From Echinarachnius parma (lineage: Eukaryota; Echinodermata; Echinoidea; Clypeasteroida; Echinarachniidae), in NCBI GenBank assembly GCA_037951105.1, contig JBAMJV010003108.1, positions 1 to 64,000 on the forward strand: DNA of 64,000 nt, read 5' to 3'. This document shows, in pieces, positions 1 through 64,000 of this stretch. The position numbers and the translations under genes are program-made. Below the pieces are notes generated by a model, which saw nothing but the letters and a program-made list of their open reading frames with translations, made no database searches and was not told where the DNA came from. Numbering within the stretch: position 1 is the stretch's first letter; every line of letters starts with the position of its first letter.

Positions 1-535
1 AATCATCATCATCATCATCACCACAACAATCATAATCATCATAATCATCGTCATCATAATCATCGTCATCATCACCGCTATCATTATCATCATCATAATG
101 ATATTCATCATCACCGCTATCATCATCGTCGTCATCATTATAATCATCATCATCATCACCGCTATCAACATCATTAACTTCATAATCATCGTCATCATCA
201 TCATCATCATCATCATCACCGCTATCATCATCATCATCGTCATCATCACCGCTATCATCATCATAATCATCATCAGCATAATCAACGTCATCATCACCGC
301 TATCAGTATCATCATTATAATGATATTCATCATCACCGCTATCATCATCGTCGTCATCATTATAATCATCGTCATCATCACCGCTATTATCATCATCATC
401 ATCATAATAATAATAATCATAGTCATCATCATCATAATCATCATCATCATCATCACCACAACCATCATAATCATCATAATCATCGTCATCATCACCGCTG
501 TCATCATCAACATCATCATCATCGTCATCGTCATC
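1..535. repeat. CAT/GAT trinucleotide array, intron 2 of gene A
   Basis: Imperfect (CAT)n with interspersed CAC CGC TAT and CGT steps. Long open frames here (poly-Ile plus, poly-Met/poly-Asp minus) are products of the repeat. It corresponds to 38376-38932 in unit B. Confidence 0.95.
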
Positions 536-639
536 CCTCTTTGGGCATAAAAGTGATAAAATGAGAGTCGTGTGGAGCCTAGCTTTCGATCCTGGCAGGA
601 TTTTCGTCACGGCAAAAATTACAAAGACTTGAGTCTTAC
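536..639. other. Non-repetitive spacer beside exon 2, conserved between units
   Basis: About 100 bases between the CAT array and the exon 2 donor, nearly identical to 38933-39036. It separates the array from the splice site. No known signal was recognised. Confidence 0.6.
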
Positions 640-771
640 TTGCGTGCTCTTGACAATGGCCACGATGCCGAACGGACAGCAACATAAGAAGGTGACCACG
701 ATTGCCAATGCAAGGTAGTCGTTGGGCTGCACTTGTGTGTCTCGCACGATCACTGTAGTATGCGGTGCACT
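640..771 (-). CDS. Gene A exon 2: first half of CD225 domain
   Basis: Acceptor TTCTTTAG, donor CAA|GTAAGA, 44 codons, same boundaries as gene B. Relative to B it carries LCCCPFG in place of CCCLPFG and several conservative changes in the helix. There is no stop or frameshift. Confidence 0.85.
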
Positions 772-1586
772 CTAAAGAAAATACAAGAAAGCATAAAAAA
801 AATTAAAATACTGACAAATACGCCAAAACTGCCAATACGTGTGATATTATAATGATTTGATATCGGTTAATTTTCGAGGTAAAGGTACAATCATACTCGA
901 CACAAAATAGTATCGTTTTAAAAAAAGATACTTTACTTACTTTACATACATTCATTGTCAAAAGTATGACACATCTTCCCGACCCACTGAACTTTGAGCC
1001 GAGCGCTCGCAAATTCCATGAATTCCGTACCGTCTGTATACATGGGTGCGGATATCGTCAAACGGACGATTATTACTGCGACAAATCCACGGCAGGCCAT
1101 CAGTATTCGGTGATAAAATATGAACTCAATATTCGTTTTTTTCACTAGGTAAACAGTGTTCATTTTCTTTCAAATTTTCACAAATCTTTCAATTGTATTT
1201 TACAAAGATATTGATATAGGTTTGAAATCTCAAATGTCATTTTGTGCAATATCTGACACTTTACCTGGATCACTTTAAACATCATAATAATTGTTCATAA
1301 TCATCGTCATCATCGTCGTCACCATCGTCATCTAAATGATCTCATTGATCATCATCACCATCATCATCCACAGTAGCAGCAGCAGCATCACCATTGTCAT
1401 CATCATCACCAACACTGGCATCGTCATCATCATCAGAATCATCACCGTCATCTAAATTATCTCCTTGATCATTATCACCATCATCAACATCATCCACAGC
1501 AGCAGCATCACCATCATCATCACCACCACCACCACCATCATCATCATCACGAACACCACCACCACCACCATCATCGTCATCACCAA

Positions 1587-1648
<62 letters not shown>

Positions 1649-4600
1649 CCAACACCAGCATCATCACTAACACCACCACCACCACCAACACCAACACCAA
1701 CACCATCATCATCATCACCATCACTAACACCAGCATCATCTCAATCACCATCATCATCCACAGCAAAAACAACATCATCATCAACCACATTATCATCATC
1801 CTCGTTATCATCGTCATCACCATCATCACCCACCTGAGGTGGGTAACCCTGAGGGGGATAACCCTGTGGTGGGTGGGACTGTCCCCCTGGTGGTGGGTGG
1901 GGCTGGCCCCCCTGCGGTGGGTGGGACTGGCCCTCCTGTGGTGGGTAGGGCTGGCCCCCATGCGGTGGGAAGGGTTGGTCCACCTGAAGGGGGTAGGGCT
2001 GGCCCTCCTGCGGTGGGTGGGGCTGGCCCCCAAGCGGTGGGTATGGTTGTCCTCCATGAGGGGGGTAGGACTGCCCTGCTGCGTATGAGGGCGGGGCCTC
2101 GGCGGGGTGCTCCTTCAGCTCTGTGTATGGTACTGTCAAATAGTAAAAAAGTTAAAAAGATAAATTTTATGTAAAATTTTACCTAACTAATCATAATCAT
2201 GCTGTTCAGATACGGAGAGGAGGTGTCGCCGTGTCGGGCTAGTCACCCCTTCCTGATTATGACACATACGGACACATATGATGGCAAAAATCGACATGGC
2301 GGCCATTTTCCAAGATGGCCACCCCAAAACAAATTGTTGATCTAAAAAATTGACGGTTTTACCGATTTTAATAATCTTGGTGTCGAATTTTGCTTCTTGG
2401 TATGCTGAAAACGATTGTGATACATTTAACGCATGCAATGCCTACAATCCCAAATGGCCGTCCGTTTATAAGATGACCGTCAAAAACCTACTTTTAATAA
2501 TATACAAATTGACTGGGTTGATCGATTTTGATATTCCCGGTGTCTTTTGATATGTTTCTTGATGTGCTTAAAACATTTGGGTTACACACAGACCTTAACA
2601 ATGGCGTAGCTAATGGATATAGGGTTATTTAACCCCAAGGGGAGGGCACTCATGTATAATGTAAGACGGGTATGTGCCACCCTTAAGATACCAGATTTTC
2701 AAAAATTGCTACTCCATAGACCTCCGGAATGTGTTGGCTAGGTAGTTGAGTAGCGCCAAGTCCAATATTATTCTTCTAGTCAGCTCCTTGGACCACCATT
2801 TTTAGGGTTTCCGTAGGTCTTTGGTAGCTCCAAGTCCATGTATTTTGTAGTTTAAGTCTGCTCCTTAGACCCTTAATTCCCGTTTCAGGGTTTTGTAGCT
2901 CCAAAGACCTTATATTTTGTGCTTGTATAGTCAGCTCTTAAGACCCCCATATCAAAGTTCAGTGAGACTCACCCCCGTCAAAAAATGATATAAACCTTTT
3001 TTATGTACTGATTTCATGAAATGTCTTTTGTTCTTGATTTTTGAGACAGGCTGCTCATGTATTGCTATTTCCTAACCCGGAACGATCTCTTTACTTCATC
3101 CTGGATAGTCTATAATATATACCCTCGAAAGCGCCGCCAACGAGAGAGATCTGCATAACATCAGTGATCGCTTCAACCCCCCGAATCGCCTCCCACACGA
3201 GATAGCCTCACCCCGAGGATTCGGCGACTCCCCGACTGTCGTGATCGAAGGATATACGTTTTGCGGAGGACAATAAGACATTCCCGAGTCTCCCCAGATC
3301 GAAGAAAAGGGAAAGTCAGCAATGTCAGTTGTCTGTTTAAGACGCCGAGCATTGACTAACGATTTACCGCGGCAATTTTGTTCGACGAATATAAAACGGA
3401 GTTTAAAAAGCAAGATAGATATTACGAAACAATTCAACGTTTATGAGTTGCAAAACTATCTAGTTTTAGATAAATATAAATATTATTGTCACGCAAATGG
3501 TCGATATGATACGTAAGTTTAAAATTGACAACGCACTGAGTGTAATAGTAGCTAAGTTCAATAGTTTCGTCATCGTTGTTTTGCGTGTGTTATTTGCGAG
3601 CCCATCACATGCTTTGTACACAGCTGAGCGAGCGAGCTAATACCCATGGGCGGATTTTGTACACAATGCAAAGTGCATTGAAGTGAATAGAGCGGGGTAA
3701 ACAATGGTGGAGCAGGGGAGTTTTTTCCTCATTCTCTGTACACGATTATACAATCTCGCCATCTTGCGGTAAAATTATGTATTATATATGCCATCCGCTA
3801 CCAGAGAAGACGCCTGGGGGTGGGGGGGGGGGGGGGGGGGGGGTATCTGCTCATTTATTATGCAATGCATGTATAGACGGCTACAGTAACTATTCCCTTC
3901 AACAGAATATATCTTCAGGTTTCACAAGAATATGACAAAATGTATACGCCGGAGAACTTAGATTGGATATGAAACGTTTATGGGATGCATGTATAGACGG
4001 CTACTATTCCCTTCAAAGGAATATATAACTTTGCATCGGGTTTCACAAGAATATGACAATGTATACGCCGGAGAACTTACATTGGATATGAACCGTTTAT
4101 GGGACACGACGGGTTATGTGTCATGCAGGCAATTGGAGTCGCGGGGAGGGGGGAGGGGGGAGGGGGGGTCAGCGGTGAAGCTACTATATTAGCAAGTACA
4201 CAAACATAGTGTACTGTATCTAATTTAATACAAGCGGAACAAATTATGGACTCTATAAAATATGAGGTATAACTGAATAACTTTGCATGGGTACTAAACA
4301 ATTATGATTGTGTTATACATCGGCCGGATATCGTTGGAAGGGGCCCCGACGGGTTATGGGGCGGGATTGAGTCGCCCGTGTTTATTTTGTCTTATACTAT
4401 TTAAATTATGACCTTGGGAATAGTAAAGATTTAAAGTATCGTTATGTCATCATCGCCTTTCTCTCACAAAAAAACCGCGGATTTCCGAGGCAGCGATCAC
4501 AAGATGTTGTGCAGACCTTCCTCGTTGTGCATATCTCTCTCGTAAGTGGCGCTATATATTGTGGGTGGTAGGAGTTCAGCATGCGAGTGAGTGGCTCGAT

Positions 4601-7600
4601 CCTAGTCTGCATCCTGGGCCCCGTTGCAGAAAGAGATACAATCGAGTGTAAGTTGCAATTAATCGTAAGTCAGATCACGTGTTCTAGACATTACGTTTCA
4701 CTAAGTTAGCCGTGATCTCCACCACGGTGGAAATCAACTCAACCATTTTAATAGCTTTCGTCAACATTCCATGCCCTGTTAACTGCCCCCCCCCCCCCCC
4801 CCCTCCCCGGAGACCTAGTGGTATTATAGAGATAATCTCCTCCGGTTACACGCAGTAAACCGATAAGAACGGTGTAAACGGTGATAAAATTCTACTAGAG
4901 GCACGAATCTCTCAACCTCTCCTCAGGCCTGAGAAGCGGATATTTTCTAATTTGGGAGAAACGTAATGTGCGCAAATCTGATTGGTTGAAACGCGTACAT
5001 TTTCTGACTTACGATCAATCTTAACTTACAATCGATTGTATCTCTTTCTGTAACGGGGCCTTGGACTGTCCAAACCCCTGCTCCCTGAATATATGCCTAA
5101 CATGTTTATTAAGAGAATAATAAGATTTTAATCAGTAAAAATGTATTGGGAGTTCATGTACAGTTTGCATAAAACAGCAGTTTATACACCATGATCAATT
5201 CACATGTTCAGATTAAACTACCCTTAGACCCCTTCTCAGTATACATGGCTTAAAACTGGCTACGACATGGACCGCTCTATATGTACCAAACCAAAACTGT
5301 AGAGATTTTTGCAGCTTTCTTATTATTAGCTTTGGGTCATAGGGGTATACTATTACAGTATCACACGTTTATCATATTCGATATGCCACATTGTAAAGAT
5401 GGACACCGACACTCGTCACACCGCTCCTCCTTTTGACGAAGTCAGCCTTTATCTTTCAAAAGTTTAGAATAAAATATTTCCATAAGATTGATTGAATCTA
5501 GCTAATGTCTAGGACGTATGATAAACATAATGTAATTCAGTTTATATTGCATGCTCAATGGCCTCGTCATTTTGACTAGAATCGTCGACAGTCTGGTTTA
5601 TTGTATCAATTAATAGAGTAGTTAGAGCGAAACGTACCTTGCCATTTGGGCAGAACTTGGACAAAAGCCAGATTGAATCAAACAAATTGTAACTGTACAT
5701 TGAAAGTAACCATTTCAGAAAAATTGGTATAACCCATTAAGGATGGTGGCCCACATATTGTGGTTTGGGAGTCTTATGCCCGGCGCAGACAGAGCCGACT
5801 CGACTGGTTGTCATTCCGATCGGCTCAGTTTTCAGTGCCTCGCGACACACATTTTGCCAGTCGAGAGACAGTCGGATGCCAGTTGGGGCCGATTCAACGC
5901 GATAAATCTGCTCCGACCGACCGGGACCAACTCTAGCCTGATTTAAACCAGTCGGATCGGGTCGAGTCGGCTCTGTCTGCGCCGGGCTTTACATTTGAGC
6001 AAGAAGATACCAAGTTATATGAAGTGCACAATGGGAAAGAGCAGAAATTCTTCTATTTTCAGAGCCCTATTTTGTTTCTCTACCTGCTTTCATTTTATTA
6101 ATACGTAGATTGCTAGACTTTAGAAAATTCCTGAAATTGGCAACACATTGTCATATTTTCAAAACAGAATTTGGCGTGTAAATTGGCAACTGCGCGGCAA
6201 TTTTACTTCACATTTGTCTTCAATATTAATAATCGAATATTTTTCCGCCTAATTTTATGTCATTAAAAGGGACAAACACATTAGTGTTGAAATAGTTATC
6301 GTCCTTAATTGGATAACTAATGCTTTTCCACATTTCCGTAGAGAGTAAATGATGAAATTAATTTAACAATTAGGATGAATCCGTGTTCATCACATGCAAG
6401 TAACTAAATGTTTATATAAGATGATGACGTCATAATGAAGGGAAATTGAGCATTCTGATTGGATGATTACCGATGCTTAATCCGGTATAGTACACGCCAT
6501 GTACTATAACATAGTTATAGTGCATGGCGGTATGTGTGTACAAACTTCCCATAGAGAGCCAAACAAGGCATGGCCTTGAAGTGAGTAACGTCAAATTCAG
6601 TTCGCTGTGAATACGCCCTGAATACGACGTAAAATTGTCGGTAAAAGTGAGAATAATCAAAGGGCAGTTTGCATTTCCATTCCCAAACTTAGCAATATCA
6701 AACAACCTACCATGCAACTTACGAAACTGCCAACATTTAGTTACTACAGGACAGATTATTTACAAAACGAAGCATTTTTCATGATCACTTGACGACTGTG
6801 CGAGAGTCTTTTCTTCTTACCCCACCCTCACGTGGAAATTACTCAATTAACATACAATTCTTTTATAATGGTTAGTTTCATTAATTTATAATAATGGTAT
6901 TTTATTCAACAAAATGTCACATTCGCAGGTACAAGCTGAATTGCAGTGTCATTTGCAACAATATTTACAAACATGGAAATAACATTAATGAACTCACGAG
7001 GTATAAAGAAACCTTAATATATCATATACAATAATTAGAGAAATAAATCATAATATACCTGAAAAGTATCACAAATTAGGCATGAATACTAACGAAAGAG
7101 AGTAAATTATATTATTATTTTGTATATCGATTAATCAATTAAGGGATTACAAAAGTCAGTAGGCATCATGTATCAATTTATATTTCCTAATGCAAATTTT
7201 ATATTTTGAGATAACATTAAAATCATTATGATTGCTATAACAATTACTGAGCTAGTTAAAAATTTACGAAAATTAAATAATATACATGTAGCTGCGATGC
7301 ATGGGAGTAAGTAGAAATTAATTTTCAAGGTTGTATACTTACTACATAAAATATGAATCATTAGTGTCATGTGCAGCGATATTTACAAATATCAAAATAA
7401 CTTGAACGACTAGACACGAGGTATAAGGAGATCTGAATATATATATAATAATTAGAGAAAGACATAATAATCACAAATGAATAGCATAACGAATTAGCCG
7501 CAAATACTAACCAACGACAGTGAGTAATATTTTTGTTTTATATATCGATACATAAAATGAGTAATAACAAAAGCTCATAATATAGTATTAAGGCATCGTG

Positions 7601-9204
7601 TATTAATTAGATTTTCTAATGCAGATTTAATATTTTAAAGTAAAATTTTTAAAATTTCGAATAATTATTTGGGCATTATGTATCCAGATAAAATTGTAAC
7701 AACACATTGTAATTGCATTAGTTATAGTTACCCAAGTAGAGATGTGAAACATTTAAATTTGCACCCCCACCCCCCTGTTTTACAAAACCCTCTCCCGCCC
7801 CTCAAGGTCATAGTTGAGAAGCTTCCGCGGTGAAAATTAAATATCATGATGTAAACAATGAAATGTGTAAATTGTATGCTTCTTTCACTTTGTAACACAA
7901 TTGTTATGATTTATGGCCATTAGCTGTCTAACTACAGTATGCTGTATTGGAAATAAGAACAGAAGCTAATGTTTCTATTAGGCATAAAATAGTACATGTT
8001 GTGTGCTTCTCTCGTAATTCAAATTGTGTGCTATTCAGAGTGAGTCAGAAAAATGTCCCATCTTTTAAAAGTTGTCTTGTTTGAAGTATGAACATTTAAT
8101 CATGGGTTTATGATATGTCTTGGTAGAGTTATCCTCCCAGCATATTTCGGTACCCTTTTCATTTAAATCTCTGCACGCATGACTGAACAAAAGACAATCT
8201 TTAAAAGACTGCAAAATCTCACTTGCGCCAAGTGGTTGGGTGAAGAATAAAACAGTGTTTTGAACACACAGAAACACACACACACACACACACACACCCA
8301 CACACACACGCACAGTACAAATTATTTCATAATGCAGTGTTAGCATTTCCCCTTTTAACATTGATTTTTAACAAGATCGCTGAATATTTAAGCGGCAATT
8401 CCATGACAATCTTTCCCCTAACCATTCACCACCACCACCATCATCATCATCAAGTGCACATAAATCCAATGTGCTATCTCAATACGTTGGTACAATAGCA
8501 ATAAAAATGAATCTTGTTTATGTTTTTGGTTGGTTAACAATTGTGCAATTTACGATGGATATCTGTGCTTTTGTTGTACTTGCCACCAAAGGGATTGCCT
8601 GATTTGGCAGCAGTTAATTATGTTGAGCAGTTGAGCCCTGTTTGAGAAGGACAGGTACTGGAATTATGGTTCGTCTTCAGTTCACCCCGCAACAGAGATC
8701 ATTTTTTGTCACCAAGTATGCAAGAGTGTAAAATAAGTTTTGCAAGGGTTATGCCGCCGTTATCCCAATGTTCGGTGTCCCACCATTAAAAGTTATGAAT
8801 TCTTTAACAAATTGTTTTATTCCTCACCCAGCCACTTGGCGCAAGGGTGATTTTGCAGTCTTCCAAAGATTGTCTGATGTTCAGTCATGCGTGCAGAGAT
8901 TCAAATAAAAAGGGTACCGAAATATGCTGGGAGGATAGCTCTACCAAGACATGTCATAAAACCCATGATTAAATGTTCATACTTCAAACAAGACAACTTT
9001 TAAAAGATGGAACATTTTTTCTGACTCACTCTGACTCACTATATAGAAAAATTGACATGATTTAAAAAGTTAAATGAATCAAGTATATGCAAGTTTTTCA
9101 AGAAGTGTTTTAAACACTGTAAGTAATTAAATGGGTCGATAATTGCCCACTTCTAAAATACATTGCAGGGGCCGCGGAACCGGAGGGTTGGGGGCTGCAG
9201 CCTC

Positions 9205-9235
<31 letters not shown>

Positions 9236-11672
9236 ACTTGTTTGGCTTAAAACAAAGTTAAAATGTGGTCAGCCTCCCCCCCCCCCCCCCCCCCCCCAGT
9301 TGTCCGAATCCTCTAAACTTACTTGGAACTCTAGCTCTAGTGGTTATCTCATACCTTATCCTATTCATATTAAAAATAAAAGCACGGGACAGGTTTCAGT
9401 TTTTAAAATGTCCATTCCGTTCAAAAGATATCACAATTACGATTGAAGTGTTCAGATATAAAATTTTCTACGGGATAAGTTCATGCCGTATACAAAGTAA
9501 GTACAATGAGTTAGTGAATATCACTTTGCATTTTTGCTCAAATTTCAGCCAAAAAACATCCAATTAACGTCAGATTTTCACACATTACTTTGTGGACATA
9601 TCGGATCACTCCAATACACATTTTATTAATCACTCATCACTTTTTGCACTTGCCAACGAAGTGAAAAACAGAAAGTTTGTTTGAAGGGTAATTTCCCCAT
9701 GAGTCACCAAACTGTTTTACAGTCACATAAATTGAGTCGTCCACTAATATAATTCCTTTTTCTGCATGTGAGTTGCAATTTTATTCAAAACATGCTGCAT
9801 TCAAATTAAAGTGATCCAAGTAAAGTGTCTAACTCCACGAAATTTACTTGGAGCTTCCTCGTTTCTCTCCAAGATGACTTTTCTTGGCATCTTTGTTCAT
9901 TGGAAAGGACACCCTATCCGATGGACATGTTTATTCTGTTACTTTGTTTTGGGAAGTGCCCCGCTCCGTTTTTTGGGGGGCCACCCTGTACAGGGCTAAG
10001 TACAGACTTGGAAAACAATTATTAGACTAAGCACTTTTTGCTCATTTTTGTTTATGTTTTACAATAAGACCCCGTTTACAGTGCAGGGCCGGGCCGAGAC
10101 GCGTCTCGGCCCTGCTTAAATTGCGGTACTCGGCCCCCCAATTTTGGTGCGTTTACAGTGGCGGTCTCGGCCCTCGCGGCCCGGCCACCCTTTCAATATC
10201 TTGTCGTAGTGGCGCTCTGCATGTAAACAAACCATTATTTTGGAGGCACGCCGGGGTCACAGAACAAAGGCACGTTATTTGCAATGAATTGTTTTCCCAA
10301 TTTGGTACCGCATTTGGCCCTGCGTGCGTTTACAGTGAGAAAAAGCGGGACCGAGACGCGTCTCGGCCCGGCCTTTTTTTCACTGTAAACGGGGTCTATT
10401 TTGTCACTTTAATTACATTTTAAAGAAACAAAAGTTCATAAAAATATATAGTCAATGGGATTAGGCATGCTACAACAGATTTGATGTCTTGAATTGAAGA
10501 AAACAAGAATTTAATGAATATTTGCATCGATTTTTACCATAAAAAGATATGGGTTTTATACACACGTTTTCAATGCATAGTGGAACATTTTAATATTTGT
10601 TTCTGCAAGTAGTGCTTATATCATAGACATGTCATTCCATTCTTTGTGGAGCTTGTTTATGAGTAAATGAATTATTGATTAGAGTAACCAAGTGCGAGTC
10701 AATCGCTCTTATCGAAATATCCAAATATTATTTGCTTCTCCGACAGAGTTTTATACAACTTGGCATCTCTCCCCAAGAATCAAAGTGCTAAGACAAGTTA
10801 CACTAGAAACTGGGGAGACCTGTCTATGATATAATCACAACTTACAGGAAAAAATCAACAAATGTTGCACTTAAATTCTTGTTTAATGTGTATAAAACCC
10901 ACACCTTTGATGTGGATGGAATGAATGGACAATACCCATATAATTTGTATACAATTCACGTTTTTAATAAAATTGAAGGCAGAACATATGTGGTTGGTAT
11001 CACTAAAACCATTGACTATACGCCTTTGGGTTTGGCATTAACTAAATTTTCTTTAAAATATCATAACATGGACAAAATAGCATAACACTTCGAACAAATT
11101 GATCACAAAGTGCTTGGTCTAATAATTTTGTCCAAGGCTGTATGAATGTCAGCCCTGACATATTTCTGTCAGCAATGACATAGTTTTCAATTCAATTAAA
11201 ACAATTATTTCAGACACAACTGCACATGGCAGAGGTCCATAGAACATATACATTATTAGAGGAAAGAGTATACAAACATGAGTATAATAAATAAAATTAA
11301 AATTAAAAAAACATATCTTATACAAATATATAACACGCTGAAATGTACTATGGATAACTATACAATGCAAACTATAACAACACTATAGTCTAACTTACAA
11401 CTGTACGATTAACATAGTTATAACAATCTACGGTGTATCATTAACCACATGCATGTATAAGGTTAAAGTACTTAGAACTATGATGTGCATATCACTATAT
11501 GATATGACTATCTCAACTCATCAAAGCAATGCTGCACAACATAGGCAGCAATGACATAGTTGTTCCAACTTCCAAACTCGGAGTATTAAAACAATAACAA
11601 TGACAAATATACTGTTTATACAATTGTGGCTGATATATTCAATATTCGTTTGCTTGTAAGCTTACCTGACAT
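640..11672 (-). CDS. CD225/dispanin (IFITM-like) gene A, 5' three coding exons (3' exon outside window)
   Basis: Join of 11666-11672, 1834-2132 and 640-771 on the minus strand; 146 codons lie in the window. The paralog of gene B has the same start (MSVPYTEL), and carries PPSY at 16-19 where B has PSSY. Its Pro/Gln repeats are longer, and exon 2 reads PNDYLALAIVVTF then CCCPFGIVAIV. The last exon (loop plus second helix) must lie left of base 1. The end of exon 1 differs from B: the A/P/Y-rich segment and B's GTAAGT donor are missing. The model uses CAG|GTGGGT, which keeps phase but is a weaker guess. Whether A is still expressed is unknown. Confidence 0.72.
772..1281. other. Intron 1b of gene A, proximal part
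   Basis: Intron between exons 2 and 1. Its first 190 bases match 39502-39690 in unit B. 960-1280 has no counterpart there and no recognisable gene. Confidence 0.5.
1282..1833. repeat. CAT/CAC trinucleotide array between exons 2 and 1 of gene A
   Basis: Second array, richer in CAC and CAG than the first. It abuts the inferred donor of exon 1 and may have replaced the 3' end of that exon. Counterpart at 39829-40517. Confidence 0.93.
1834..2132 (-). CDS. Gene A exon 1: proline-rich N-terminal region
   Basis: Acceptor TTTGACAG, frame VPYTELKEHPAEAPPSY, then eight or so GGQPHPPQ-type repeats to YPPQGYPPQ. The low boundary is the inferred donor CAG|GTGGGT; the GAT array begins just beyond it. Compared with B, roughly 30 codons at the 3' end are absent. 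Confidence 0.7.
2133..3865. other. Intron 1 of gene A, 3' end: repeats, no gene seen
   Basis: The first 110 bases match 40808-40960. 2295-2330 holds a GGCCATTTT motif common in local MITEs. 2745-2955 is an imperfect tandem of about 70 bases, each with a TAGCTCCAAGTCC-like core. 3100-3530 is less AT-rich with no supported frame. 3822-3843 is a poly-G run. Confidence 0.45.
3866..4104. repeat. Two-copy tandem repeat, about 119-bp unit
   Basis: Both copies begin GCATGTATAGACGGCTAC and end near CGTTTATGGGA. They differ by a few substitutions and short indels. A (G)-rich purine tract follows at 4137-4167. Confidence 0.8.
4616..5060. mobile_element. MITE with ~60-bp TIRs (GGGCCCCGTT family)
   Basis: Left end reads GGGCCCCGTTGCAGAAAGAG, then GATACAATCGA and AATCGTAAGTCAG. 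The right end is the inverted form ending TGTAACGGGGCC. It holds a poly-C run at 4787-4803. Part of the same terminal motif occurs at 30600-30660 and 55400-55450. Transposase source not determined. Confidence 0.75.
5061..5776. other. Intron 1 of gene A, no gene seen
   Basis: AT-rich unique-looking sequence without splice-consistent coding frames, repeats or RNA genes that I recognise. Confidence 0.4.
5777..5989. mobile_element. TA-flanked MITE (GCCCGGCGCAGACAG family)
   Basis: TIRs of at least 27 bases starting TGCCCGGCGCAGACAGAGCC and ending with the inverse. A second copy at 54609-54830 has an empty site in unit A, which shows TA target duplication (Tc1/mariner-like). The inner part repeats CAGTCGGA/TCCGACTG motifs. 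Confidence 0.82.
5990..6954. other. Intron 1 of gene A; small hairpin at 6489-6541
   Basis: Mostly unique AT-rich sequence. At 6489-6541 GTACACGCCATGTACTATAA and its near inverse form a hairpin. 6820-6900 matches 43975-44055 in unit B. Confidence 0.45.
6955..7660. repeat. Two-copy diverged direct repeat, about 420-bp unit
   Basis: 6955-7373 and 7374-7655 share ordered blocks: ATATTTACAAA, CACGAGGTATAA, ATAATTAGAGAAA, TATATCGAT and TTCTAATGCA. Unit B lacks this interval (its sequence passes from 44055 straight to the 7675 homolog). Confidence 0.65.
8038..9031. mobile_element. 1-kb TIR element with ~225-bp arms
   Basis: Left arm 8038-8262 and right arm 8810-9031 are inverse copies starting GAGTGAGTCAGAAAAATGTC. 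The inner 550 bases carry a (CA)n at 8274-8312 and a CAC/CAT run. No transposase frame. The right end has a doubled CTGACTCACT. Absent from unit B. Confidence 0.82.
9200..9297. repeat. Poly-C tracts
   Basis: Two long C runs (about 9205-9224 and 9277-9297) separated by an A run and TTGTTTGGCTT. Such homopolymers are hard to assemble, so their length is uncertain. Confidence 0.85.
9298..9990. repeat. Dispersed segment, partly inverted at 46010-46620, ending in a CCACCCTGTA terminus
   Basis: 9300-9700 matches 46010-46620 in reverse orientation and partly 44905-45070 in forward orientation. 9790-9990 ends GGGAAGTGCCCCGCTCCGTT then CCACCCTGTA, the terminus of the palindromic MITE at 47404-47929. 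Confidence 0.65.
10067..10397. mobile_element. MITE with AGACCCCGTTTACAGTG TIRs
   Basis: Ends are AGACCCCGTTTACAGTG and its exact inverse. It is GC-rich against its surroundings, with repeated CCGAGACGCGTCTCGG dyads near each end and a GTGCGTTTACAGTG motif inside. About 331 bp, no coding frame. Confidence 0.85.
10398..11665. other. Intron 1 of gene A, 5' part
   Basis: AT-rich. 11170-11660 matches 45690-46990 in unit B apart from an insertion there. No coding evidence. Confidence 0.5.
11666..11672 (-). CDS. Gene A start exon: seven coding bases (ATG TCA G)
   Basis: Same context as gene B: AGA-ATGTCAG followed by donor GTAAGC, and the splice phase fits exon 1. About 50 bases upstream are recognisably paralogous between A and B before the two diverge. 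Confidence 0.75.
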
Positions 11673-11785
11673 TCTGCGATGAGGGTTGGTTTGTCTGTGT
11701 AATGTGAAAAACGGCTCAGCCCAGTCCAATACTACTTCCTCGTTTACGAAAATGGTGTATCCTTCCGCTTTGCGCTTTTTGGGCT
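11673..11785 (-). promoter_or_regulatory. Gene A 5' UTR and probable core promoter
   Basis: It shares with gene B the stretch next to the ATG and the GCGCAAAGCGGAAG block at 11763-11776, about 95 bases upstream. The sequence between is diverged, so the block stands out. Function is inferred from conservation between two paralogs. Confidence 0.38.
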
Positions 11786-11802
11786 TATTAATTATTGGGC
11801 GG

Positions 11803-11907
11803 ATTCCAATGAGTTATTTTTGATAATATGTTTTGTTCTTTTAAAAATTCGGCTTTCAATGAGTTATTTTTGATAACATGTTTTGTTCTTTTAAAAATTC
11901 GGCTTTT
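11803..11907. repeat. Two-copy tandem repeat, about 53-bp unit
   Basis: TTCCAATGAGTTATTTTTGA to AAAAATTCGGCTTT is present twice in a row. The unit B counterpart near 47945-48000 has one copy. Confidence 0.8.
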
Positions 11908-12708
11908 CATGGTATGGACGAAATATACAATCATATTATAAAAAGTGACAATAAATGGCTAAACATGCATTTTTACGAACGATGAAGAATACAATAATCA
12001 CAATAATTGGATATTCAACATACACACTTATCCGTCTAATCAATGGTATAACTCTATAATTTAAACAAACTATTTAAGGACTTGAATCAAATCCACACAC
12101 AAAATTGCAATGCACTGAGAACATGGACAAACGACGGGCGAATCACCGCCCTTACCAAGGACAATAGGCTGTTTTCGCAAATGCGACGGGAGCATTCTAG
12201 TACGCTAATCTCTGCGGGGGGTCGCACTCAGTGCGAACATTTCTTCTCGTATCGTTCAAACCTACAACGGTATTCGGCTAAATTAGCGTCGGGTGTAGAG
12301 CGAGTACGGAGCGGCGTGGTCAGCCCATACTTCAATAGTTCAGCCAATCAGCGCGCTTGTTCACTCGAGCAAGGAGACGTTCCGCGTATTCTTCACTGCG
12401 AAACTGCAAATAGATCACGACGGTAACCAGAGTACGGGGACGGTCACAGCTGATTCAATTCCGCGTATTCAGCGCTCCCGTCGCGTTTGCGAAAAGTCGC
12501 TAAAAGGAAAATTAGGATCTCAAAAAGGCCGACTTAGAACAAATTTAAACTAAACAAGCAATGATTGTTTTAATCTTTTAATTTGAGACTGACCTATCCT
12601 TGTATGTGTAAAAGAAGTGTTAAATCAAATCAAAATACTGTATTACATGTATTATGTGTTGTTTGTTTGTAATAATTGGATTCATTTCAAATGTTCTGCT
12701 GTAAATCA
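11908..12708. other. Upstream flank of gene A; no gene seen
   Basis: Matches 47990-48385 in part. 12105-12500 is CG-containing and has no match in B; it holds a run of TTCGCAAATGCGACGGGAGC and an inverse form at 12470-12500, so it may be another short TIR element. Confidence 0.4.
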
Positions 12709-15700
12709 AGAGTCAATATAGGGCCTAAATTTTCGATCGTAGCAGAATCTTCTTCAGAGACTATAAAGTGACTTTAAAGCAGAATCTTCTTCAGAGACTA
12801 TGAAGTGACTATAAAGCAGAATCTTCTTCAGAGACTATGAAGTGACTATAAAGCAGAATCTTCTTCAGAGACTATGAAGTGACTATAAAGCAGAATCTTC
12901 TTCAGAGACTATAAAGTGACTTTAAAGCAGAATCTTCTTCAGAGACTATGAAGTGACTATAAAGCAGAATCTTCTTCAGAGACTATGAAGTGACTATAAA
13001 GCAGAATCTTCTTCAGAGACTATGAAGTGACTATGAAGCAGAATCTTCTTCAGAGACTATGAAGTGACTATAAAGCAGAATCTTCTTCAGAGACTATAAA
13101 GTGACTTTAAAGCAGAATCTTCTTCAGAGACTATCAAGTGACTATAAAGCAGAATCTTCTTCAGAGACTATGAAGTGACTATAAAGCAGAATCTTCTTCA
13201 GAGGCTATGAAGTGACTATAAAGCAGAATCTTCTTCAGAGGCTATTAAGTGACTATTAAGCAGAATCTTCTGCAGAGACTATGAAGTGACTATAAAGCAG
13301 AATCTTCTTCAGAGACTATTAAGTGACTATAAAGCAGTATCTTCTTCAGAGACTATGACGTGACTATAAAGCAGAATCTTCTTCAGAGACTATGAAGTGA
13401 CTATCAAGCAGAATCTTCTTCAGGGCTATTAAGTGACTATAAAGCAGAATCTTCTTCAGAGACTATTAAGTGACTATAAAGCAGAATCTTCTTCAGAGAC
13501 TATGAAGTGACTATGAAGCAGAATCTTCTTCAGAGACTATGAAGTGACTATAAAGCAGAATCTTCTTCAGAGACTATGACGTGACTATAAAGCAGAATCT
13601 TCTTCAGAGACTATGAAGTGACTATCAAGCAGAATCTTCTTCAGGGCTATTAAGTGACTATAAAGCAGAATCTTCTTCAGAGACTATTAAGTGACTATAA
13701 AGCAGAATCTTCTTCAGAGACTATGAAGTGACTATAAAGCAGAATCTTCTTCAGAGACTATGAAGTGACTATAAAGCAGAATCTTCTTCAGAGACTATGA
13801 AGTGACTATAAAGCAGAATCTTCTTCAGAGACTATTAAGTGACTATAAAGCAGAATCTTCTTCAGAGGCTATTAAGTGACTATAAAGCAGAATCTTCTTC
13901 AGAGGCTATTAAGTGACTATAAAGCAGAATCTTCTTCAGAGACTATGAAGTGACTATAAAGCAGAATCTTCTTCAGAGACTATGAAGTGACTATAAAGCA
14001 GAATCTTCTTCAGAGACTATGAAGTGACTATAAAGCAGAATCTTCTTCAGGGCTATTAAGTGACTATAAAGCAGAATCTTCTTCAGAGACTATTAAGTGA
14101 CTATAAAGCAGAATCTTCTTCAGAGACTATGAAGTGACTATAAAGCAGAATCTTCTTCAGAGACTATTAAGTGACTATAAAGCAGAATCTTCTTCAGAGG
14201 CTATTAAGTGACTATAAAGCAGAATCTTCTTCAGAGACTATGAAGTGACTATCAAGCAGAATCTTCTTCAGAGACTATGAAGTGACTATAAAGCAGAATC
14301 TTCTTCAGAGGCTATTAAGTGACTATAAAGCAGAATCTTCTTCAGAGACTATGAAGTGACTATAAAGCAGAATCTTCTTCAGAGGCTATGAAGTGACTAT
14401 TAAGCAGAATCTTCTTCAGAGACTATGAAGTGACTATAAAGCAGGATCTTCTTCAGAGGCTATTAAGTGACTATAAAGCAGAATCTTCTTCAGAGACTAT
14501 TAAGTGACTATAAAGCAGAATCTTCTTCAGAGGCTATTAAGTGACTATAAAGCAGAATCTTCTTCAGAGACTATTAAGTGACTATAAAGCAGAATCTTCT
14601 TCAGAGACTATGAAGTGACTATAAAGCAGAATATTCTTCAGGGCTATTAAGTGACTATAAAGCAGAATCTTCTTCAGAGACTATTAAGTGACTATAAAGC
14701 AGAATCTTCTTCAGAGACTATGAAGTGACTATAAAGCAGAATCTTCTTCAGAGACTATGAAGTGACTATAAAGCAGAATCTTCTTCAGAGACTATGAAGT
14801 GACTATAAAGCAGAATCTTCTTCAGAGACTATGAAGTGACTATAAAGCAGAATCTTCTTCAGGGCTATTAAGTGACTATAAAGCAGAATCTTCTTCAGAG
14901 ACTATTAAGTGACTATGAAGCAGAATCTTCTTCAGAGGCTATGAAGTGACTATAAAGCAGAATCTTCTTCAGAGACTATTAAGTGACTATAAAGCAGAAT
15001 CTTCTTCAGAGACTATTAAGTGACTATAAAGCAGAATCTTCTTCAGAGGCTATTAAGTGACTATAAAGCAGAATCTTCTTCAGAGACTATGAAGTGACTA
15101 TAAAGCAGAATCTTCTTCAGAGACTATTAAGTGACTATAAAGCAGAATCTTCTTCAGAGGCTATTAAGTGACTATGAAGCAGAATCTTCTTCAGAGGCTA
15201 TTAAGTGACTATAAAGCAGAATCTTCTTCAGAGACTATGAAGTGACTATAAAGCAGAATCTTCTTCAGAGACTATGAAGTGACTATAAAGCAGAATCTTC
15301 TTCAGGGCTATTAAGTGACTATAAAGCAGAATCTTCTTCAGAGACTATTAAGTGACTATAAAGCAGAATCTTCTTCAGAGGCTATTAAGTGACTATGAAG
15401 CAGAATCTTCTTCAGAGACTATGAAGTGACTATAAAGCAGAATCTTCTAAGGAGACTATGAAGTGACTATAAAGCAGAATCTTCTTCAGAGACTATGAAG
15501 TGACTATAAAGCAGAATCTTCTTCAGAGACTATTAAGTGACTATAAAGCAGAATCTTCTTCAGAGGCTATTAAGTGACTATAAAGCAGAATCTTCTTCAG
15601 AGACTATTAAGTGACTATAAAGCAGAATCTTATTCAGAGACTATGAAGTGACTATAAAGCAGAATCTTCTTCAGGGCTATTAAGTGACTATAAAGCAGAA

Positions 15701-18625
15701 TCTTCTTCAGAGACTATTAAGTGACTATAAAGCAGAATCTTCTGCAGAGACTATGAAGTGACTATAAAGCAGAATCTTCTTCAGAGGCTATGAAGTGACT
15801 ATAAAGCAGAATCTTCTTCAGAGACTATGAAGTGACTATAAAGCAGAATCTTCTTCAGAGACTATGAAGTGACTATAAAGCAGAATCTTCTTCAGGGCTA
15901 TTAAGTGACTATAAAGCAGAATCTTCTTCAGAGACTATTAAGTGACTATAAAGCAGAATCTTCTTCAGAGGCTATTAAGTGACTATAAAGCAGAATCTTC
16001 TTCAGAGACTATGAAGTGACTATCAAGCAGAATCTTCTAAGGAGACTATGAAGTGACTATAAAGCAGAATCTTCTTCAGAGACTATGAAGTGACTATAAA
16101 GCAGAATCTTCTTCAGAGACTATTAAGTGACTATAAAGCAGAATCTTCTTCAGAGGCTATTAAGTGACTATAAAGCAGAATCTTCTTCAGAGACTATGAA
16201 GTGACTATAAAGCAGAATCTTATTCAGAGACTATGAAGTGACTATAAAGCAGAATCTTCTTCAGGGCTATTAAGTGACTATAAAGCAGAATCTTCTTCAG
16301 AGACTATTAAGTGACTATAAAGCAGAATCTTCTGCAGAGACTATGAAGTGACTATAAAGCAGAATCTTCTTCAGAGGCTATAAAGTGACTATAAAGCAGA
16401 ATCTTCTTCAGAGACTATGAAGTGACTATAAAGCAGAATCTTCTTCAGAGACTATTAAGTGACTATAAAGCAGAATCTTCTTCAGAGGCTATTAAGTGAC
16501 TATAAAGCAGAATCTTCTTCAGAGACTATGACGTGACTATAAAGCAGAATCTTCTTCAGAGACTATGAAGTGACTATGAAGCAGAATCTTCTTCAGAGAC
16601 TATTAAGTGACTATAAAGCAGAATCTTCTTCAGAGACTATTAAGTGACTATAAAGCAGAATCTTCTTCAGAGACTATGAAGTGACTATAAAGCAGAATCT
16701 TCTTCAGAGACTATGAAGTGACTATAAAGCAGAATCTTCTTCAGAGACTATGAAGTGACTATATAGCAGAATCTTCTTCAGAGACTATGAAGTGACTATA
16801 AAGCAGAATCTTCTTCAGAGACTATGAAGTGACTATAAAGCAGAATCTTCTTCAGAGCTATTAAGTGACTATAAAGCAGAATCTTCTTCAGAGGCTAGTA
16901 AGTGACTATTAAGCAGAATCTTCTGCAGAGACTATGAAGTGACTATAAAGCAGAATCTTCTTCAGAGACTATGAAGTGACTATAAAGCAGAATCTTCTTC
17001 AGAGACTATTAAGTGACTATAAAGCAGAATCTTCTTCAGAGACTATGAAGTGACTATAAAGCAGAATCTTCTTCAGAGACTATGAAGTGACTATAAAGCA
17101 GAATCTTCTTCAGAGACTATGAAGTGACTATAAAGCAGAATCTTCTTCAGAGGCTATTAAGTGACTATAAAGCAGAATCTTCTTCAGAGACTATGAAGTG
17201 ACTATAAAGCAGAATCTTCTTCAGAGACTATGAAGTGACTATAAAGCAGAATCTTCTTCAGAGACTATGAAGTGACTATAAAGCAGAATCTTCTTCAGAG
17301 ACTATGAAGTGACTATAAAGCAGAATCTTCTTCAGAGGCTATTAAGTGACTATAAAGCAGAATCTTCTTCAGAGACTATGAAGTGACTATAAAGCAGAAT
17401 CTTCTTCAGAGACTATGAAGTGACTATAAAGCAGAATCTTCTTCAGAGACTATGAAGTGACTTTAAAGCAGAATCTTCTTCAGAGACTATGAAGTGACTA
17501 TAAAGCAGAATCTTCTTCAGAGACTATGAAGTGACTATAAAGCAGAATCTTCTTCAGGGCTATTAAGTGACTATAAAGCAGAATCTTCTTCAGAGACTAT
17601 TAAGTGACTATAAAGCAGAATCTTCTTCAGAGGCTATTAAGTGACTATAAAGCAGAATCTTCTTCAGAGCTATTAAGTGACTATAAAGCAGAATCTTCTT
17701 CAGAGACTATGAAGTGACTATAAAGCAGAATCTTCTTCAGAGACTATGAAGTGACTATAAAGCAGAATCTTCTTCAGAGACTATGAAGTAACTATAAAGC
17801 AGAATATTGTTCAGAGACTATTAAGTGACTATATAGCAGAATCTTCTTCAGAGACTATTAAGTGACTATAAAGCAGAATCTTCTTCAGAGACTATAAGTG
17901 ACTATAAAGCAGAATCTTCTTCAGAGACTATGAAGTGACTATAAAGCAGAATCTTCTTCAGAGACTATGACGTGACTATAAAGCAGAATCTTCTTCAGAG
18001 ACTATTAAGTGACTATAAAGCAGAATCTTCTTCAGAGACTATTAAGTGACTATAAAGCAGGATCTTCTTCAGAGGCTATTAAGTGACTATAAAGCAGAAT
18101 CTTCTTCAGAGACTATTAAGTGACTATATAGCAGAATCTTCTTCAGAGACTATTAAGTGACTATAAAGCAGAATCTTCTTCAGAGACTATAAGTGACTAT
18201 AAAGCAGAATCTTCCTCAGAGACTATGAAGTGACTATAAAGCAGAATCTTCTTCAGGGCTATTAAGTGACTATAAAGCAGAATCTTCCTCAGAGACTATG
18301 AAGTGACTATAAAGCAGAATCTTCCTCAGAGACTATGAAGTGACTATAAAGCAGAATCTTCTTCAGAGGCTATGAAGTGACTATCAAGCAGAATCTTCTT
18401 CAGAGACTATTAAGTGACTATAAAGCAGAATCTTCCTCAGAGACTATGAAGCGACTATAAAGCAGAATCTTCCTCAGAGACTATGAAGTGACTATAAAGC
18501 AGAATCTTCTTCAGAGGCTATGAAGTGACTATCAAGCAGAATCTTCTTCAGAGGCTATGAAGTGACTTTATAGCCTCTGAAGAAGATTCTACTAGGATCG
18601 AAAATTGAGGCCCTATTTTGACTCT
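12709..18625. mobile_element. TIR-bounded element whose body is a 37-bp satellite
   Basis: Left TIR 12709-12771 begins AGAGTCAAWATAGGGCC. The right TIR at 18563-18625 is its inverse, with about six mismatches in 63. The inner half of the TIR is itself one satellite monomer, so the array grew from the element's own subterminal repeat. No protein-coding frame. Unit B lacks the element; its matching site near 48385 carries other sequence. No clear target duplication was found next to the TIRs. Confidence 0.85.
12742..18570. repeat. 37-bp satellite array, about 157 monomers
   Basis: Monomer core GCAGAATCTTCTTCAGAGAC, then TATGAAGTGACTATAAA. Variants: TATTAAGTG, GAGGCTATT and a 36-bp form with CAGGGCTATT. 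The array is head to tail throughout. The last partial monomer is inverted and belongs to the right TIR. 37 is not a multiple of three and no frame stays open. Confidence 0.97.
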
Positions 18626-18741
18626 CATTTTATTACCCAGGCATTATTATAGTAGATAAGCAGTGTTCAGCAGTATTTTTGCATCATTTGATGTAAATCA
18701 AGATAATATATTCCACTCGCACGCTATATAAATGGACATGT

Positions 18742-19085
18742 AACGTATGTTTCTGGCGTGAAATGCGACCAGAAAATGACCATGAAACAGATATTTATGT
18801 TGATATTCCATGTACTCTGAACTCTAAACTAAAATCTATAAAAAGAGGTTTGTTGGTAATGAACTTAGATGTGAGGAGTCTTAGAGGGAAACTAGATCAT
18901 ATAAAATTGTTATTATTTGAACAATTATTTCATATGAATTGCTGAAACGTGTTTGAATGATTCGATTGATGATGCAGAAAATGGTATAAATGGTTATTAT
19001 TTTAAACGAAAGGATAGAAATCAGTATGGGGGAGGTGTTGGTTGTTATGTTAAATCCGATTTGATATACTTGAAGAGATGATATG
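18742..19085 (+). mobile_element. LINE fragment: N-terminal endonuclease region
   Basis: Translation gives KRGLLVMNLDVRSLRGKLDH, then after an interruption DTWLNDSID and YYFKRKDRNQYGGGVGCYV. This is the start of the APE endonuclease of CR1/L2/jockey-type LINEs (NxRSL, TDTWL, GGGVGCYV blocks). At least one stop and a short loss break it. Unit B copy at 48600-48890. Confidence 0.75.
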
Positions 19086-19089
19086 ATGG

Positions 19090-19302
19090 ATGAGTGTTTG
19101 GATAGCGCCCTCTTGAGTTTAAACGGCTCTTTTCGAATGATAACAGGGTTTTTACTTAGTCATTTGTAATTGTTATCGATCCTTTCGAGCATGGTGGAGT
19201 TATAATTATTAGTTTGTAATGTAATGGTGCAGGTTTTGGTTACTAAAATTAAGTTTGACCAAAACTGTACTCTCTTTGCCAGAACTCAACTTTCCCTTTA
19301 AG
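19090..19302. mobile_element. Fragment of the GGGATAGTTGAG MITE family
   Basis: Holds GCGCCCTCTTGAGTTTAAAC, the CGAGCATGGTGGAGTTATAA block and the terminus CCAGAACTCAACTTTCCCTT. Counterpart at 48905-49084. Confidence 0.75.
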
Positions 19303-20429
19303 TAACAATCTTCATTCATAAATTCAAGTATTATAGCAGGTACAATACGTTATTACGTGGCAATAACTTGACATGGAAATTCAATTCATGATCGAAACCT
19401 CCAACTTAAATTGTAGTCAATGCGACCGAACGAATTGTGCACACTATGATATTATTCTACATAACTTCCGTAATCATTACACGACTGCTGTCTATGAATC
19501 ATAATGCAAACCATGCAAAGTCACAATTATGGCAGTTAATAGAACTATTACACACAAAATGAAACAAACAACTTATTCATCATACATTTCAGCTGTCACA
19601 GTGTTCAATGTAACGTTAATCGATACACCATGACTTGTATACAATACACATTCCTGTAATACAAATATGGTAATGTGAAGCGAAGTAAAGCACATAAAAC
19701 ATAAAATATATTTGATGATGTACCGTACTCGATGTAAGTTAAAGCCAAATACCAGTTTTGAGATAGTTACCGAAAACATCTATATTGGCCAAACTAATTG
19801 ATCAATATTGTTGAATAAGTATTTAAAAAGGGCTTGTGTGGTAAAATCCGAACCTAAGCATCGTTATGCTGAATTATCTGAAGAAATCCAATGGCCGGAA
19901 TATATAAATGCACCAAACGTTCGCACCTGTCCGCGCCGCAGCGCTGGGCTGGAGATATGGACAAGCCCGCACACCGGAACAAGTGGAGACCACGAGATGT
20001 CTTTTGCACGTAGCGTTTGCGCGATGCCGCGTTGGCGGTACGATTTACAGTAAATCACTTTATAAATGTGCAAATACATCAATTAGTGGGCGGTTTCCTC
20101 GACATCAATTAGTAGGCGGTTTCCTCGACATCAATTAGTAGGCGGTTTCCTCGCCAAATTTGTATAATCCCAAATTAGTCAAATTATATTCTTTCACACG
20201 GTTGGAAATAAGAGCGTACATTAAATTTGTGTTGTATGGGGCGTTTCCCACTACTGTCATTTACCTTTCACGAGGAGGTTTTCACCAAAATGTATACATG
20301 TATTTATCATGAAAAGCTGTATTTGTAAAGTAAACTAAAGAACTATTAACTATACAATAACAAACAGGTGAATCAGTATTCAACAAACACGTAAGTAAAA
20401 AATAAAAATAAAAATAAAAAACATTGTAA
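19303..20429. other. Duplicated flank (matches 49320-50400), no gene seen
   Basis: Closely paralogous to unit B over most of its length. 19760-19880 also occurs inverted at 41570-41690. 19920-20050 is GC-rich (CCGCAGCGCTGGGCTGGAGA) without a supported frame. Confidence 0.55.
20076..20153. repeat. Three-copy tandem repeat, 26-bp unit
   Basis: ACATCAATTAGTRGGCGGTT then TCCTCG, three times. Unit B has a single copy at about 50103-50128, so the expansion came after the duplication, or B contracted. Confidence 0.9.
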
Positions 20430-21076
20430 CCCTTATAAGGCCGGGGGGTCATTATTGCTCAGAAACGCGTAAGGATGACGCCCCGCCACATTGTGACTTT
20501 TTTTCTTTCGAGTCTTGCGCATCTTTTAAAACAATTTTTTTTGAAAATCGGATCTATCGTTACGAAGTCACGTGACCTTTTGTCACTGCACGTCAGTCCG
20601 AAAATCGCTTATTGTCGTGATTTGTGTACAAAACATATGGAAATATCAGTTTTCTAATAAGAGATATCATTGGTTAATGGTTTTTTTTACCATTCAGGTT
20701 TTGTCTTGGGGTCAAAATAGTTTACTTAAAGTTGGAAATGAAATGAAACAACAAAAACAATGAAGTACATCAGTTAAAAGAGATACATAAGAAATTATCA
20801 AAACAATACAAAACATAAGAAATAACCTGTCTTTTCCAAATTGTTTTGCTGTATTATTATTCAAAATGGTATCAACAATGTATGTAGTGAAAATCAATGT
20901 TAAATTATGAAGAATATATGATTTATGGGTACAAATATGGATTTTATGATCTTATTTGCCAAAATTACCATATATTTGCAATTTTGCCGAGATTTTAGGG
21001 GGGCATAATAGCCCCCCCCCCCCCCCCCCCCCCCCCCCGCCGTGGAAAGACCTCAAATAGCCCGGCCTTTTTAGGG
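20430..21076. mobile_element. TTAA-type (piggyBac-like) MITE with inner poly-C tract
   Basis: TIR CCCTTATAAGGCCGGG at left; the right end is CCCGGCCTTTTTAGGG, then TTAA. The left target copy has decayed to GTAA here but is TTAA in the unit B copy. Poly-C at about 21011-21038. It carries no transposase. Confidence 0.82.
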
Positions 21077-21080
21077 TTAA

Positions 21081-23150
21081 CTAGTCATCGATTAGAGCTT
21101 GAGAATCACCGAAGATCTCACCAAAAAGAAGCTCGACCTTCTCAGAGCCACCTACAGATATCCGTCTGTCGAGCAAGCCTGGACAAGGTCATCGCACTCA
21201 TCAAGGCAACGAACGGTAAGAAGACAACAAAGCACATCACTAGCGAAAGTGCCTTACAAAACTTACCACACGACCCAGATGAGAACCAAACACTCACATG
21301 CATCAAACAATAAAACCTATAATAGAAACTGATTCCTTGTATCAATGATCTTTTAGGTGTGATCAATTCTAATAACCTGGACATTCGAATTTTTAATGCT
21401 AGGTTGTTAAGTAATTATTGATTTTATTTGTGTATTTGTGTATGTTGTATATTTAGTTATGTGTTTGCATGTGTGTATCTTCTTCTTCTATTCTTATGAT
21501 TACACATTGAACCAAAGATGTGATACTATACTTTTTTAATTAACATGTAAACATTGTACGTTTTCATTCTTTCATAATATTATGTACTTAGTTTAGATAG
21601 AAATTATTTTGAAATTGAACATTTATTGTATTCATTGAATTTTACTTTTGATATTATTGGCCTTTCAGAAGCATGGATAAAAACCGATATGTCACCCGAT
21701 TATAAATATGTTGGTTTAGGCCGAAGTGAAAAGCAATGTGGTGGAATAGGATTTGGTATAAAAAGTAACATTGAATATGAAATAAGGGATGATTTGAATG
21801 TGTTGAATGATATTTGTGAAAGTTGTTTTATTGAAATTCCTAAAGCTGGTAAAAATATGATTCTTGGTGTTTTTTATAGACCACCAGAGAACTCAGTTAT
21901 TCAATTTATACATATTATTAAAGAAATAATGGAAAAAATAAATGTAGAGCATAAAGATTGGATATTCATGGGCGATTATAATGTTGACATTAAGAGAATT
22001 GATCAGTTGAATTATGTTAATGAATTCTTAGACGCTATGTCATCATTTTCTTTTCACCCACTCATTACATCTCAAACTAGAATTACACAAACAACGGCTA
22101 CATTGATTGATAATATTTTTAGAATAATGCTAATGATTTAATATCTGCTTCTATTATTTGTGATATTTCTGATCATTTTCCAATATTGTCTTTGTTTGAT
22201 TATCCATAACCTTGTATTACCAATAGAAAACACTTTAAAAGACAAATGACAGCAATGTAAGTAAGTTCCTGGCCAAATATTCAGAAAACAAAATTTATGG
22301 TATTTTGTAAAAAAAATACTACTGATACACAATCTGTCCAGATATATATTAATGGTGTTGAGTTACAAAGGGTTGAAACTGTTAAGTTTCTTGGAATTTA
22401 TATAGATGATAATATGAAATGGAAAAGTCAGGTTAATAAGTTGTGTAACCAGGTTTCAAGAAATATTGGTGTTATAAATAGATTGTCTGAGTTCATACCA
22501 CAAACTATATTATTATCTTTATATAATACTCTTATATTGTGTCATTTAAATTAATGAATTTTAATTTGGGGATCTTCAAATAATTATTTATTAAATAGAA
22601 TATTAATATTACAGAAACGTTGTGTACGTATAATATCTAAATCTGGTTTTAGAGCACATACTGCCCCTCTATTTAATACATTTAAAATGTTGCCTGTACA
22701 TGCACTGTATCATTATAATGTCGGTATATTTATGTATTTATATTTTACCTACAAATTTCCATTCATTCTTTGATAGAAATATTGATATTCATACTTACAA
22801 TACCAGAGAAAAGTTAAATTATCGTGTTATTCATGGTCATCTTCCCTCTCTCGTACATTAATATCATACAATGGTCCACTGCTGTGGTACAGTTTACCTG
22901 AAAATATCAAGAATTCAAAATATACATTTTTAATAATCTTTAGCATTTCATGCTTCATTATCATTGCCTATCTTTGTGAAATATATTAATAGTAACGTCA
23001 TTTTTCTTCCTTATCACTTGACTCTTATTACAATTTTAAATATTCAGGGGTTATGCTTATAAGTCATTTGAGACTTTATGCTATATTATTTTAATTCAAC
23101 TGTATTATGTTTATGATTGTATGCAAAAGTGGAATCAATTCAATTCAATA
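21081..23150 (+). mobile_element. LINE (CR1/L2-like), ORF1 end plus internally deleted ORF2
   Basis: 21100-21300 encodes an ORF1 C-terminus (RITEDLTKKKLDLLRATYR, then after a frame change IALIKATNGKK). 21626-22141 is the endonuclease: IIGLSEAWIKTD, GGIGFGIKSN, ILGVFYRPPEN, FMGDYNVDIKR. A frame change follows, then ICDISDHFPIL (the SDH motif). The reverse-transcriptase palm is missing: sequence jumps to KTKFMVF and FLGIYIDDNMKWKSQV (22297-22554). LQKRCVRIISKSGF follows near 22610. Ends near 23150. Unit B copy 51063-52530 shares the palm deletion. Confidence 0.85.
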
Positions 23151-23576
23151 GTAAAGTTTTCATTAAAACACTATTCAGTCTAATAACGTACTTTATTTAT
23201 AACAATGCTGTATCAAATACCGATGAACCATTCAATAACAATATACTATGATACACGAATTAAAGCCAGATGGAGAAAAGAGAGTATAAAAATGAACAAT
23301 CATAACATTTGCAACGGTATAGTAGGTGCTTGCTTAAATAGATACTCCTTCTCTTAGTATACGTGTGACCTGCCAAATATACCACAGGGAGCTGGTATGT
23401 TGTATATACATTTTCGTAACAAATATGTACGAAATTAAAACTTATGAACCATTTAAGATACAAAGAAAATATCATTCAACATATTCCTCATCCGCGGCAG
23501 GATTGCTGTATAACAAAGGCATGCGTGGGATGGAAACCTAAGATATGTTGGTAATATATGGGGGAATAGTAATAAG

Positions 23577-24470
23577 ATGAAAATTATGTTAATTTATCGT
23601 CTTCAAAAGAAAGCACTCCGTATTTGTACACATTCATATTATATAGCCCATACTGATCCAATATTTTATGAACTAAAAACATTACAAATTGCTGATATTC
23701 ACATTTTTCAAACTGCAATCTTTATGTATAAATTTTGGATAAATACTATACCATTAGCATTTCGAAATATTTTTGTGTACAATAGTAGTATACACTCATA
23801 TCCTACACGACACCCATCCGACTTCCATTTAACTAACCCAAAAATTATTATGGCCTATAAATCAATAAGACACCATGGTCCAGACATTTGGAATGCTTTA
23901 CCTGACAAAATTAAACACTCTGCATCTCTTTATTCATTTAAAACTTCGATGAAAAAATATTTAATATCCAAATATTTATAAACATAATCAGGGTCTAAAG
24001 TATTGTAATTGTTTCTTTATATTGACTAATTTTAAGATAACCACTTCATAAAAAAAAAAATCAAACACTTATTGCACATGCACTCACCCACATGCACACA
24101 CTTGCATTTTGTTTTGTCTTGTTTTTCTTTCTTTCTTCCCATTTTTTTTCTTCATTTTTTTCAGATACTTTCTGAAAAATCACTTGTGCGTGACACTCTA
24201 TTTTTATTATATACTCCAATAACAGCGCCATGTACCCCCTCCCCTCCTGGCTGCTATCGACTCAAGCATTCATGCTTATGATAGTTTGCCCCTGCATTTA
24301 TTTTGATTATTTGCATTACATTCAACTGATTTAAGTTCTGAAATTATATATATATATATATATATATGTATTTTCTTTTGATATGAAATGTCACATTTTA
24401 TGTAAATCAATTATGTTATACACTTGTATTGTTATTTGAATATGTTGATTTTGATTTTTCTTTAATAAAT
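23577..24470 (+). mobile_element. 5'-truncated LINE: ORF2 C-terminus and 3' UTR
   Basis: 23577-23981 stays open and encodes RLQKKALRICTHSYYIAHT, IYPTRH-like HSYPTRHPSDF, RHHGPDIWNALPDKI and a final SFKTSMKKYLISKYL, the typical C-terminus of CR1/L2-type reverse transcriptases. A T-rich 3' UTR with (TA)n at 24345-24368 follows. Absent from unit B, so a later insertion or a loss there. Confidence 0.82.
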
Positions 24471-24520
24471 GCAGAAAAAACATCTGCTAAAAAATTTTTT
24501 TTTTTAATATATATACTATA

Positions 24521-25156
24521 CAGGGTGGCCCCAACACAAACGGAACGGGGCACTTCCTGAAATATGATAATAAACTGAGTGGCCCGGATTCACAAAGCAG
24601 GTTTGTAGGAGTTTTTGTACATGGTGTATCCATGGTCTACATCTACGGAGTGCTACTCGTATACAAGTAAATCAATGTATGATTTATAATGATATGACTG
24701 TTAGTGCTTGCTAACAAGCAAATTTCACCATGTGAGAAGACAAACATTTATTTGGTGCATTTTGTAAATGTGTACCATCAACATTGTTAACAAGTGAGGA
24801 GTTTATTTCCTATCTTCATCAGTTAACAAATGGCACTCCATAAATGTAGAACATGGATAAACCATTGTTTGTACAACGTTTTACCGAGTCAGTGTCTGAT
24901 AAATCGCACTTACTGCCCGTCATAGCATCAAACAACAATCAAACGCGCGCCATTTTTAATGCGCATCCAATTGTGTGCCCACAGAATTGGCATAGTTGTT
25001 CGATGCTATGATGAGCAGGAAGTGCGTTTTATCATCACTGAATATGTAAAGATTGACAAAAATGGGAACCTGACATCATTTCTTTTACAGCGCCCTAAAA
25101 CAAAAACTACACTGCAAAAATGACTAAATTTTTCGAATCGTGTTTAAGACACCCTA
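24521..25156. mobile_element. Remnant of the CAGGGTGGCCCC palindromic MITE
   Basis: Starts CAGGGTGGCCCCAACACAAA and GGAACGGGGCACTTCCTGAA, and shares ATAAATCGCACTTACTGCCC, TTGACAAAAATGGGAACCTG and CAGCGCCCTAAAACA with 47404-47929. The right terminus is lost at a junction with a SINE. Confidence 0.72.
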
Positions 25157-25345
25157 TCCTAGTGGTGAAGGCGTCGACGTTTCAAACCGGAGACCCAGGT
25201 TCGAGTCTTGGCGGACACCAATTTTTCGACCAGTGCCTTTTTTCATTTGGAGGATTAAAGGGAGGAATATTGCTTATTAAGCTACGCCTACTATTATTCT
25301 TCGTTCTCAATCATTTATGATTATTCTTTGCAATTATATGATTTG
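25157..25345 (+). mobile_element. tRNA-derived SINE lacking its tRNA 5' end
   Basis: Begins TAGTGGTGAAGGCGTCGACG in the D arm, then GAGACCCAGGTTCGAGTCTT (B box) and the SINE body CGACCAGTGCCTTTTTTCAT to TCATTTATGATTATTC. The acceptor 5' strand and A-box start are replaced by MITE sequence. Full copies at 52530-52960. Confidence 0.82.
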
Positions 25346-25361
25346 TCTAAATGTATATATA

Positions 25362-26800
25362 AACCCCTCAAAAAAAGTTCGGAAACTCAAGTTTCATCGA
25401 TCATATCTCTCGTATTTTTAAATAAGAATACTCGAAATCGGTGTCACAATAAAGCCTCATTATATACCTTTCAAACGATGCATTATGTGTAGTGATTATG
25501 CAATTGGGGCGATTGCAGTAGCCCAGAGAATAGGGGGAGGCAGGAAGTGAAATCTCGCAAAATGGCCCCAATGCATTCAATTTCCGAGCAAGACTGTGTT
25601 GACCAGTTTTCTAAAGGTTAACATTCTATTGAATGCTGCCACCCTTTCCATTCATCAAAATTGTTGAATTTGATACCATTTTAATGGAAATTATCTCTTC
25701 CTTACGATGGCATATTAATCGTAAGGATTATGCAAATGGGGTGTGTGCAGCGAACCGGAATATGGAGATGGGTCGAGTGTGAAATCAGACAAAAAGATAT
25801 GGAGTTGACAAAAAATCAGAGCGTTGCATTTTTTTCGAGCATTTGGGAGGATTTGTTAGCATTTCAAATAAAATATTCATGATTTAAATTGATATCAACG
25901 GAAAGCCCAACAACTCTTCTGTATGAAAATGTGACATTTATAATGATTTTTGTAAAGGGCGGCTGCAGGGAGATGAATGTGGGGGAGCCTCAAAAGTGAC
26001 CCATTTCAAAACGCTCTGATTTGGTGTCGGTATCTGTATACCATTGTGTAGAGGATGTAATGCGACTTGAATGAGTTGGCCATGAATGAGAGGAATTCAA
26101 TTGAAAACGCATGAATAGTGCCTTGAAATCAGAGCGTTTCAAAATGGGTCACTTTTGAGGCTCCCTCCCATTCATCTCCCTGCAGCCGCCCTTTACAAAA
26201 ATCATTATAAATTTCACATTTTCATACAGAAGAGTTGTTGGGCTTTCCGTTGATATCATATTTGATCATGAATATTTTATTTTAAATGCTAAAAAAATCC
26301 TCCCAAAAGCTCGAAAAAAATGCAACGCTCTGATTTTTTGTCAACTCCATATATTTTTGTCTGATTTCACACTCGACCCATCTCCATATTCCGGTTCGCT
26401 GCACACACTCCATTTGCATAATTCTTACGATTAATATGCCATCGTAATGAAGAGATAATTTCCATTAAAATGGTATCCAATTCAACAATTTTGATGAATG
26501 GAAAGGGTGGCAGTATTCCAGTATTCAATAGAATGTTAACCTTTAGAAAACTGATCAACACAGTCATGCACTCGTAAATTGAATGCATTGGGGCCATTTT
26601 GCGAGATTTCACTTCCTGCCTCCCCCTATTCTCTGGGCTACTGCAATCGCCCCAATTGCATAATCACTACACATAATGCACCGTTTGAAAGGTATATAAT
26701 GAGGCTTTATTGTGACACCGATTTCGAGTATTCTTTATTAAAAAATACGAGAGATATGATCGATCAAATTTGAGTTTCCGAACTTTTTTTGAGGGATTTA
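25362..26800. mobile_element. 1.44-kb near-perfect palindromic (foldback) element
   Basis: Arms of about 660 bases (25362-26025, 26127-26800) flank a loop of about 100 bases. Termini read AACCCCTCAAAAAAAGTTCG and the inverse, set in TATATA. Differences between the arms are few and scattered. Unit B has the empty site near 52955. No coding frame. Confidence 0.92.
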
Positions 26801-26853
26801 TATATATACTATATAATAAATAAATTTTGAAAAAGTTGCATGTTTAGTGTGTA

Positions 26854-26856
26854 TGC

Positions 26857-26888
<32 letters not shown>

Positions 26889-26906
26889 ACAAACACACGC
26901 ACACAC
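26854..26906. repeat. (CA)n microsatellite
   Basis: CACACA run with AAACACAC interruptions; longer counterpart at 53014-53073. Confidence 0.95.
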
Positions 26907-26937
26907 ATTAATATATAACCAGGCTTACCAGCCTCAG

Positions 26938-27697
26938 TGTAAGAGATAGTTGATTTTTGGTAAAGAGGGCGCTACATTTTTTTTTTTTTTGGTGTGAGAT
27001 AATGAAAAACTGGTTTTCAAATTCGAGCGTATACAGTTTTGATGACGGAATGAACTTTATTTGATCAAAATCGGTTAGAAAATGGCCAAAATATTTGTTT
27101 TTAAATATCTTTTTGTAATAATTGTGGGGCCCCACAATTATTATATAACTTTAAACCAGCCGTTAGGATTATTTTGTAAATGCTTAGTCATTTGTAATTC
27201 TGTTTTCCTTTCGAGCATGGTGGAGTTATAACTAACCAAATCCTGCACCATTACATTACAAAATAACAGTTATAACTCCACCATGTTAAAAAGCAATATA
27301 AGTAAATTATGAATTACAAATGGCTAAGTACCAAGCCTGTTGTCATTTAAAAATAGCCGTTAAAAGTCAAGAGGGCGCTCTCTAAACATTCATCGGTTTC
27401 AACCATTTTATGCATGTGATGTTTTATTGAAATAGTGATTAGATAAGAAAATTGTCAACAACTATTTTAAAACCTCTTTTGTAAATTTTGGAAAAGAGGA
27501 AGCATTTTTATTTCTTTTAGCGGCTGGTTCAAAATTATTGAAATATTGCCGGGTCCCACTATTACTACACATGGTTAGGTTTATGGATATTGCATCCATT
27601 TCTGAACCGATTTTGATCAAATTAATAAAGTTTATTCTGTTATAAAAACATGTAGGCTATGATCCTTTTTTTGTCTCTTTCTTTCGACTATTCCCTA
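26938..27697. mobile_element. GGGATAGTTGAG MITE family, long copy
   Basis: Ends read AGATAGTTGATTTTTGGTAA with AGAGGGCGCTAC, and the inverse near CGACTATTCCCTA. Inside are nested dyads: GTGGGGCCCCAC, CGAGCATGGTGGAGTTATAA with its inverse, and TCAAGAGGGCGCTCTCTAAA. Unit B copy 53098-53842, so it predates the duplication. Pieces recur at 19090, 32535, 44480, 48905, 63241 and 63531. Confidence 0.85.
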
Positions 27698-27704
27698 AGG
27701 GCTT

Positions 27705-27790
27705 TTTAAAGCTGCTGTAAGCAGTTCTGTGTGTTGGGTCCGAGTCCTGATGAAGCCAATTTTCTTTGCCATTTTTTCATTTACATGCAA
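27705..27790 (+). mobile_element. SINE fragment with B-box-like motif
   Basis: GTGTTGGGTCCGAGTCCTGA resembles a tRNA T-arm; the B copy at 53852-53940 reads GGGTCCGAATCCCGA, closer to a B box. No A box could be placed. Confidence 0.45.
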
Positions 27791-28860
27791 GATAATATAC
27801 AAGATGACACAAATAAACTGCACAATTTCAATACAAATGGACTTACATTTATTGAAGTGATTTTGAGATACAATACACAAACACATCCATTTCTTGATTA
27901 CAATATCTATGACTACTATAGTACAATGCGTCTGCTATTATGAATACTTCCCAAATCCACTTTAATTAAGTACAGCTCGATATAACACATCTAAAAGTAA
28001 CATATCACATCCGGGATGTCTCCATTGAAGTTCTGAAATCTTCTAAATAAAATGAACATGTATCGTAAAATTCAAAAGTTAAACGTTAAAATTGTTGCAT
28101 GTCAATGAGCCTACATCAAAAGATGAGATTAAAATATTGATTAAAATCAGTAATCATTTTACTTTAATGAAAGACTCGATTGTAATAATTCAAATCTGGA
28201 AATAAGGAAATAGGGACCTATATTTAGGCTTCCAACATGAACATTTCTTCAAGAATAATAATTTGCCGATATATTTTTCGTTTATTTTAGATGTATTTTC
28301 TTGTTGCAAAGTTGTTTCCTTAATAATACACTAAATCTTAGTGTAAACAAACCTTATTTCAGTTCACCAACTGCTTTGTTTAGTACTTTTAATACAGCTA
28401 TGTTTTGTATGTATCAATAAACTGAACTATATATATGAAGAGCTAAATTTCAAAAGTGCCAAATTCACTTTATTTTGGAGAAAACAGGTTTCTTTGTCTA
28501 ACTCTTTACACGCGCCTATGTGACTATGAAGATGGAACGTTCCATTTTTTGCTTTTGATTTTGTATTTTGTTTCTAAAATGAGAATTTCCAGAACTCTAC
28601 ATTGCTCATTGACGTACGAAAATGAAACTAATAATTATAGAACATTATACAATAACTGTAACGGGAAGAGATACAATGTGGTTTGTTGTAGGAACCAAGT
28701 AAGAATAATGTTGACTAACTTTAGAAATGTTCATTAATAATATAAAACATAGCGAAAAGCACAACATAAATACGTCTGGGATGAAACTTACTCAGACTAT
28801 TAAAGTTGCACCTGTAAAGTGTCAGATATTTCCCAAAATGACATTTGACACTTCAATCCT
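27791..28860. other. Duplicated AT-rich flank, no gene seen
   Basis: Matches 53941-55050. Contains at 28659-28660 the TA that is the empty site for the MITE at 54609-54830. Confidence 0.5.
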
Positions 28861-28925
28861 GATAATAATAATAATAATAATTACATGTATAAGGCGCTTT
28901 ATACGGGCCTTTCTAAGCGCACTGG
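28861..28925 (-). mobile_element. SINE 3' tail, inverted
   Basis: On the minus strand: GCGCTTAGAAAGGCCCGTAT, AAAGCGCCTTATACATGTAA, then (TTA)n. The head could not be traced into 28926-29150. Confidence 0.55.
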
Positions 28926-29547
28926 TGGTTTGTCTAAATAAGAAAACTAGTAAACACGATAGCATAAAAACAATACAACACCAAAGTCAAAGTAACAAAT
29001 AATAATAAATACATGTATATATATTCTACAATACTTAATAATTAACTGTATGCGCCTCCAGAAAATTACAACTGCTTAAAAAATGGGTTTTGAGGAGGAT
29101 TTTAAATGATTCGATAGATGTGGCATTCTGAATATGGGGTAGGAGTTTTTTTTTTTTCTCCAAAGGGTGGGGGCAATAGTCGAGGATTTGGCAATGTATA
29201 GGGTCTGGCAATCCTACACCAAAATCATTGTAAGATATGTCCGAATGATGTGTGAAAGCTTCATTGAAAATTAAAACTGCTTTCCTGGTTAAAATAAATG
29301 TTTTAACAAAGCGGATATATGCATCGGCCTTTACAACGAATTATTATATGACGTGTATGAGGTCTATGACCGTTCATTAACGCTCTTGAGCTGAATAATA
29401 GATATTGTCATACTAAAGGGGCATTTGAACAAATCTAACCCTATTTTAATATTCTCTTACCATATGCTAAACAACACGGTAGAAAGAAAAAAAAACGAGG
29501 AAGCTCCAAGTAATGTTTGTGTAGTAAGACACTTTACAGGCATCCCT
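28926..29547. other. No gene seen
   Basis: A-rich sequence with a T run at 29148-29159. 29481-29540 shares ACGAGGAAGCTCCAAGTAA and AGACACTTTAC with 9820-9860 in reverse orientation. Confidence 0.4.
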
Positions 29548-29830
29548 TTAACCCTAAAATGACTGGGGGCTGATTTAGCCCCCCCCCCCCCCCCCCACCC
29601 CTCCGCTATTTTCGCGATTACTTCGCAACGCTTAAATATGTTACGATGCCACTTCATGGCTCTTTTCCTCAGAGTTTTGCGCAACTTTTTATACCAAATT
29701 TGCGACGACCGGGTGTACCGTTCTAAAGTTACGTGACCTTTTGTAAGTGAGCGTCGGCCCGAAAATCGCTAAATTGTGTGATTTGTGTACAAATCCTATG
29801 GAAATTGACGTTTTTCCTAGAATAGACAAA
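29548..29830. mobile_element. TTAA-type MITE, left end related to 20430-21076
   Basis: TTAA then CCCTAAAATGACTGGGGGC, a poly-C run (29580-29597), and the shared inner block ACGTGACCTTTTGT, CCGAAAATCGCT, GATTTGTGTACAAA. The right end was not found. Confidence 0.65.
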
Positions 29831-30306
29831 ACCTTCATTATGTTTCATTCTGATCACTGCAATTATTTGATTTTGGGCTACAACTGGTTGAATAATGGTT
29901 AATATTTGATTCCATCGAAAAAATATATAACAAATATTTTAAAAATGCAAAAAATACGAGAAAAAATTGAAATTTTCGTATAATTAATTAGCTCTAATTA
30001 GCATATTATAATTAAAACAAAAAAATTAACTGCAATATTGTATGGCTCATGGACATCTATCACCATGCCAAATTTGGAGTCGTTTGGAGTTTCGATTGCC
30101 GAGAAAACTATAAAATATACAACAACAAAATTTGCATAATTAAATAGCTCTAATTAGCATATTCTAATTAACTTCTTTTTGTTTTACCTACGCAATATTG
30201 TAGACCTTATGGACATCTATCACGATGCCAAATTTGGAGCCGATCGGAGTTTCGGTTGCCGAGATCTTAGATATTGACTTAGCTATAACAGATGTCGGTA
30301 ACTTGC
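29831..30306. other. Two-copy direct repeat with AATTAGCATATT motif
   Basis: AGCTCTAATTAGCATATT then GCAATATTGTA and ATGGACATCTATCACSATGC occur twice (about 29990-30110 and 30145-30265), spacing about 155. The function is unknown. Confidence 0.6.
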
Positions 30307-30512
30307 CGATTGGTCTACAGCCATTTGTTCTACTAAAAAAGTATAAATTCGGGGGCTTATGAAATAAGGGACTGTGTTTATGAAGAGGGGTGTGGATTAT
30401 GGTTATGGTAAGGGCTTGTGTTAGGAGTTGGGGGAATTAGAGTTAAAGGCATCATGTAGTAGACCAAATTAGCTGTAGACCAACTGTGTGTAGACCAAGC
30501 AAACATAAACCA
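30307..30512. mobile_element. Small foldback element (TTGGTCTACAGCCATTTG family)
   Basis: Left TTGGTCTACAGCCATTTG, right repeated GTAGACCAA blocks. Inner GGTTATGGTAAGGGCTTG is a decayed TTAGGG-like tract. Kin at 42797-43195 and 55083-55306. Confidence 0.65.
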
Positions 30513-30703
30513 TATATTCGATCCTGTTTGAAGGTACACAATAAACACTTTATAGTACATTTATCTCAATTCTAAAAAGGATCATGGTCCAGTAGCCGAA
30601 AAAGTGATACAATTGATTGTAAGTTACAGTTGATTGTTAGTTACAATTAATTGCAAGTCAGGATCATGTTTATACCATCGAAACTATAATATGTACATTA
30701 AAA

Positions 30704-30945
30704 GTGACAGGGACAAGGCCGAAAGGGGACGCTAGTCATATTACGCGCGCGCTACGCACGAAACACACTATATATAAACAAACTATATAGCGAAGATTCC
30801 GTATAAGCTTCGGGCCTTCGCAAACTAGGCTAGAACGAACGTGCTGCTTAAAGTGGATACCATTAGTTTGTATCTAGACAGCGCGTCTCGTGCGTATATC
30901 GCGCGTAATATGACTAGCGTACTCTATCGGCCTTGTCCCTGCCAC
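30704..30945. mobile_element. MITE with ~58-bp TIRs (GACAAGGCCGA family)
   Basis: Left GTGACAGGGACAAGGCCGA, ACGCTAGTCATATTACGCGC; right is the inverse, ending GGCCTTGTCCCTGCCAC. A decayed second copy lies at 44138-44335. Confidence 0.85.
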
Positions 30946-31202
30946 TTAAATGTAAATTCTAAAAATCGTTCGATAATTTGATTGCTCATACTATTGATCG
31001 CGAAGATATATGTTGCGGATTCACCCGGTGCGAAATTTCGCTTACGGCGCATTCCACGGAGTACCACGTTGCTGTGCATGACCCATAACGTGACCCGTAC
31101 AAAGATTGTGATCAAACAACGGCCGGCGTAAGCGAATACTAAACAAAAATAACCAAAACTCTTTAAAACTGACTACATGTACTTGTATATAATGTTGGTT
31201 TA

Positions 31203-31332
31203 AAATGGCGACCGGTGACTGCGTGGACTTGATCACGAACGCCATATCCAGGGATTAAGTAGATCAGTAGGTCTCGAAACTGAAGATGACGAGAGCGACC
31301 ACAATCGTCATACCCGAGACGACACCGGCACA
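31203..31332 (-). pseudogene. CD225 exon-3 fragment with its 3' flank
   Basis: 31203-31282 matches the 3' flank of the intact exon 3 (31940-32005). 31283-31330 on the minus strand reads AGVVSGMTIVVALVIF, against AGLVTGIILVVASIIF in the intact copy. The polar loop and splice acceptor are missing. Confidence 0.7.
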
Positions 31333-31600
31333 ACCACCATTCTAGGTGTTTTAGATATCAGTGGTTCTCCACGTCTATCAAACACACTTGGCAAACTTCA
31401 AAGGAAGAAGAACTTGATTCAGGGAAATTTTAAGTAGGATTACCTAGAATTACCAAAATTGCTGCCAGTGACTTCATTTATGAAATCATGATTGCCATTC
31501 CAGGGGTTAGGTCGATATCGGTGGTCTCAATTGAAGGTACAACAGAACGTTGCTATGGGAAGTATGTAGTTGTACAGGGAGATATTAGCTATGATTACGT
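31310..31600. repeat. ~165-bp repeats beside the exon-3 cluster
   Basis: Blocks CACAACCACCATTCTAGGTG, TTTTAGATATCAGTGGTTCT and GCTGCCAGTGACTTCATT recur. Several copies lie at 56460-57060. They share GCGACCAGTGACT-type sequence with the flank of exon 3. Confidence 0.65.
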
Positions 31601-31694
31601 AAGTTTCTGCTGTAAAATGGATCTGATTCTATGAGTATTGTGACTCGAATCCACCATGGGACTCATAGGGTTGAAGGAAATCTGGATAGTACCC

Positions 31695-31927
31695 AGGGCC
31701 CTGTAACATAAAGATTAAATTTCATCTTACGATCAATTAATCAACTGAACGATCAGTTAATCAATTGTACGATCAGTTAATCAATTGTACGATCAGTTAA
31801 TCAATTGTACGATCAGTTAATCTATTGTACGATCAGTTAATCAAATGTACGATCAGTTAATCAATCGTATGATAAATTGATGGATCGTACTATTAATCGT
31901 CGATCTACAGGTATGTTACAGGGCCCT
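31695..31927. mobile_element. MITE with AGGGCCCTGTAACAT TIRs and an inner 20-bp tandem
   Basis: Exact inverted termini AGGGCCCTGTAACAT. Inside, GATCAGTTAATCAATTGTAC repeats with a 20-base period at 31751-31870, six copies. It lies just downstream of the gene B stop codon. Confidence 0.88.
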
Positions 31928-32001
31928 GATTTGTTGGCGTAAAATGGCGACCAGTGACTGCGTGCACTTGATCACAACGCCCTATCCAGGCATTAAGTAG
32001 A

Positions 32002-32184
32002 TCAGTATGGATATGTTGAAGAGGAGGCCGCGGCGATGATGACGACGAAGTACACGATGCTGAAGATGATGCTAGCGACCACCAGTATGATGCCTGTGAC
32101 GAGACCGGCGATAGACCAGTTCTTGGCGGAGCGTGAGGCCTCCTCTGCACCAGCGACGTCCCCGGCCATGTGACGGTCCCGCAC
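32002..32184 (-). CDS. Gene B exon 3: second half of CD225 domain and stop
   Basis: Acceptor ATTAACAG, then 60 codons and TGA. It begins VRDRHMAGDVAGAEEAS, closely like the SRDRKMVGDVTGA loop of human IFITMs, followed by KNWSIAGLVTGII and a hydrophobic helix ending at TYPY. It is the only intact member of a local family of exon-3 copies. Confidence 0.9.
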   Translation of the reverse strand: MRDRHMAGDVAGAEEASRSAKNWSIAGLVTGIILVVASIIFSIVYFVVIIAAASSSTYPY

Positions 32185-35100
32185 CTGTTAATGGTAGGCA
32201 CAACATAAGAACATTGTTAACCGAAGATGATGAACTAACACACGGTGTCTACGACGAGACCACCAATTATAGACCAGTTCTTGGCGGAACATGAGGCCTC
32301 CTCTGCACTCGCAACGTCCCCTGCCAGGCGACGGTTCCGCACCTGTTAATGGAAGGCACAACAAGAACATTGTTAATCGAAGAACATACTGATAATGATG
32401 AAATACACGATGTCTACGACGAGACCACGAATTATAGACCAGTTCTTGGCGGAACGCGAGAACTCCTCCGCACCCGCAACGTACGTCTTCTGTCCGGTGG
32501 CGGTTCCGCACATGTTAATGGTCAGCACAAATGGTAGAGAGGGCGCTAAATAAATGTATTTTTTTGTGAGATAATGAAAAACTGAGTGTTAAATTGGAAA
32601 GAACACAATATTTTGATGACAGAAGAAACTTTATTTGTTCAAAATCTGTTCAGAAACGGCTGAAATCCATAAACATAGCCATTTGTAATAAATGTGGGCC
32701 CCACACTTATTCGATAATTCTTAACCAACCGTTAAAAATTCAAAAAAATGCTTCCTCTTTACAAAAAAGTTACAAAATAGTTATTTAATTAGTTGTTGGT
32801 TATTTCTCTATCTAATCACTATTTCAACAAAACATCACATGCACAATATTTTATTTAAAATGGTTGAACCCGAAGAGTGTTTCGAAAGCGCCCTCTTACG
32901 TTTTAACGGCTCTTTTTTAATGAAAACATGATCTTTACTAAGTCATTTGTAATTGCGTGTTCCTTTCTAATTATAACTATTAGTTTGTAATGTAATGATG
33001 CAGGTTTTCGTTATTATGTAGTTGTTAATTAATTACATAAGGCATCTTCACACCTGTATCCCTCTCTCAACTCTCCCACACTTTTTCTTTTCTCTCTCTA
33101 TGTTTCCCGTATTTCTCTTCCAGTATGGACTGTACCTTTCTATCATGCCTGCTACATATCTTCCTGCTCTAGAACATACTGTAAAAAACTGTCTTAACTA
33201 TCATTTTCTCTCTATTTGTAAATAATGTTTTATATTTGTTGTTTTTATTACTTTTTTCTTGTATGTATTAATTTATGTTTATCTATGTTTTATGAATATT
33301 ATGTAAAACTTGTAAAATCTCAGGTACAGCATCACTTCAAGCTTCTAGCTTATATTGCCGAGCGCTGTGTGTTTCTATCTCGATGTTATGACAGTTTATT
33401 TGTATGTACGAAATTGTTTACTGTGAGACATGCAGGAATAAATAAATAAATAAAGAAAGAAATAAATAAAAATTCAGTTTCACCAACACTGTACTCTCTT
33501 TACCAGAACTCAACTATCCCTTTAATCGAAGAACACAGTGGCCCAAAATCTCAACTTGTTGCTCGACTTGTGCCTGGCCTAAAAGACAAAACTTCCAGTA
33601 ACACTTTGCACCTATCGTCTCCTAACTTTGGTCCCCGGAGATATTTTAATTGTTTCATTTCATTATCAAGTCCATCCCTTGATAGCCTCGTATAGGCATC
33701 AGGACAATGGGCCCTTTAAAAATAAGTTATAGTAAATTCTGCCATTAGGCAAATTGCGTCCTAGATCACCCTGGACACTGTATTGCTGGTGACCTGTTTG
33801 ACTGTTATAAATGAATTTAAAAGGGCCCATTGTCCATTTGTCATAATAGTCGGGGCTGTTAGGGATATTTTGGTGCAGATTCTTCTAAAAGCACCAAATG
33901 TGGCCCAGAGGTAGTTCATACCATACTATTACGATTTCTGCCGGATGCCAAGAAGGGCGCCCTCTGGGGCCGCCATTTTGGACAAATCCAAAATGGCCGC
34001 CATATCGGTTCAAAATCACTTGTAGCTTCAAAACAAAGAGAGCTAGCATAGTAAAAGTTTATATAAATATGGGGTTTTCAGGGTCGGGGAACGTGATTAT
34101 GATGTTATTTCATCGATTTGAGGTCTCCTTGGGGCCGTCGTATCGGTCAAATCCAATATGGCTACCATTTTAGTTAAAATTCAAGTTTATTTTCAACGGA
34201 TAAGGGCTACCATTAATTAGTTTATATGAATATGGGGTTTTCAGGGTCAAGGAATCTGATAAGTATTCCCTTTTATAGATCTGAGGTCTCCTTGGGGCTT
34301 TTATGCTAGTCATAATGGTAAAATCCAAAATGGCCGACATTTGAGTTAAAGGTCAAGTGTTGTTTCAAACTGAAAAGGCATAGCATATGGGTCATCAAGG
34401 GGCGTGAAACCATCCGCATAACGGCGAAAAAATGGACCATGGACACGAAATTGGACATATACAGCGGAAAGTCTCCTTCCCAGATATCGCATGAAGCAAG
34501 TCCTCAGAAACTCTAGTTCAATATAGTTAAAAAATACTTTGATCCGTGGTAGATCTCAAGACGTTGATACAACATATCAAATGACTCGGGTGGACCCATC
34601 ACATGATGGCATCACTCCGAATAGACAGCTTGCTCGAGAATGTAGGGGAATACTAAGGTAACTAATTAATATGCATGCTCGTGTGCTTGATGTGATGCCT
34701 ATTGAGTGCAGAATGAGCGTGACCTGACATCAGTACCTCTGCTTGGGAAAGAACAATGACCCATCCAGAGTCTCGAAGACGCTTTCCTATCGTCATAGTT
34801 ATTGTCTGAAATATACAGCACGCTCATCTCAATCACCGACTTGTCTTCACCCACAGTTGAGGGAAATTGCCCCTGGAATAGTCTGATTATATCATGAAAG
34901 ACTGATCTGCAGGATTTGGCCTGGAAAAGGACAATGGCACATCCTGAGTTGAGAAGAAGCTTTCCTATCATCTTCAATATGCAAGGCGCTCATCTCAGTC
35001 ACCGACTTGTCTTCACCCACAGTTGAAGAAAATTGCCACTGGAGTAGTTTGATGATATCATAAAAGCCTGATCTGCAAGATTTGGCCTGGGTTTAGAAAC

Positions 35101-38100
35101 TCATTACCCTGTCTTGTCAGATCCATCTAATACTTTTATCTTATATTAATTCATGATGTAGTTGCAGCATTGTCTGGGAAGAGATGTTAGACGCCAGTTT
35201 TTCTTTTTTATGCACCCCGGAAACGTGTGCCATCAATGCTCTATCCTTTTCCTTCGTGCATCGCGCATCGAGGTGGGGTCTGATCTCATTTTCGGCAAGG
35301 ACATCCGATTGAGTTTGACCGGGGGCTTGATGATATAGGCCTTTGTGTATTGTAGCTTGGGAGTGCGCGAGTCTGAAGGGTCAAGTTTAATGACCCATTT
35401 GGCGCTGCATTTGACATGTAACGTATACGGCGGCCATTTTGGATTTTAGCAATATGGCAAGCATGACGAGTTGACGACAGCAGAAGATGTGAAATTAATG
35501 AAAAACCACCGTAATCAGAATCCCTAAAACCGAAAAGCCCATACTTATATACCCTTGTACATGTATTATGCTAGCCCTGTATAACTCACTACTCTCAACC
35601 TTTCACTTTGATGGCGGCCATTTTGAATTTGACCAATATGACTATACATGACAGTCCCAGGTAGACCTCAAATCGATGAAAGACCATCATAATCAGATTC
35701 TCTCACCCCCAAAACCCCATATTTATGCATACTCATTTATGTTATGCTTTTTCCGTTTGAAACTACACGTGACCTTTAACTCAGACGGCGGCCATTTTGG
35801 ATTTTACCATTATGACTAGCATGACAGCCACAAGGAGACCTCAGATCTATAAAAGGACATCATTATCAGATTCCTTGACCCTGAAAACCCCATATTCATA
35901 TAAACTATTTCATGGTAGCCCTTATCCGTTGAAAATAAACTTGAATTTTAACTAAGATGGCGGCCATTTTGGATTTGACCAATATGACAGCCCCAAGGAG
36001 ACCTCAAATTGATGAAAGAACATCATAATCACGTTCTCCGACCCTGAAAACCCCACATTTATATAAACTTTTAATTTGCTAGTTCTCTTTGTTTTGAAGC
36101 TACGGGTGATTTTGAACCCATATGGCGGCCATTTTGGATTTGCCCAAAATGGCGGCCCCAGAGGGCGCCCTTCTTTTCATCCGGCAGAAACACTGACCTC
36201 TACTAATGGACGGGCGGCTGTACGTTGATTGGCCATTCAAAAATGAGGCCGCCGCGCGCGCACGGCGGCCATATTGGGACCATCATCATTGACCGCCGAT
36301 AACCCGCTGTTGATAGTGTGTAACATTTGTAAACATTTTTCAGATTAATTTTACCAATTGTTCTCGTTATGTAAAAAAGTGTTGATTGTATTCTGATTAG
36401 GGAAGGCACATTACATGGCATTTGGCTGTACAAATCGAAATGATAATGACATGAAAAAGGCTGAAATCACGTTTCATAGGCGAGTTGTTTACAGTCATTG
36501 GGCCGCCTACAGTCCCATGTGTTATGTGTTGTGTCAGCAAAGATTATAGTTTCCCTCTTATATTCACATATATATTAGGTTGCTACATTTATTATAAATA
36601 GTGTACTGTACTGATAGATTTGTTTAAATATTGAAATAAAACAAGTGAAATCGATAAGAGATTTAGATACGGGCAGGCAAATAGATGACACAAATGTGAT
36701 TGTAAACTTGAAAATGTATTTTTGATATAATTGAATAAGTGATTGGGGTTTAAAAATGTTTGAATTCATAAAGCCTATACTAAGGCTAGGGTTTTTTGTC
36801 GAAAAAGTGACTCATTAAGTTAATTACAGCCAATAAAAAGTGAAATAATGAAAGAAGATACAATAAATTAAATATTGGTATTATGCACTCATTTGAATTT
36901 ACAAGGAATCATGGTGAATTTTGAGGGGATACCGAGTCATTGTGGAATTTGCAATGAAATGGTTGATAGAGAAGCAAAACATGGCTTGGGAAAAAAAGGA
37001 GATTTGTAATTAAGTGAAATGAATAGTATGATTAAACAAAAGTATTTTATTAAATGGCAACAAAGATGGGAGGACTTTGAATCTTCCTTGGAAAATATTT
37101 AAAATAATGTAACTCAGTCGTATATAGGCCTACCATTATTGCATCGTTTACGGATGGGAAATATTGGTATGTGTATATCATGGGCATATAGAAAGATACA
37201 TAATGTATTTTTTAAACTTTAGGAGCAATTAATTTGAGTTGAAACAAAAAAGAGAAAAGAAGGAAGAAAACAAAAACAGATTGGCTCAAAATGAATGAAG
37301 AACGGCAATAAACACAAAACAACACCAACGACAACATGTCTCTCCAATTAATGTAAAGTATTGACTGTTTTATAACATGTACTAAATAGAGGTTGCATAT
37401 GGTCGAACATCGAATTTATTCAGAAGTGTTTTATAACCTCCATGATCGATCCCTGGTCGATGTTCATAATGATTGAAAACAAACCATAAAGGTAACATTA
37501 TGAACCATAACTCATAAAGCATGCCCTTTGAAATAGTAATCTCAGGAAGAACGCGGAAAACATGTTACCAAAATAAATTGAAAAGGAAAGAAAAGAAAGA
37601 TTGGCTTTCTTGTTATGATATTTTGATATACGAGGATGATGACGTGCCATATTATATGGTATAGTAAAGTGATGCATGAACGCATGGTACAATTAAATAA
37701 ATTAATGAAAACAGCAGAAAAGTTCTTTCTTTACATGGGGAACAAAATCTTGTTTAAAAACAAGGGGAAAATAAGAGATAAACTAGGGGCGAGTAATAGT
37801 TATAAGATTCCGAGGGAATCCGAGGGAATCTCTCCGGGCAACGCCGGCGCGCATATACCTTACGTTACCGTGTAAGCATCATAACAAATGGCGAATTATC
37901 ATTGCTTGAGCTGTGATACAATACGCTGGATAATTGTAATTAATCATGCTAGTATTCAATCACTAAGACTATTTACTTCACTCATATATCATTCATGGGG
38001 GGATAAAGGGATATAAAAATGCCATGGTTAGCAACAACTCCGTAGCAAGTAGAATGCACTACCACGTTCGTGCATTATCCGCTGTTACGGGTTGATGGTC

Positions 38101-38393
38101 CCAACATGGCGCGCGCCCACAGTCCGCGGCCTCAATTACTGAGCCATGACCGCCCGTCCATAAGTAGAGGTCAGTGGGCAGAAATCGTAATACTATGATA
38201 TGGACTACCTCTGGGCCAAATTTGGTGCTTTTAGAAGAATCTGCACCAAACACTCCCTATATGTCCCTAACAGCCCCGACTATAACGCTTATAAGCAGCT
38301 CTCAAGATATTGACTTGATGATGAAAAGATGCCATTGCAAGAGCATACGGCGACACATATTGCGAATGCAAGGTAGTCATCATCATAACCACT

Positions 38394-38436
<43 letters not shown>

Positions 38437-40058
38437 CTAATTGGGCTTACATCACCATCATCGTCATCCTCACTGATATCATACTCATCATCACCATAAT
38501 CAACGTCATCATCACCGCTATCATTATTATCATCATAATGATATTCATCATCACAGATATCACCATCGTCTTCATCATTATAATCATCATCATCATCACC
38601 GCTATCATCATCATCATCAACTTCATAATCATCGTCATCATCATCATCATCACCGCTAACATCATTATCATCATCATCGTCACCATCACCGCTATCATCA
38701 TCATAATCATCATCATCATAATCAACATCATCATCACCGCTATCATCGTCATCATTATAATCATCGTCATCATCACCGCTATTATCATCATAATCATCAT
38801 AATAACAATAATCATAGTCATCATCATCATCATAACATAATCATCATCATCACCACAACCATCATAATCATCATAATCATCGTCATCATCACCGCTGTCA
38901 TCATCGACATCATCATCGTCGTTATCATCATCCCTCTTTGGGCATAAAAGTGATAAAATGAGAGTCGTGTGGAGCCTAGCTTTCGATCCTGGCAGGATTT
39001 TCGTCAGGGCAAAAATGACAAAGACTCGAGTCTTACTTGCGTGCTCTTGACAATGGCCACGATGGCAAACGGAAGGCAACAGCAGAGGGTGTCACATATT
39101 GCAAATGCAAAGTAGTCGTCATCATCATCATCATCCCTAATTTGGCTTACATCATCATCATAATAATCATCGTCATCATCACCGCTATCATTATCATCAT
39201 CATCATAATCATCTTCATCATCACCGCTCTCATCATCGTCGTCATCATTATAATCATCATCATCATCATTACCACTATCATCGTCATCATCGTCATCATC
39301 ATCGCCGTTATCATCGTCATCATCATCATCATCACCGCTATCATCATCATCATCATCATCGAGTCTTACTTGCGTGCTCTTGACAATGGCCACAATGCCA
39401 AACGGAAGGCAACAGCAGAGGGTGACCAAGATTGCGAATGCAAGGTAGTCGTTGGGCTGCACTTGTGTTTCTCGCACGATCACTGTAGTTTGCGGTGCAC
39501 CCTAAAGAAAATACAAGAAAGCATGAATAATTGTTAAAATACTGAAAAAATAGAGTGCCAATACGTGTGATATTATACTGATTTCATATCGGTTAATTGT
39601 TTAGGTAAAGGTACAATCATACTCGACACAAAATAGTATCGTTTAAAAAAAAGATACTTTACATACAAATACATTCATTGTCAAAAGTATGACACATTTC
39701 AATATTTTAATTGCTTTGCATCGGGCGTTATCAGGTCAGGTCAGTTCAGGTCAGGTCATATGATCTCTCTTGCTACCTTTTGAAATTTGTTTATGATGTT
39801 ATGAAGATTTGTGCACTATGACTACAACTATATTTATCATTATCTTCATGAGGATAATGATCATCATCCTCCTCCTCTTCTTAAACATCATAATAATTGT
39901 TCATACTCATCGTCATCATCATCATCATCACACTGGCATTGTCATCAACGTCAAAATCATCACCGTCATCTAAATTATCTCCTTGATCATTATCACCATC
40001 ATCAACATCATCCACAGCAGCAGCATCACTATCATCATCACCAACACCAGCATCATCG

Positions 40059-40094
<36 letters not shown>

Positions 40095-40098
40095 CCAA

Positions 40099-40130
<32 letters not shown>

Positions 40131-40273
40131 TCACCAACACCAGCATCATCACCACCACCACGACCACCATCATCATCATCATCATCATCATCAACACCAG
40201 CATCATCACCACCACCACCACCAACATCATCATCATCATCATCATCATCATCACCAACACCAGCATCATCACC

Positions 40274-40307
<34 letters not shown>

Positions 40308-43300
40308 TCATCACCAACACCAGCATCATCACTACCACCACCACCAACAACACCAACACTATCATCATCATCACCATCACTAACACCAGCATCATCTCAA
40401 TCATCTCCTTGATCATCGATCACAATCAGCATCATCATCCACAGCAAAAACAACATCATCAACCACATCATCATCATCCTCGTTATCATCATCATCATAC
40501 TCATTAATCACACTTACCGCGTATTGAATCATAGGCAGCGGTGCTCCAGGCTGTGGAGCTCCATACGGGGCATTGTAGTTTGGAGGGGGCGGGGCCCCCT
40601 GGCCCCGAGGTGGGTAATCCTGAGGGGGGTATCCGTGCGGTGGGTGGGACTGGCCCCCATGCGGTGGCTGGGACTGGCCCTCCTGTGGTGGGTGGGGCTG
40701 GCCCCCATGCGGTGGGTATGGTTGGTCCCCCTGAGGGGGGTAGGACTGCCCTGCTGCGTATGAGGACGGGGCCTCAGCGGAGGGCTCCTCCAGCTCTGTG
40801 TATGGTACTGTCAAATAGTTAAAAATACCAAAAAATACAACAAAAAAATCAAAAGATAAATTGTATATATGTAACATTTTACCTAAATAATCATAATAAT
40901 CATGCTTTTCAGATACGGGGAGAAGGTGTCGCCGTATTGCTGGGCTAGTCCTAAGTAACTAAATGTTTAAATCATCTGACTTAGTAAAATACGCGTCGCT
41001 GATTGGCTATACACGGTCACATACATGCGGTGTCAATTTGGTATGACAACATGGCTAGAGAGTCATGACACCCATCAACATTACAACGTACATACATGCA
41101 CCGGTACGTACGGTGTACCGGGTACCGCTATATACCACGCGTGTACCGTGCAATAATTATTATTCTCGCAGCCACACAATTCTAACGAAAATCAGCGATT
41201 TCCAGTACAACTTGATCAGATAATTACATGATTAACATACTCGAAGGAATCAATCAACACATATTTCCGATATAGAAATCTAGTGATCGGAACATGTTGA
41301 GATATTAGTGCTGAGAGAAGCAAATTACGTACGAAAATCGACTGCATTGTACTGTGTGTTGTGAACAATTGTGTTGTGTGATGTGTGTGTGTGTGTGTGT
41401 GAAATGGAAGCTCTGGATTATCCAAATTTGCCCAAGAAACAGCCTACTAATTGATATATTTGCAAAATTATATATCTATTCCAATGAGATAGATATTGCC
41501 AACGAGGAATCGCCCATACGCTACGTGTATTACGACCACGCGGTTTTCTTCCGATATTTCTGTATTTAACCATGCTTAGGTTCGGATTTTATCACACAAG
41601 CCCTATTTCAATACATATTCAACAATAATGATCAATATAGATGTATTCGGCTACTTTCCCGAAACTGGACTTGGGCTTTAAGCAAATAGTATGTATTCGA
41701 AACTTCTTTGCATGCGTACGAAACTAGTTGCATGGCGTATGAAGACAATTAATTAATATTTGTCAAAGTGGTGGTAACTGGCGTTATTAATGGCCTGGTC
41801 ACATCTGACCGGATTGCGTAAACGTATGCCAAACGTATAGAAAATATGCGAAATAAAATCATTCGGTGACGAACTTAATCTCCATTGTTGCTCGAAGAAC
41901 GGATATAAAACGAATTTAACGTACAAAAACGCACGATTACCAGACATCACCGTGTGAGTAACGGACAACACCGTACGCGTAACGTACACGAACCGGTCAA
42001 AACGAATGTGGAACGCATAAGAAACGGACAAAACGTACTTCGAACGTATTTTTTAGCCTGGTCATATCTGACCGGATTGTGAAAACGTATGACAAACGAA
42101 CAGCAAAATTGTCAATCCGTTCGTCTCCGTTTGTATACGTTTATTGTCCGTTTCTAGTTCGGTGAATACGTTCCTTGTACGGCGATGTCTGTTCTATCCG
42201 TTTGAAAGTTTTGTGCATGCACAAAACTTGAAACGGACACCACCGAATACAGTCGTCCGTTAGTCGTACGTTTGTTGTGCGCTGTGCATCCGTTTTGTTC
42301 GGTACTCGTACGTTTCTTGTCAGTTCGTATCCGTCAACGGACATCAATGGATACGAACTGACAAGTACAGGCCGAGAAACGTACGAGTACCGAACAAAAC
42401 GGATGCACAACGTACAACAAAAGTACGACCAGCGGACGACTACTTTCAAACGGATAGAACAGACATCGCCGTACAAGGAACGTATTCACCGAACTAGAAA
42501 CGGACAAGAAACGTATACAAACGGAGACGAACGGATTGACAATTTTGCTGTTCGTTTGTCATACGTTTTCACAATCCGGTCAGATGTGACCGGGCCTTCA
42601 ATGGAACGAAAAAGGTGGTTTAAAAAGGGATAAAAAGATAATAGACTTGACTGGCTTATGTTGTTTGTCGGTTATTGTGGTGCGGCGTTGTGTCCGCTAG
42701 CACCCACGCTGTGTACAGAAGAGATTCAACTTTGGTCGTGCTACGTGCAGTGGTTTGCCAAGCGTGGCCCTATTATGCCTCGGTCACGGTAAATTGCCAC
42801 TTGGTCTACACTCTACAACCAGTGGCGTAGCTACGGGGTGCACGGGGGGCACGTGCCCCCCCCCCCCCAATAATTTCGAAAAAACAATAGAAAACATAAG
42901 GGGACATTTTTTTAACAAACAAAGAAATACATAAGGTGTGCCTCGCCCCCCCTCCCCCCCCCCCCCCCCCCCCCCCAATCAGTCGACCACGCTACGCCAA
43001 CCATTTGGTCTACTAGAAAATTATGAATCTTGCCGCTTAATTGTGATTATGATTATGGATTATGATTAGGGTTAGGGTTCTGGATTAGGGTTAAGGTTAG
43101 GGTAAGGGTTAGGGTAAGAGTTAGGGTTTTGGAGGCATCAGGTAGTAGACCAAATGGGAAGTAGACCAACTGAGATTAGTGAACATAAACCTCGGTCACA
43201 CCTTTGCGTATTGGGCTTGCTTATTGCTGCGTATTGCTTGAACGCAGACACACCCACTAACCATGGGTGTATAACTACGGAGATGGAGGAGGGGCCTTGG

Positions 43301-46300
43301 GGGCCGTAGCTCCAACCCCCTCCATCCCGAGAGTTTGAAGATGGCCATATTAAGGCACATATAAAACATATAAAGCATATAAAGCCCCTCAAATGCATGT
43401 AAATCTATGTCACATTTAGGACAAATCGTATCGCAGTTCGGCATGCTCATAGTATGATCTGGCAGAAGCTTGTCACATTCGAACAATGATATAGCATTAC
43501 AAATAGTTTTCAGCTCATCAACAAACCTTTTAATCGGTACATAAGATTAATAGAATCAACCAACTCAGTCAGTTTTTGTAAAATGTAAAAAATGCTTTTT
43601 GGCAACCCGCGTCTTGAAAAATGGCCGCCATGTTGGATTTTCGCCATTATACATGTCTGTATGTATCATAATCGTTTTAGCATATCAGGTCACATATGAA
43701 TCGACATCAAGATAATACAAATCGGCAAACTCAGTCAACTTTTATACAAACAAATTAGCCTTGGCGGTCATCTTGGAAAGTGGCAGCCATCTTGGATTTT
43801 CGCTTTTATATTGGTCCGTTTGAATTACAATCGCTCGTAAAATAAGGCTACCATGTACCCAACCCCTGCCATGAATTGTTTTGGAAAGGTTTGTTTAATC
43901 AAATCAAATCCGTCATTATATCATTTATGATAAGTTGAGAAATATGATGGGGACCCCACCCCCCCCCCCTGCCCTTCCCCTTACTCCACCCTCACGTTGG
44001 AATTACTCAATTATCATACAATTCTTTTATAATGGTTATTTTCATTAATTTGGTCATTATGTATCCAGATAAAAGTGTAACAACACATTATCATTGCATT
44101 AGTTATACTCAACTAGAGATGTGAAACATTTGAAATGGCGCGGACAAGGCAAATAGAGGACGCTAGTCATATTACGCGCGCGCTACGCACGAGACACGCC
44201 GTCTGTACAAATTAATGGTATCCCCCCCCCCCCTTTTTTTAGCAGCACGTTCTTCGAGCCTAGTTGACTGTCATGGCGCAGCCCAATGCGGGCGGCTGAG
44301 TAATTTTTTCCCCGGCCCTCTATATGTCTTGTCCGAGCAACTTTAAATTTGCACCCCCACCCCCCCCCCCCCCCCCTGTTTTAGAAAAGCCTCTTCCGCC
44401 CCTCAAGGTCATAGAAACTTCCGCGGTGAAAATTAAATATCATGTATGAAACATGGTTGAAACCAATGCCTTATTAGAGAGCGCCCTTTTGTGTGTTAAT
44501 GGCGCTTTTTGAATGATAATAGGCTTTTTACTGAGTCGTTTGCATTTTTGTATACCTTTCGAGCATGGTGGGGTTATAAATATTAGTTTGTTATGTTACT
44601 GTGCAGGTTTTGGTTACTAAAGTTCAGCCTTACCAAAACTGTATTACATCTTTAAATTTGCACCCCCTTTTTTTTTTACAAAACCCTCTCCCGCCCCTCA
44701 AGGTACGTCATAGTTGAGAAACTTCCGAGGTGAAAATTAAATATCATGATGTTAACAAAGAAATGTGTCAATTGTATGCTTCTTTCACTTTGAACACATT
44801 ATTGTTATGATTTATGACCATTAGCTGTCTAACTACAGTATGCTGTATTGGAGATATAAGCAGATGCTAATGTATCTATTGGGCGCAAAATAGAATTATG
44901 TTGTGTTAGTGAATATCACTTTTCTCAAATTTCAGCCAAAAAACATCCAATTAACATCAGATTTTCACACATTACTTTGTGGACATATCGGATCACTCCA
45001 ATACACATTTTATTAATCACTGTTTGCATATGCCAACGTCCAACGAAGTGAAACAGAGAAAGTTTGTTTGAATTGTAACTTTACTAACTTCCCCATGAGT
45101 CGCAAAACTGTACGCGTCGTTAATTGGCTAAACGCGGTCACATGACTGGGGTGTCAATTTGGTATGACACCATGGCGCACGCTGCAAATGAGATTGCATT
45201 ATGACGTCACAATGAGAACCAAATGTGTACGTGTATAATCTAGAGAAATCTAGAGAGAGTCATCCACTAATATAATTCCCTTTTCTGCATGTGACTTGCA
45301 AGTCTATTCAAAACATGCTGCATTGGCAGCAATATCTTGTTCAGACTGAATGTTTACCTCTTGAACATTATAAACCAGAGACAGTATACAGTTGTTAACT
45401 GCCATGGTGTCATACCAAATTGTGACACCCCAGTCATGTGACCGTGTTTAGCCAATTAACGAAGCGTATTTTACTAAGTCAGATGATATAACATAATGGT
45501 AACTGTGATATATTGAATGAGCTATTGGATTCAAAATAGAGCACAAAAACATCAATGTACACAACACGTAAGCATGTGAATGATGTGACATGTCTCATTG
45601 TACATAATTGTTTACAGTGTGTTGTTGTATTTTTCAGATACACATTCCATTACTAAACTTATTATGACATGTATAAAGTTTTTAATTCAATTCAAAACTT
45701 TATTTCAGACACAACTGCACATGGCAGAGGTGATATATAGAACATACTAGGTTATATTACATGCATATGATTATAGGAAATAATATACAAACATTAGTAT
45801 AATAAAAGCATATCTTACACAAAAGCTGTACTGTACTATGTATAACTACAATCTAAACTATAACAACACTGTATTCTAACGTACATATTTGATTAACATA
45901 ATTATAACGATCTGCGGTGTAGCATTAATTAACCACATGCATGGACAAAGGAATTATGCTAGTTGATGACTCAATTTATGTGAGTTTTGCGACTCATGGG
46001 AAATTACCATTCAAACAAACTTTCTGTTTTTCACTTCGTTGGACGTTGGCATATGCAAACAGCGATGAGTGATTAATAAAATGTGTATTGGAGTGATCCG
46101 ATATGTCCACAAAGTAATGTGTGAAAATCTGACGTTAATTTGATGTTTTTTTGGGCTGAAATTTGAGAAAAAATGCAAAGTGATATTCGCTAACTCATTG
46201 TACTTCATTTGTATACGGCAACAAGTTTATATCTGAAGTCTTCAATCGTAAATATCTTTTGAACGAAATGGAAATTTTAACAACTGAAACCTTTCGTGTG

Positions 46301-47005
46301 GTATGTAATGTTAATATGAATACGATACACTCTAAAATCATCCGGGTCAGACTGACCCGGAAAAGAGTCCGTTGGGGCCGGGCAACACTCCATTCCGGGT
46401 AAAAAAATGACTCGGAATGGGGTCACATCTGACCCCATTCCGGGTCTTAGTGAACCTATTGCGAGTCATGTTTTGACCCTGAACGGAGTGTGGCCCCAAC
46501 GGACCCTTTTCCGGGTCAATTCTGACCCGGGTGTTTTTAGAGTGTAAGGTATAGGAGAATCACTAGATCTAGAGTTCTAAGTAAGTTTTGAGGATTCGGA
46601 CAAAGTTACTAGTCCCTTTAAAATTCAGAGCATGAATGCAAACGTATAAGGTTACAGTACTTAGAACTATGATGTGTATAATCACTATATGATATGACTA
46701 TTTCAACTCATGAAAGCAATATACTAATATTTGATATAATAGCAAGCAACAAGCACACACGATGCTGCACAAAAGTAGGCAGCAATGACAAGTCTGCACT
46801 GCATGAGATACGTCACCAGTTCCCATCGACTCTACATCCTGACTGATGGATCCCGTCGAGTACCCAAGTAGAAGTAGAAGTAGAAGTAGAAGTAGTTGTT
46901 CTGCTTCCATTCACGGATTATTAAAACAATGACATATAGGTATACTTTCTATACTATAGTGGCTGATATATGAAATATTCGTTTGCTTGTAAACTTACCT
47001 GACAT
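32002..47005 (-). CDS. CD225/dispanin (IFITM-like) transmembrane protein, gene B, complete four-exon model
   Basis: Join of 46999-47005, 40518-40807, 39370-39501 and 32002-32184 on the minus strand: 612 bases, 203 residues plus stop. All junctions are AG/GT and the phases agree. Residues 1-99 are a Pro/Gln/Gly-rich cytosolic tail with YTEL at 5-8 and PPNY at 77-80. Residues 104-118 resemble the linker before the IFITM intramembrane helix (TVIVRET). Residues 117-139 form the first hydrophobic segment, with CCC at 128-130, the place of the palmitoylated cysteines in IFITMs. A polar loop follows (RDRHMAGDVAGAEEASRSAK, 145-164), then a second hydrophobic segment at 167-194. CD225 proteins act in membranes (IFITM fusion restriction, SynDIG/PRRT synaptic roles, TUSC5 trafficking). 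The exact role here is inferred only. Intron 2 is long (7.2 kb) and loaded with transposons. Confidence 0.88.
32235..32342 (-). pseudogene. Second copy of CD225 exon 3 (splice acceptor kept)
   Basis: Acceptor ATTAACAG and phase are intact. It reads VRNRRLAGDVASAEEAS, KNWSIIGGLVVDTVC and stops (TAG). The second helix is cut after about 12 residues. It could be an alternative terminal exon giving a single-helix product, but decay of a tandem copy is simpler. Confidence 0.7.
32398..32511 (-). pseudogene. Third copy of CD225 exon 3 (broken)
   Basis: Homologous to 32235-32342. The acceptor AG has become AT, and a 4-base insertion (GTAC duplication in GACGTACGTTGCG) shifts the frame inside the GDVAGAEE loop. 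Confidence 0.75.
32535..33528. mobile_element. GGGATAGTTGAG MITE interrupted by a retroposon tail
   Basis: MITE halves 32535-33020 (GAGGGCGCTA, GTGGGCCCCACACTTATT, AACGGCTC blocks) and 33470-33528 (terminus ACCAGAACTCAACTATCCCT) flank about 450 bases ending in GCAGG(AATAA)n, typical of a LINE 3' end with an A-rich tail. Confidence 0.75.
33702..33835. mobile_element. 134-bp hairpin MITE
   Basis: AGGACAATGGGCCCTTTAAA at left and the inverse ending AAGGGCCCATTGTCC at right. It abuts the larger foldback element that starts 13 bases on. Confidence 0.78.
36415..36549 (+). pseudogene. THAP-type zinc-finger N-terminus remnant
   Basis: The frame MAFGCTNRNDND then AEITFHR matches the start of THAP domains (C-x-N-R and F-H-R-F-P), seen in P-element transposases and THAP proteins. 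The F-P after FHR, the later C-x2-H and the rest of the domain are missing; a stop follows at codon 45. It lies between the foldback arms, so a P-like origin of the element is possible. Confidence 0.45.
36550..36904. other. AT-rich interior of foldback element, no gene seen
   Basis: No supported frames on either strand between the THAP-like and RNase H pieces. Confidence 0.4.
36905..37320 (+). mobile_element. LINE fragment: RNase H end of ORF2
   Basis: MVNFEGIPSHCGICNEMVDR then EAKHGLGKKGDL matches the W-[IV]-P-[SG]-H-x-G-I-x-G-N-E-x-x-D-x-x-A motif of LINE RNase H domains (I/Jockey-type groups). LPLLHRLRMGNIGMC follows, then an A-rich tail. Short and interrupted by stops. Confidence 0.7.
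37321..38055. other. Interior of foldback element, no gene seen
   Basis: AT-rich; a TTATAACCTC/ATGATCGAT area and a GGCAACGCCGGCGCG patch at 37838-37852. No homology recognised. Confidence 0.35.
38330..38378 (-). pseudogene. Third, truncated copy of CD225 exon 2
   Basis: On the minus strand GACTACCTTGCATTCGCAAT (DYLAFAI) is kept, then homology fades through the LCCC region. It sits at the outer edge of a CAT array. Confidence 0.65.
38376..38932. repeat. CAT/GAT array, intron 2 of gene B
   Basis: Counterpart of 1-535, with the same CAC CGC TAT interruptions in similar order. The minus frame is poly-Met/poly-Asp. Confidence 0.95.
39037..39120 (-). pseudogene. Second copy of CD225 exon 2
   Basis: Reads DDYFAFAICDTL, CCCLPFAIVAIV, KSTQ, with the donor CAA|GTAAGA intact. 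Its 5' part (GAPQ to QVQPN) is replaced by GAT repeats, so it has no acceptor of its own. The frame is open through the repeat to the intact exon 2 upstream. Confidence 0.8.
39118..39360. repeat. CAT/GAT array between two exon-2 copies
   Basis: About 240 bases. The minus strand encodes acidic DDDSGDDD repeats in the frame of both flanking exon copies, without a stop. Confidence 0.93.
39370..39501 (-). CDS. Gene B exon 2: first half of CD225 domain
   Basis: 132 bases, 44 codons, phase 0 on both sides. The acceptor is TTCTTTAG and the donor is CAA|GTAAGA. It encodes GAPQTTVIVRET, then QPNDYLAFAILVTL, CCCLPFGIVAIV and KSTQ. This covers the intramembrane helix and the conserved cysteine cluster. 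The CAT array starts eight bases beyond the donor. Confidence 0.9.
39502..39828. other. Intron between exons 2 and 1 of gene B
   Basis: First 190 bases match unit A. 39733-39765 has a short GGTCAGGTCAGTTCAGGTCA tandem. Confidence 0.55.
39829..40517. repeat. CAT/CAC array between exons 2 and 1 of gene B
   Basis: Shows a higher-order pattern: CACCAACACCAGCATCATCA recurs about every 60 bases at 40132-40335. Confidence 0.93.
40518..40807 (-). CDS. Gene B exon 1: proline-rich N-terminal region
   Basis: Acceptor TTGACAG at the high end and donor GCG|GTAAGT at the low end. It encodes residues 3-99: VPYTEL, then about five degenerate repeats of the form GGQPHPPQ, then an A/P/Y-rich end with PPPPNYNAP. 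The open frame runs on past the donor into the GAT array as poly-Asp; that extension is intronic. Confidence 0.87.
40808..41789. other. Intron 1 of gene B, 3' part
   Basis: 40965-41060 is one end of the element at 45108-45486 (ACTTAGTAAAATACGCGTCG). (GT)n at 41374-41401. 41570-41690 is an inverse copy of 19760-19880. No gene seen. Confidence 0.5.
41790..42054. mobile_element. Partial arm of the GGCCTGGTCACATCTGACC family
   Basis: Begins GGCCTGGTCACATCTGACCG and ACCGTGTGAG-like inner motifs, then stops where the full palindrome starts. Confidence 0.7.
42055..42596. mobile_element. 542-bp palindromic element
   Basis: Arms of about 270 bases meet at 42335-42345 with almost no loop. Termini GGTCAWATCTGACCGGATTG and the inverse. 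Rich in CGTACG/AACGGA motifs. Confidence 0.88.
42821..42999. mobile_element. AGTGGCGTAGCTACG MITE with poly-C tracts
   Basis: Inverted ends AGTGGCGTAGC and GCTACGCC around GGGGGGCACGTGCCCCCC. It sits inside the left end of the next element; AACC occurs on both sides. Confidence 0.75.
43000..43195. mobile_element. Foldback element with telomere-like TTAGGG tract
   Basis: Left end (42797-42820 and 43001-43013) is TTGGTCTAC-type; right end GTAGACCAAATGGGAAGTAG. 43060-43132 is a run of TTAGGG and TAAGGG units. Confidence 0.75.
43196..44137. other. Intron 1 of gene B, no gene seen
   Basis: 43600-43830 has two CATSTTGGATTTTCGC units about 170 bases apart. 43975-44137 matches 6820-6900 and 7675-7760 of unit A. 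Confidence 0.45.
44138..44335. mobile_element. Decayed MITE copy (GACAAGGC family) with poly-C run
   Basis: GACGCTAGTCATATTACGCG matches 30715-30760. The right end CTCTATATGTCTTGTCCG is decayed. Confidence 0.65.
44470..44650. mobile_element. Fragment of GGGATAGTTGAG MITE family
   Basis: AGAGCGCCCTTTTGTG, CGAGCATGGTGGGGTTATAA and TTCAGCCTTACCAAAACTGT blocks. Inserted in the homolog of 7760, which resumes afterwards. Confidence 0.65.
45108..45486. mobile_element. TIR element with ~75-bp arms
   Basis: TACGCGTCGTTAATTGGCTA, CATGACTGGGGTGTCA and its inverse at 45395-45486, ending TATTTTACTAAGTCAG. One further end at 40965-41060. Confidence 0.75.
45487..46327. other. Intron 1 of gene B, incl. inverted copy of 9300-9700
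   Basis: 45690-45945 matches 11190-11450. 46010-46327 is unit A's 9400-9700 in reverse. Confidence 0.5.
46328..46544. mobile_element. 217-bp TA-flanked MITE (CACTCTAAAA family)
   Basis: Ends CACTCTAAAATCATCCGGGT and the inverse GGTGTTTTTAGAGTG, with TA on both sides. The uninterrupted sequence at about 9353 (inverse) has a single TA, showing the empty site. Many CCGGGTCA half sites. Confidence 0.88.
46999..47005 (-). CDS. Gene B start exon: seven coding bases (ATG TCA G)
   Basis: On the minus strand the sequence reads AGA-ATGTCAG then the donor GTAAGT. The leftover G pairs in phase with the TA that opens the next exon, giving M-S-V-P-Y-T-E-L. The position -3 adenine suits translation start. 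The same seven bases and a donor occur at the matching place in gene A. The noncoding part of this exon extends to higher coordinates; its 5' end cannot be read directly. Confidence 0.82.
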
Positions 47006-47165
47006 TCTGCTATGAAGGTTGGTTTTTCTATGTGATGTAACAGACGGTTCAGCCTAGTCCGTTGTTTTTTTTTATAATGGTGTTTACTTCCGCTTTGCGC
47101 TTTTGGTAACTGTGATACGCACAGCGCTGTGACGCGACGTCACTCGAAATCTTGCAGGTACATTT
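47006..47165 (-). promoter_or_regulatory. Gene B 5' UTR and probable core promoter
   Basis: Upstream of the start codon, about 85 bases away, lies GCGCAAAGCGGAAG (47087-47100), an ETS-type GGAAG core. The match at 11763-11776 upstream of gene A keeps the same 14 bases. A CRE-like GACGTCAC at 47136-47143 is seen in B only. No TATA box is evident. Transcript start is not determined. Confidence 0.4.
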
Positions 47166-47403
47166 TTGTAGATGTGCGACGAGGTAAAAATCGCCTTTAC
47201 TTACAAAATTATTTGAATTTGTTTCGCTCTGAATTACCTTTAGTTATTTAACTTATCGTACATTGCATATAATTTGATAAAAAAAGAAGGATAACTTACC
47301 TCAAATTGATGATTTATTACGGTAGTCCTTGTTAGAATCCGGCTTTTTTTTATCGCTGCAATAATGACGTCACCTCAAAACTCATTGGCATGGCATAGCG
47401 CAT
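47166..47403. other. Upstream of gene B, perfect CRE at 47365-47372
   Basis: TGACGTCA palindrome about 360 bases upstream of the start codon. No counterpart in unit A. Relevance unproven. Confidence 0.3.
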
Positions 47404-47929
47404 AGGGCACTTCCCAAAATAAAGTTACAAAATGAGTATGTCCATCGGATAGAGTGTCTTTTCCAATGTTAACGATACCACGAACAGTCATTTTGGCCGT
47501 GTAGTTTTTGTTTTATGGCGCTGTGAGTAACGCCATGTCAGGTTCCCAATTTTACCAAGTCAGTAGGCTACCTGATAAATCACACTTACTGCCCGTCATA
47601 CCATGGTTAAATACCATTGATCACGAGAGCAATCCATACGCTATTGTTATTGTGGATTCAGCCGTGTGCCGAGAGAATGGGCAGAGTTGCTCGATAGTAT
47701 GACAAGGCAGTAAGTCTCATTTATCAAACACTGACTAGGTAAAAATTGACAAAAATGGGGAATCTGACATGGTCTCACTCAAAGCGCCCTAAAACAATTA
47801 CTACAAGTGCAAAATTACTGCTCTTGGTATCGTTTTTCATTGGAAAAGACACCATATTCGATGAATATAATCATTTTGTTATTTTATTTTGGGAAGTGCC
47901 CCGTTCCGATTTTTTGGGGCCACCCTGTA
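47404..47929. mobile_element. Palindromic MITE ending CCACCCTGTA
   Basis: GGGCACTTCCCAAAATAAAG at left and CTTTTATTTTGGGAAGTGCC-type inverse at right, then CCACCCTGTA. The outer left end is missing. Related remnants at 9790-9990 and 24521-25156. Confidence 0.78.
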
Positions 47930-48384
47930 TTGTTGGGCGGATGCCAATGATTGATTTTAATAACATGTATTTTTCTTTTAAAAATGTGGCTTTTCATGGT
48001 ATGGACGAAATATATAAAATTATATTGCGAAAAATGGCAATATATGGCAAAACATGCATTTTTACGAACAATGAACAGAATACATAATAACAATAACTGG
48101 ATATTCAACAGATACACGTAATACGTCTAATCAATGGTATATCGAATATATAATTTAAACAAACTATTTAAGGACTTGAATAAAATCCAAAAGAAAACAG
48201 AAACTTTTAACAAAGAAGGATACATTATTATGTACAAAGGATGAATGTGACATTGAGAAATTTTGATATAACTATGAGACTGACATATCCTTATATGGCC
48301 TGTAAAAGAAGTGTTAAATCAAATCAAAATGCTGTATTATGTGTTGTTTGTAATAATTGCATTTATTAGAAATGCTATGATGTA

Positions 48385-48475
48385 AATCAAGCGCTTAGAA
48401 ACCCTGTCAGGGCTTAGAAACCCTGCACTAAGCGCTTTATAAATGCAAGCTATTATTATTATTATATTATATTCC
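48385..48475 (+). mobile_element. SINE tail at the site matching the 37-bp element's locus
   Basis: AAGCGCTTAGAAACCCTG is repeated, then AAGCGCTTTATAAATGCAAG and (ATT)n. Preceded by GATGTAAATCAAG, as is the satellite element in A. Confidence 0.55.
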
Positions 48476-48599
48476 ACTCGAATGCTAAATGGACATGCAA
48501 CGTAATTTATTGCGTGAAATGCCGTACTTTGGTTATATACTATACTCAATAATGTGGATACTCAAACAGAAAATGACAATGAAACGGATATTATTGTAT

Positions 48600-48890
48600 G
48601 TTGATGCTCCATGCATGGACTTTGAACTCTAAACTAAAATCTATGAAAAGAGGTTTGTTGGTAATGAACTTAAATGTGAGGGGTCTTAAAGGGAAACTAG
48701 ATCATATAAAATTGTTATTGTTTGAACAATCATTTGATATAATTATTTGCAATAACTGACACGTGGTTGAATGATTCGATTGATAATGCAGATAATGGTA
48801 TGAATGGTTATTATTTTGAACGAAAGGATAGAAATCAATATGGTGGAGGTGTTGGTTGTTATGTTCAATCCAATTTGATATACTAGAAGA
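48600..48890 (+). mobile_element. LINE endonuclease fragment, unit B copy
   Basis: KRGLLVMNLNVRGLKGKLDH then FEQSFDII; later NGYYFERKDRNQYGGGVGCY. Paralog of 18742-19085. Confidence 0.75.
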
Positions 48891-48904
48891 GTTGATATGG
48901 AGGA

Positions 48905-49084
48905 TGAGTGTTAAGAGAGCGCCCTCTTGAGTTTTAACGGCTCTTTTTGAATGATAACAGGCATTTGTAATTTGTATCGATCCTTTGTTATTATTAGTTT
49001 TTCATGTAATGGTGCAGGTTTTGGTTACTAAAATTAAGTTTGTCCAAAACTGTACTCTCTTTGCCAGAACTCAACTATCCCTTT
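48905..49084. mobile_element. Fragment of GGGATAGTTGAG MITE family, unit B copy
   Basis: Same blocks and terminus (CCAGAACTCAACTATCCCTT) as 19090-19302; shorter by inner deletions. Confidence 0.75.
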
Positions 49085-49318
49085 AACACTCTCTGAAGTG
49101 TTGAAACATCGCCAAGGCTAGTGTTGATATATTCTTAACACCATGGGTTTTGAATTTACACTGTCATTAGTGTTGGAGGGTGTCAAATGAACACCAAATG
49201 ATGTCAACTTCTTAACACTCTCTGAAGTGTTGACAAAACATCAAGGCTGGTGTTGATATATTTTAACCATGGGCGACTGGTATCTTGACACAAGTGACGG
49301 TGTTACTTCAACAATCTT
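49085..49318. repeat. TGTTGACA-rich tandem, about 130-bp unit, B only
   Basis: AACACTCTCTGAAGTGTTGA and GGTGTTGATATATT occur twice, 130 bases apart, inserted between the MITE end and the shared flank (absent at 19302). Confidence 0.75.
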
Positions 49319-50403
49319 CATTCATAATAATATAATGGAAGAGGAACAAGCATTATAGGAGGTATAATACGTAATTACGTGGCAATAACCGGACATTAAA
49401 ATTCAATTCATGATCGAAACCTCCAACTTGTAGTCAATGCGACCGAACGAATTGTGCACACTATAATATTATTCTACATAACTTCCGTAATCATTACACG
49501 AATGCTGTTTATGAATCATAATGCAAACCATGCAAAGTCACAATTATGGCAGTACAAATAAAACTATTACACACAAAATGAAACGAACAACTTATTAAAT
49601 TCATTATACATTTGAGCTGACACAATGTTCAATGTAACGTTAATCGATACACCATGACTTGTATACAATACACATTCCTGTAATACAAATATGGTAATGT
49701 GAAGCGAAGTAAAGCACATAAAACATAAAATATATTTGATGATGTACCGTACTCGATATAAGTTAAAGCCAAATACCAGTTTTGAGAAAGTTACCGAAAA
49801 CATCTATATTGGCCAAACTAATTGATCAATAGTGTTGAATAAGTATTTAAAAAGGGCTTGTGTGGTAAAATCCGAACCTAAGCATCATTATGCTGAATTA
49901 TCTGAAGAAATCCAATGGCCGAAATATATAAATGCACCAAACGTTCGCACCTGTCCGCCCCGCAGCGCTGGGCTGGAGATATGGACAAGCCCGCACACCG
50001 GAACACGTGGATACAACGAGAGGTCTAATTTGCACGTAGCGTTTGCGCGATGCCGCGTTGGCGGTACGATTTACTGTAAATCACTTTATAAATGTGCAAA
50101 TACATCAATTAGTAGGCGGTTTCCTCGCCGAATTTGTAAAATCCCAAATTAGTAAAATTATATTCTTTCACACGGTTGGAAATAAGAGCGTACATTAAAT
50201 TTGTGTTGTATGGGGCGTTTCCCACTACTGTCATTTACCTTTCACGAGGAGGTTTTCACCAAAATGTATACATGTATTTATCATGAAAAGCTGTATTTGT
50301 AAAGCAAACTAAAGAACTATTAACTATACAATACCAAACAGGTAAAGCAGTATTCAACAAACACGTAAGAAAAAAAGAAAAATAAAAATAAAAAACATGT
50401 TAA
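49319..50403. other. Duplicated flank, unit B; no gene seen
   Basis: Close match to 19310-20429. Confidence 0.6.
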
Positions 50404-51058
50404 CCCTTATAAGGCCGGGGGGTCATTATTGCTCAGAAACGCGTAAGGATGACGCCCGCCACATGGTGACTTTTTCTTTCGAGTCTTGCGCATCTTTTAA
50501 AACAATTTTTTCGAAAATCGGATCTATCGTTACGAAGTCACGTGACCTTTTGTCACTGCACGTCAGTCCAAAAATCGCTTATTGTCGTGATTTGTGTACA
50601 AAACATATGGAAATATCAGTTTTCCTAATAAGAGATATATCATTGGTTAATGGTTTTAATTACCATTCAGGTTTTGTCTTGGGGTCAAAATAGTTTAATT
50701 AAAGTTGGAAATGAAATGAAACAACAAAAACAATGAAGTACATCAGTTAAAAAAACAAAGAGATACATAAGAAATTATAAAAACAATACAAAACATAAGA
50801 AATAACCTGGCTTTTCCAAATTGTTTTGCTGTATTATTATTCAAAATTGTATTAACAATGTATGTAGTGAAAATCAATGTTAAATTATGAAGAATATATG
50901 ATTCATGGGTACAAATATGGATTGTATGATCTTATTTGCCAAAATTACCATATATTTGCAATTTTTCCGAGATTTTAGGGGGGCATAATAGCCCCCCCCC
51001 CCCCCCCCCCCCCCTCCCCCGCTGTAGAAAGACCTCAAATAGCCCGGCCTTTTTATGG
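50404..51058. mobile_element. TTAA-type (piggyBac-like) MITE, unit B copy
   Basis: TTAA on both sides. TIR CCCTTATAAGGCCGGG and CCCGGCCTTTTTATGG. Poly-C 50992-51014 is in the same place as in the A copy. Confidence 0.85.
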
Positions 51059-51062
51059 TTAA

Positions 51063-52530
51063 CTAGTCATCGATTAGAGCTTGAGAATCACCGAAGATCT
51101 CACCAAAAAGAAGCTCGACCTTCTCAGAGCCACCTACAGATGTCCGTCTGTCGAGCAAGCCTGGACAAGGTCATCGCACTCATCAAGGCAACGAACGGTA
51201 AGAAGCCAACAAAGCACATAACTAGCGAAAGTGCCTTACAAAACTTACCACACGACCCAGATGAGAACAAAAAACTCACATGCATCAAACAACAAAACCT
51301 ATAATAGAAACTGATTTCTTGTATCAATGATCTTTTAGGTGTGATCAATTCTAATAACCTGGACATTCGAATTTTTAATGCTAGGTTGTCAAGTAATTAT
51401 TGATTTTATTTTTGTATTTGTGTATGTTGTATATTTAGTTATGTGTTTGGATGTGTGTATCTTCTTCTTCTATTCTTATGATTACACATTGTTCCAAAGA
51501 TGTGATACTCCACTTTTGTAATTAACATGTAAACATTTTAAGTTTTCATTCTTTCATAATATTATGTACTTAGTTTAGATAGAAATTATTTTGAAATTGA
51601 ACATTTATTGTATTCATTGAATTTTACTTTTGATATTATTGGCCTTTCAGAAGCATGGATAAAAACCGATACGTCACCAAATACTATCTTTAACGATTAT
51701 AAATATGTTGGTTTAGGCCGAAGTGAAAAGCAATGTGGTGGAATAGGATTTGGTATAAAAAGTAACATTGAATATGAAATAAGGGATGATTTGAATGTGT
51801 TGAATGATATTTGTGAAAGTTGTTTTATTGAAATTCCTAAAGCTGGTAAAAATATGATTCTTGGTGTTTTTATAGACCACCAGAGAACTCAGTTATTCAA
51901 TTTATACATATTATTAAAGAAATAATGGAAAAAATAAATGTAGAGCATAAAGATTGGATATTCATGGGCGATTATAATGTTGACATTAAGAGAATTGATC
52001 AGTTGAATTATGTTAATGAATTCTTAGACGCTATGTCATCATTTTCTTTTCACCCACTCATTACATCTCAAACTAGAATTACACGTACAACGGCTACATT
52101 GATTGATAATATTTTTAGAATAATGCTAATGATTTAATATCTGGTTCTATTATTTGTGATATTTCTGATCATTTTCCAATATTGTCTTTGTTTGATTATT
52201 CATAACCTTGTATTACCAATAGAAAACACTTTAAAAGACAAATGACAGCAATGTAAGTAAGTTCCTGGCCAAATATTCAGAAAACAAAATTTATGGTATT
52301 TTGTAAAAATACTACTGATACACAATCTGTCCAGATATATATTAATGGTGTTGAGTTACAAAGGGTTGAAACTGTTAAGTTTCTTGGAATGTATATAGAT
52401 GATAATATGAAATGGAAAAGTCAGGGAAAATATCAAGAATTCAAAATATACATTTTTAATAATCTTTAGCATTTCATGCTTCATTATCATTGCCTATCTT
52501 TGTGAAATATATTAATAGTAACGTAAGCAA
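51063..52530 (+). mobile_element. LINE (CR1/L2-like), unit B copy with further deletion
   Basis: Same ORF1 end, endonuclease (51608-52137, one frameshift near the VFYRPP block) and palm deletion as 21081-23150. About 480 bases after KWKSQ are also gone, joining to the 3' part. Confidence 0.82.
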
Positions 52531-52665
52531 TGTTCCTCCTTTTAATCCTCCAAATGAAAAAAGGCACTGGTCGAAAAATTGGTCTCCGCCAGGACTCGAA
52601 CCTGGGTCTCCGGCTTGGAACGCCGATGCCTTAACCACTAGGCCACGGGGACCGTGTGATTGCAT
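52531..52665 (-). mobile_element. tRNA-derived SINE, inverted, with intact tRNA-like head
   Basis: The head at 52580-52653 (minus) folds as a tRNA: acceptor GTCCCCG/CGGAGAC, D stem GCCT/AGGC, anticodon stem CGGC/GCCG with loop GTTCCAA (TCC, Gly-like), T arm CCAGGTTCGAGTCCTGG. The body is truncated after TTTGGAGGATTAAAAGGAGG. Confidence 0.85.
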
Positions 52666-52744
52666 TGCATTGTTCTTAACTCCTTCCCCATGAATACTTG
52701 AGCACAAAGGGCCGAGAGATTGGCTTGCCAGTGACTTGAATTGG

Positions 52745-52954
52745 ATCTGTCTTCAATCACACGGTCCCCGTGGCCTAGTGGTTAAGGCATCGACGTTCCA
52801 AGCCGGAGACCCAGGTTCGAGTCCTGGCGGAGACCAATTTTTCGACCAGTGCCTTTTTTCATTTGGAGGATTAAAAGGAGGAACATTGCTTATTAAGCTA
52901 CGCCTACTATTATTCTTCCTTCTCAATCATTTATGATTATTCCTTGCAATTTTG

Positions 52955-52955
<1 letters not shown>
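52745..52955 (+). mobile_element. tRNA-derived SINE, full copy
   Basis: Head 52763-52836, same fold but with one anticodon-stem change (CGAC for CGGC). Body CGACCAGTGCCTTTTTTCAT to TTATGATTATTCC. Head to head with the inverted copy, about 110 bases apart. Confidence 0.87.
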
Positions 52956-52956
<1 letters not shown>

Positions 52957-52986
<30 letters not shown>

Positions 52987-53034
52987 TTTTGAAAAAAATG
53001 CATGTTTAGTGTGTATGCACACACACACACACAC

Positions 53035-53073
<39 letters not shown>
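52957..53073. repeat. (TA)n and (CA)n microsatellites
   Basis: (TA)n at 52957-52977 and (CA)n at 53014-53073. In unit A the foldback element lies within the matching TA run. Confidence 0.93.
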
Positions 53074-53075
<2 letters not shown>

Positions 53076-53097
53076 TTAATATATAACCAGACTCAGT

Positions 53098-53842
53098 TTA
53101 AAGAGATATTTGAGTTTTGGTATAGAGGGCGCTACACATAATAATATTTTGTGAGATAATGAAAAACTGATTGTCAAATTCGAGGGTAAACAATTTTGAT
53201 GACGGAATGAACTTTATTTGATCAAAATCGGTTCAGAAATGTCTGAAATATTCTTTAAAAATATATTTTTGTAATAATTGTGGGGCCCCACAATTATTCA
53301 ATAATTTTGAACCAGCCGTTAAGATTATTTTGTAAATGCTTAGTCATTTGTAATTTTGTTTTCCTTTCGAGCATGGTGGAGTTATAACTAACCAAATCCT
53401 GCACCATTACATTACAAACTAACAGTTATAACTCCACCATGCTAAAAAGCAATATAAGTAAATTATAAATTACAAATGACTAAGTACATGTATAAACAAG
53501 TCTGTTGTCATTTAAAAAGAGCCGTTAAAACTCAAGAGGGCGCTCTCTAAACATTCATCGGTTTCAACCATTTTAAATGAAATAGTGTGCATGTGATGTT
53601 TTGTTGAAATAGTGATTAGATAGAAAAATTATCAACAACTATTTTAATTTTTTTAACGGCTGGTTCAAAATTATTTAAATATTGCCGGGTCCCACAATGA
53701 CTACAAATGGGTAGGTTTATGGATATTTCAGCCATTACTGAACTGATTTTTATCAAATAAAGTTTATTCTGTTATCAAAAAATGTAGGCTATGCTCTTTC
53801 TTTTGTGTAGCGCCCTCTATACCAAAACTCGACTATTCCTTA
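53098..53842. mobile_element. GGGATAGTTGAG MITE family, long copy in unit B
   Basis: TIR TTGAGTTTTGGTATAGAGGG with CGCTACACA and its clean inverse at 53805-53842. Paralog of 26938-27697. Confidence 0.87.
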
Positions 53843-54608
53843 AGGGCTTTGTAAAGCTCATGTAAGCAGTCATGTGGTCTTGGGTCCGAATCCCGATGAA
53901 ACCCAATTTTCTTTGCCCATTTTTCATTTATATGCAAGATATACAAGATAACATAACTAAACTGCACAATTTAAATACTAATGGACTTATATTTATTGAA
54001 GTGATTTTGAGATACAATACACAAACACATACATTTCTTGATTACAATATCTATGAGTACTATAGTATAAGGCGTCCGCTATTATTAATACTTCCCAAAT
54101 ACACTTTAATTAAGTACAACTAGATATAACACTATCTAAAAGTAACATATCTAAATATCACATCCGGGATTTCTCCATTGAAATTCTGAAATCTTCTAAA
54201 TAAATAATACATGTTTCGTAAAATTCAAAGGTTAAACGTTAAAACTGTTGCATGTCAATGAGCCTACAGCAAAATATACAATTTAAATATTGATTAAAAT
54301 CAATAATAATTTTATTTTAATGAAAGACTCGATTGTAATTATTTTAATCGGGAAATAGGGACCTATATAGGCTTTCAACATGAACATTCATTCAAGAATA
54401 ATAATTTGCCGATATATTTTTCGTTTATTTTAGATGTATTTTGTTGTTGCAAAGTTATTTCCTTCATAATAGACTAAATCTTAATCTTTCAGTTCACCAA
54501 TTGCATTATTGTTTTACTTTAACAGCTATGTGTTTTTATGTATCAATAAATTGAACTATATATTATAATGAAACTAATATGGAATAATTATAGCATATAA
54601 TTACTGTA
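53843..54608. other. Duplicated flank, unit B
   Basis: SINE-like GGGTCCGAATCCCGA near 53885, then AT-rich sequence matching 27705-28660. No gene seen. Confidence 0.5.
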
Positions 54609-54830
54609 ATGCCCGGCGCAGACAGAGCCGACTCGACCCGACCTGACTGGTTTATAGCCTGATTAACTCAGTATGTGCGCCTCAGGGCTCCGGGTTTTCC
54701 AGTCAAGTGCCAGTCGGAGGTCATTCGAGGCCGATTCAACATGTCAGATCGGCTCCGACTGAGCGAAACTGACTCTAGCCTGACTGAAAACAGTCGGATC
54801 GAGTCGAGTCGGCTCTGTCTGCGCCGGGCT
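54609..54830. mobile_element. 222-bp TA-flanked MITE with empty site in unit A
   Basis: ATGCCCGGCGCAGACAGAGC and inverse, TA on each side; at 28659-28660 unit A has one TA and no element. Confidence 0.9.
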
Positions 54831-55082
54831 TACGGGAAGAAATACAATGTGGTTTGTTGTAGGAACCAAGTAAGAATACATTAGGAAGAAATTTTGACTA
54901 AGGTAGAAATGTTCATAAATTATATGAAACATAGCTTTGGAAAACATTTACTGGAGAAGATGCTATCAGCCTCAGCAAAAAGAAGAACAAAAAGAAAAAA
55001 CCTCTTGGATGAAACTTACTTAGACTATTAGATTAACACTTACAAGTAGATATTGACTTAGCTAAAAATGTTGGTAACTTGC

Positions 55083-55306
55083 CGATTAGTCTACAGCCAT
55101 TTGGTCTACATGATAAATGATCAATTTGGGGGCTTATGATTAAAATAAAGGACTGTGATTATAAAAATAGGGTTAGGGTAAGGGTTTGGGTTAGGGATCG
55201 TATTTGGAGATGGGAAATTGTAGTTAAAGGCATGAGGTAGTATACCAAATGGGTTGTAGAAAGCTGAGTGTAGGCCAACTGAGTGTAGACCAAGCAAACA
55301 TAAACC
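55083..55306. mobile_element. Foldback element with TTAGGG-like tract, unit B
   Basis: TAGTCTACAGCCATTTGGTC left, GTAGACCAAGC right; GGGTTAGGGTAAGGGTTTGG at 55168-55195. Paralog of 30307-30512. Confidence 0.7.
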
Positions 55307-56246
55307 GTATATTCGATCATTTTTGAAGGTACACAATCATGACAATAAACACTTGATAGATATATGTACATTTATCTAAATTCTAAACAAAACAGTATTA
55401 GCCGAAAAATAGATACAATCGATTGTAAGTTACAATTAATTGCAAGTCAGGATCATGTGTATCCCATGAACACTATTATATACATTTATCTAAATTATAA
55501 CAACATGTCAAGTTCTTTGTAATGTTACGAGGATATGCATAAGTAGTCCGTGATGAAGTGATATATACGATAAACACTGTATATAAATACATTTATTTCA
55601 ACAATTACAAGATTTTAAGATGTTAATATTTTGAAAAGTATCTAAAACCATCATGCACCAATCATGACCATACGATGGCAGCCTCGTTTATATTGACATA
55701 TTTGTACACTTTAAGACTTATAGTACAGACTTCTATCTTTAAAGGGCATCAAGCGTGGGGATGCTACATAGCGGGTCGCCATTTTGAACTGGGTTAGTTT
55801 GCGCGCACCGCATGACACTGAGCTAACGTGCATTACGCACCGTGCGCAACGCGTATGCAAGATGGCGCCGCGCATCTCATTTGACGAATCTGAACTACCT
55901 TTAACATTTTCACCAGCCTCAATGGGGTTTTTTATTTATTACAATTTATAAAGTTTCTATAAATTGAAGATGTAGTTGTGTCTTTATACCACAATACGAT
56001 CGTGAAGACGCGGTGGTAATTTCTCTTTTATTAGGTGAAATAGTCAAATTTGTTTTAAAAATAAGAGATTCAGGATTTGGGTATTTCGTAATTAAGGGTA
56101 TCTTAATCTGCCTTCCATGAACATTTTGAGCTTCAGAAATCATGTTTAAATATGAGTTTTCATTGCATGAAATTGATCATAATTTAGATAGTTATTTAAG
56201 CGCAGTAGAGTATATATTTATAGTAGCTGCGCAATATAAATGTTCA

Positions 56247-56288
<42 letters not shown>

Positions 56289-56459
56289 CAGGTTACATAA
56301 ATGCCGATATTTAAAGCGACTCATATTCACCCTAATTTCAAACTTGCTTCAGCCCTGTTGCTTATTCCAAATATGATAAATTAAATCAGCACAATGATTT
56401 GTCCAGTCTTTTTGGTCGTTTTGTGATGAAGGGTCAAGTATGGTTCATATTACTAGTAT
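55307..56459. other. Intergenic; old MITE copy and GC-richer patch
   Basis: 55770-55885 is CG-rich with AAGATGGCGCC (YY1-like); no transcript evidence. 55975-56445 is a decayed copy of the ATATGTGACCTTACACCAC element of 60251. 56195-56288 is a SINE tail with (ATT)n. Confidence 0.4.
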
Positions 56460-57060
56460 CGCAACACGACTGCAAGTAACTTCAATCACAGGAGCATTAA
56501 CACCGTTCTAGGGGTTGAGTAGATATCGGTGGTCTCTATAAATCTCTATACATTGATAACAGGAAACTGTTATGGTTAGTACCTAGTTATCAACAAATGG
56601 AAGAGGTTACAGGCACCTAGATAAGTTATGCAAGATGGTTGCAAGTTACTTCAATTCCTAAAGCACAACCATCATTCTAGGTGTATTAGATATCAGTGGT
56701 TGTCCACGTATAAGACACTTTATAGCAAACTTCCATAGGAAGAATAACTTGATTCAGGGAAAATGTAGCTAGGATTACCTAGGTTGTTGCTGTAACATGG
56801 CGGCCAGTGACTTCATTTCCAGAAGCACAACCACCATTATAGGTGTTTTAGATATCAGTCGTTCTCATGCTCTCATAACATGCACACTTGGCAAACTTCC
56901 AGAAGAAGAAGAAGTTGATTCAGGGAAATTTTAAGTAGGATTACCTAGATTGTTGCTGCAAAATGGCTGCCGGTGACTTCATTCATGAAATCATGACTGC
57001 CATTCCAGGATTTAGGTAGATATCAATGGTCTCAATTGGAGGTACAGCAGCACATTGTTA
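56460..57060. repeat. ~165-bp tandem repeats, four diverged copies
   Basis: Copies start near 56470, 56640, 56800 and 56960. Shared blocks: GTGACTTCATT, ACAACCACCATT, TAGATATCAGTGGT, AGTAGGATTACCTAG. Match 31310-31600 in unit A. Confidence 0.78.
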
Positions 57061-57104
57061 TGGGAAGTATCTAGTTATACAGGGAGCTTTAGCTAGGATT
57101 ACCT

Positions 57105-57244
57105 CCTAAGGTAGGGAGTGGAAAATGTGCACTTAATGTGCAAGAATTATCGCAGTATATATCCATTGACCGGGGTAATAATAATCGTGTACAGCGCTAT
57201 GATCCCCACGGGAATAGCGCGAAATAAATAACCATTATTAGTAG

Positions 57245-57276
<32 letters not shown>

Positions 57277-57352
57277 TTATTAGTAGTAGTAGTAGTATTA
57301 GTATTATTATTATTAGTATTATTATTATTGTTATTATTATTATTATTATAAG
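57105..57352. mobile_element. SINE tail and (ATT/AGT)n microsatellite
   Basis: GGGAGTGGAAAATGTGCACT, TGACCGGGGTAATAATAATC and a CAGCGCTATGATCCCC tail, then trinucleotide repeats to 57352. Confidence 0.65.
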
Positions 57353-57845
57353 CTTAGAAGTCGCCTTAGGGCGAATATGCGTGCTATAAAACAGGACGTT
57401 AGGGGGAAAGTGTCGTTAAGGGGAAACATACCTTTCGCCCTAACGTTTCACCCACTGTTTTATAGCCCTTCCTGCTAGTTTTATCATGTGCTACTTTGTT
57501 TCCACCAAAACAACACCCTGAGGGCGTAATATGAGTCGATTATACTATACCCCCATGTCAACAGAAGGAGATATCCACATGATAAAATGATGCTCTTATA
57601 TGTTGAATGCTATAAAACTGCGCCTTAGGGGGAAACACGGTTTTTCGATGTTATTTTCTTAATTTGGGATTATGTCTAGATTATCTGACTTGAAACATCA
57701 TTTTGAAACCAAAATACTCCTTACTGCCAAATCTGGTGATATGAGAGTATTTACTTAATTTTTAAGCTTAGTTTGTACCAAAATGACCCCTCTATTTCTG
57801 TCAACTTTCCAAAATAATACTTTCCAAAAAATAATAATCGCTATT
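57353..57845. other. Intergenic with hairpin at 57390-57467
   Basis: CTATAAAACAGGACGTTAGG and the near inverse CACTGTTTTATAGCC. Otherwise no feature seen. Confidence 0.45.
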
Positions 57846-57960
57846 CGCGCATGCGCAGTAAGATACGACATTCGGCCGACCGTTTTCACGAACTCGTCCG
57901 AAAATGAGGCAAAGTCTTTAGAATAAGAAGATGATTTCTGGAATCATTCCAGCATAAATC
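57846..57960 (+). promoter_or_regulatory. NRF-1-type promoter and noncoding first exon
   Basis: CGCGCATGCGCA at 57846-57857 is a perfect NRF-1 palindrome, typical for nuclear genes of mitochondrial proteins. About 100 bases downstream is a strong donor (ATC|GTAAGTATG at 57960/57961). The exon holds only short ATG frames. Assignment to the RPUSD3-like gene is by position and by the mitochondrial role of that family. Confidence 0.5.
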
Positions 57961-59602
57961 GTAAGTATGTTTGTTTATTCATAACATTTAGTTCATGTAT
58001 TTTACGTTCAGTTGTGGGTTTTGTTATGTTTGTGTGTTTTTATCATCTTAATTTAATCCGAACCTCGGAAATCCGAAACCGTCGCACCATGTTTAAAAAT
58101 CCCAGTCCCATGCATGTATTTTTATGTCCTGTTTAACCAAGAAATCCGTCTGCTCAATTCGATAGAGAAACCATCCTTTTAACTATTAGTATTACGGTAT
58201 CCCTCTAGTAAACTAGCATGTTCATTTTACTAATGAAATGGTGGAGATTCTTTTAAGATTGCCGATCAGATGACCACGCTAGAGAGAAGAATTGTTTTTT
58301 TTTAAATCTAAGAAGTAAGAACGGCCCCTTGAAAGTGAAACAGAGGAATTCGGTAACGCGTTACTTACTGATTTCGGTTTACGTGATAGTACCAGTGGCA
58401 AATCGCCAATCCTAACAATTGATTTGACATGGACATGGTCACTCATGCCTCATGGTCATGGACTGTTTGTTATTATACTTCATTTTCTTTCATAACTTTA
58501 TATAACCATGATTACAAGAGCACTGTTTCTCGATAAATTGTGAATAGTGAACAAAAAATTTGATTTGAAAATGAAATGCCTTTTGTCTTTTGAAATCGAA
58601 GAATGTGGCATATATTTATGGACCATTTACTTTGTAGATGTGGAATGTGGCTTTTTTATTTTTTATTGTGCAGTCTATTTTTTAGGTAAAACATTTGGCT
58701 ATATCGTGGTTTGGTTTAGTCCATTAATGCAGCATGCTGTTAACCCCTTGTCTTGTACATGTAGTTGTAGGGGTGGGTTTAGTCCCCCGCCCCCGGGGGA
58801 CTCCAATTTTCACAGCACCAAACTTACGGCAATTTCGATGGATTTCTCGGTCTACTAATCTTGAATAGATTTCCTTTGTTTACGATGCGAAACTCGATTT
58901 GAAAGCAGGGATTTCTTGGGTTTTCTTTCCAATGGCACGCGTTTTCCCATAGAAACAATAATCACGGATATGGACAAGTATCATGATGACATATAGAGCT
59001 TTGCCAATTTCGTAATCGCAATAGCAAGATCACTAAATCAGTACTTAGTAAAACCATAAACTATAATATTTAGACAGATTTATAACTCGACTCCCTTTAC
59101 TTACTCGTTAAATTAGGCTCCATCCTGTACAAACCTATGGATCGCCTTCCATAGAGTTGTACATGGCGGAGCCTATATTCGAGAGTTAGTATAGAGTTGA
59201 ACTTCGCCAACTCTCTTTACTTACTCGTGAAATTAGGCTCCGCCCTGTACAAACCTATGGATCGCCTTCCATAGAGTTGTACAGGGCGGAGCATTCATTC
59301 ACGAGTAAGTAAAGAGAGTAGAAAACTTTAACATTGATTTTCATAATTACTTGTTGCAGTTTTTTACAGTGTCGGGGAGAGTGAGAGCGAGATATTGAGC
59401 AATGTTTTGCAGGAGTGTCTCCCATTCAAGCATCTTTTTTTTGCTAAATGGTTTTGCACCGGTATAGCAATCCTGAGGTCTTGAGTTCAATTCCCGTCAA
59501 AGCCTATTTTGCTTTGCTCACGTTCAATCAATTATAATGCTTCAATTCAATTCTTCAATAACATATGTTTGTTATAATTTGTATCCTTTTTGGTGTGCCA
59601 AG
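57961..59602. other. Putative first intron; duplicated hairpins at 59085-59320
   Basis: 58547-58858 is an open frame with no similarity I recognise. 59085-59320 has two inverted-repeat units (TTACTTACTCG, GGCTCCRYCCTGTACAA, CCTATGGATCGCCTTCCATA). A weak B-box-like TTGAGTTCAATTCCCGTC lies at 59480-59500. Confidence 0.4.
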
Positions 59603-59691
59603 GAAGTGCTCAAGCTTTCAAGTGTTACAACAAGTGTTGAAACTGCAAGTGCTGCAAGGCTATATAGAGCTCCAAGAGACCAAGACCCAAG
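59603..59691 (+). CDS. Candidate exon of RPUSD3-like gene
   Basis: Acceptor GTGCCAAG, donor CCAAG|GTAATT. The frame EVLKLSSVTTSVETASAARL then YRAPRDQDP loosely resembles the LLSS..TA.RL block of RPUSD3. It leaves two bases, whereas the next recognised exon needs one base before it, so at least one exon between is missing or lost. Confidence 0.3.
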
Positions 59692-60073
59692 GTAATTTGT
59701 TTAATTTGTGATGATTGCAACATATTTTTTCCATAACTAGTAATTCTAGAGAACGCCAGCGTTCTAGGTCCAGCTAATACTGCCCCCGAATTACACATTT
59801 TATGTGCACGATAATTGTGCGTAAAATAATACGTATGATACAGTACGTACCACCGATGAGCGCATAAATATGTGATACAACTTTGGGGTAGATAAAAATG
59901 ATGATTTTTCGCTCCATTCCGCATCAAAATGAGTGATTTATGCACCTCCTCGACTTCTGTCTCCATTCAAGCAGAGTTCAAGTACCACGCACGCCGAATA
60001 GATGGCAGATTTGATGCGCATGTGTGGTCATAGTCATACTTAGCACTGTGCACACCTACGAGGTTGCCTAGCT

Positions 60074-60218
60074 GGAATGTTCCCCAGGGAGTGGACAATG
60101 TGCACTTTGTGCACTGAATTGAGTGCAGTATGTATCAGATGTCCGGGGTAAAAATGTTGATGCGCTGCAAGTGTCGAAAGGAGGAACGTGCTCTATATAA
60201 GAAGCCACAGTTATTTTT
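60074..60218 (+). mobile_element. SINE fragment (3' half)
   Basis: TTCCCCAGGGAGTGGACAAT, TGTCCGGGGTAAAAATGTTG and TATATAAGAAGCCACAG, related to 60748-61112. Confidence 0.65.
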
Positions 60219-60250
60219 TGTATAATATTTTAATTTAAACCTGCTGTCCT

Positions 60251-60682
60251 ATATGTGACCTTACACCACAAAACGACTGTTATGTCGCTGTGATAGTTTA
60301 TCTTTTTATTAGCTAAAATTGTTCAAAATATGAAATTTAGGATTTTGGTATTTTCTGAATAGGCATATTTTAATTTAGCTTCTGTAACATTTTGAGCGTC
60401 GGAAATCATGTTTAAATATTATGTTTCCATCTAATAAATGTGATCTTATTATAGCGCTTTAATGGAAACTGATCTTTTAAATGGCCTGTATCTCCCTTAT
60501 TTCAAAAATGCACCAGCCATATTCCAAATCCTTGGCATTCATGTTGAAAGGGTTTGCTTAGTCCAAATATGACAAATTGTATAACATTTTAAAGGTAATT
60601 GCTTCTATTTTAATGTTATATGAAAATCAGCAAAATCAGTTTTCCCGACTTATTGGTCGTTTTGTGGTGTAAGGTCACATAT
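60251..60682. mobile_element. MITE with ATATGTGACCTTACACCAC TIRs
   Basis: ATATGTGACCTTACACCACA then AAACGAC, and the exact inverse at the right end. About 432 bp; older copy at 55975-56445. Confidence 0.87.
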
Positions 60683-60747
60683 CATGTTGAATGAACAGTA
60701 CCATGTGCACATGATATCCGTAGGTATGCATACAGATTAAAATTATG

Positions 60748-61112
60748 TGGATGTGGCGTGGCAATATTGGTAGAGTGCACGCTTTTCAATCATGAGATCC
60801 CGAGTTCAAACCCTGCCCACTGCGTTTGTCCTTCAGCAAGACAATTTATCCACGATTGCTGCTCTCTACCCAGGTGTATAAATGGGGACCCGGTAGGAGG
60901 TGAAAGCCTTTATGTGAACGATCTTCTTGAGCCCATGAGCACTTGGAAGGAATGCTCCCCAGGGAGTGGAGATGGTGCACACAATGTTTACTGTTTTGCA
61001 TTGTATCCTATGACTGGGGGTAATTAATATTATAATTGTAAAGCGCTTAGAGATGATTATCAATCATATTAGGCGCTATATAAATCAAAACATTATTTAT
61101 TATTTATTATTG
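60748..61112 (+). mobile_element. tRNA-derived SINE, full length
   Basis: A box TGGCAATATTGGTAGAGTG, B box CGAGTTCAAACCC (60811-60823). Body with CTCCCCAGGGAGTGGA, tail AAGCGCTTAGAGATGATTAT and GGCGCTATATAAATC with an AT-rich end. A different family from the SINE at 52745. Confidence 0.85.
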
Positions 61113-61128
61113 TATATTACCCCTGCAG

Positions 61129-61192
61129 TAAGGAGACCTTCTGTGTCCCGTCCCGGTGACCATCTCTACTCACATCCAGTACAGACACATAC
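61129..61192 (+). pseudogene. Truncated copy of RPUSD3-like exon
   Basis: After acceptor CCCCTGCAG it reads RRPSVSRPGDHLYSHPVQ, matching RRH...CPILGDHVYSHQVQ of the next exon with the middle (QLQVHLTNLL) lost. Confidence 0.6.
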
Positions 61193-61288
61193 AATTGCCT
61201 TCAATCACGACCATTCAGTGTTGTATTTTGGCCTTCCATATTTTCCTCTTTATACATTTTTGTTTCTCACTCTATATCACTCTCACAG

Positions 61289-61434
61289 TGAGAAGACATC
61301 AACTGCAAGTCCACCTGACCAACCTGCTATGTCCCATCCTGGGTGATCATGTCTACTCACATCAAGTACAGTCAATCCTAGGTGTGCCCATGCTCATGGA
61401 CCCCTTTAAAGTGCCTCCAAGTCAGACAATCCAG
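61289..61434 (+). CDS. RPUSD3-like pseudouridine synthase exon (RluA family C-terminal part)
   Basis: Acceptor TCTCACAG, donor ATCCAG|GTTAGT, 146 bases (2 + 48 codons). It encodes RRHQLQVHLTNLLCPILGDH then VYSHQVQSILGVPMLM. HQLxVH and PxLGDxxYS are the RluA-family C-terminal motifs; QLQVH and YS..V...LG follow vertebrate RPUSD3. RPUSD3 is a mitochondrial protein linked to 16S rRNA pseudouridylation. The catalytic Asp lies in earlier exons, not found here. Confidence 0.72.
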
Positions 61435-61670
61435 GTTAGTATTATATTATGTAGCCCAGGAGAATGTAACGCAATTTATGTACTTGTGTGTTGGATTAAA
61501 AAATAAAACTTTTCAATTTGTTCCAACATTTAACGTGACATGTTCAACAAGTCATGTCGGAATACAATTTAATTAAACATGTATTTCCCTAAATAGTTAT
61601 TAAAATAGTCAATTTCATTATCAACAGTAAATATGCAAATTTGTTCTTTAGTTGTAACTTGTAATGTTAA
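61435..61670. other. RPUSD3-like intron, no other feature
   Basis: AT-rich, ends at the TTAA that opens the next MITE. Confidence 0.4.
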
Positions 61671-62202
61671 AGGGGTATTCCGGGCCTGATAAAACCATTC
61701 GTTATTTGAATTAGCAGAACAAGACTGAGGAATAATTGGTGAAAATTTGATCAAAATCGGACAAGAAACACAGGAGTTATATCTATTTGAAAATCATGTA
61801 GTAATGAGCGATCGTTTCAAAATTGCCGCCATATGCAACATCATTCACGAGCAACTCGCCATGGCTTTAGTACATGAAAATGCACGTATTTCTCATTTTC
61901 GTTGCTAAAAATTAATTTTTCTCTGCTTGTTTTCACGAATTCATAGAAGAATGTCGATGGGCCTAACCTCATTGGAATTTGTAAGCTAATAAATTTGCTT
62001 TGTTATGAAGAAAATAATGGCTGCAGCTCGCAAGTGACGTCACGATCGATAGGAATTGCGAACGATACTAAAAATGGGAGCACAGTTCATCCGGTCATAT
62101 CTTTTTTATTACTCTACCGTTTTGGCTCAGATTTTCGATCATGATTCTTCATATTCACCTCATTTTATAGCAAACATCACATTTCTGGGGTGGAATTCCC
62201 CT
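61671..62202. mobile_element. TTAA-flanked MITE (AGGGGWATTCC TIRs)
   Basis: TTAA at 61667-61670 and 62203-62206. Short TIR AGGGGTATTCC / GGAATTCCCCT, about 532 bp. It lies in the intron before the last RPUSD3-like exon. PiggyBac-like by target site. Confidence 0.85.
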
Positions 62203-62389
62203 TTAATTGCATTGTTAGGGTTATTCATGTTGTTTGAATTCATACTGTTTTTTGCAATTTGTAATTGAACAGAAAAAAAACAATTCCAAAACTTAATTAA
62301 CCTGTTCCCTTCGAGATTCTGAAATCAACCCACCCAGTTCCCGTAGTCAATGGGTTAAAAGGATTTGCAATTTGGATTTGTACAAGGCC

Positions 62390-62553
62390 ATGTATGGAAG
62401 GAATACTCCCCAGGGAGTGCAGATGGTGCACACAATGTGTGCTGGTTTACATTGTATCCTATGACCGGGGTAATGATATCATTGCAAAGCGCTTAGAGAT
62501 GATTATCAATCATATTAGGCGCTATATAAATCAAGTGTATTATTATTATTATG
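62390..62553 (+). mobile_element. SINE fragment (3' half)
   Basis: ATACTCCCCAGGGAGTGCAG, GACCGGGGTAATGATATC, GCGCTTAGAGATGATTATCA and (ATT)n; same family as 60748-61112. Confidence 0.8.
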
Positions 62554-62595
62554 TATAACTATTCAGTTTTATTTGTTTATCCCTTTTCTCTTTAG

Positions 62596-62817
62596 GTCCT
62601 GAAGGCAGACATGAGGAAGACGTTATCGCTGACCAATTGACAGGTGTCGCTCCTACCCCACTTCCTGCATCTTCACAGCATCATCATCCCTAACTGGAGG
62701 GGAGAGAAAGATGTTGAGCTCACAGCACCAGACCCCCCTATATTCAGTAGGACTCTTAAGCTGCTGGGTATGGAGGAAGAGCGTGATCCTATAAAATACC
62801 TGGGGCATGGGGGATGA
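62596..62817 (+). pseudogene. RPUSD3-like last exon with one in-frame stop
   Basis: Acceptor TTCTCTTTAG, phase 0 as expected. It reads VLKADMRKTLSLTN, stop (TGA at 62638-62640), QVSLLPHFLHLHSIIIPNWR, then DVELTAPDPPIFSRTLKLLG and stops at 62815-62817. Vertebrate RPUSD3 has the same order (QVLDEALLRRL, LPLHLHLHRLLLP, PVELLAPLPPYFSRTLQCLG). Only the single TGA breaks it. Pseudogene, polymorphism or sequence error are all possible. Confidence 0.72.
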
Positions 62818-63234
62818 AGTAGTAAAACCCATCTGCTTTTCCTCCATCTTACTTCATCATCACCATCGTTGACTATAAAGGGAGGGAAATAAGTTGGTAA
62901 AAGATCTGCAATATTAGGCCACAAGAGATACGAGAACTCGAATCTATGAGTGTATTCAAATCGCACTTGAAGACCCACTATTTCCCTCTGTAATTAATTG
63001 TTAAGTGAACATTAAGTATTTGATTGTATAATTGTATTTGTTATGTTTTTGTATTAGCGCTATGATACCTGCATGAATAGCATACTTTAAATGACAATTA
63101 TTATTATTATTATTATTATTGAGCTTGTGGCATCAGACCAACCTATCTTCAGTAGGACTCTAAAGCTGCTGGGGCTAGATAATAAGGAAGAACATGGTTG
63201 TAAAAAAAATACCTCAAGCATTGAAGATGAGTAG
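62818..63234 (+). pseudogene. Tandem copy of the RPUSD3-like last exon, split by a LINE
   Basis: 62830-62898 matches the LHLHSIIIPNWRGEK part at the DNA level. 63121-63234 reads ELVASDQPIFSRTLKLLGLD then stops. Between them (62899-63120) lies a LINE end. A TAA in GGGAAATAAGTTG also breaks it. Confidence 0.7.
62899..63120 (+). mobile_element. LINE 3' end inserted in the exon copy
   Basis: EIRELESMSVFKSHLKTHYF-PL stop is the usual last line of CR1/L2-type ORF2. The 3' UTR ends TAGCGCTATGATACCTGCAT and (ATT)n, as in L2-like elements. Confidence 0.78.
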
Positions 63235-63240
63235 CAAAAT

Positions 63241-63376
63241 CCCCAAGCTATGTGGGGCCCCACACTTATTCCATAATTTTGAACCAGCCGTAAAAATAAA
63301 TTAGGTTTTGGTTACTGAAATTCAGTTTGACCAAAACTGTACTCTCCTTACCAGAACTCAACTATCCCTTTAAGCT
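63241..63376. mobile_element. Fragment of GGGATAGTTGAG MITE family
   Basis: GTGGGGCCCCACACTTATTC, then the right end TTACCAGAACTCAACTATCC. Confidence 0.75.
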
Positions 63377-63530
63377 GTTATCAATGGATGATTTGTAAAT
63401 CAATGAAAACCAAGTGTTCCAAGTGATTTGCCCATCTAAATTTTCCTCTATATCTTCATGAAAAATTTGTTTGAAACTGGTGTATTTTTTTTTTATAGAG
63501 ATATATACAATGCTAATGGCTCGTTCTTAA

Positions 63531-63850
63531 AGGGATAGTTGAGTTCTGGTAAGGAGAGTACAGTTTTGGTCAAACTGAATTTTAGTAACCAAAACCTGCA
63601 TAGTTACATTACAAACTAATATAACTCGAAAGGAATACAACATTACAAATGACTTAGTAAAGATCCTGTTATCATTCAAAAGAGCCGTTAAAACTCAAGA
63701 GGGCGCTCTCTAAACACTCATCGGTTTGAACCATTTTGACTCAATTATTGTGCATGTGATGTTTCGATGAAATAGTGATTAGATAGCGAGGTAATCAACC
63801 ACCCTTTAAATAGCTATTTTGTAACTTGTTTAAAAGAGGAAGCATTTTTA
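63531..63850. mobile_element. Left half of GGGATAGTTGAG MITE family, well preserved
   Basis: AAAGGGATAGTTGAGTTCTG, GGAGAGTACAGTTTTGGTCA, AAGAGGGCGCTCTCTAAACA and AAAGAGGAAGCATTTTTATG; ends at the next repeat. Confidence 0.8.
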
Positions 63851-64000
63851 TGCCTCCGTAACGAAGTTGCCGGATGCATTATGTTTTCGGGTTGTCTGTC
63901 CGTCCGTCCGTACGTATGTCCGTCTGTACGTCCCGTTCTCGTAATCGCGTTATCTCAAGAACGGATTGACAGATTCTGACCAAACTTGGTATATGTATGT
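63851..64000. repeat. Dispersed repeat with (CCGT)n-like run, cut by window end
   Basis: CCTCCGTAACGAAGTTGCCG, GGTTGTCTGTCCGTCCGTCC and CTCAAGAACGGATTGACAGA. The TCTCAAGAACGGATTGAC and CCAAACTTGG blocks recur in many invertebrate genomes from general memory; class unknown. Confidence 0.5.

Follow-up and report, generated by a model that had tools for sequence, protein, structure and literature searches.

A 37-bp tandem array framed by inverted repeats in Echinarachnius parma, probably seeded by a MITE-like element

Structure of the array and its inverted ends

The window, i.e., the whole 64-kb (64,000 nt) stretch of DNA analysed, contains an array of about 5.8 kb that is built from a 37-bp monomer and framed by inverted repeats. 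With its inverted ends, the structure spans positions 12709-18625 (5917 bp) and comprises the following features:

12709-12742, plus strand: left inverted repeat, outer part, 34 bp of non-monomer sequence (from alignment)
12743-12780, plus strand: left inverted repeat, inner part, which is the first monomer, variant ACTATAAAGTGACTTTAAA (from alignment and unit parse)
12741-18574, plus strand: array of the 37-bp monomer, 158 units in a single direction, consensus AGCAGAATCTTCTTCAGAGACTATGAAGTGACTATAA (from TRF and unit parse)
15275-16454, plus strand: two adjoining 590-bp blocks of 16 monomers each, 99.3% identical
18538-18590, plus strand: 53-nt palindrome formed by the last forward monomer and the right end's inverted monomer, 25-pair stem with a 3-nt loop
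18554-18591, minus strand: right inverted repeat, inner part, which is one inverted monomer (from alignment)
18592-18625, minus strand: right inverted repeat, outer part (from alignment)

The array was called by TRF with a period of 37, 158.1 copies, 95% matches and a score of 10422. Among the 158 parsed units, 142 measured 37 bp and 15 measured 36 bp, and one further, last unit entered the right end. No ORFs of at least 150 aa overlapped 12709-18625, in line with a MITE's lack of coding capacity. Positions 12709-12780 aligned to the reverse-complemented 18625-18554 over 72 gapless columns with eight mismatches (score 104; best of 300 shuffles, 27). The inverted repeats terminate in AGAGTC...GACTCT, and the monomer within them is direct at the left end and inverted at the right end. 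The outer part by itself scored 50, whereas random 100-bp pairs from the window (n = 2000) had their 99th percentile at 23 and never exceeded 46. The two ends differed at 3/34 columns in the outer part and 5/38 columns in the inner, monomer part; the two halves are therefore diverged to a similar degree.

An earlier note on this DNA had described a 5.8-kb array of a 37-bp monomer, expanded about 157-fold between ends at 12709 and 18625, with one monomer making up the inner half of both inverted repeats. The TRF call, the alignment and its inner 38 columns agree with this description, and the expansion was right to within one unit. The inverted repeats, given there as 63 bases, are real, and their extent is 72 columns, with six of the eight mismatches falling within those 63 bases.

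The fold of 18537-18625 had a z-score of -8.2, and none of 200 shuffles was equally stable. The arms of the right palindrome match exactly over 21 bp and both carry GAGGC, where the left end has GAGAC. When 157 monomers were removed, the remaining 123 nt formed one continuous, near-perfect hairpin of -54.3 kcal/mol, whereas 200 dinucleotide-preserving shuffles averaged -11.2 +/- 2.7 kcal/mol (best -19.4). Because this remainder folds as a single hairpin, the monomer corresponds to the hairpin apex, with the caveat that cutting at a monomer boundary partly builds in both the hairpin and the AGC match between monomer ends. No RNA families were detected in the element at the gathering level, and a permissive scan of 12400-19000 revealed no ribozyme. 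The one match in that scan, to the miRNA family MIR781 (37.1 bits where 88 are needed, E 0.00017), was read as the palindrome.

No further copies of the element ends were found in the window, where matches reached 11 bp at most. In long-shot searches, neither the ends nor the monomer had matches among viral contigs, and the monomer had none among bacterial and archaeal genomes; this lack of matches was to be expected of an animal element. A literature search with a 16-letter stretch of the monomer found no mention of it.

Monomer variants were unevenly distributed along the array. Variant ACTATAAAGTGACTTTAAA, the monomer type continuing the left inverted repeat, occurred three times, always among the first 10 units (12760, 12908 and 13093), and is confined to the left edge. 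All five TTCCTCAGAG units of the array lay at its right edge; a further match, at 29665, was external to the array. When monomer similarity was compared by lag, only lags 6 and 16 of the 69 tested were beyond z 2.5 (lag 16, z -3.35). Of 11 occurrences of a 36-bp GGGC variant, nine were followed by a single monomer type, which accounts for only 29 of the 158 units. These lags, this neighbour bias and the 99.3% identical blocks indicate duplication of multi-monomer blocks, and the 590-bp block pair is a recent duplication of this kind within the array.

Direct repeats, tail and the array-free paralog

The window also contains a diverged duplication of the locus. The features outside the inverted repeats that bear on the comparison of the two copies are:

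12700-12711, plus strand: direct repeat TGTAAATCAAGA, left copy, its last 3 bases shared with the start of the inverted repeat
18626-18691, plus strand: tail of 66 bp separating the right inverted repeat from the right direct repeat
18692-18703, plus strand: direct repeat TGTAAATCAAGA, right copy
48275-48567, plus strand: array-free paralogous site with a single TGTAAATCAAG (48381) and, after it, a different insert of about 72 bp

No target-site duplication of at least 3 bp was seen by eye abutting the inverted repeats, whose borders have only 2 bp (CA) in common (12707-12708 and 18626-18627). The sequence TGTAAATCAAG occurs in the window only at 12700, 18692 and 48381, i.e., twice at the array copy and once at the array-free paralog. 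The 3-base overlap of its left copy with the inverted repeat leaves 9 bp independent of it. When 30-bp and 100-bp stretches of the window were paired at random, with the array region and CAT-rich places excluded, 63 of 20,000 pairs had an exact word of at least 12 bp in common. Neither the outer 34 bp nor the array was found at the paralogous site, and the inverted-ended extra sequence thus came, or was kept, along with the array. The single TGTAAATCAAG of the paralog, compared to two here, supports an insertion that would have been followed by expansion in place; alternatively, the array-free site could have arisen by deletion between the 12-bp direct repeats.

Matches of the tail to the rest of the window did not exceed 17 bp. 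Its overall alignment to the paralog's insert, equalled by 396 of 500 shuffled tails, was no better than chance, and its best local match was equalled by 23 of 500. In a scan of possible joins, the direct-repeat join scored 271.5, the inverted-repeat-end join 293.5 and the best join 312, but with 396 of 500 shuffled tails doing no worse than the real one, this score does not discriminate. Divergence gave no usable date for the insertion. Between the inverted repeats, 8/72 columns differ (11%), and the nearest paralogous flanks show 10/114 and 38/503 substitutions. With divergence as high in the inverted repeats as in these flanks, nothing visible marks the insertion as younger than the duplication.

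Other arrays in the window

Another array framed by inverted repeats was identified:

31694-31928, plus strand: 235-bp element with perfect 17-bp inverted ends CAGGGCCCTGTAACATA and an internal array

This array consists of 7.3 copies of a 20-bp unit (31728-31873) and is unrelated to the 37-bp array. Support for an inverted copy of the unit at the right end is weak, as 5 of 500 shuffles scored at least as high. Without its array, the element does not form one continuous hairpin; end-to-end pairing covers the outer 17 bp only. Among 11 arrays picked from the TRF list, nine had no inverted repeat above the null 99th percentile within 100 bp. One of these nine (35613-36069) nevertheless belongs to one arm of a more extensive inverted repeat. 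A 26-bp unit, present in three copies versus one, multiplied without inverted ends (flank score 11). The window also encodes a CD225 domain and contains a LINE-like endonuclease ORF that falls below the Pfam cut-off (19.2 vs 24.5 bits); together with the repeat content, these features point to animal DNA.

Origin of the array

Directly visible in the window are the array, its inverted repeats with the monomer inside them, the array-less hairpin, the array-free paralog and the block duplications. The likely explanation is that a MITE-like element inserted into one of two paralogous loci and that its hairpin apex seeded an array that grew by block duplication. The starting point would be a small, non-autonomous, nearly palindromic inverted-repeat element of about 123 bp, and we infer both that it was mobile and that events followed the order given here. 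The apex, 37 bp in all, would comprise the inner arm (about 21-25 bp), the short loop and the bases with which the opposite arm begins. Its first duplication would most readily have occurred by replication slippage at the hairpin, where (T)AGC, 3-4 bp, is common to both future monomer ends. Growth to 158 units would then have proceeded by multi-monomer duplications through unequal exchange or slippage, block-wise growth being evident from the similarity at 6 and 16 monomers and the adjoining 16-monomer blocks. The other array framed by inverted repeats (31694-31928) speaks for this explanation. Against it stand the lack of an abutting target-site duplication, the position of the right direct repeat 66 bp outside, the single copy in the window, the divergence of the inverted repeats, which is no lower than that of the paralogous flanks, the alternative origin of the array-free site by deletion, the failure of the second element's remainder to form one hairpin, and the 26-bp unit that multiplied without inverted ends.

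A broader version, in which small inverted-repeat elements are recurrently converted in place to minisatellites, their ends kept as a frame and an inner stretch recopied, is rather unlikely. The two unrelated families in one 64-kb window would then represent different stages, one of about 7 x 20 bp in 17-bp ends and one of 158 x 37 bp in 72-bp ends. In the main element, the copied stretch would be the hairpin apex, its folding setting the monomer length and ends. The smaller element, which does not form a single hairpin once its array is removed, counts against this version.

It is quite unlikely that an older 37-bp minisatellite was taken up or hit by an inverted-repeat element and that the right inverted monomer arose from later end-to-end conversion, lengthening the inverted repeat. 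Capture of a tandem repeat by an ancestral MITE has been proposed for miDNA4, according to an excerpt of PMC12628747, and the exact 21-bp arms of the right palindrome, sharing GAGGC, fit local arm-to-arm correction. However, later conversion should have left the inner part fresher than the outer, and both are similarly diverged; moreover, only a single monomer is inverted. We consider it very unlikely that no transposon was involved, i.e., that an ordinary minisatellite had its edges inverted by fold-back repair or replication (a quasi-palindrome), with the 12-bp direct repeat as a repair duplication. Inverted repeats lacking a target-site duplication, a tail lying inside the direct repeats, the single copy and the 26-bp unit all agree with such an origin, but the outer 34 bp are not monomer sequence and are absent, like the array, from the paralogous site. 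The second, unrelated array within perfect 17-bp inverted repeats also argues against it.

Non-LTR and Penelope-like retroelements insert with target duplications of the size of the direct repeat. The element and its tail might accordingly be one insertion unit with a 12-15-bp target duplication and internal inverted repeats, a reading that overlaps the MITE-like one on the array and differs on the element class. The exact 12-bp direct repeat flanks element plus tail and is single in the paralog. Nonetheless, no A-rich 3' end was seen, the RNA family and ribozyme scans were negative, and the left direct repeat overlaps the inverted repeat, and we regard this reading as highly improbable.

Class assignment and comparison with known systems

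The structure has the terminal inverted repeats of a MITE, and it carries an array within inverted repeats together with sequence common to the element, as in MITE-born satellites of the Xstir and miDNA4 kind. It has no abutting target-site duplication (CA only, with the direct repeat offset at the right), and at 5917 bp it exceeds the usual MITE size of <500 bp, although the form without the array measures only about 123 bp. We class it as a probable transposon-seeded tandem array and, because of these two departures, do not claim membership of a MITE family proper. Of the earlier note's proposal of a TIR transposon with an expanded subterminal repeat, the monomer in the arms, the similar divergence of outer and inner halves, the hairpin remainder and the array-free paralog bear out one part; an abutting target-site duplication and a second copy in the window were not found. 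A foldback element of the Tetris or Galileo kind, with long TIRs each containing tandem repeats, was rejected in view of the single unidirectional array with one inverted monomer at the right. Helitrons and Helentrons lack long terminal inverted repeats and end in 5'-TC...CTRR-3'; satellite-bearing members of this class were rejected on the 72-bp inverted repeats and the AGAGTC...GACTCT ends.

How satellites begin has long been asked, and in many cases an array has lost the traces of its origin. Here, one window holds the presumed seed (a monomer per hairpin arm), the grown array, its edge variants and an array-free paralog. If the array-less hairpin proved common in the genome, the monomer of a new array would be predictable from the hairpin apex.

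The route from mobile element to satellite, raised as new in the earlier note, is already in print for Xstir, miDNA4 and Tetris. The locus is a clean example of it, with no new principle, the route being known from frogs, flies and clams. In the Xenopus MITE Xstir/Xmix (Hikosaka and Kawahara 2004, as reviewed in PMC12628747 and PMC9659126), sequence internal to an inverted-repeat MITE gave rise to tandem repeats, as would be the case here, and a stem-loop mechanism was proposed; accounts of that system include the MITE, the array and the composite, whereas here a single composite form is seen. The MITE miDNA4 of Xenopus tropicalis (Scalvenzi and Pollet 2014; PMC12628747) carries a satellite as one monomer or a variable array, with growth ascribed to microhomology. 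Its repeat is held to have been captured, whereas on present evidence our monomer is part of the TIR itself. In Tetris of Drosophila virilis (PMC4079207), the repeat TIR-220 is akin to the terminal part of the TIR and forms arrays of up to 66 copies inside the element, a likeness in both shared TIR sequence and long internal arrays. TIR-220, however, is tandem within the TIRs, with a unit of about 220 bp, and the element has 8-10-bp target duplications, in contrast to the single unidirectional array of a 37-bp unit without abutting target duplication found here. BrickBuilt of Porphyromonas gingivalis (PMC4596501) likewise has a minisatellite (23 bp) inside a MITE, and its unit number varies among loci and strains; it is bacterial, and the excerpt does not describe the unit as part of the TIR. 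For bivalves, MITE-type elements tied to tandem repeats are also listed, namely the tandem-repeat MITEs of Donax trunculus and the pearl/CvA elements.

Structure of the array-bearing element

Tandem Repeats Finder (TRF) reported a single array of the 37-bp monomer at 12741–18574 (period 37, 158.1 copies, 95% matches). The inverted repeats framing this array (12709–12780 and the reverse complement of 18625–18554) aligned over 72 gap-free columns with eight mismatches, for a score of 104; the highest score among 300 shuffles was 27. The outer 34 columns (three mismatches) were not monomer sequence and by themselves scored 50, while the inner 38 (five mismatches) corresponded to one monomer. Among 2000 random pairs of 100-bp stretches of the window, the 99th percentile of scores was 23 and the maximum was 46. 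When 11 arrays hand-picked from the TRF list were tested for flanking inverted repeats, two exceeded this 99th percentile: the 37-bp array and a 20-bp array at 31728–31873 (score 34). The anatomy proposed in the earlier note, an array lying inside inverted repeats with the inner half of each formed by one monomer, was borne out.

This anatomy could be sharpened by folding. A 53-nt palindrome at the right end, with a 25-pair stem and a 3-nt loop, consisted of the last forward monomer and an inverted monomer, and the fold of 18537–18625 had a z-score of −8.2, with none of the 200 shuffles equally stable. No special fold was found for the first monomer alone (z 0.70), an inner-array dimer (z −0.76) or the left end alone (z 1.63). 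Once 157 monomers were removed from the element (12709–18625), the remaining 123 nt folded into one end-to-end stem of −54.3 kcal/mol, compared to an average of −11.2 and a best of −19.4 kcal/mol for 200 dinucleotide-preserving shuffles. The monomer is therefore the apex of a hairpin element, made up of the inner arm, the loop and the initial bases of the opposite arm. The motif (T)AGC occurred at either end of the 37-bp stretch in the array-less remainder (12740–12743 and 18571–18574). Such a pair would permit slippage; as a route it is suggestive only, because the cut was placed at a monomer boundary and because sharing of the fourth base hinges on the arm's GAGGC variant.

Spread of monomers within the array

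Cutting the array at the conserved monomer start yielded 158 units, all in the same orientation. Of these, 142 were 37 bp long and 15 were 36 bp, and the last continued into the right end. Mean divergence from the consensus was 2.6% for the 142 units of 37 bp, and the mean pairwise difference across all units was 4.7%. Units spread blockwise, with the array edges kept separate from the centre, as the following observations indicate. Excess likeness relative to shuffled order was found at lags of six (z −3.37) and 16 monomers (z −3.35), the only two of 69 lags beyond z 2.5. A 590-bp block starting at 15275 had an adjoining duplicate with 99.3% identity. Nine of the 11 copies of a 36-bp GGGC variant were followed by the same monomer type, which accounted for 29 of the 158 units overall, and the other two by its relatives, one and two bases off. 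Finally, some variants were confined to the edges: ACTATAAAGTGACTTTAAA, which extends the left inverted repeat, was present three times (12760, 12908 and 13093), always among the first 10 units, and TTCCTCAGAG five times at 18212–18470, within about the last 10 units, with one match beyond the array at 29665. Blockwise spread is what unequal exchange or slippage would give.

Paralogous site and origin of the element

Self-comparison of the window with the 37-bp array masked showed that one region is present twice, in diverged and mostly collinear form, at about 1–31.6 kb and 38.4–57.1 kb. Matching pieces were about 75% to 100% identical, and substitutions ranged from 2.2% in a LINE-like stretch (20128–22432) to 7.6–11% near the array; this unevenness suggests patchy conversion or reinsertion. 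The array flanks were matched in the second copy (12584–12708 to 48275–48389, and 18770–19301 to 48567–49086), and there was no array at this paralogous site (48275–48567).

In a search of both strands of the window, the sequence TGTAAATCAAG occurred three times, at 12700, 18692 and paralogous 48381. As two occurrences are in the array copy and one is at the paralogous site, a 12-bp direct repeat, TGTAAATCAAGA, encloses the element together with 66 bp to its right. A shared word of at least 12 bp was found in 63 of 20,000 trials with random 30-bp and 100-bp stretches, drawn outside the array region and CAT-rich places. On the right, the direct repeat does not abut the inverted repeat; on the left, the two overlap by three bases. 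The array-free paralog could also have arisen if a deletion between the direct repeats had removed the element from the second copy. A join scan against the paralog (best score 312; 293.5 at the inverted-repeat ends; 271.5 at the direct repeat) was without power, since 396 of 500 shuffled versions of the 66-bp tail scored as well as the real one. The timing of an insertion could not be deduced from substitutions in the nearest flanks (10/114 and 38/503 columns) and between the inverted repeats (8/72).

At the paralogous site, TGTAAATCAAG is directly followed by a different insert, about 72 bp long (48389–48460), where the other copy has the array. Visual inspection showed short inverted repeats at the ends of this insert (AAGCGCTTAG/CTAAGCGCTT) and a tail of TATTATTATTATT. 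Two different insertions at a single site would be a striking coincidence.

The array-bearing element is likely but not proven to be a transposon, as the earlier note had called it, for want of a target duplication and a copy number. By eye, the only duplication abutting the inverted repeats was 2 bp (CA) common to both ends, and the element ends had no match longer than 11 bp elsewhere in the window. With only CA shared and the direct repeat offset, no superfamily could be assigned.

Other repeats and elements in the window

Elements with inverted repeats and other features of the window
31694–31928: second array-bearing element, 235 bp, with perfect 17-bp inverted repeats CAGGGCCCTGTAACATA and 7.3 copies of a 20-bp unit
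33846–38283: third element, foldback-like; its inverted terminal repeats (about 100 bp) are followed by 453-bp arms, also inverted (92%)
8035–9034: element of 1 kb whose 222-bp inverted repeats share 93% identity
25354–26806: near-perfect palindrome with arms of about 680 bp (95%), absent from the paralog, where matching pieces join in (TA)n at 52955–52984
56629–56983: 166-bp unit in about 2.2 copies; paralogous 31328–31598 seems to hold about one unit, with no TRF array
52580–52836: two tRNA-Gly (TCC) genes, inverted relative to each other and separated by about 110 bp, lying within 139-bp inverted arms of 99% identity
39004–39483, minus strand: ORF matching the CD225 (interferon-induced transmembrane) domain in two stretches (E 1e-24); its frame crosses CAT/ATC-type repeats, and the region is partly paralogous to 1–980

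The element at 31694–31928 is a smaller counterpart of the 37-bp array element. Its 17-mer was present in the window only as the two ends of this element (up to three mismatches allowed, 0.11 expected). This terminus is reminiscent of hAT elements; no 8-bp target duplication was seen in the flanks. Support for a putative inverted unit at the right end of the element is weak, with 5 of 500 shuffles equally good. Removal of its array leaves 115 nt, which folded at −25.4 kcal/mol, compared with −8.0 ± 2.4 and a best of −16.3 for 200 simple shuffles; outside the 17-bp ends, pairing was restricted to small local hairpins. The element is thus evidence for arrays inside inverted repeats and not for seeding from a hairpin apex. 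The arms of the foldback-like element are built from GGCGGCCATTTTGG-containing units about 165 bp in length. A 26-bp unit was present in three copies at 20076–20153 and in one at paralogous 50102–50127, with no inverted repeat flanking 20076–20153 (score 11); tandem growth here therefore does not require an inverted-repeat element.

Comparison with known systems

The proposal that the element represents a new route from mobile element to satellite was not upheld, as precedents were found in the literature. A review (PMC12628747) describes tandem-repeat growth inside MITEs for miDNA4 (Scalvenzi and Pollet) and a stem-loop model for Xstir (Hikosaka and Kawahara); stem-loop models are restated in PMC8268682. 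MITE-derived satellites are reported in frogs, ants, bivalves and others (PMC9659126), coral MITEs are arranged in tandem arrays (PMC2872659), and BrickBuilt is a minisatellite in a bacterial MITE (PMC4596501). Tetris, another precedent, forms arrays of up to 66 copies, and its terminal domain and 220-bp unit have in common a 37-bp stretch that is about 80% similar (PMC4079207). We take the equal length of that stretch and the 37-bp monomer described here to be a coincidence.
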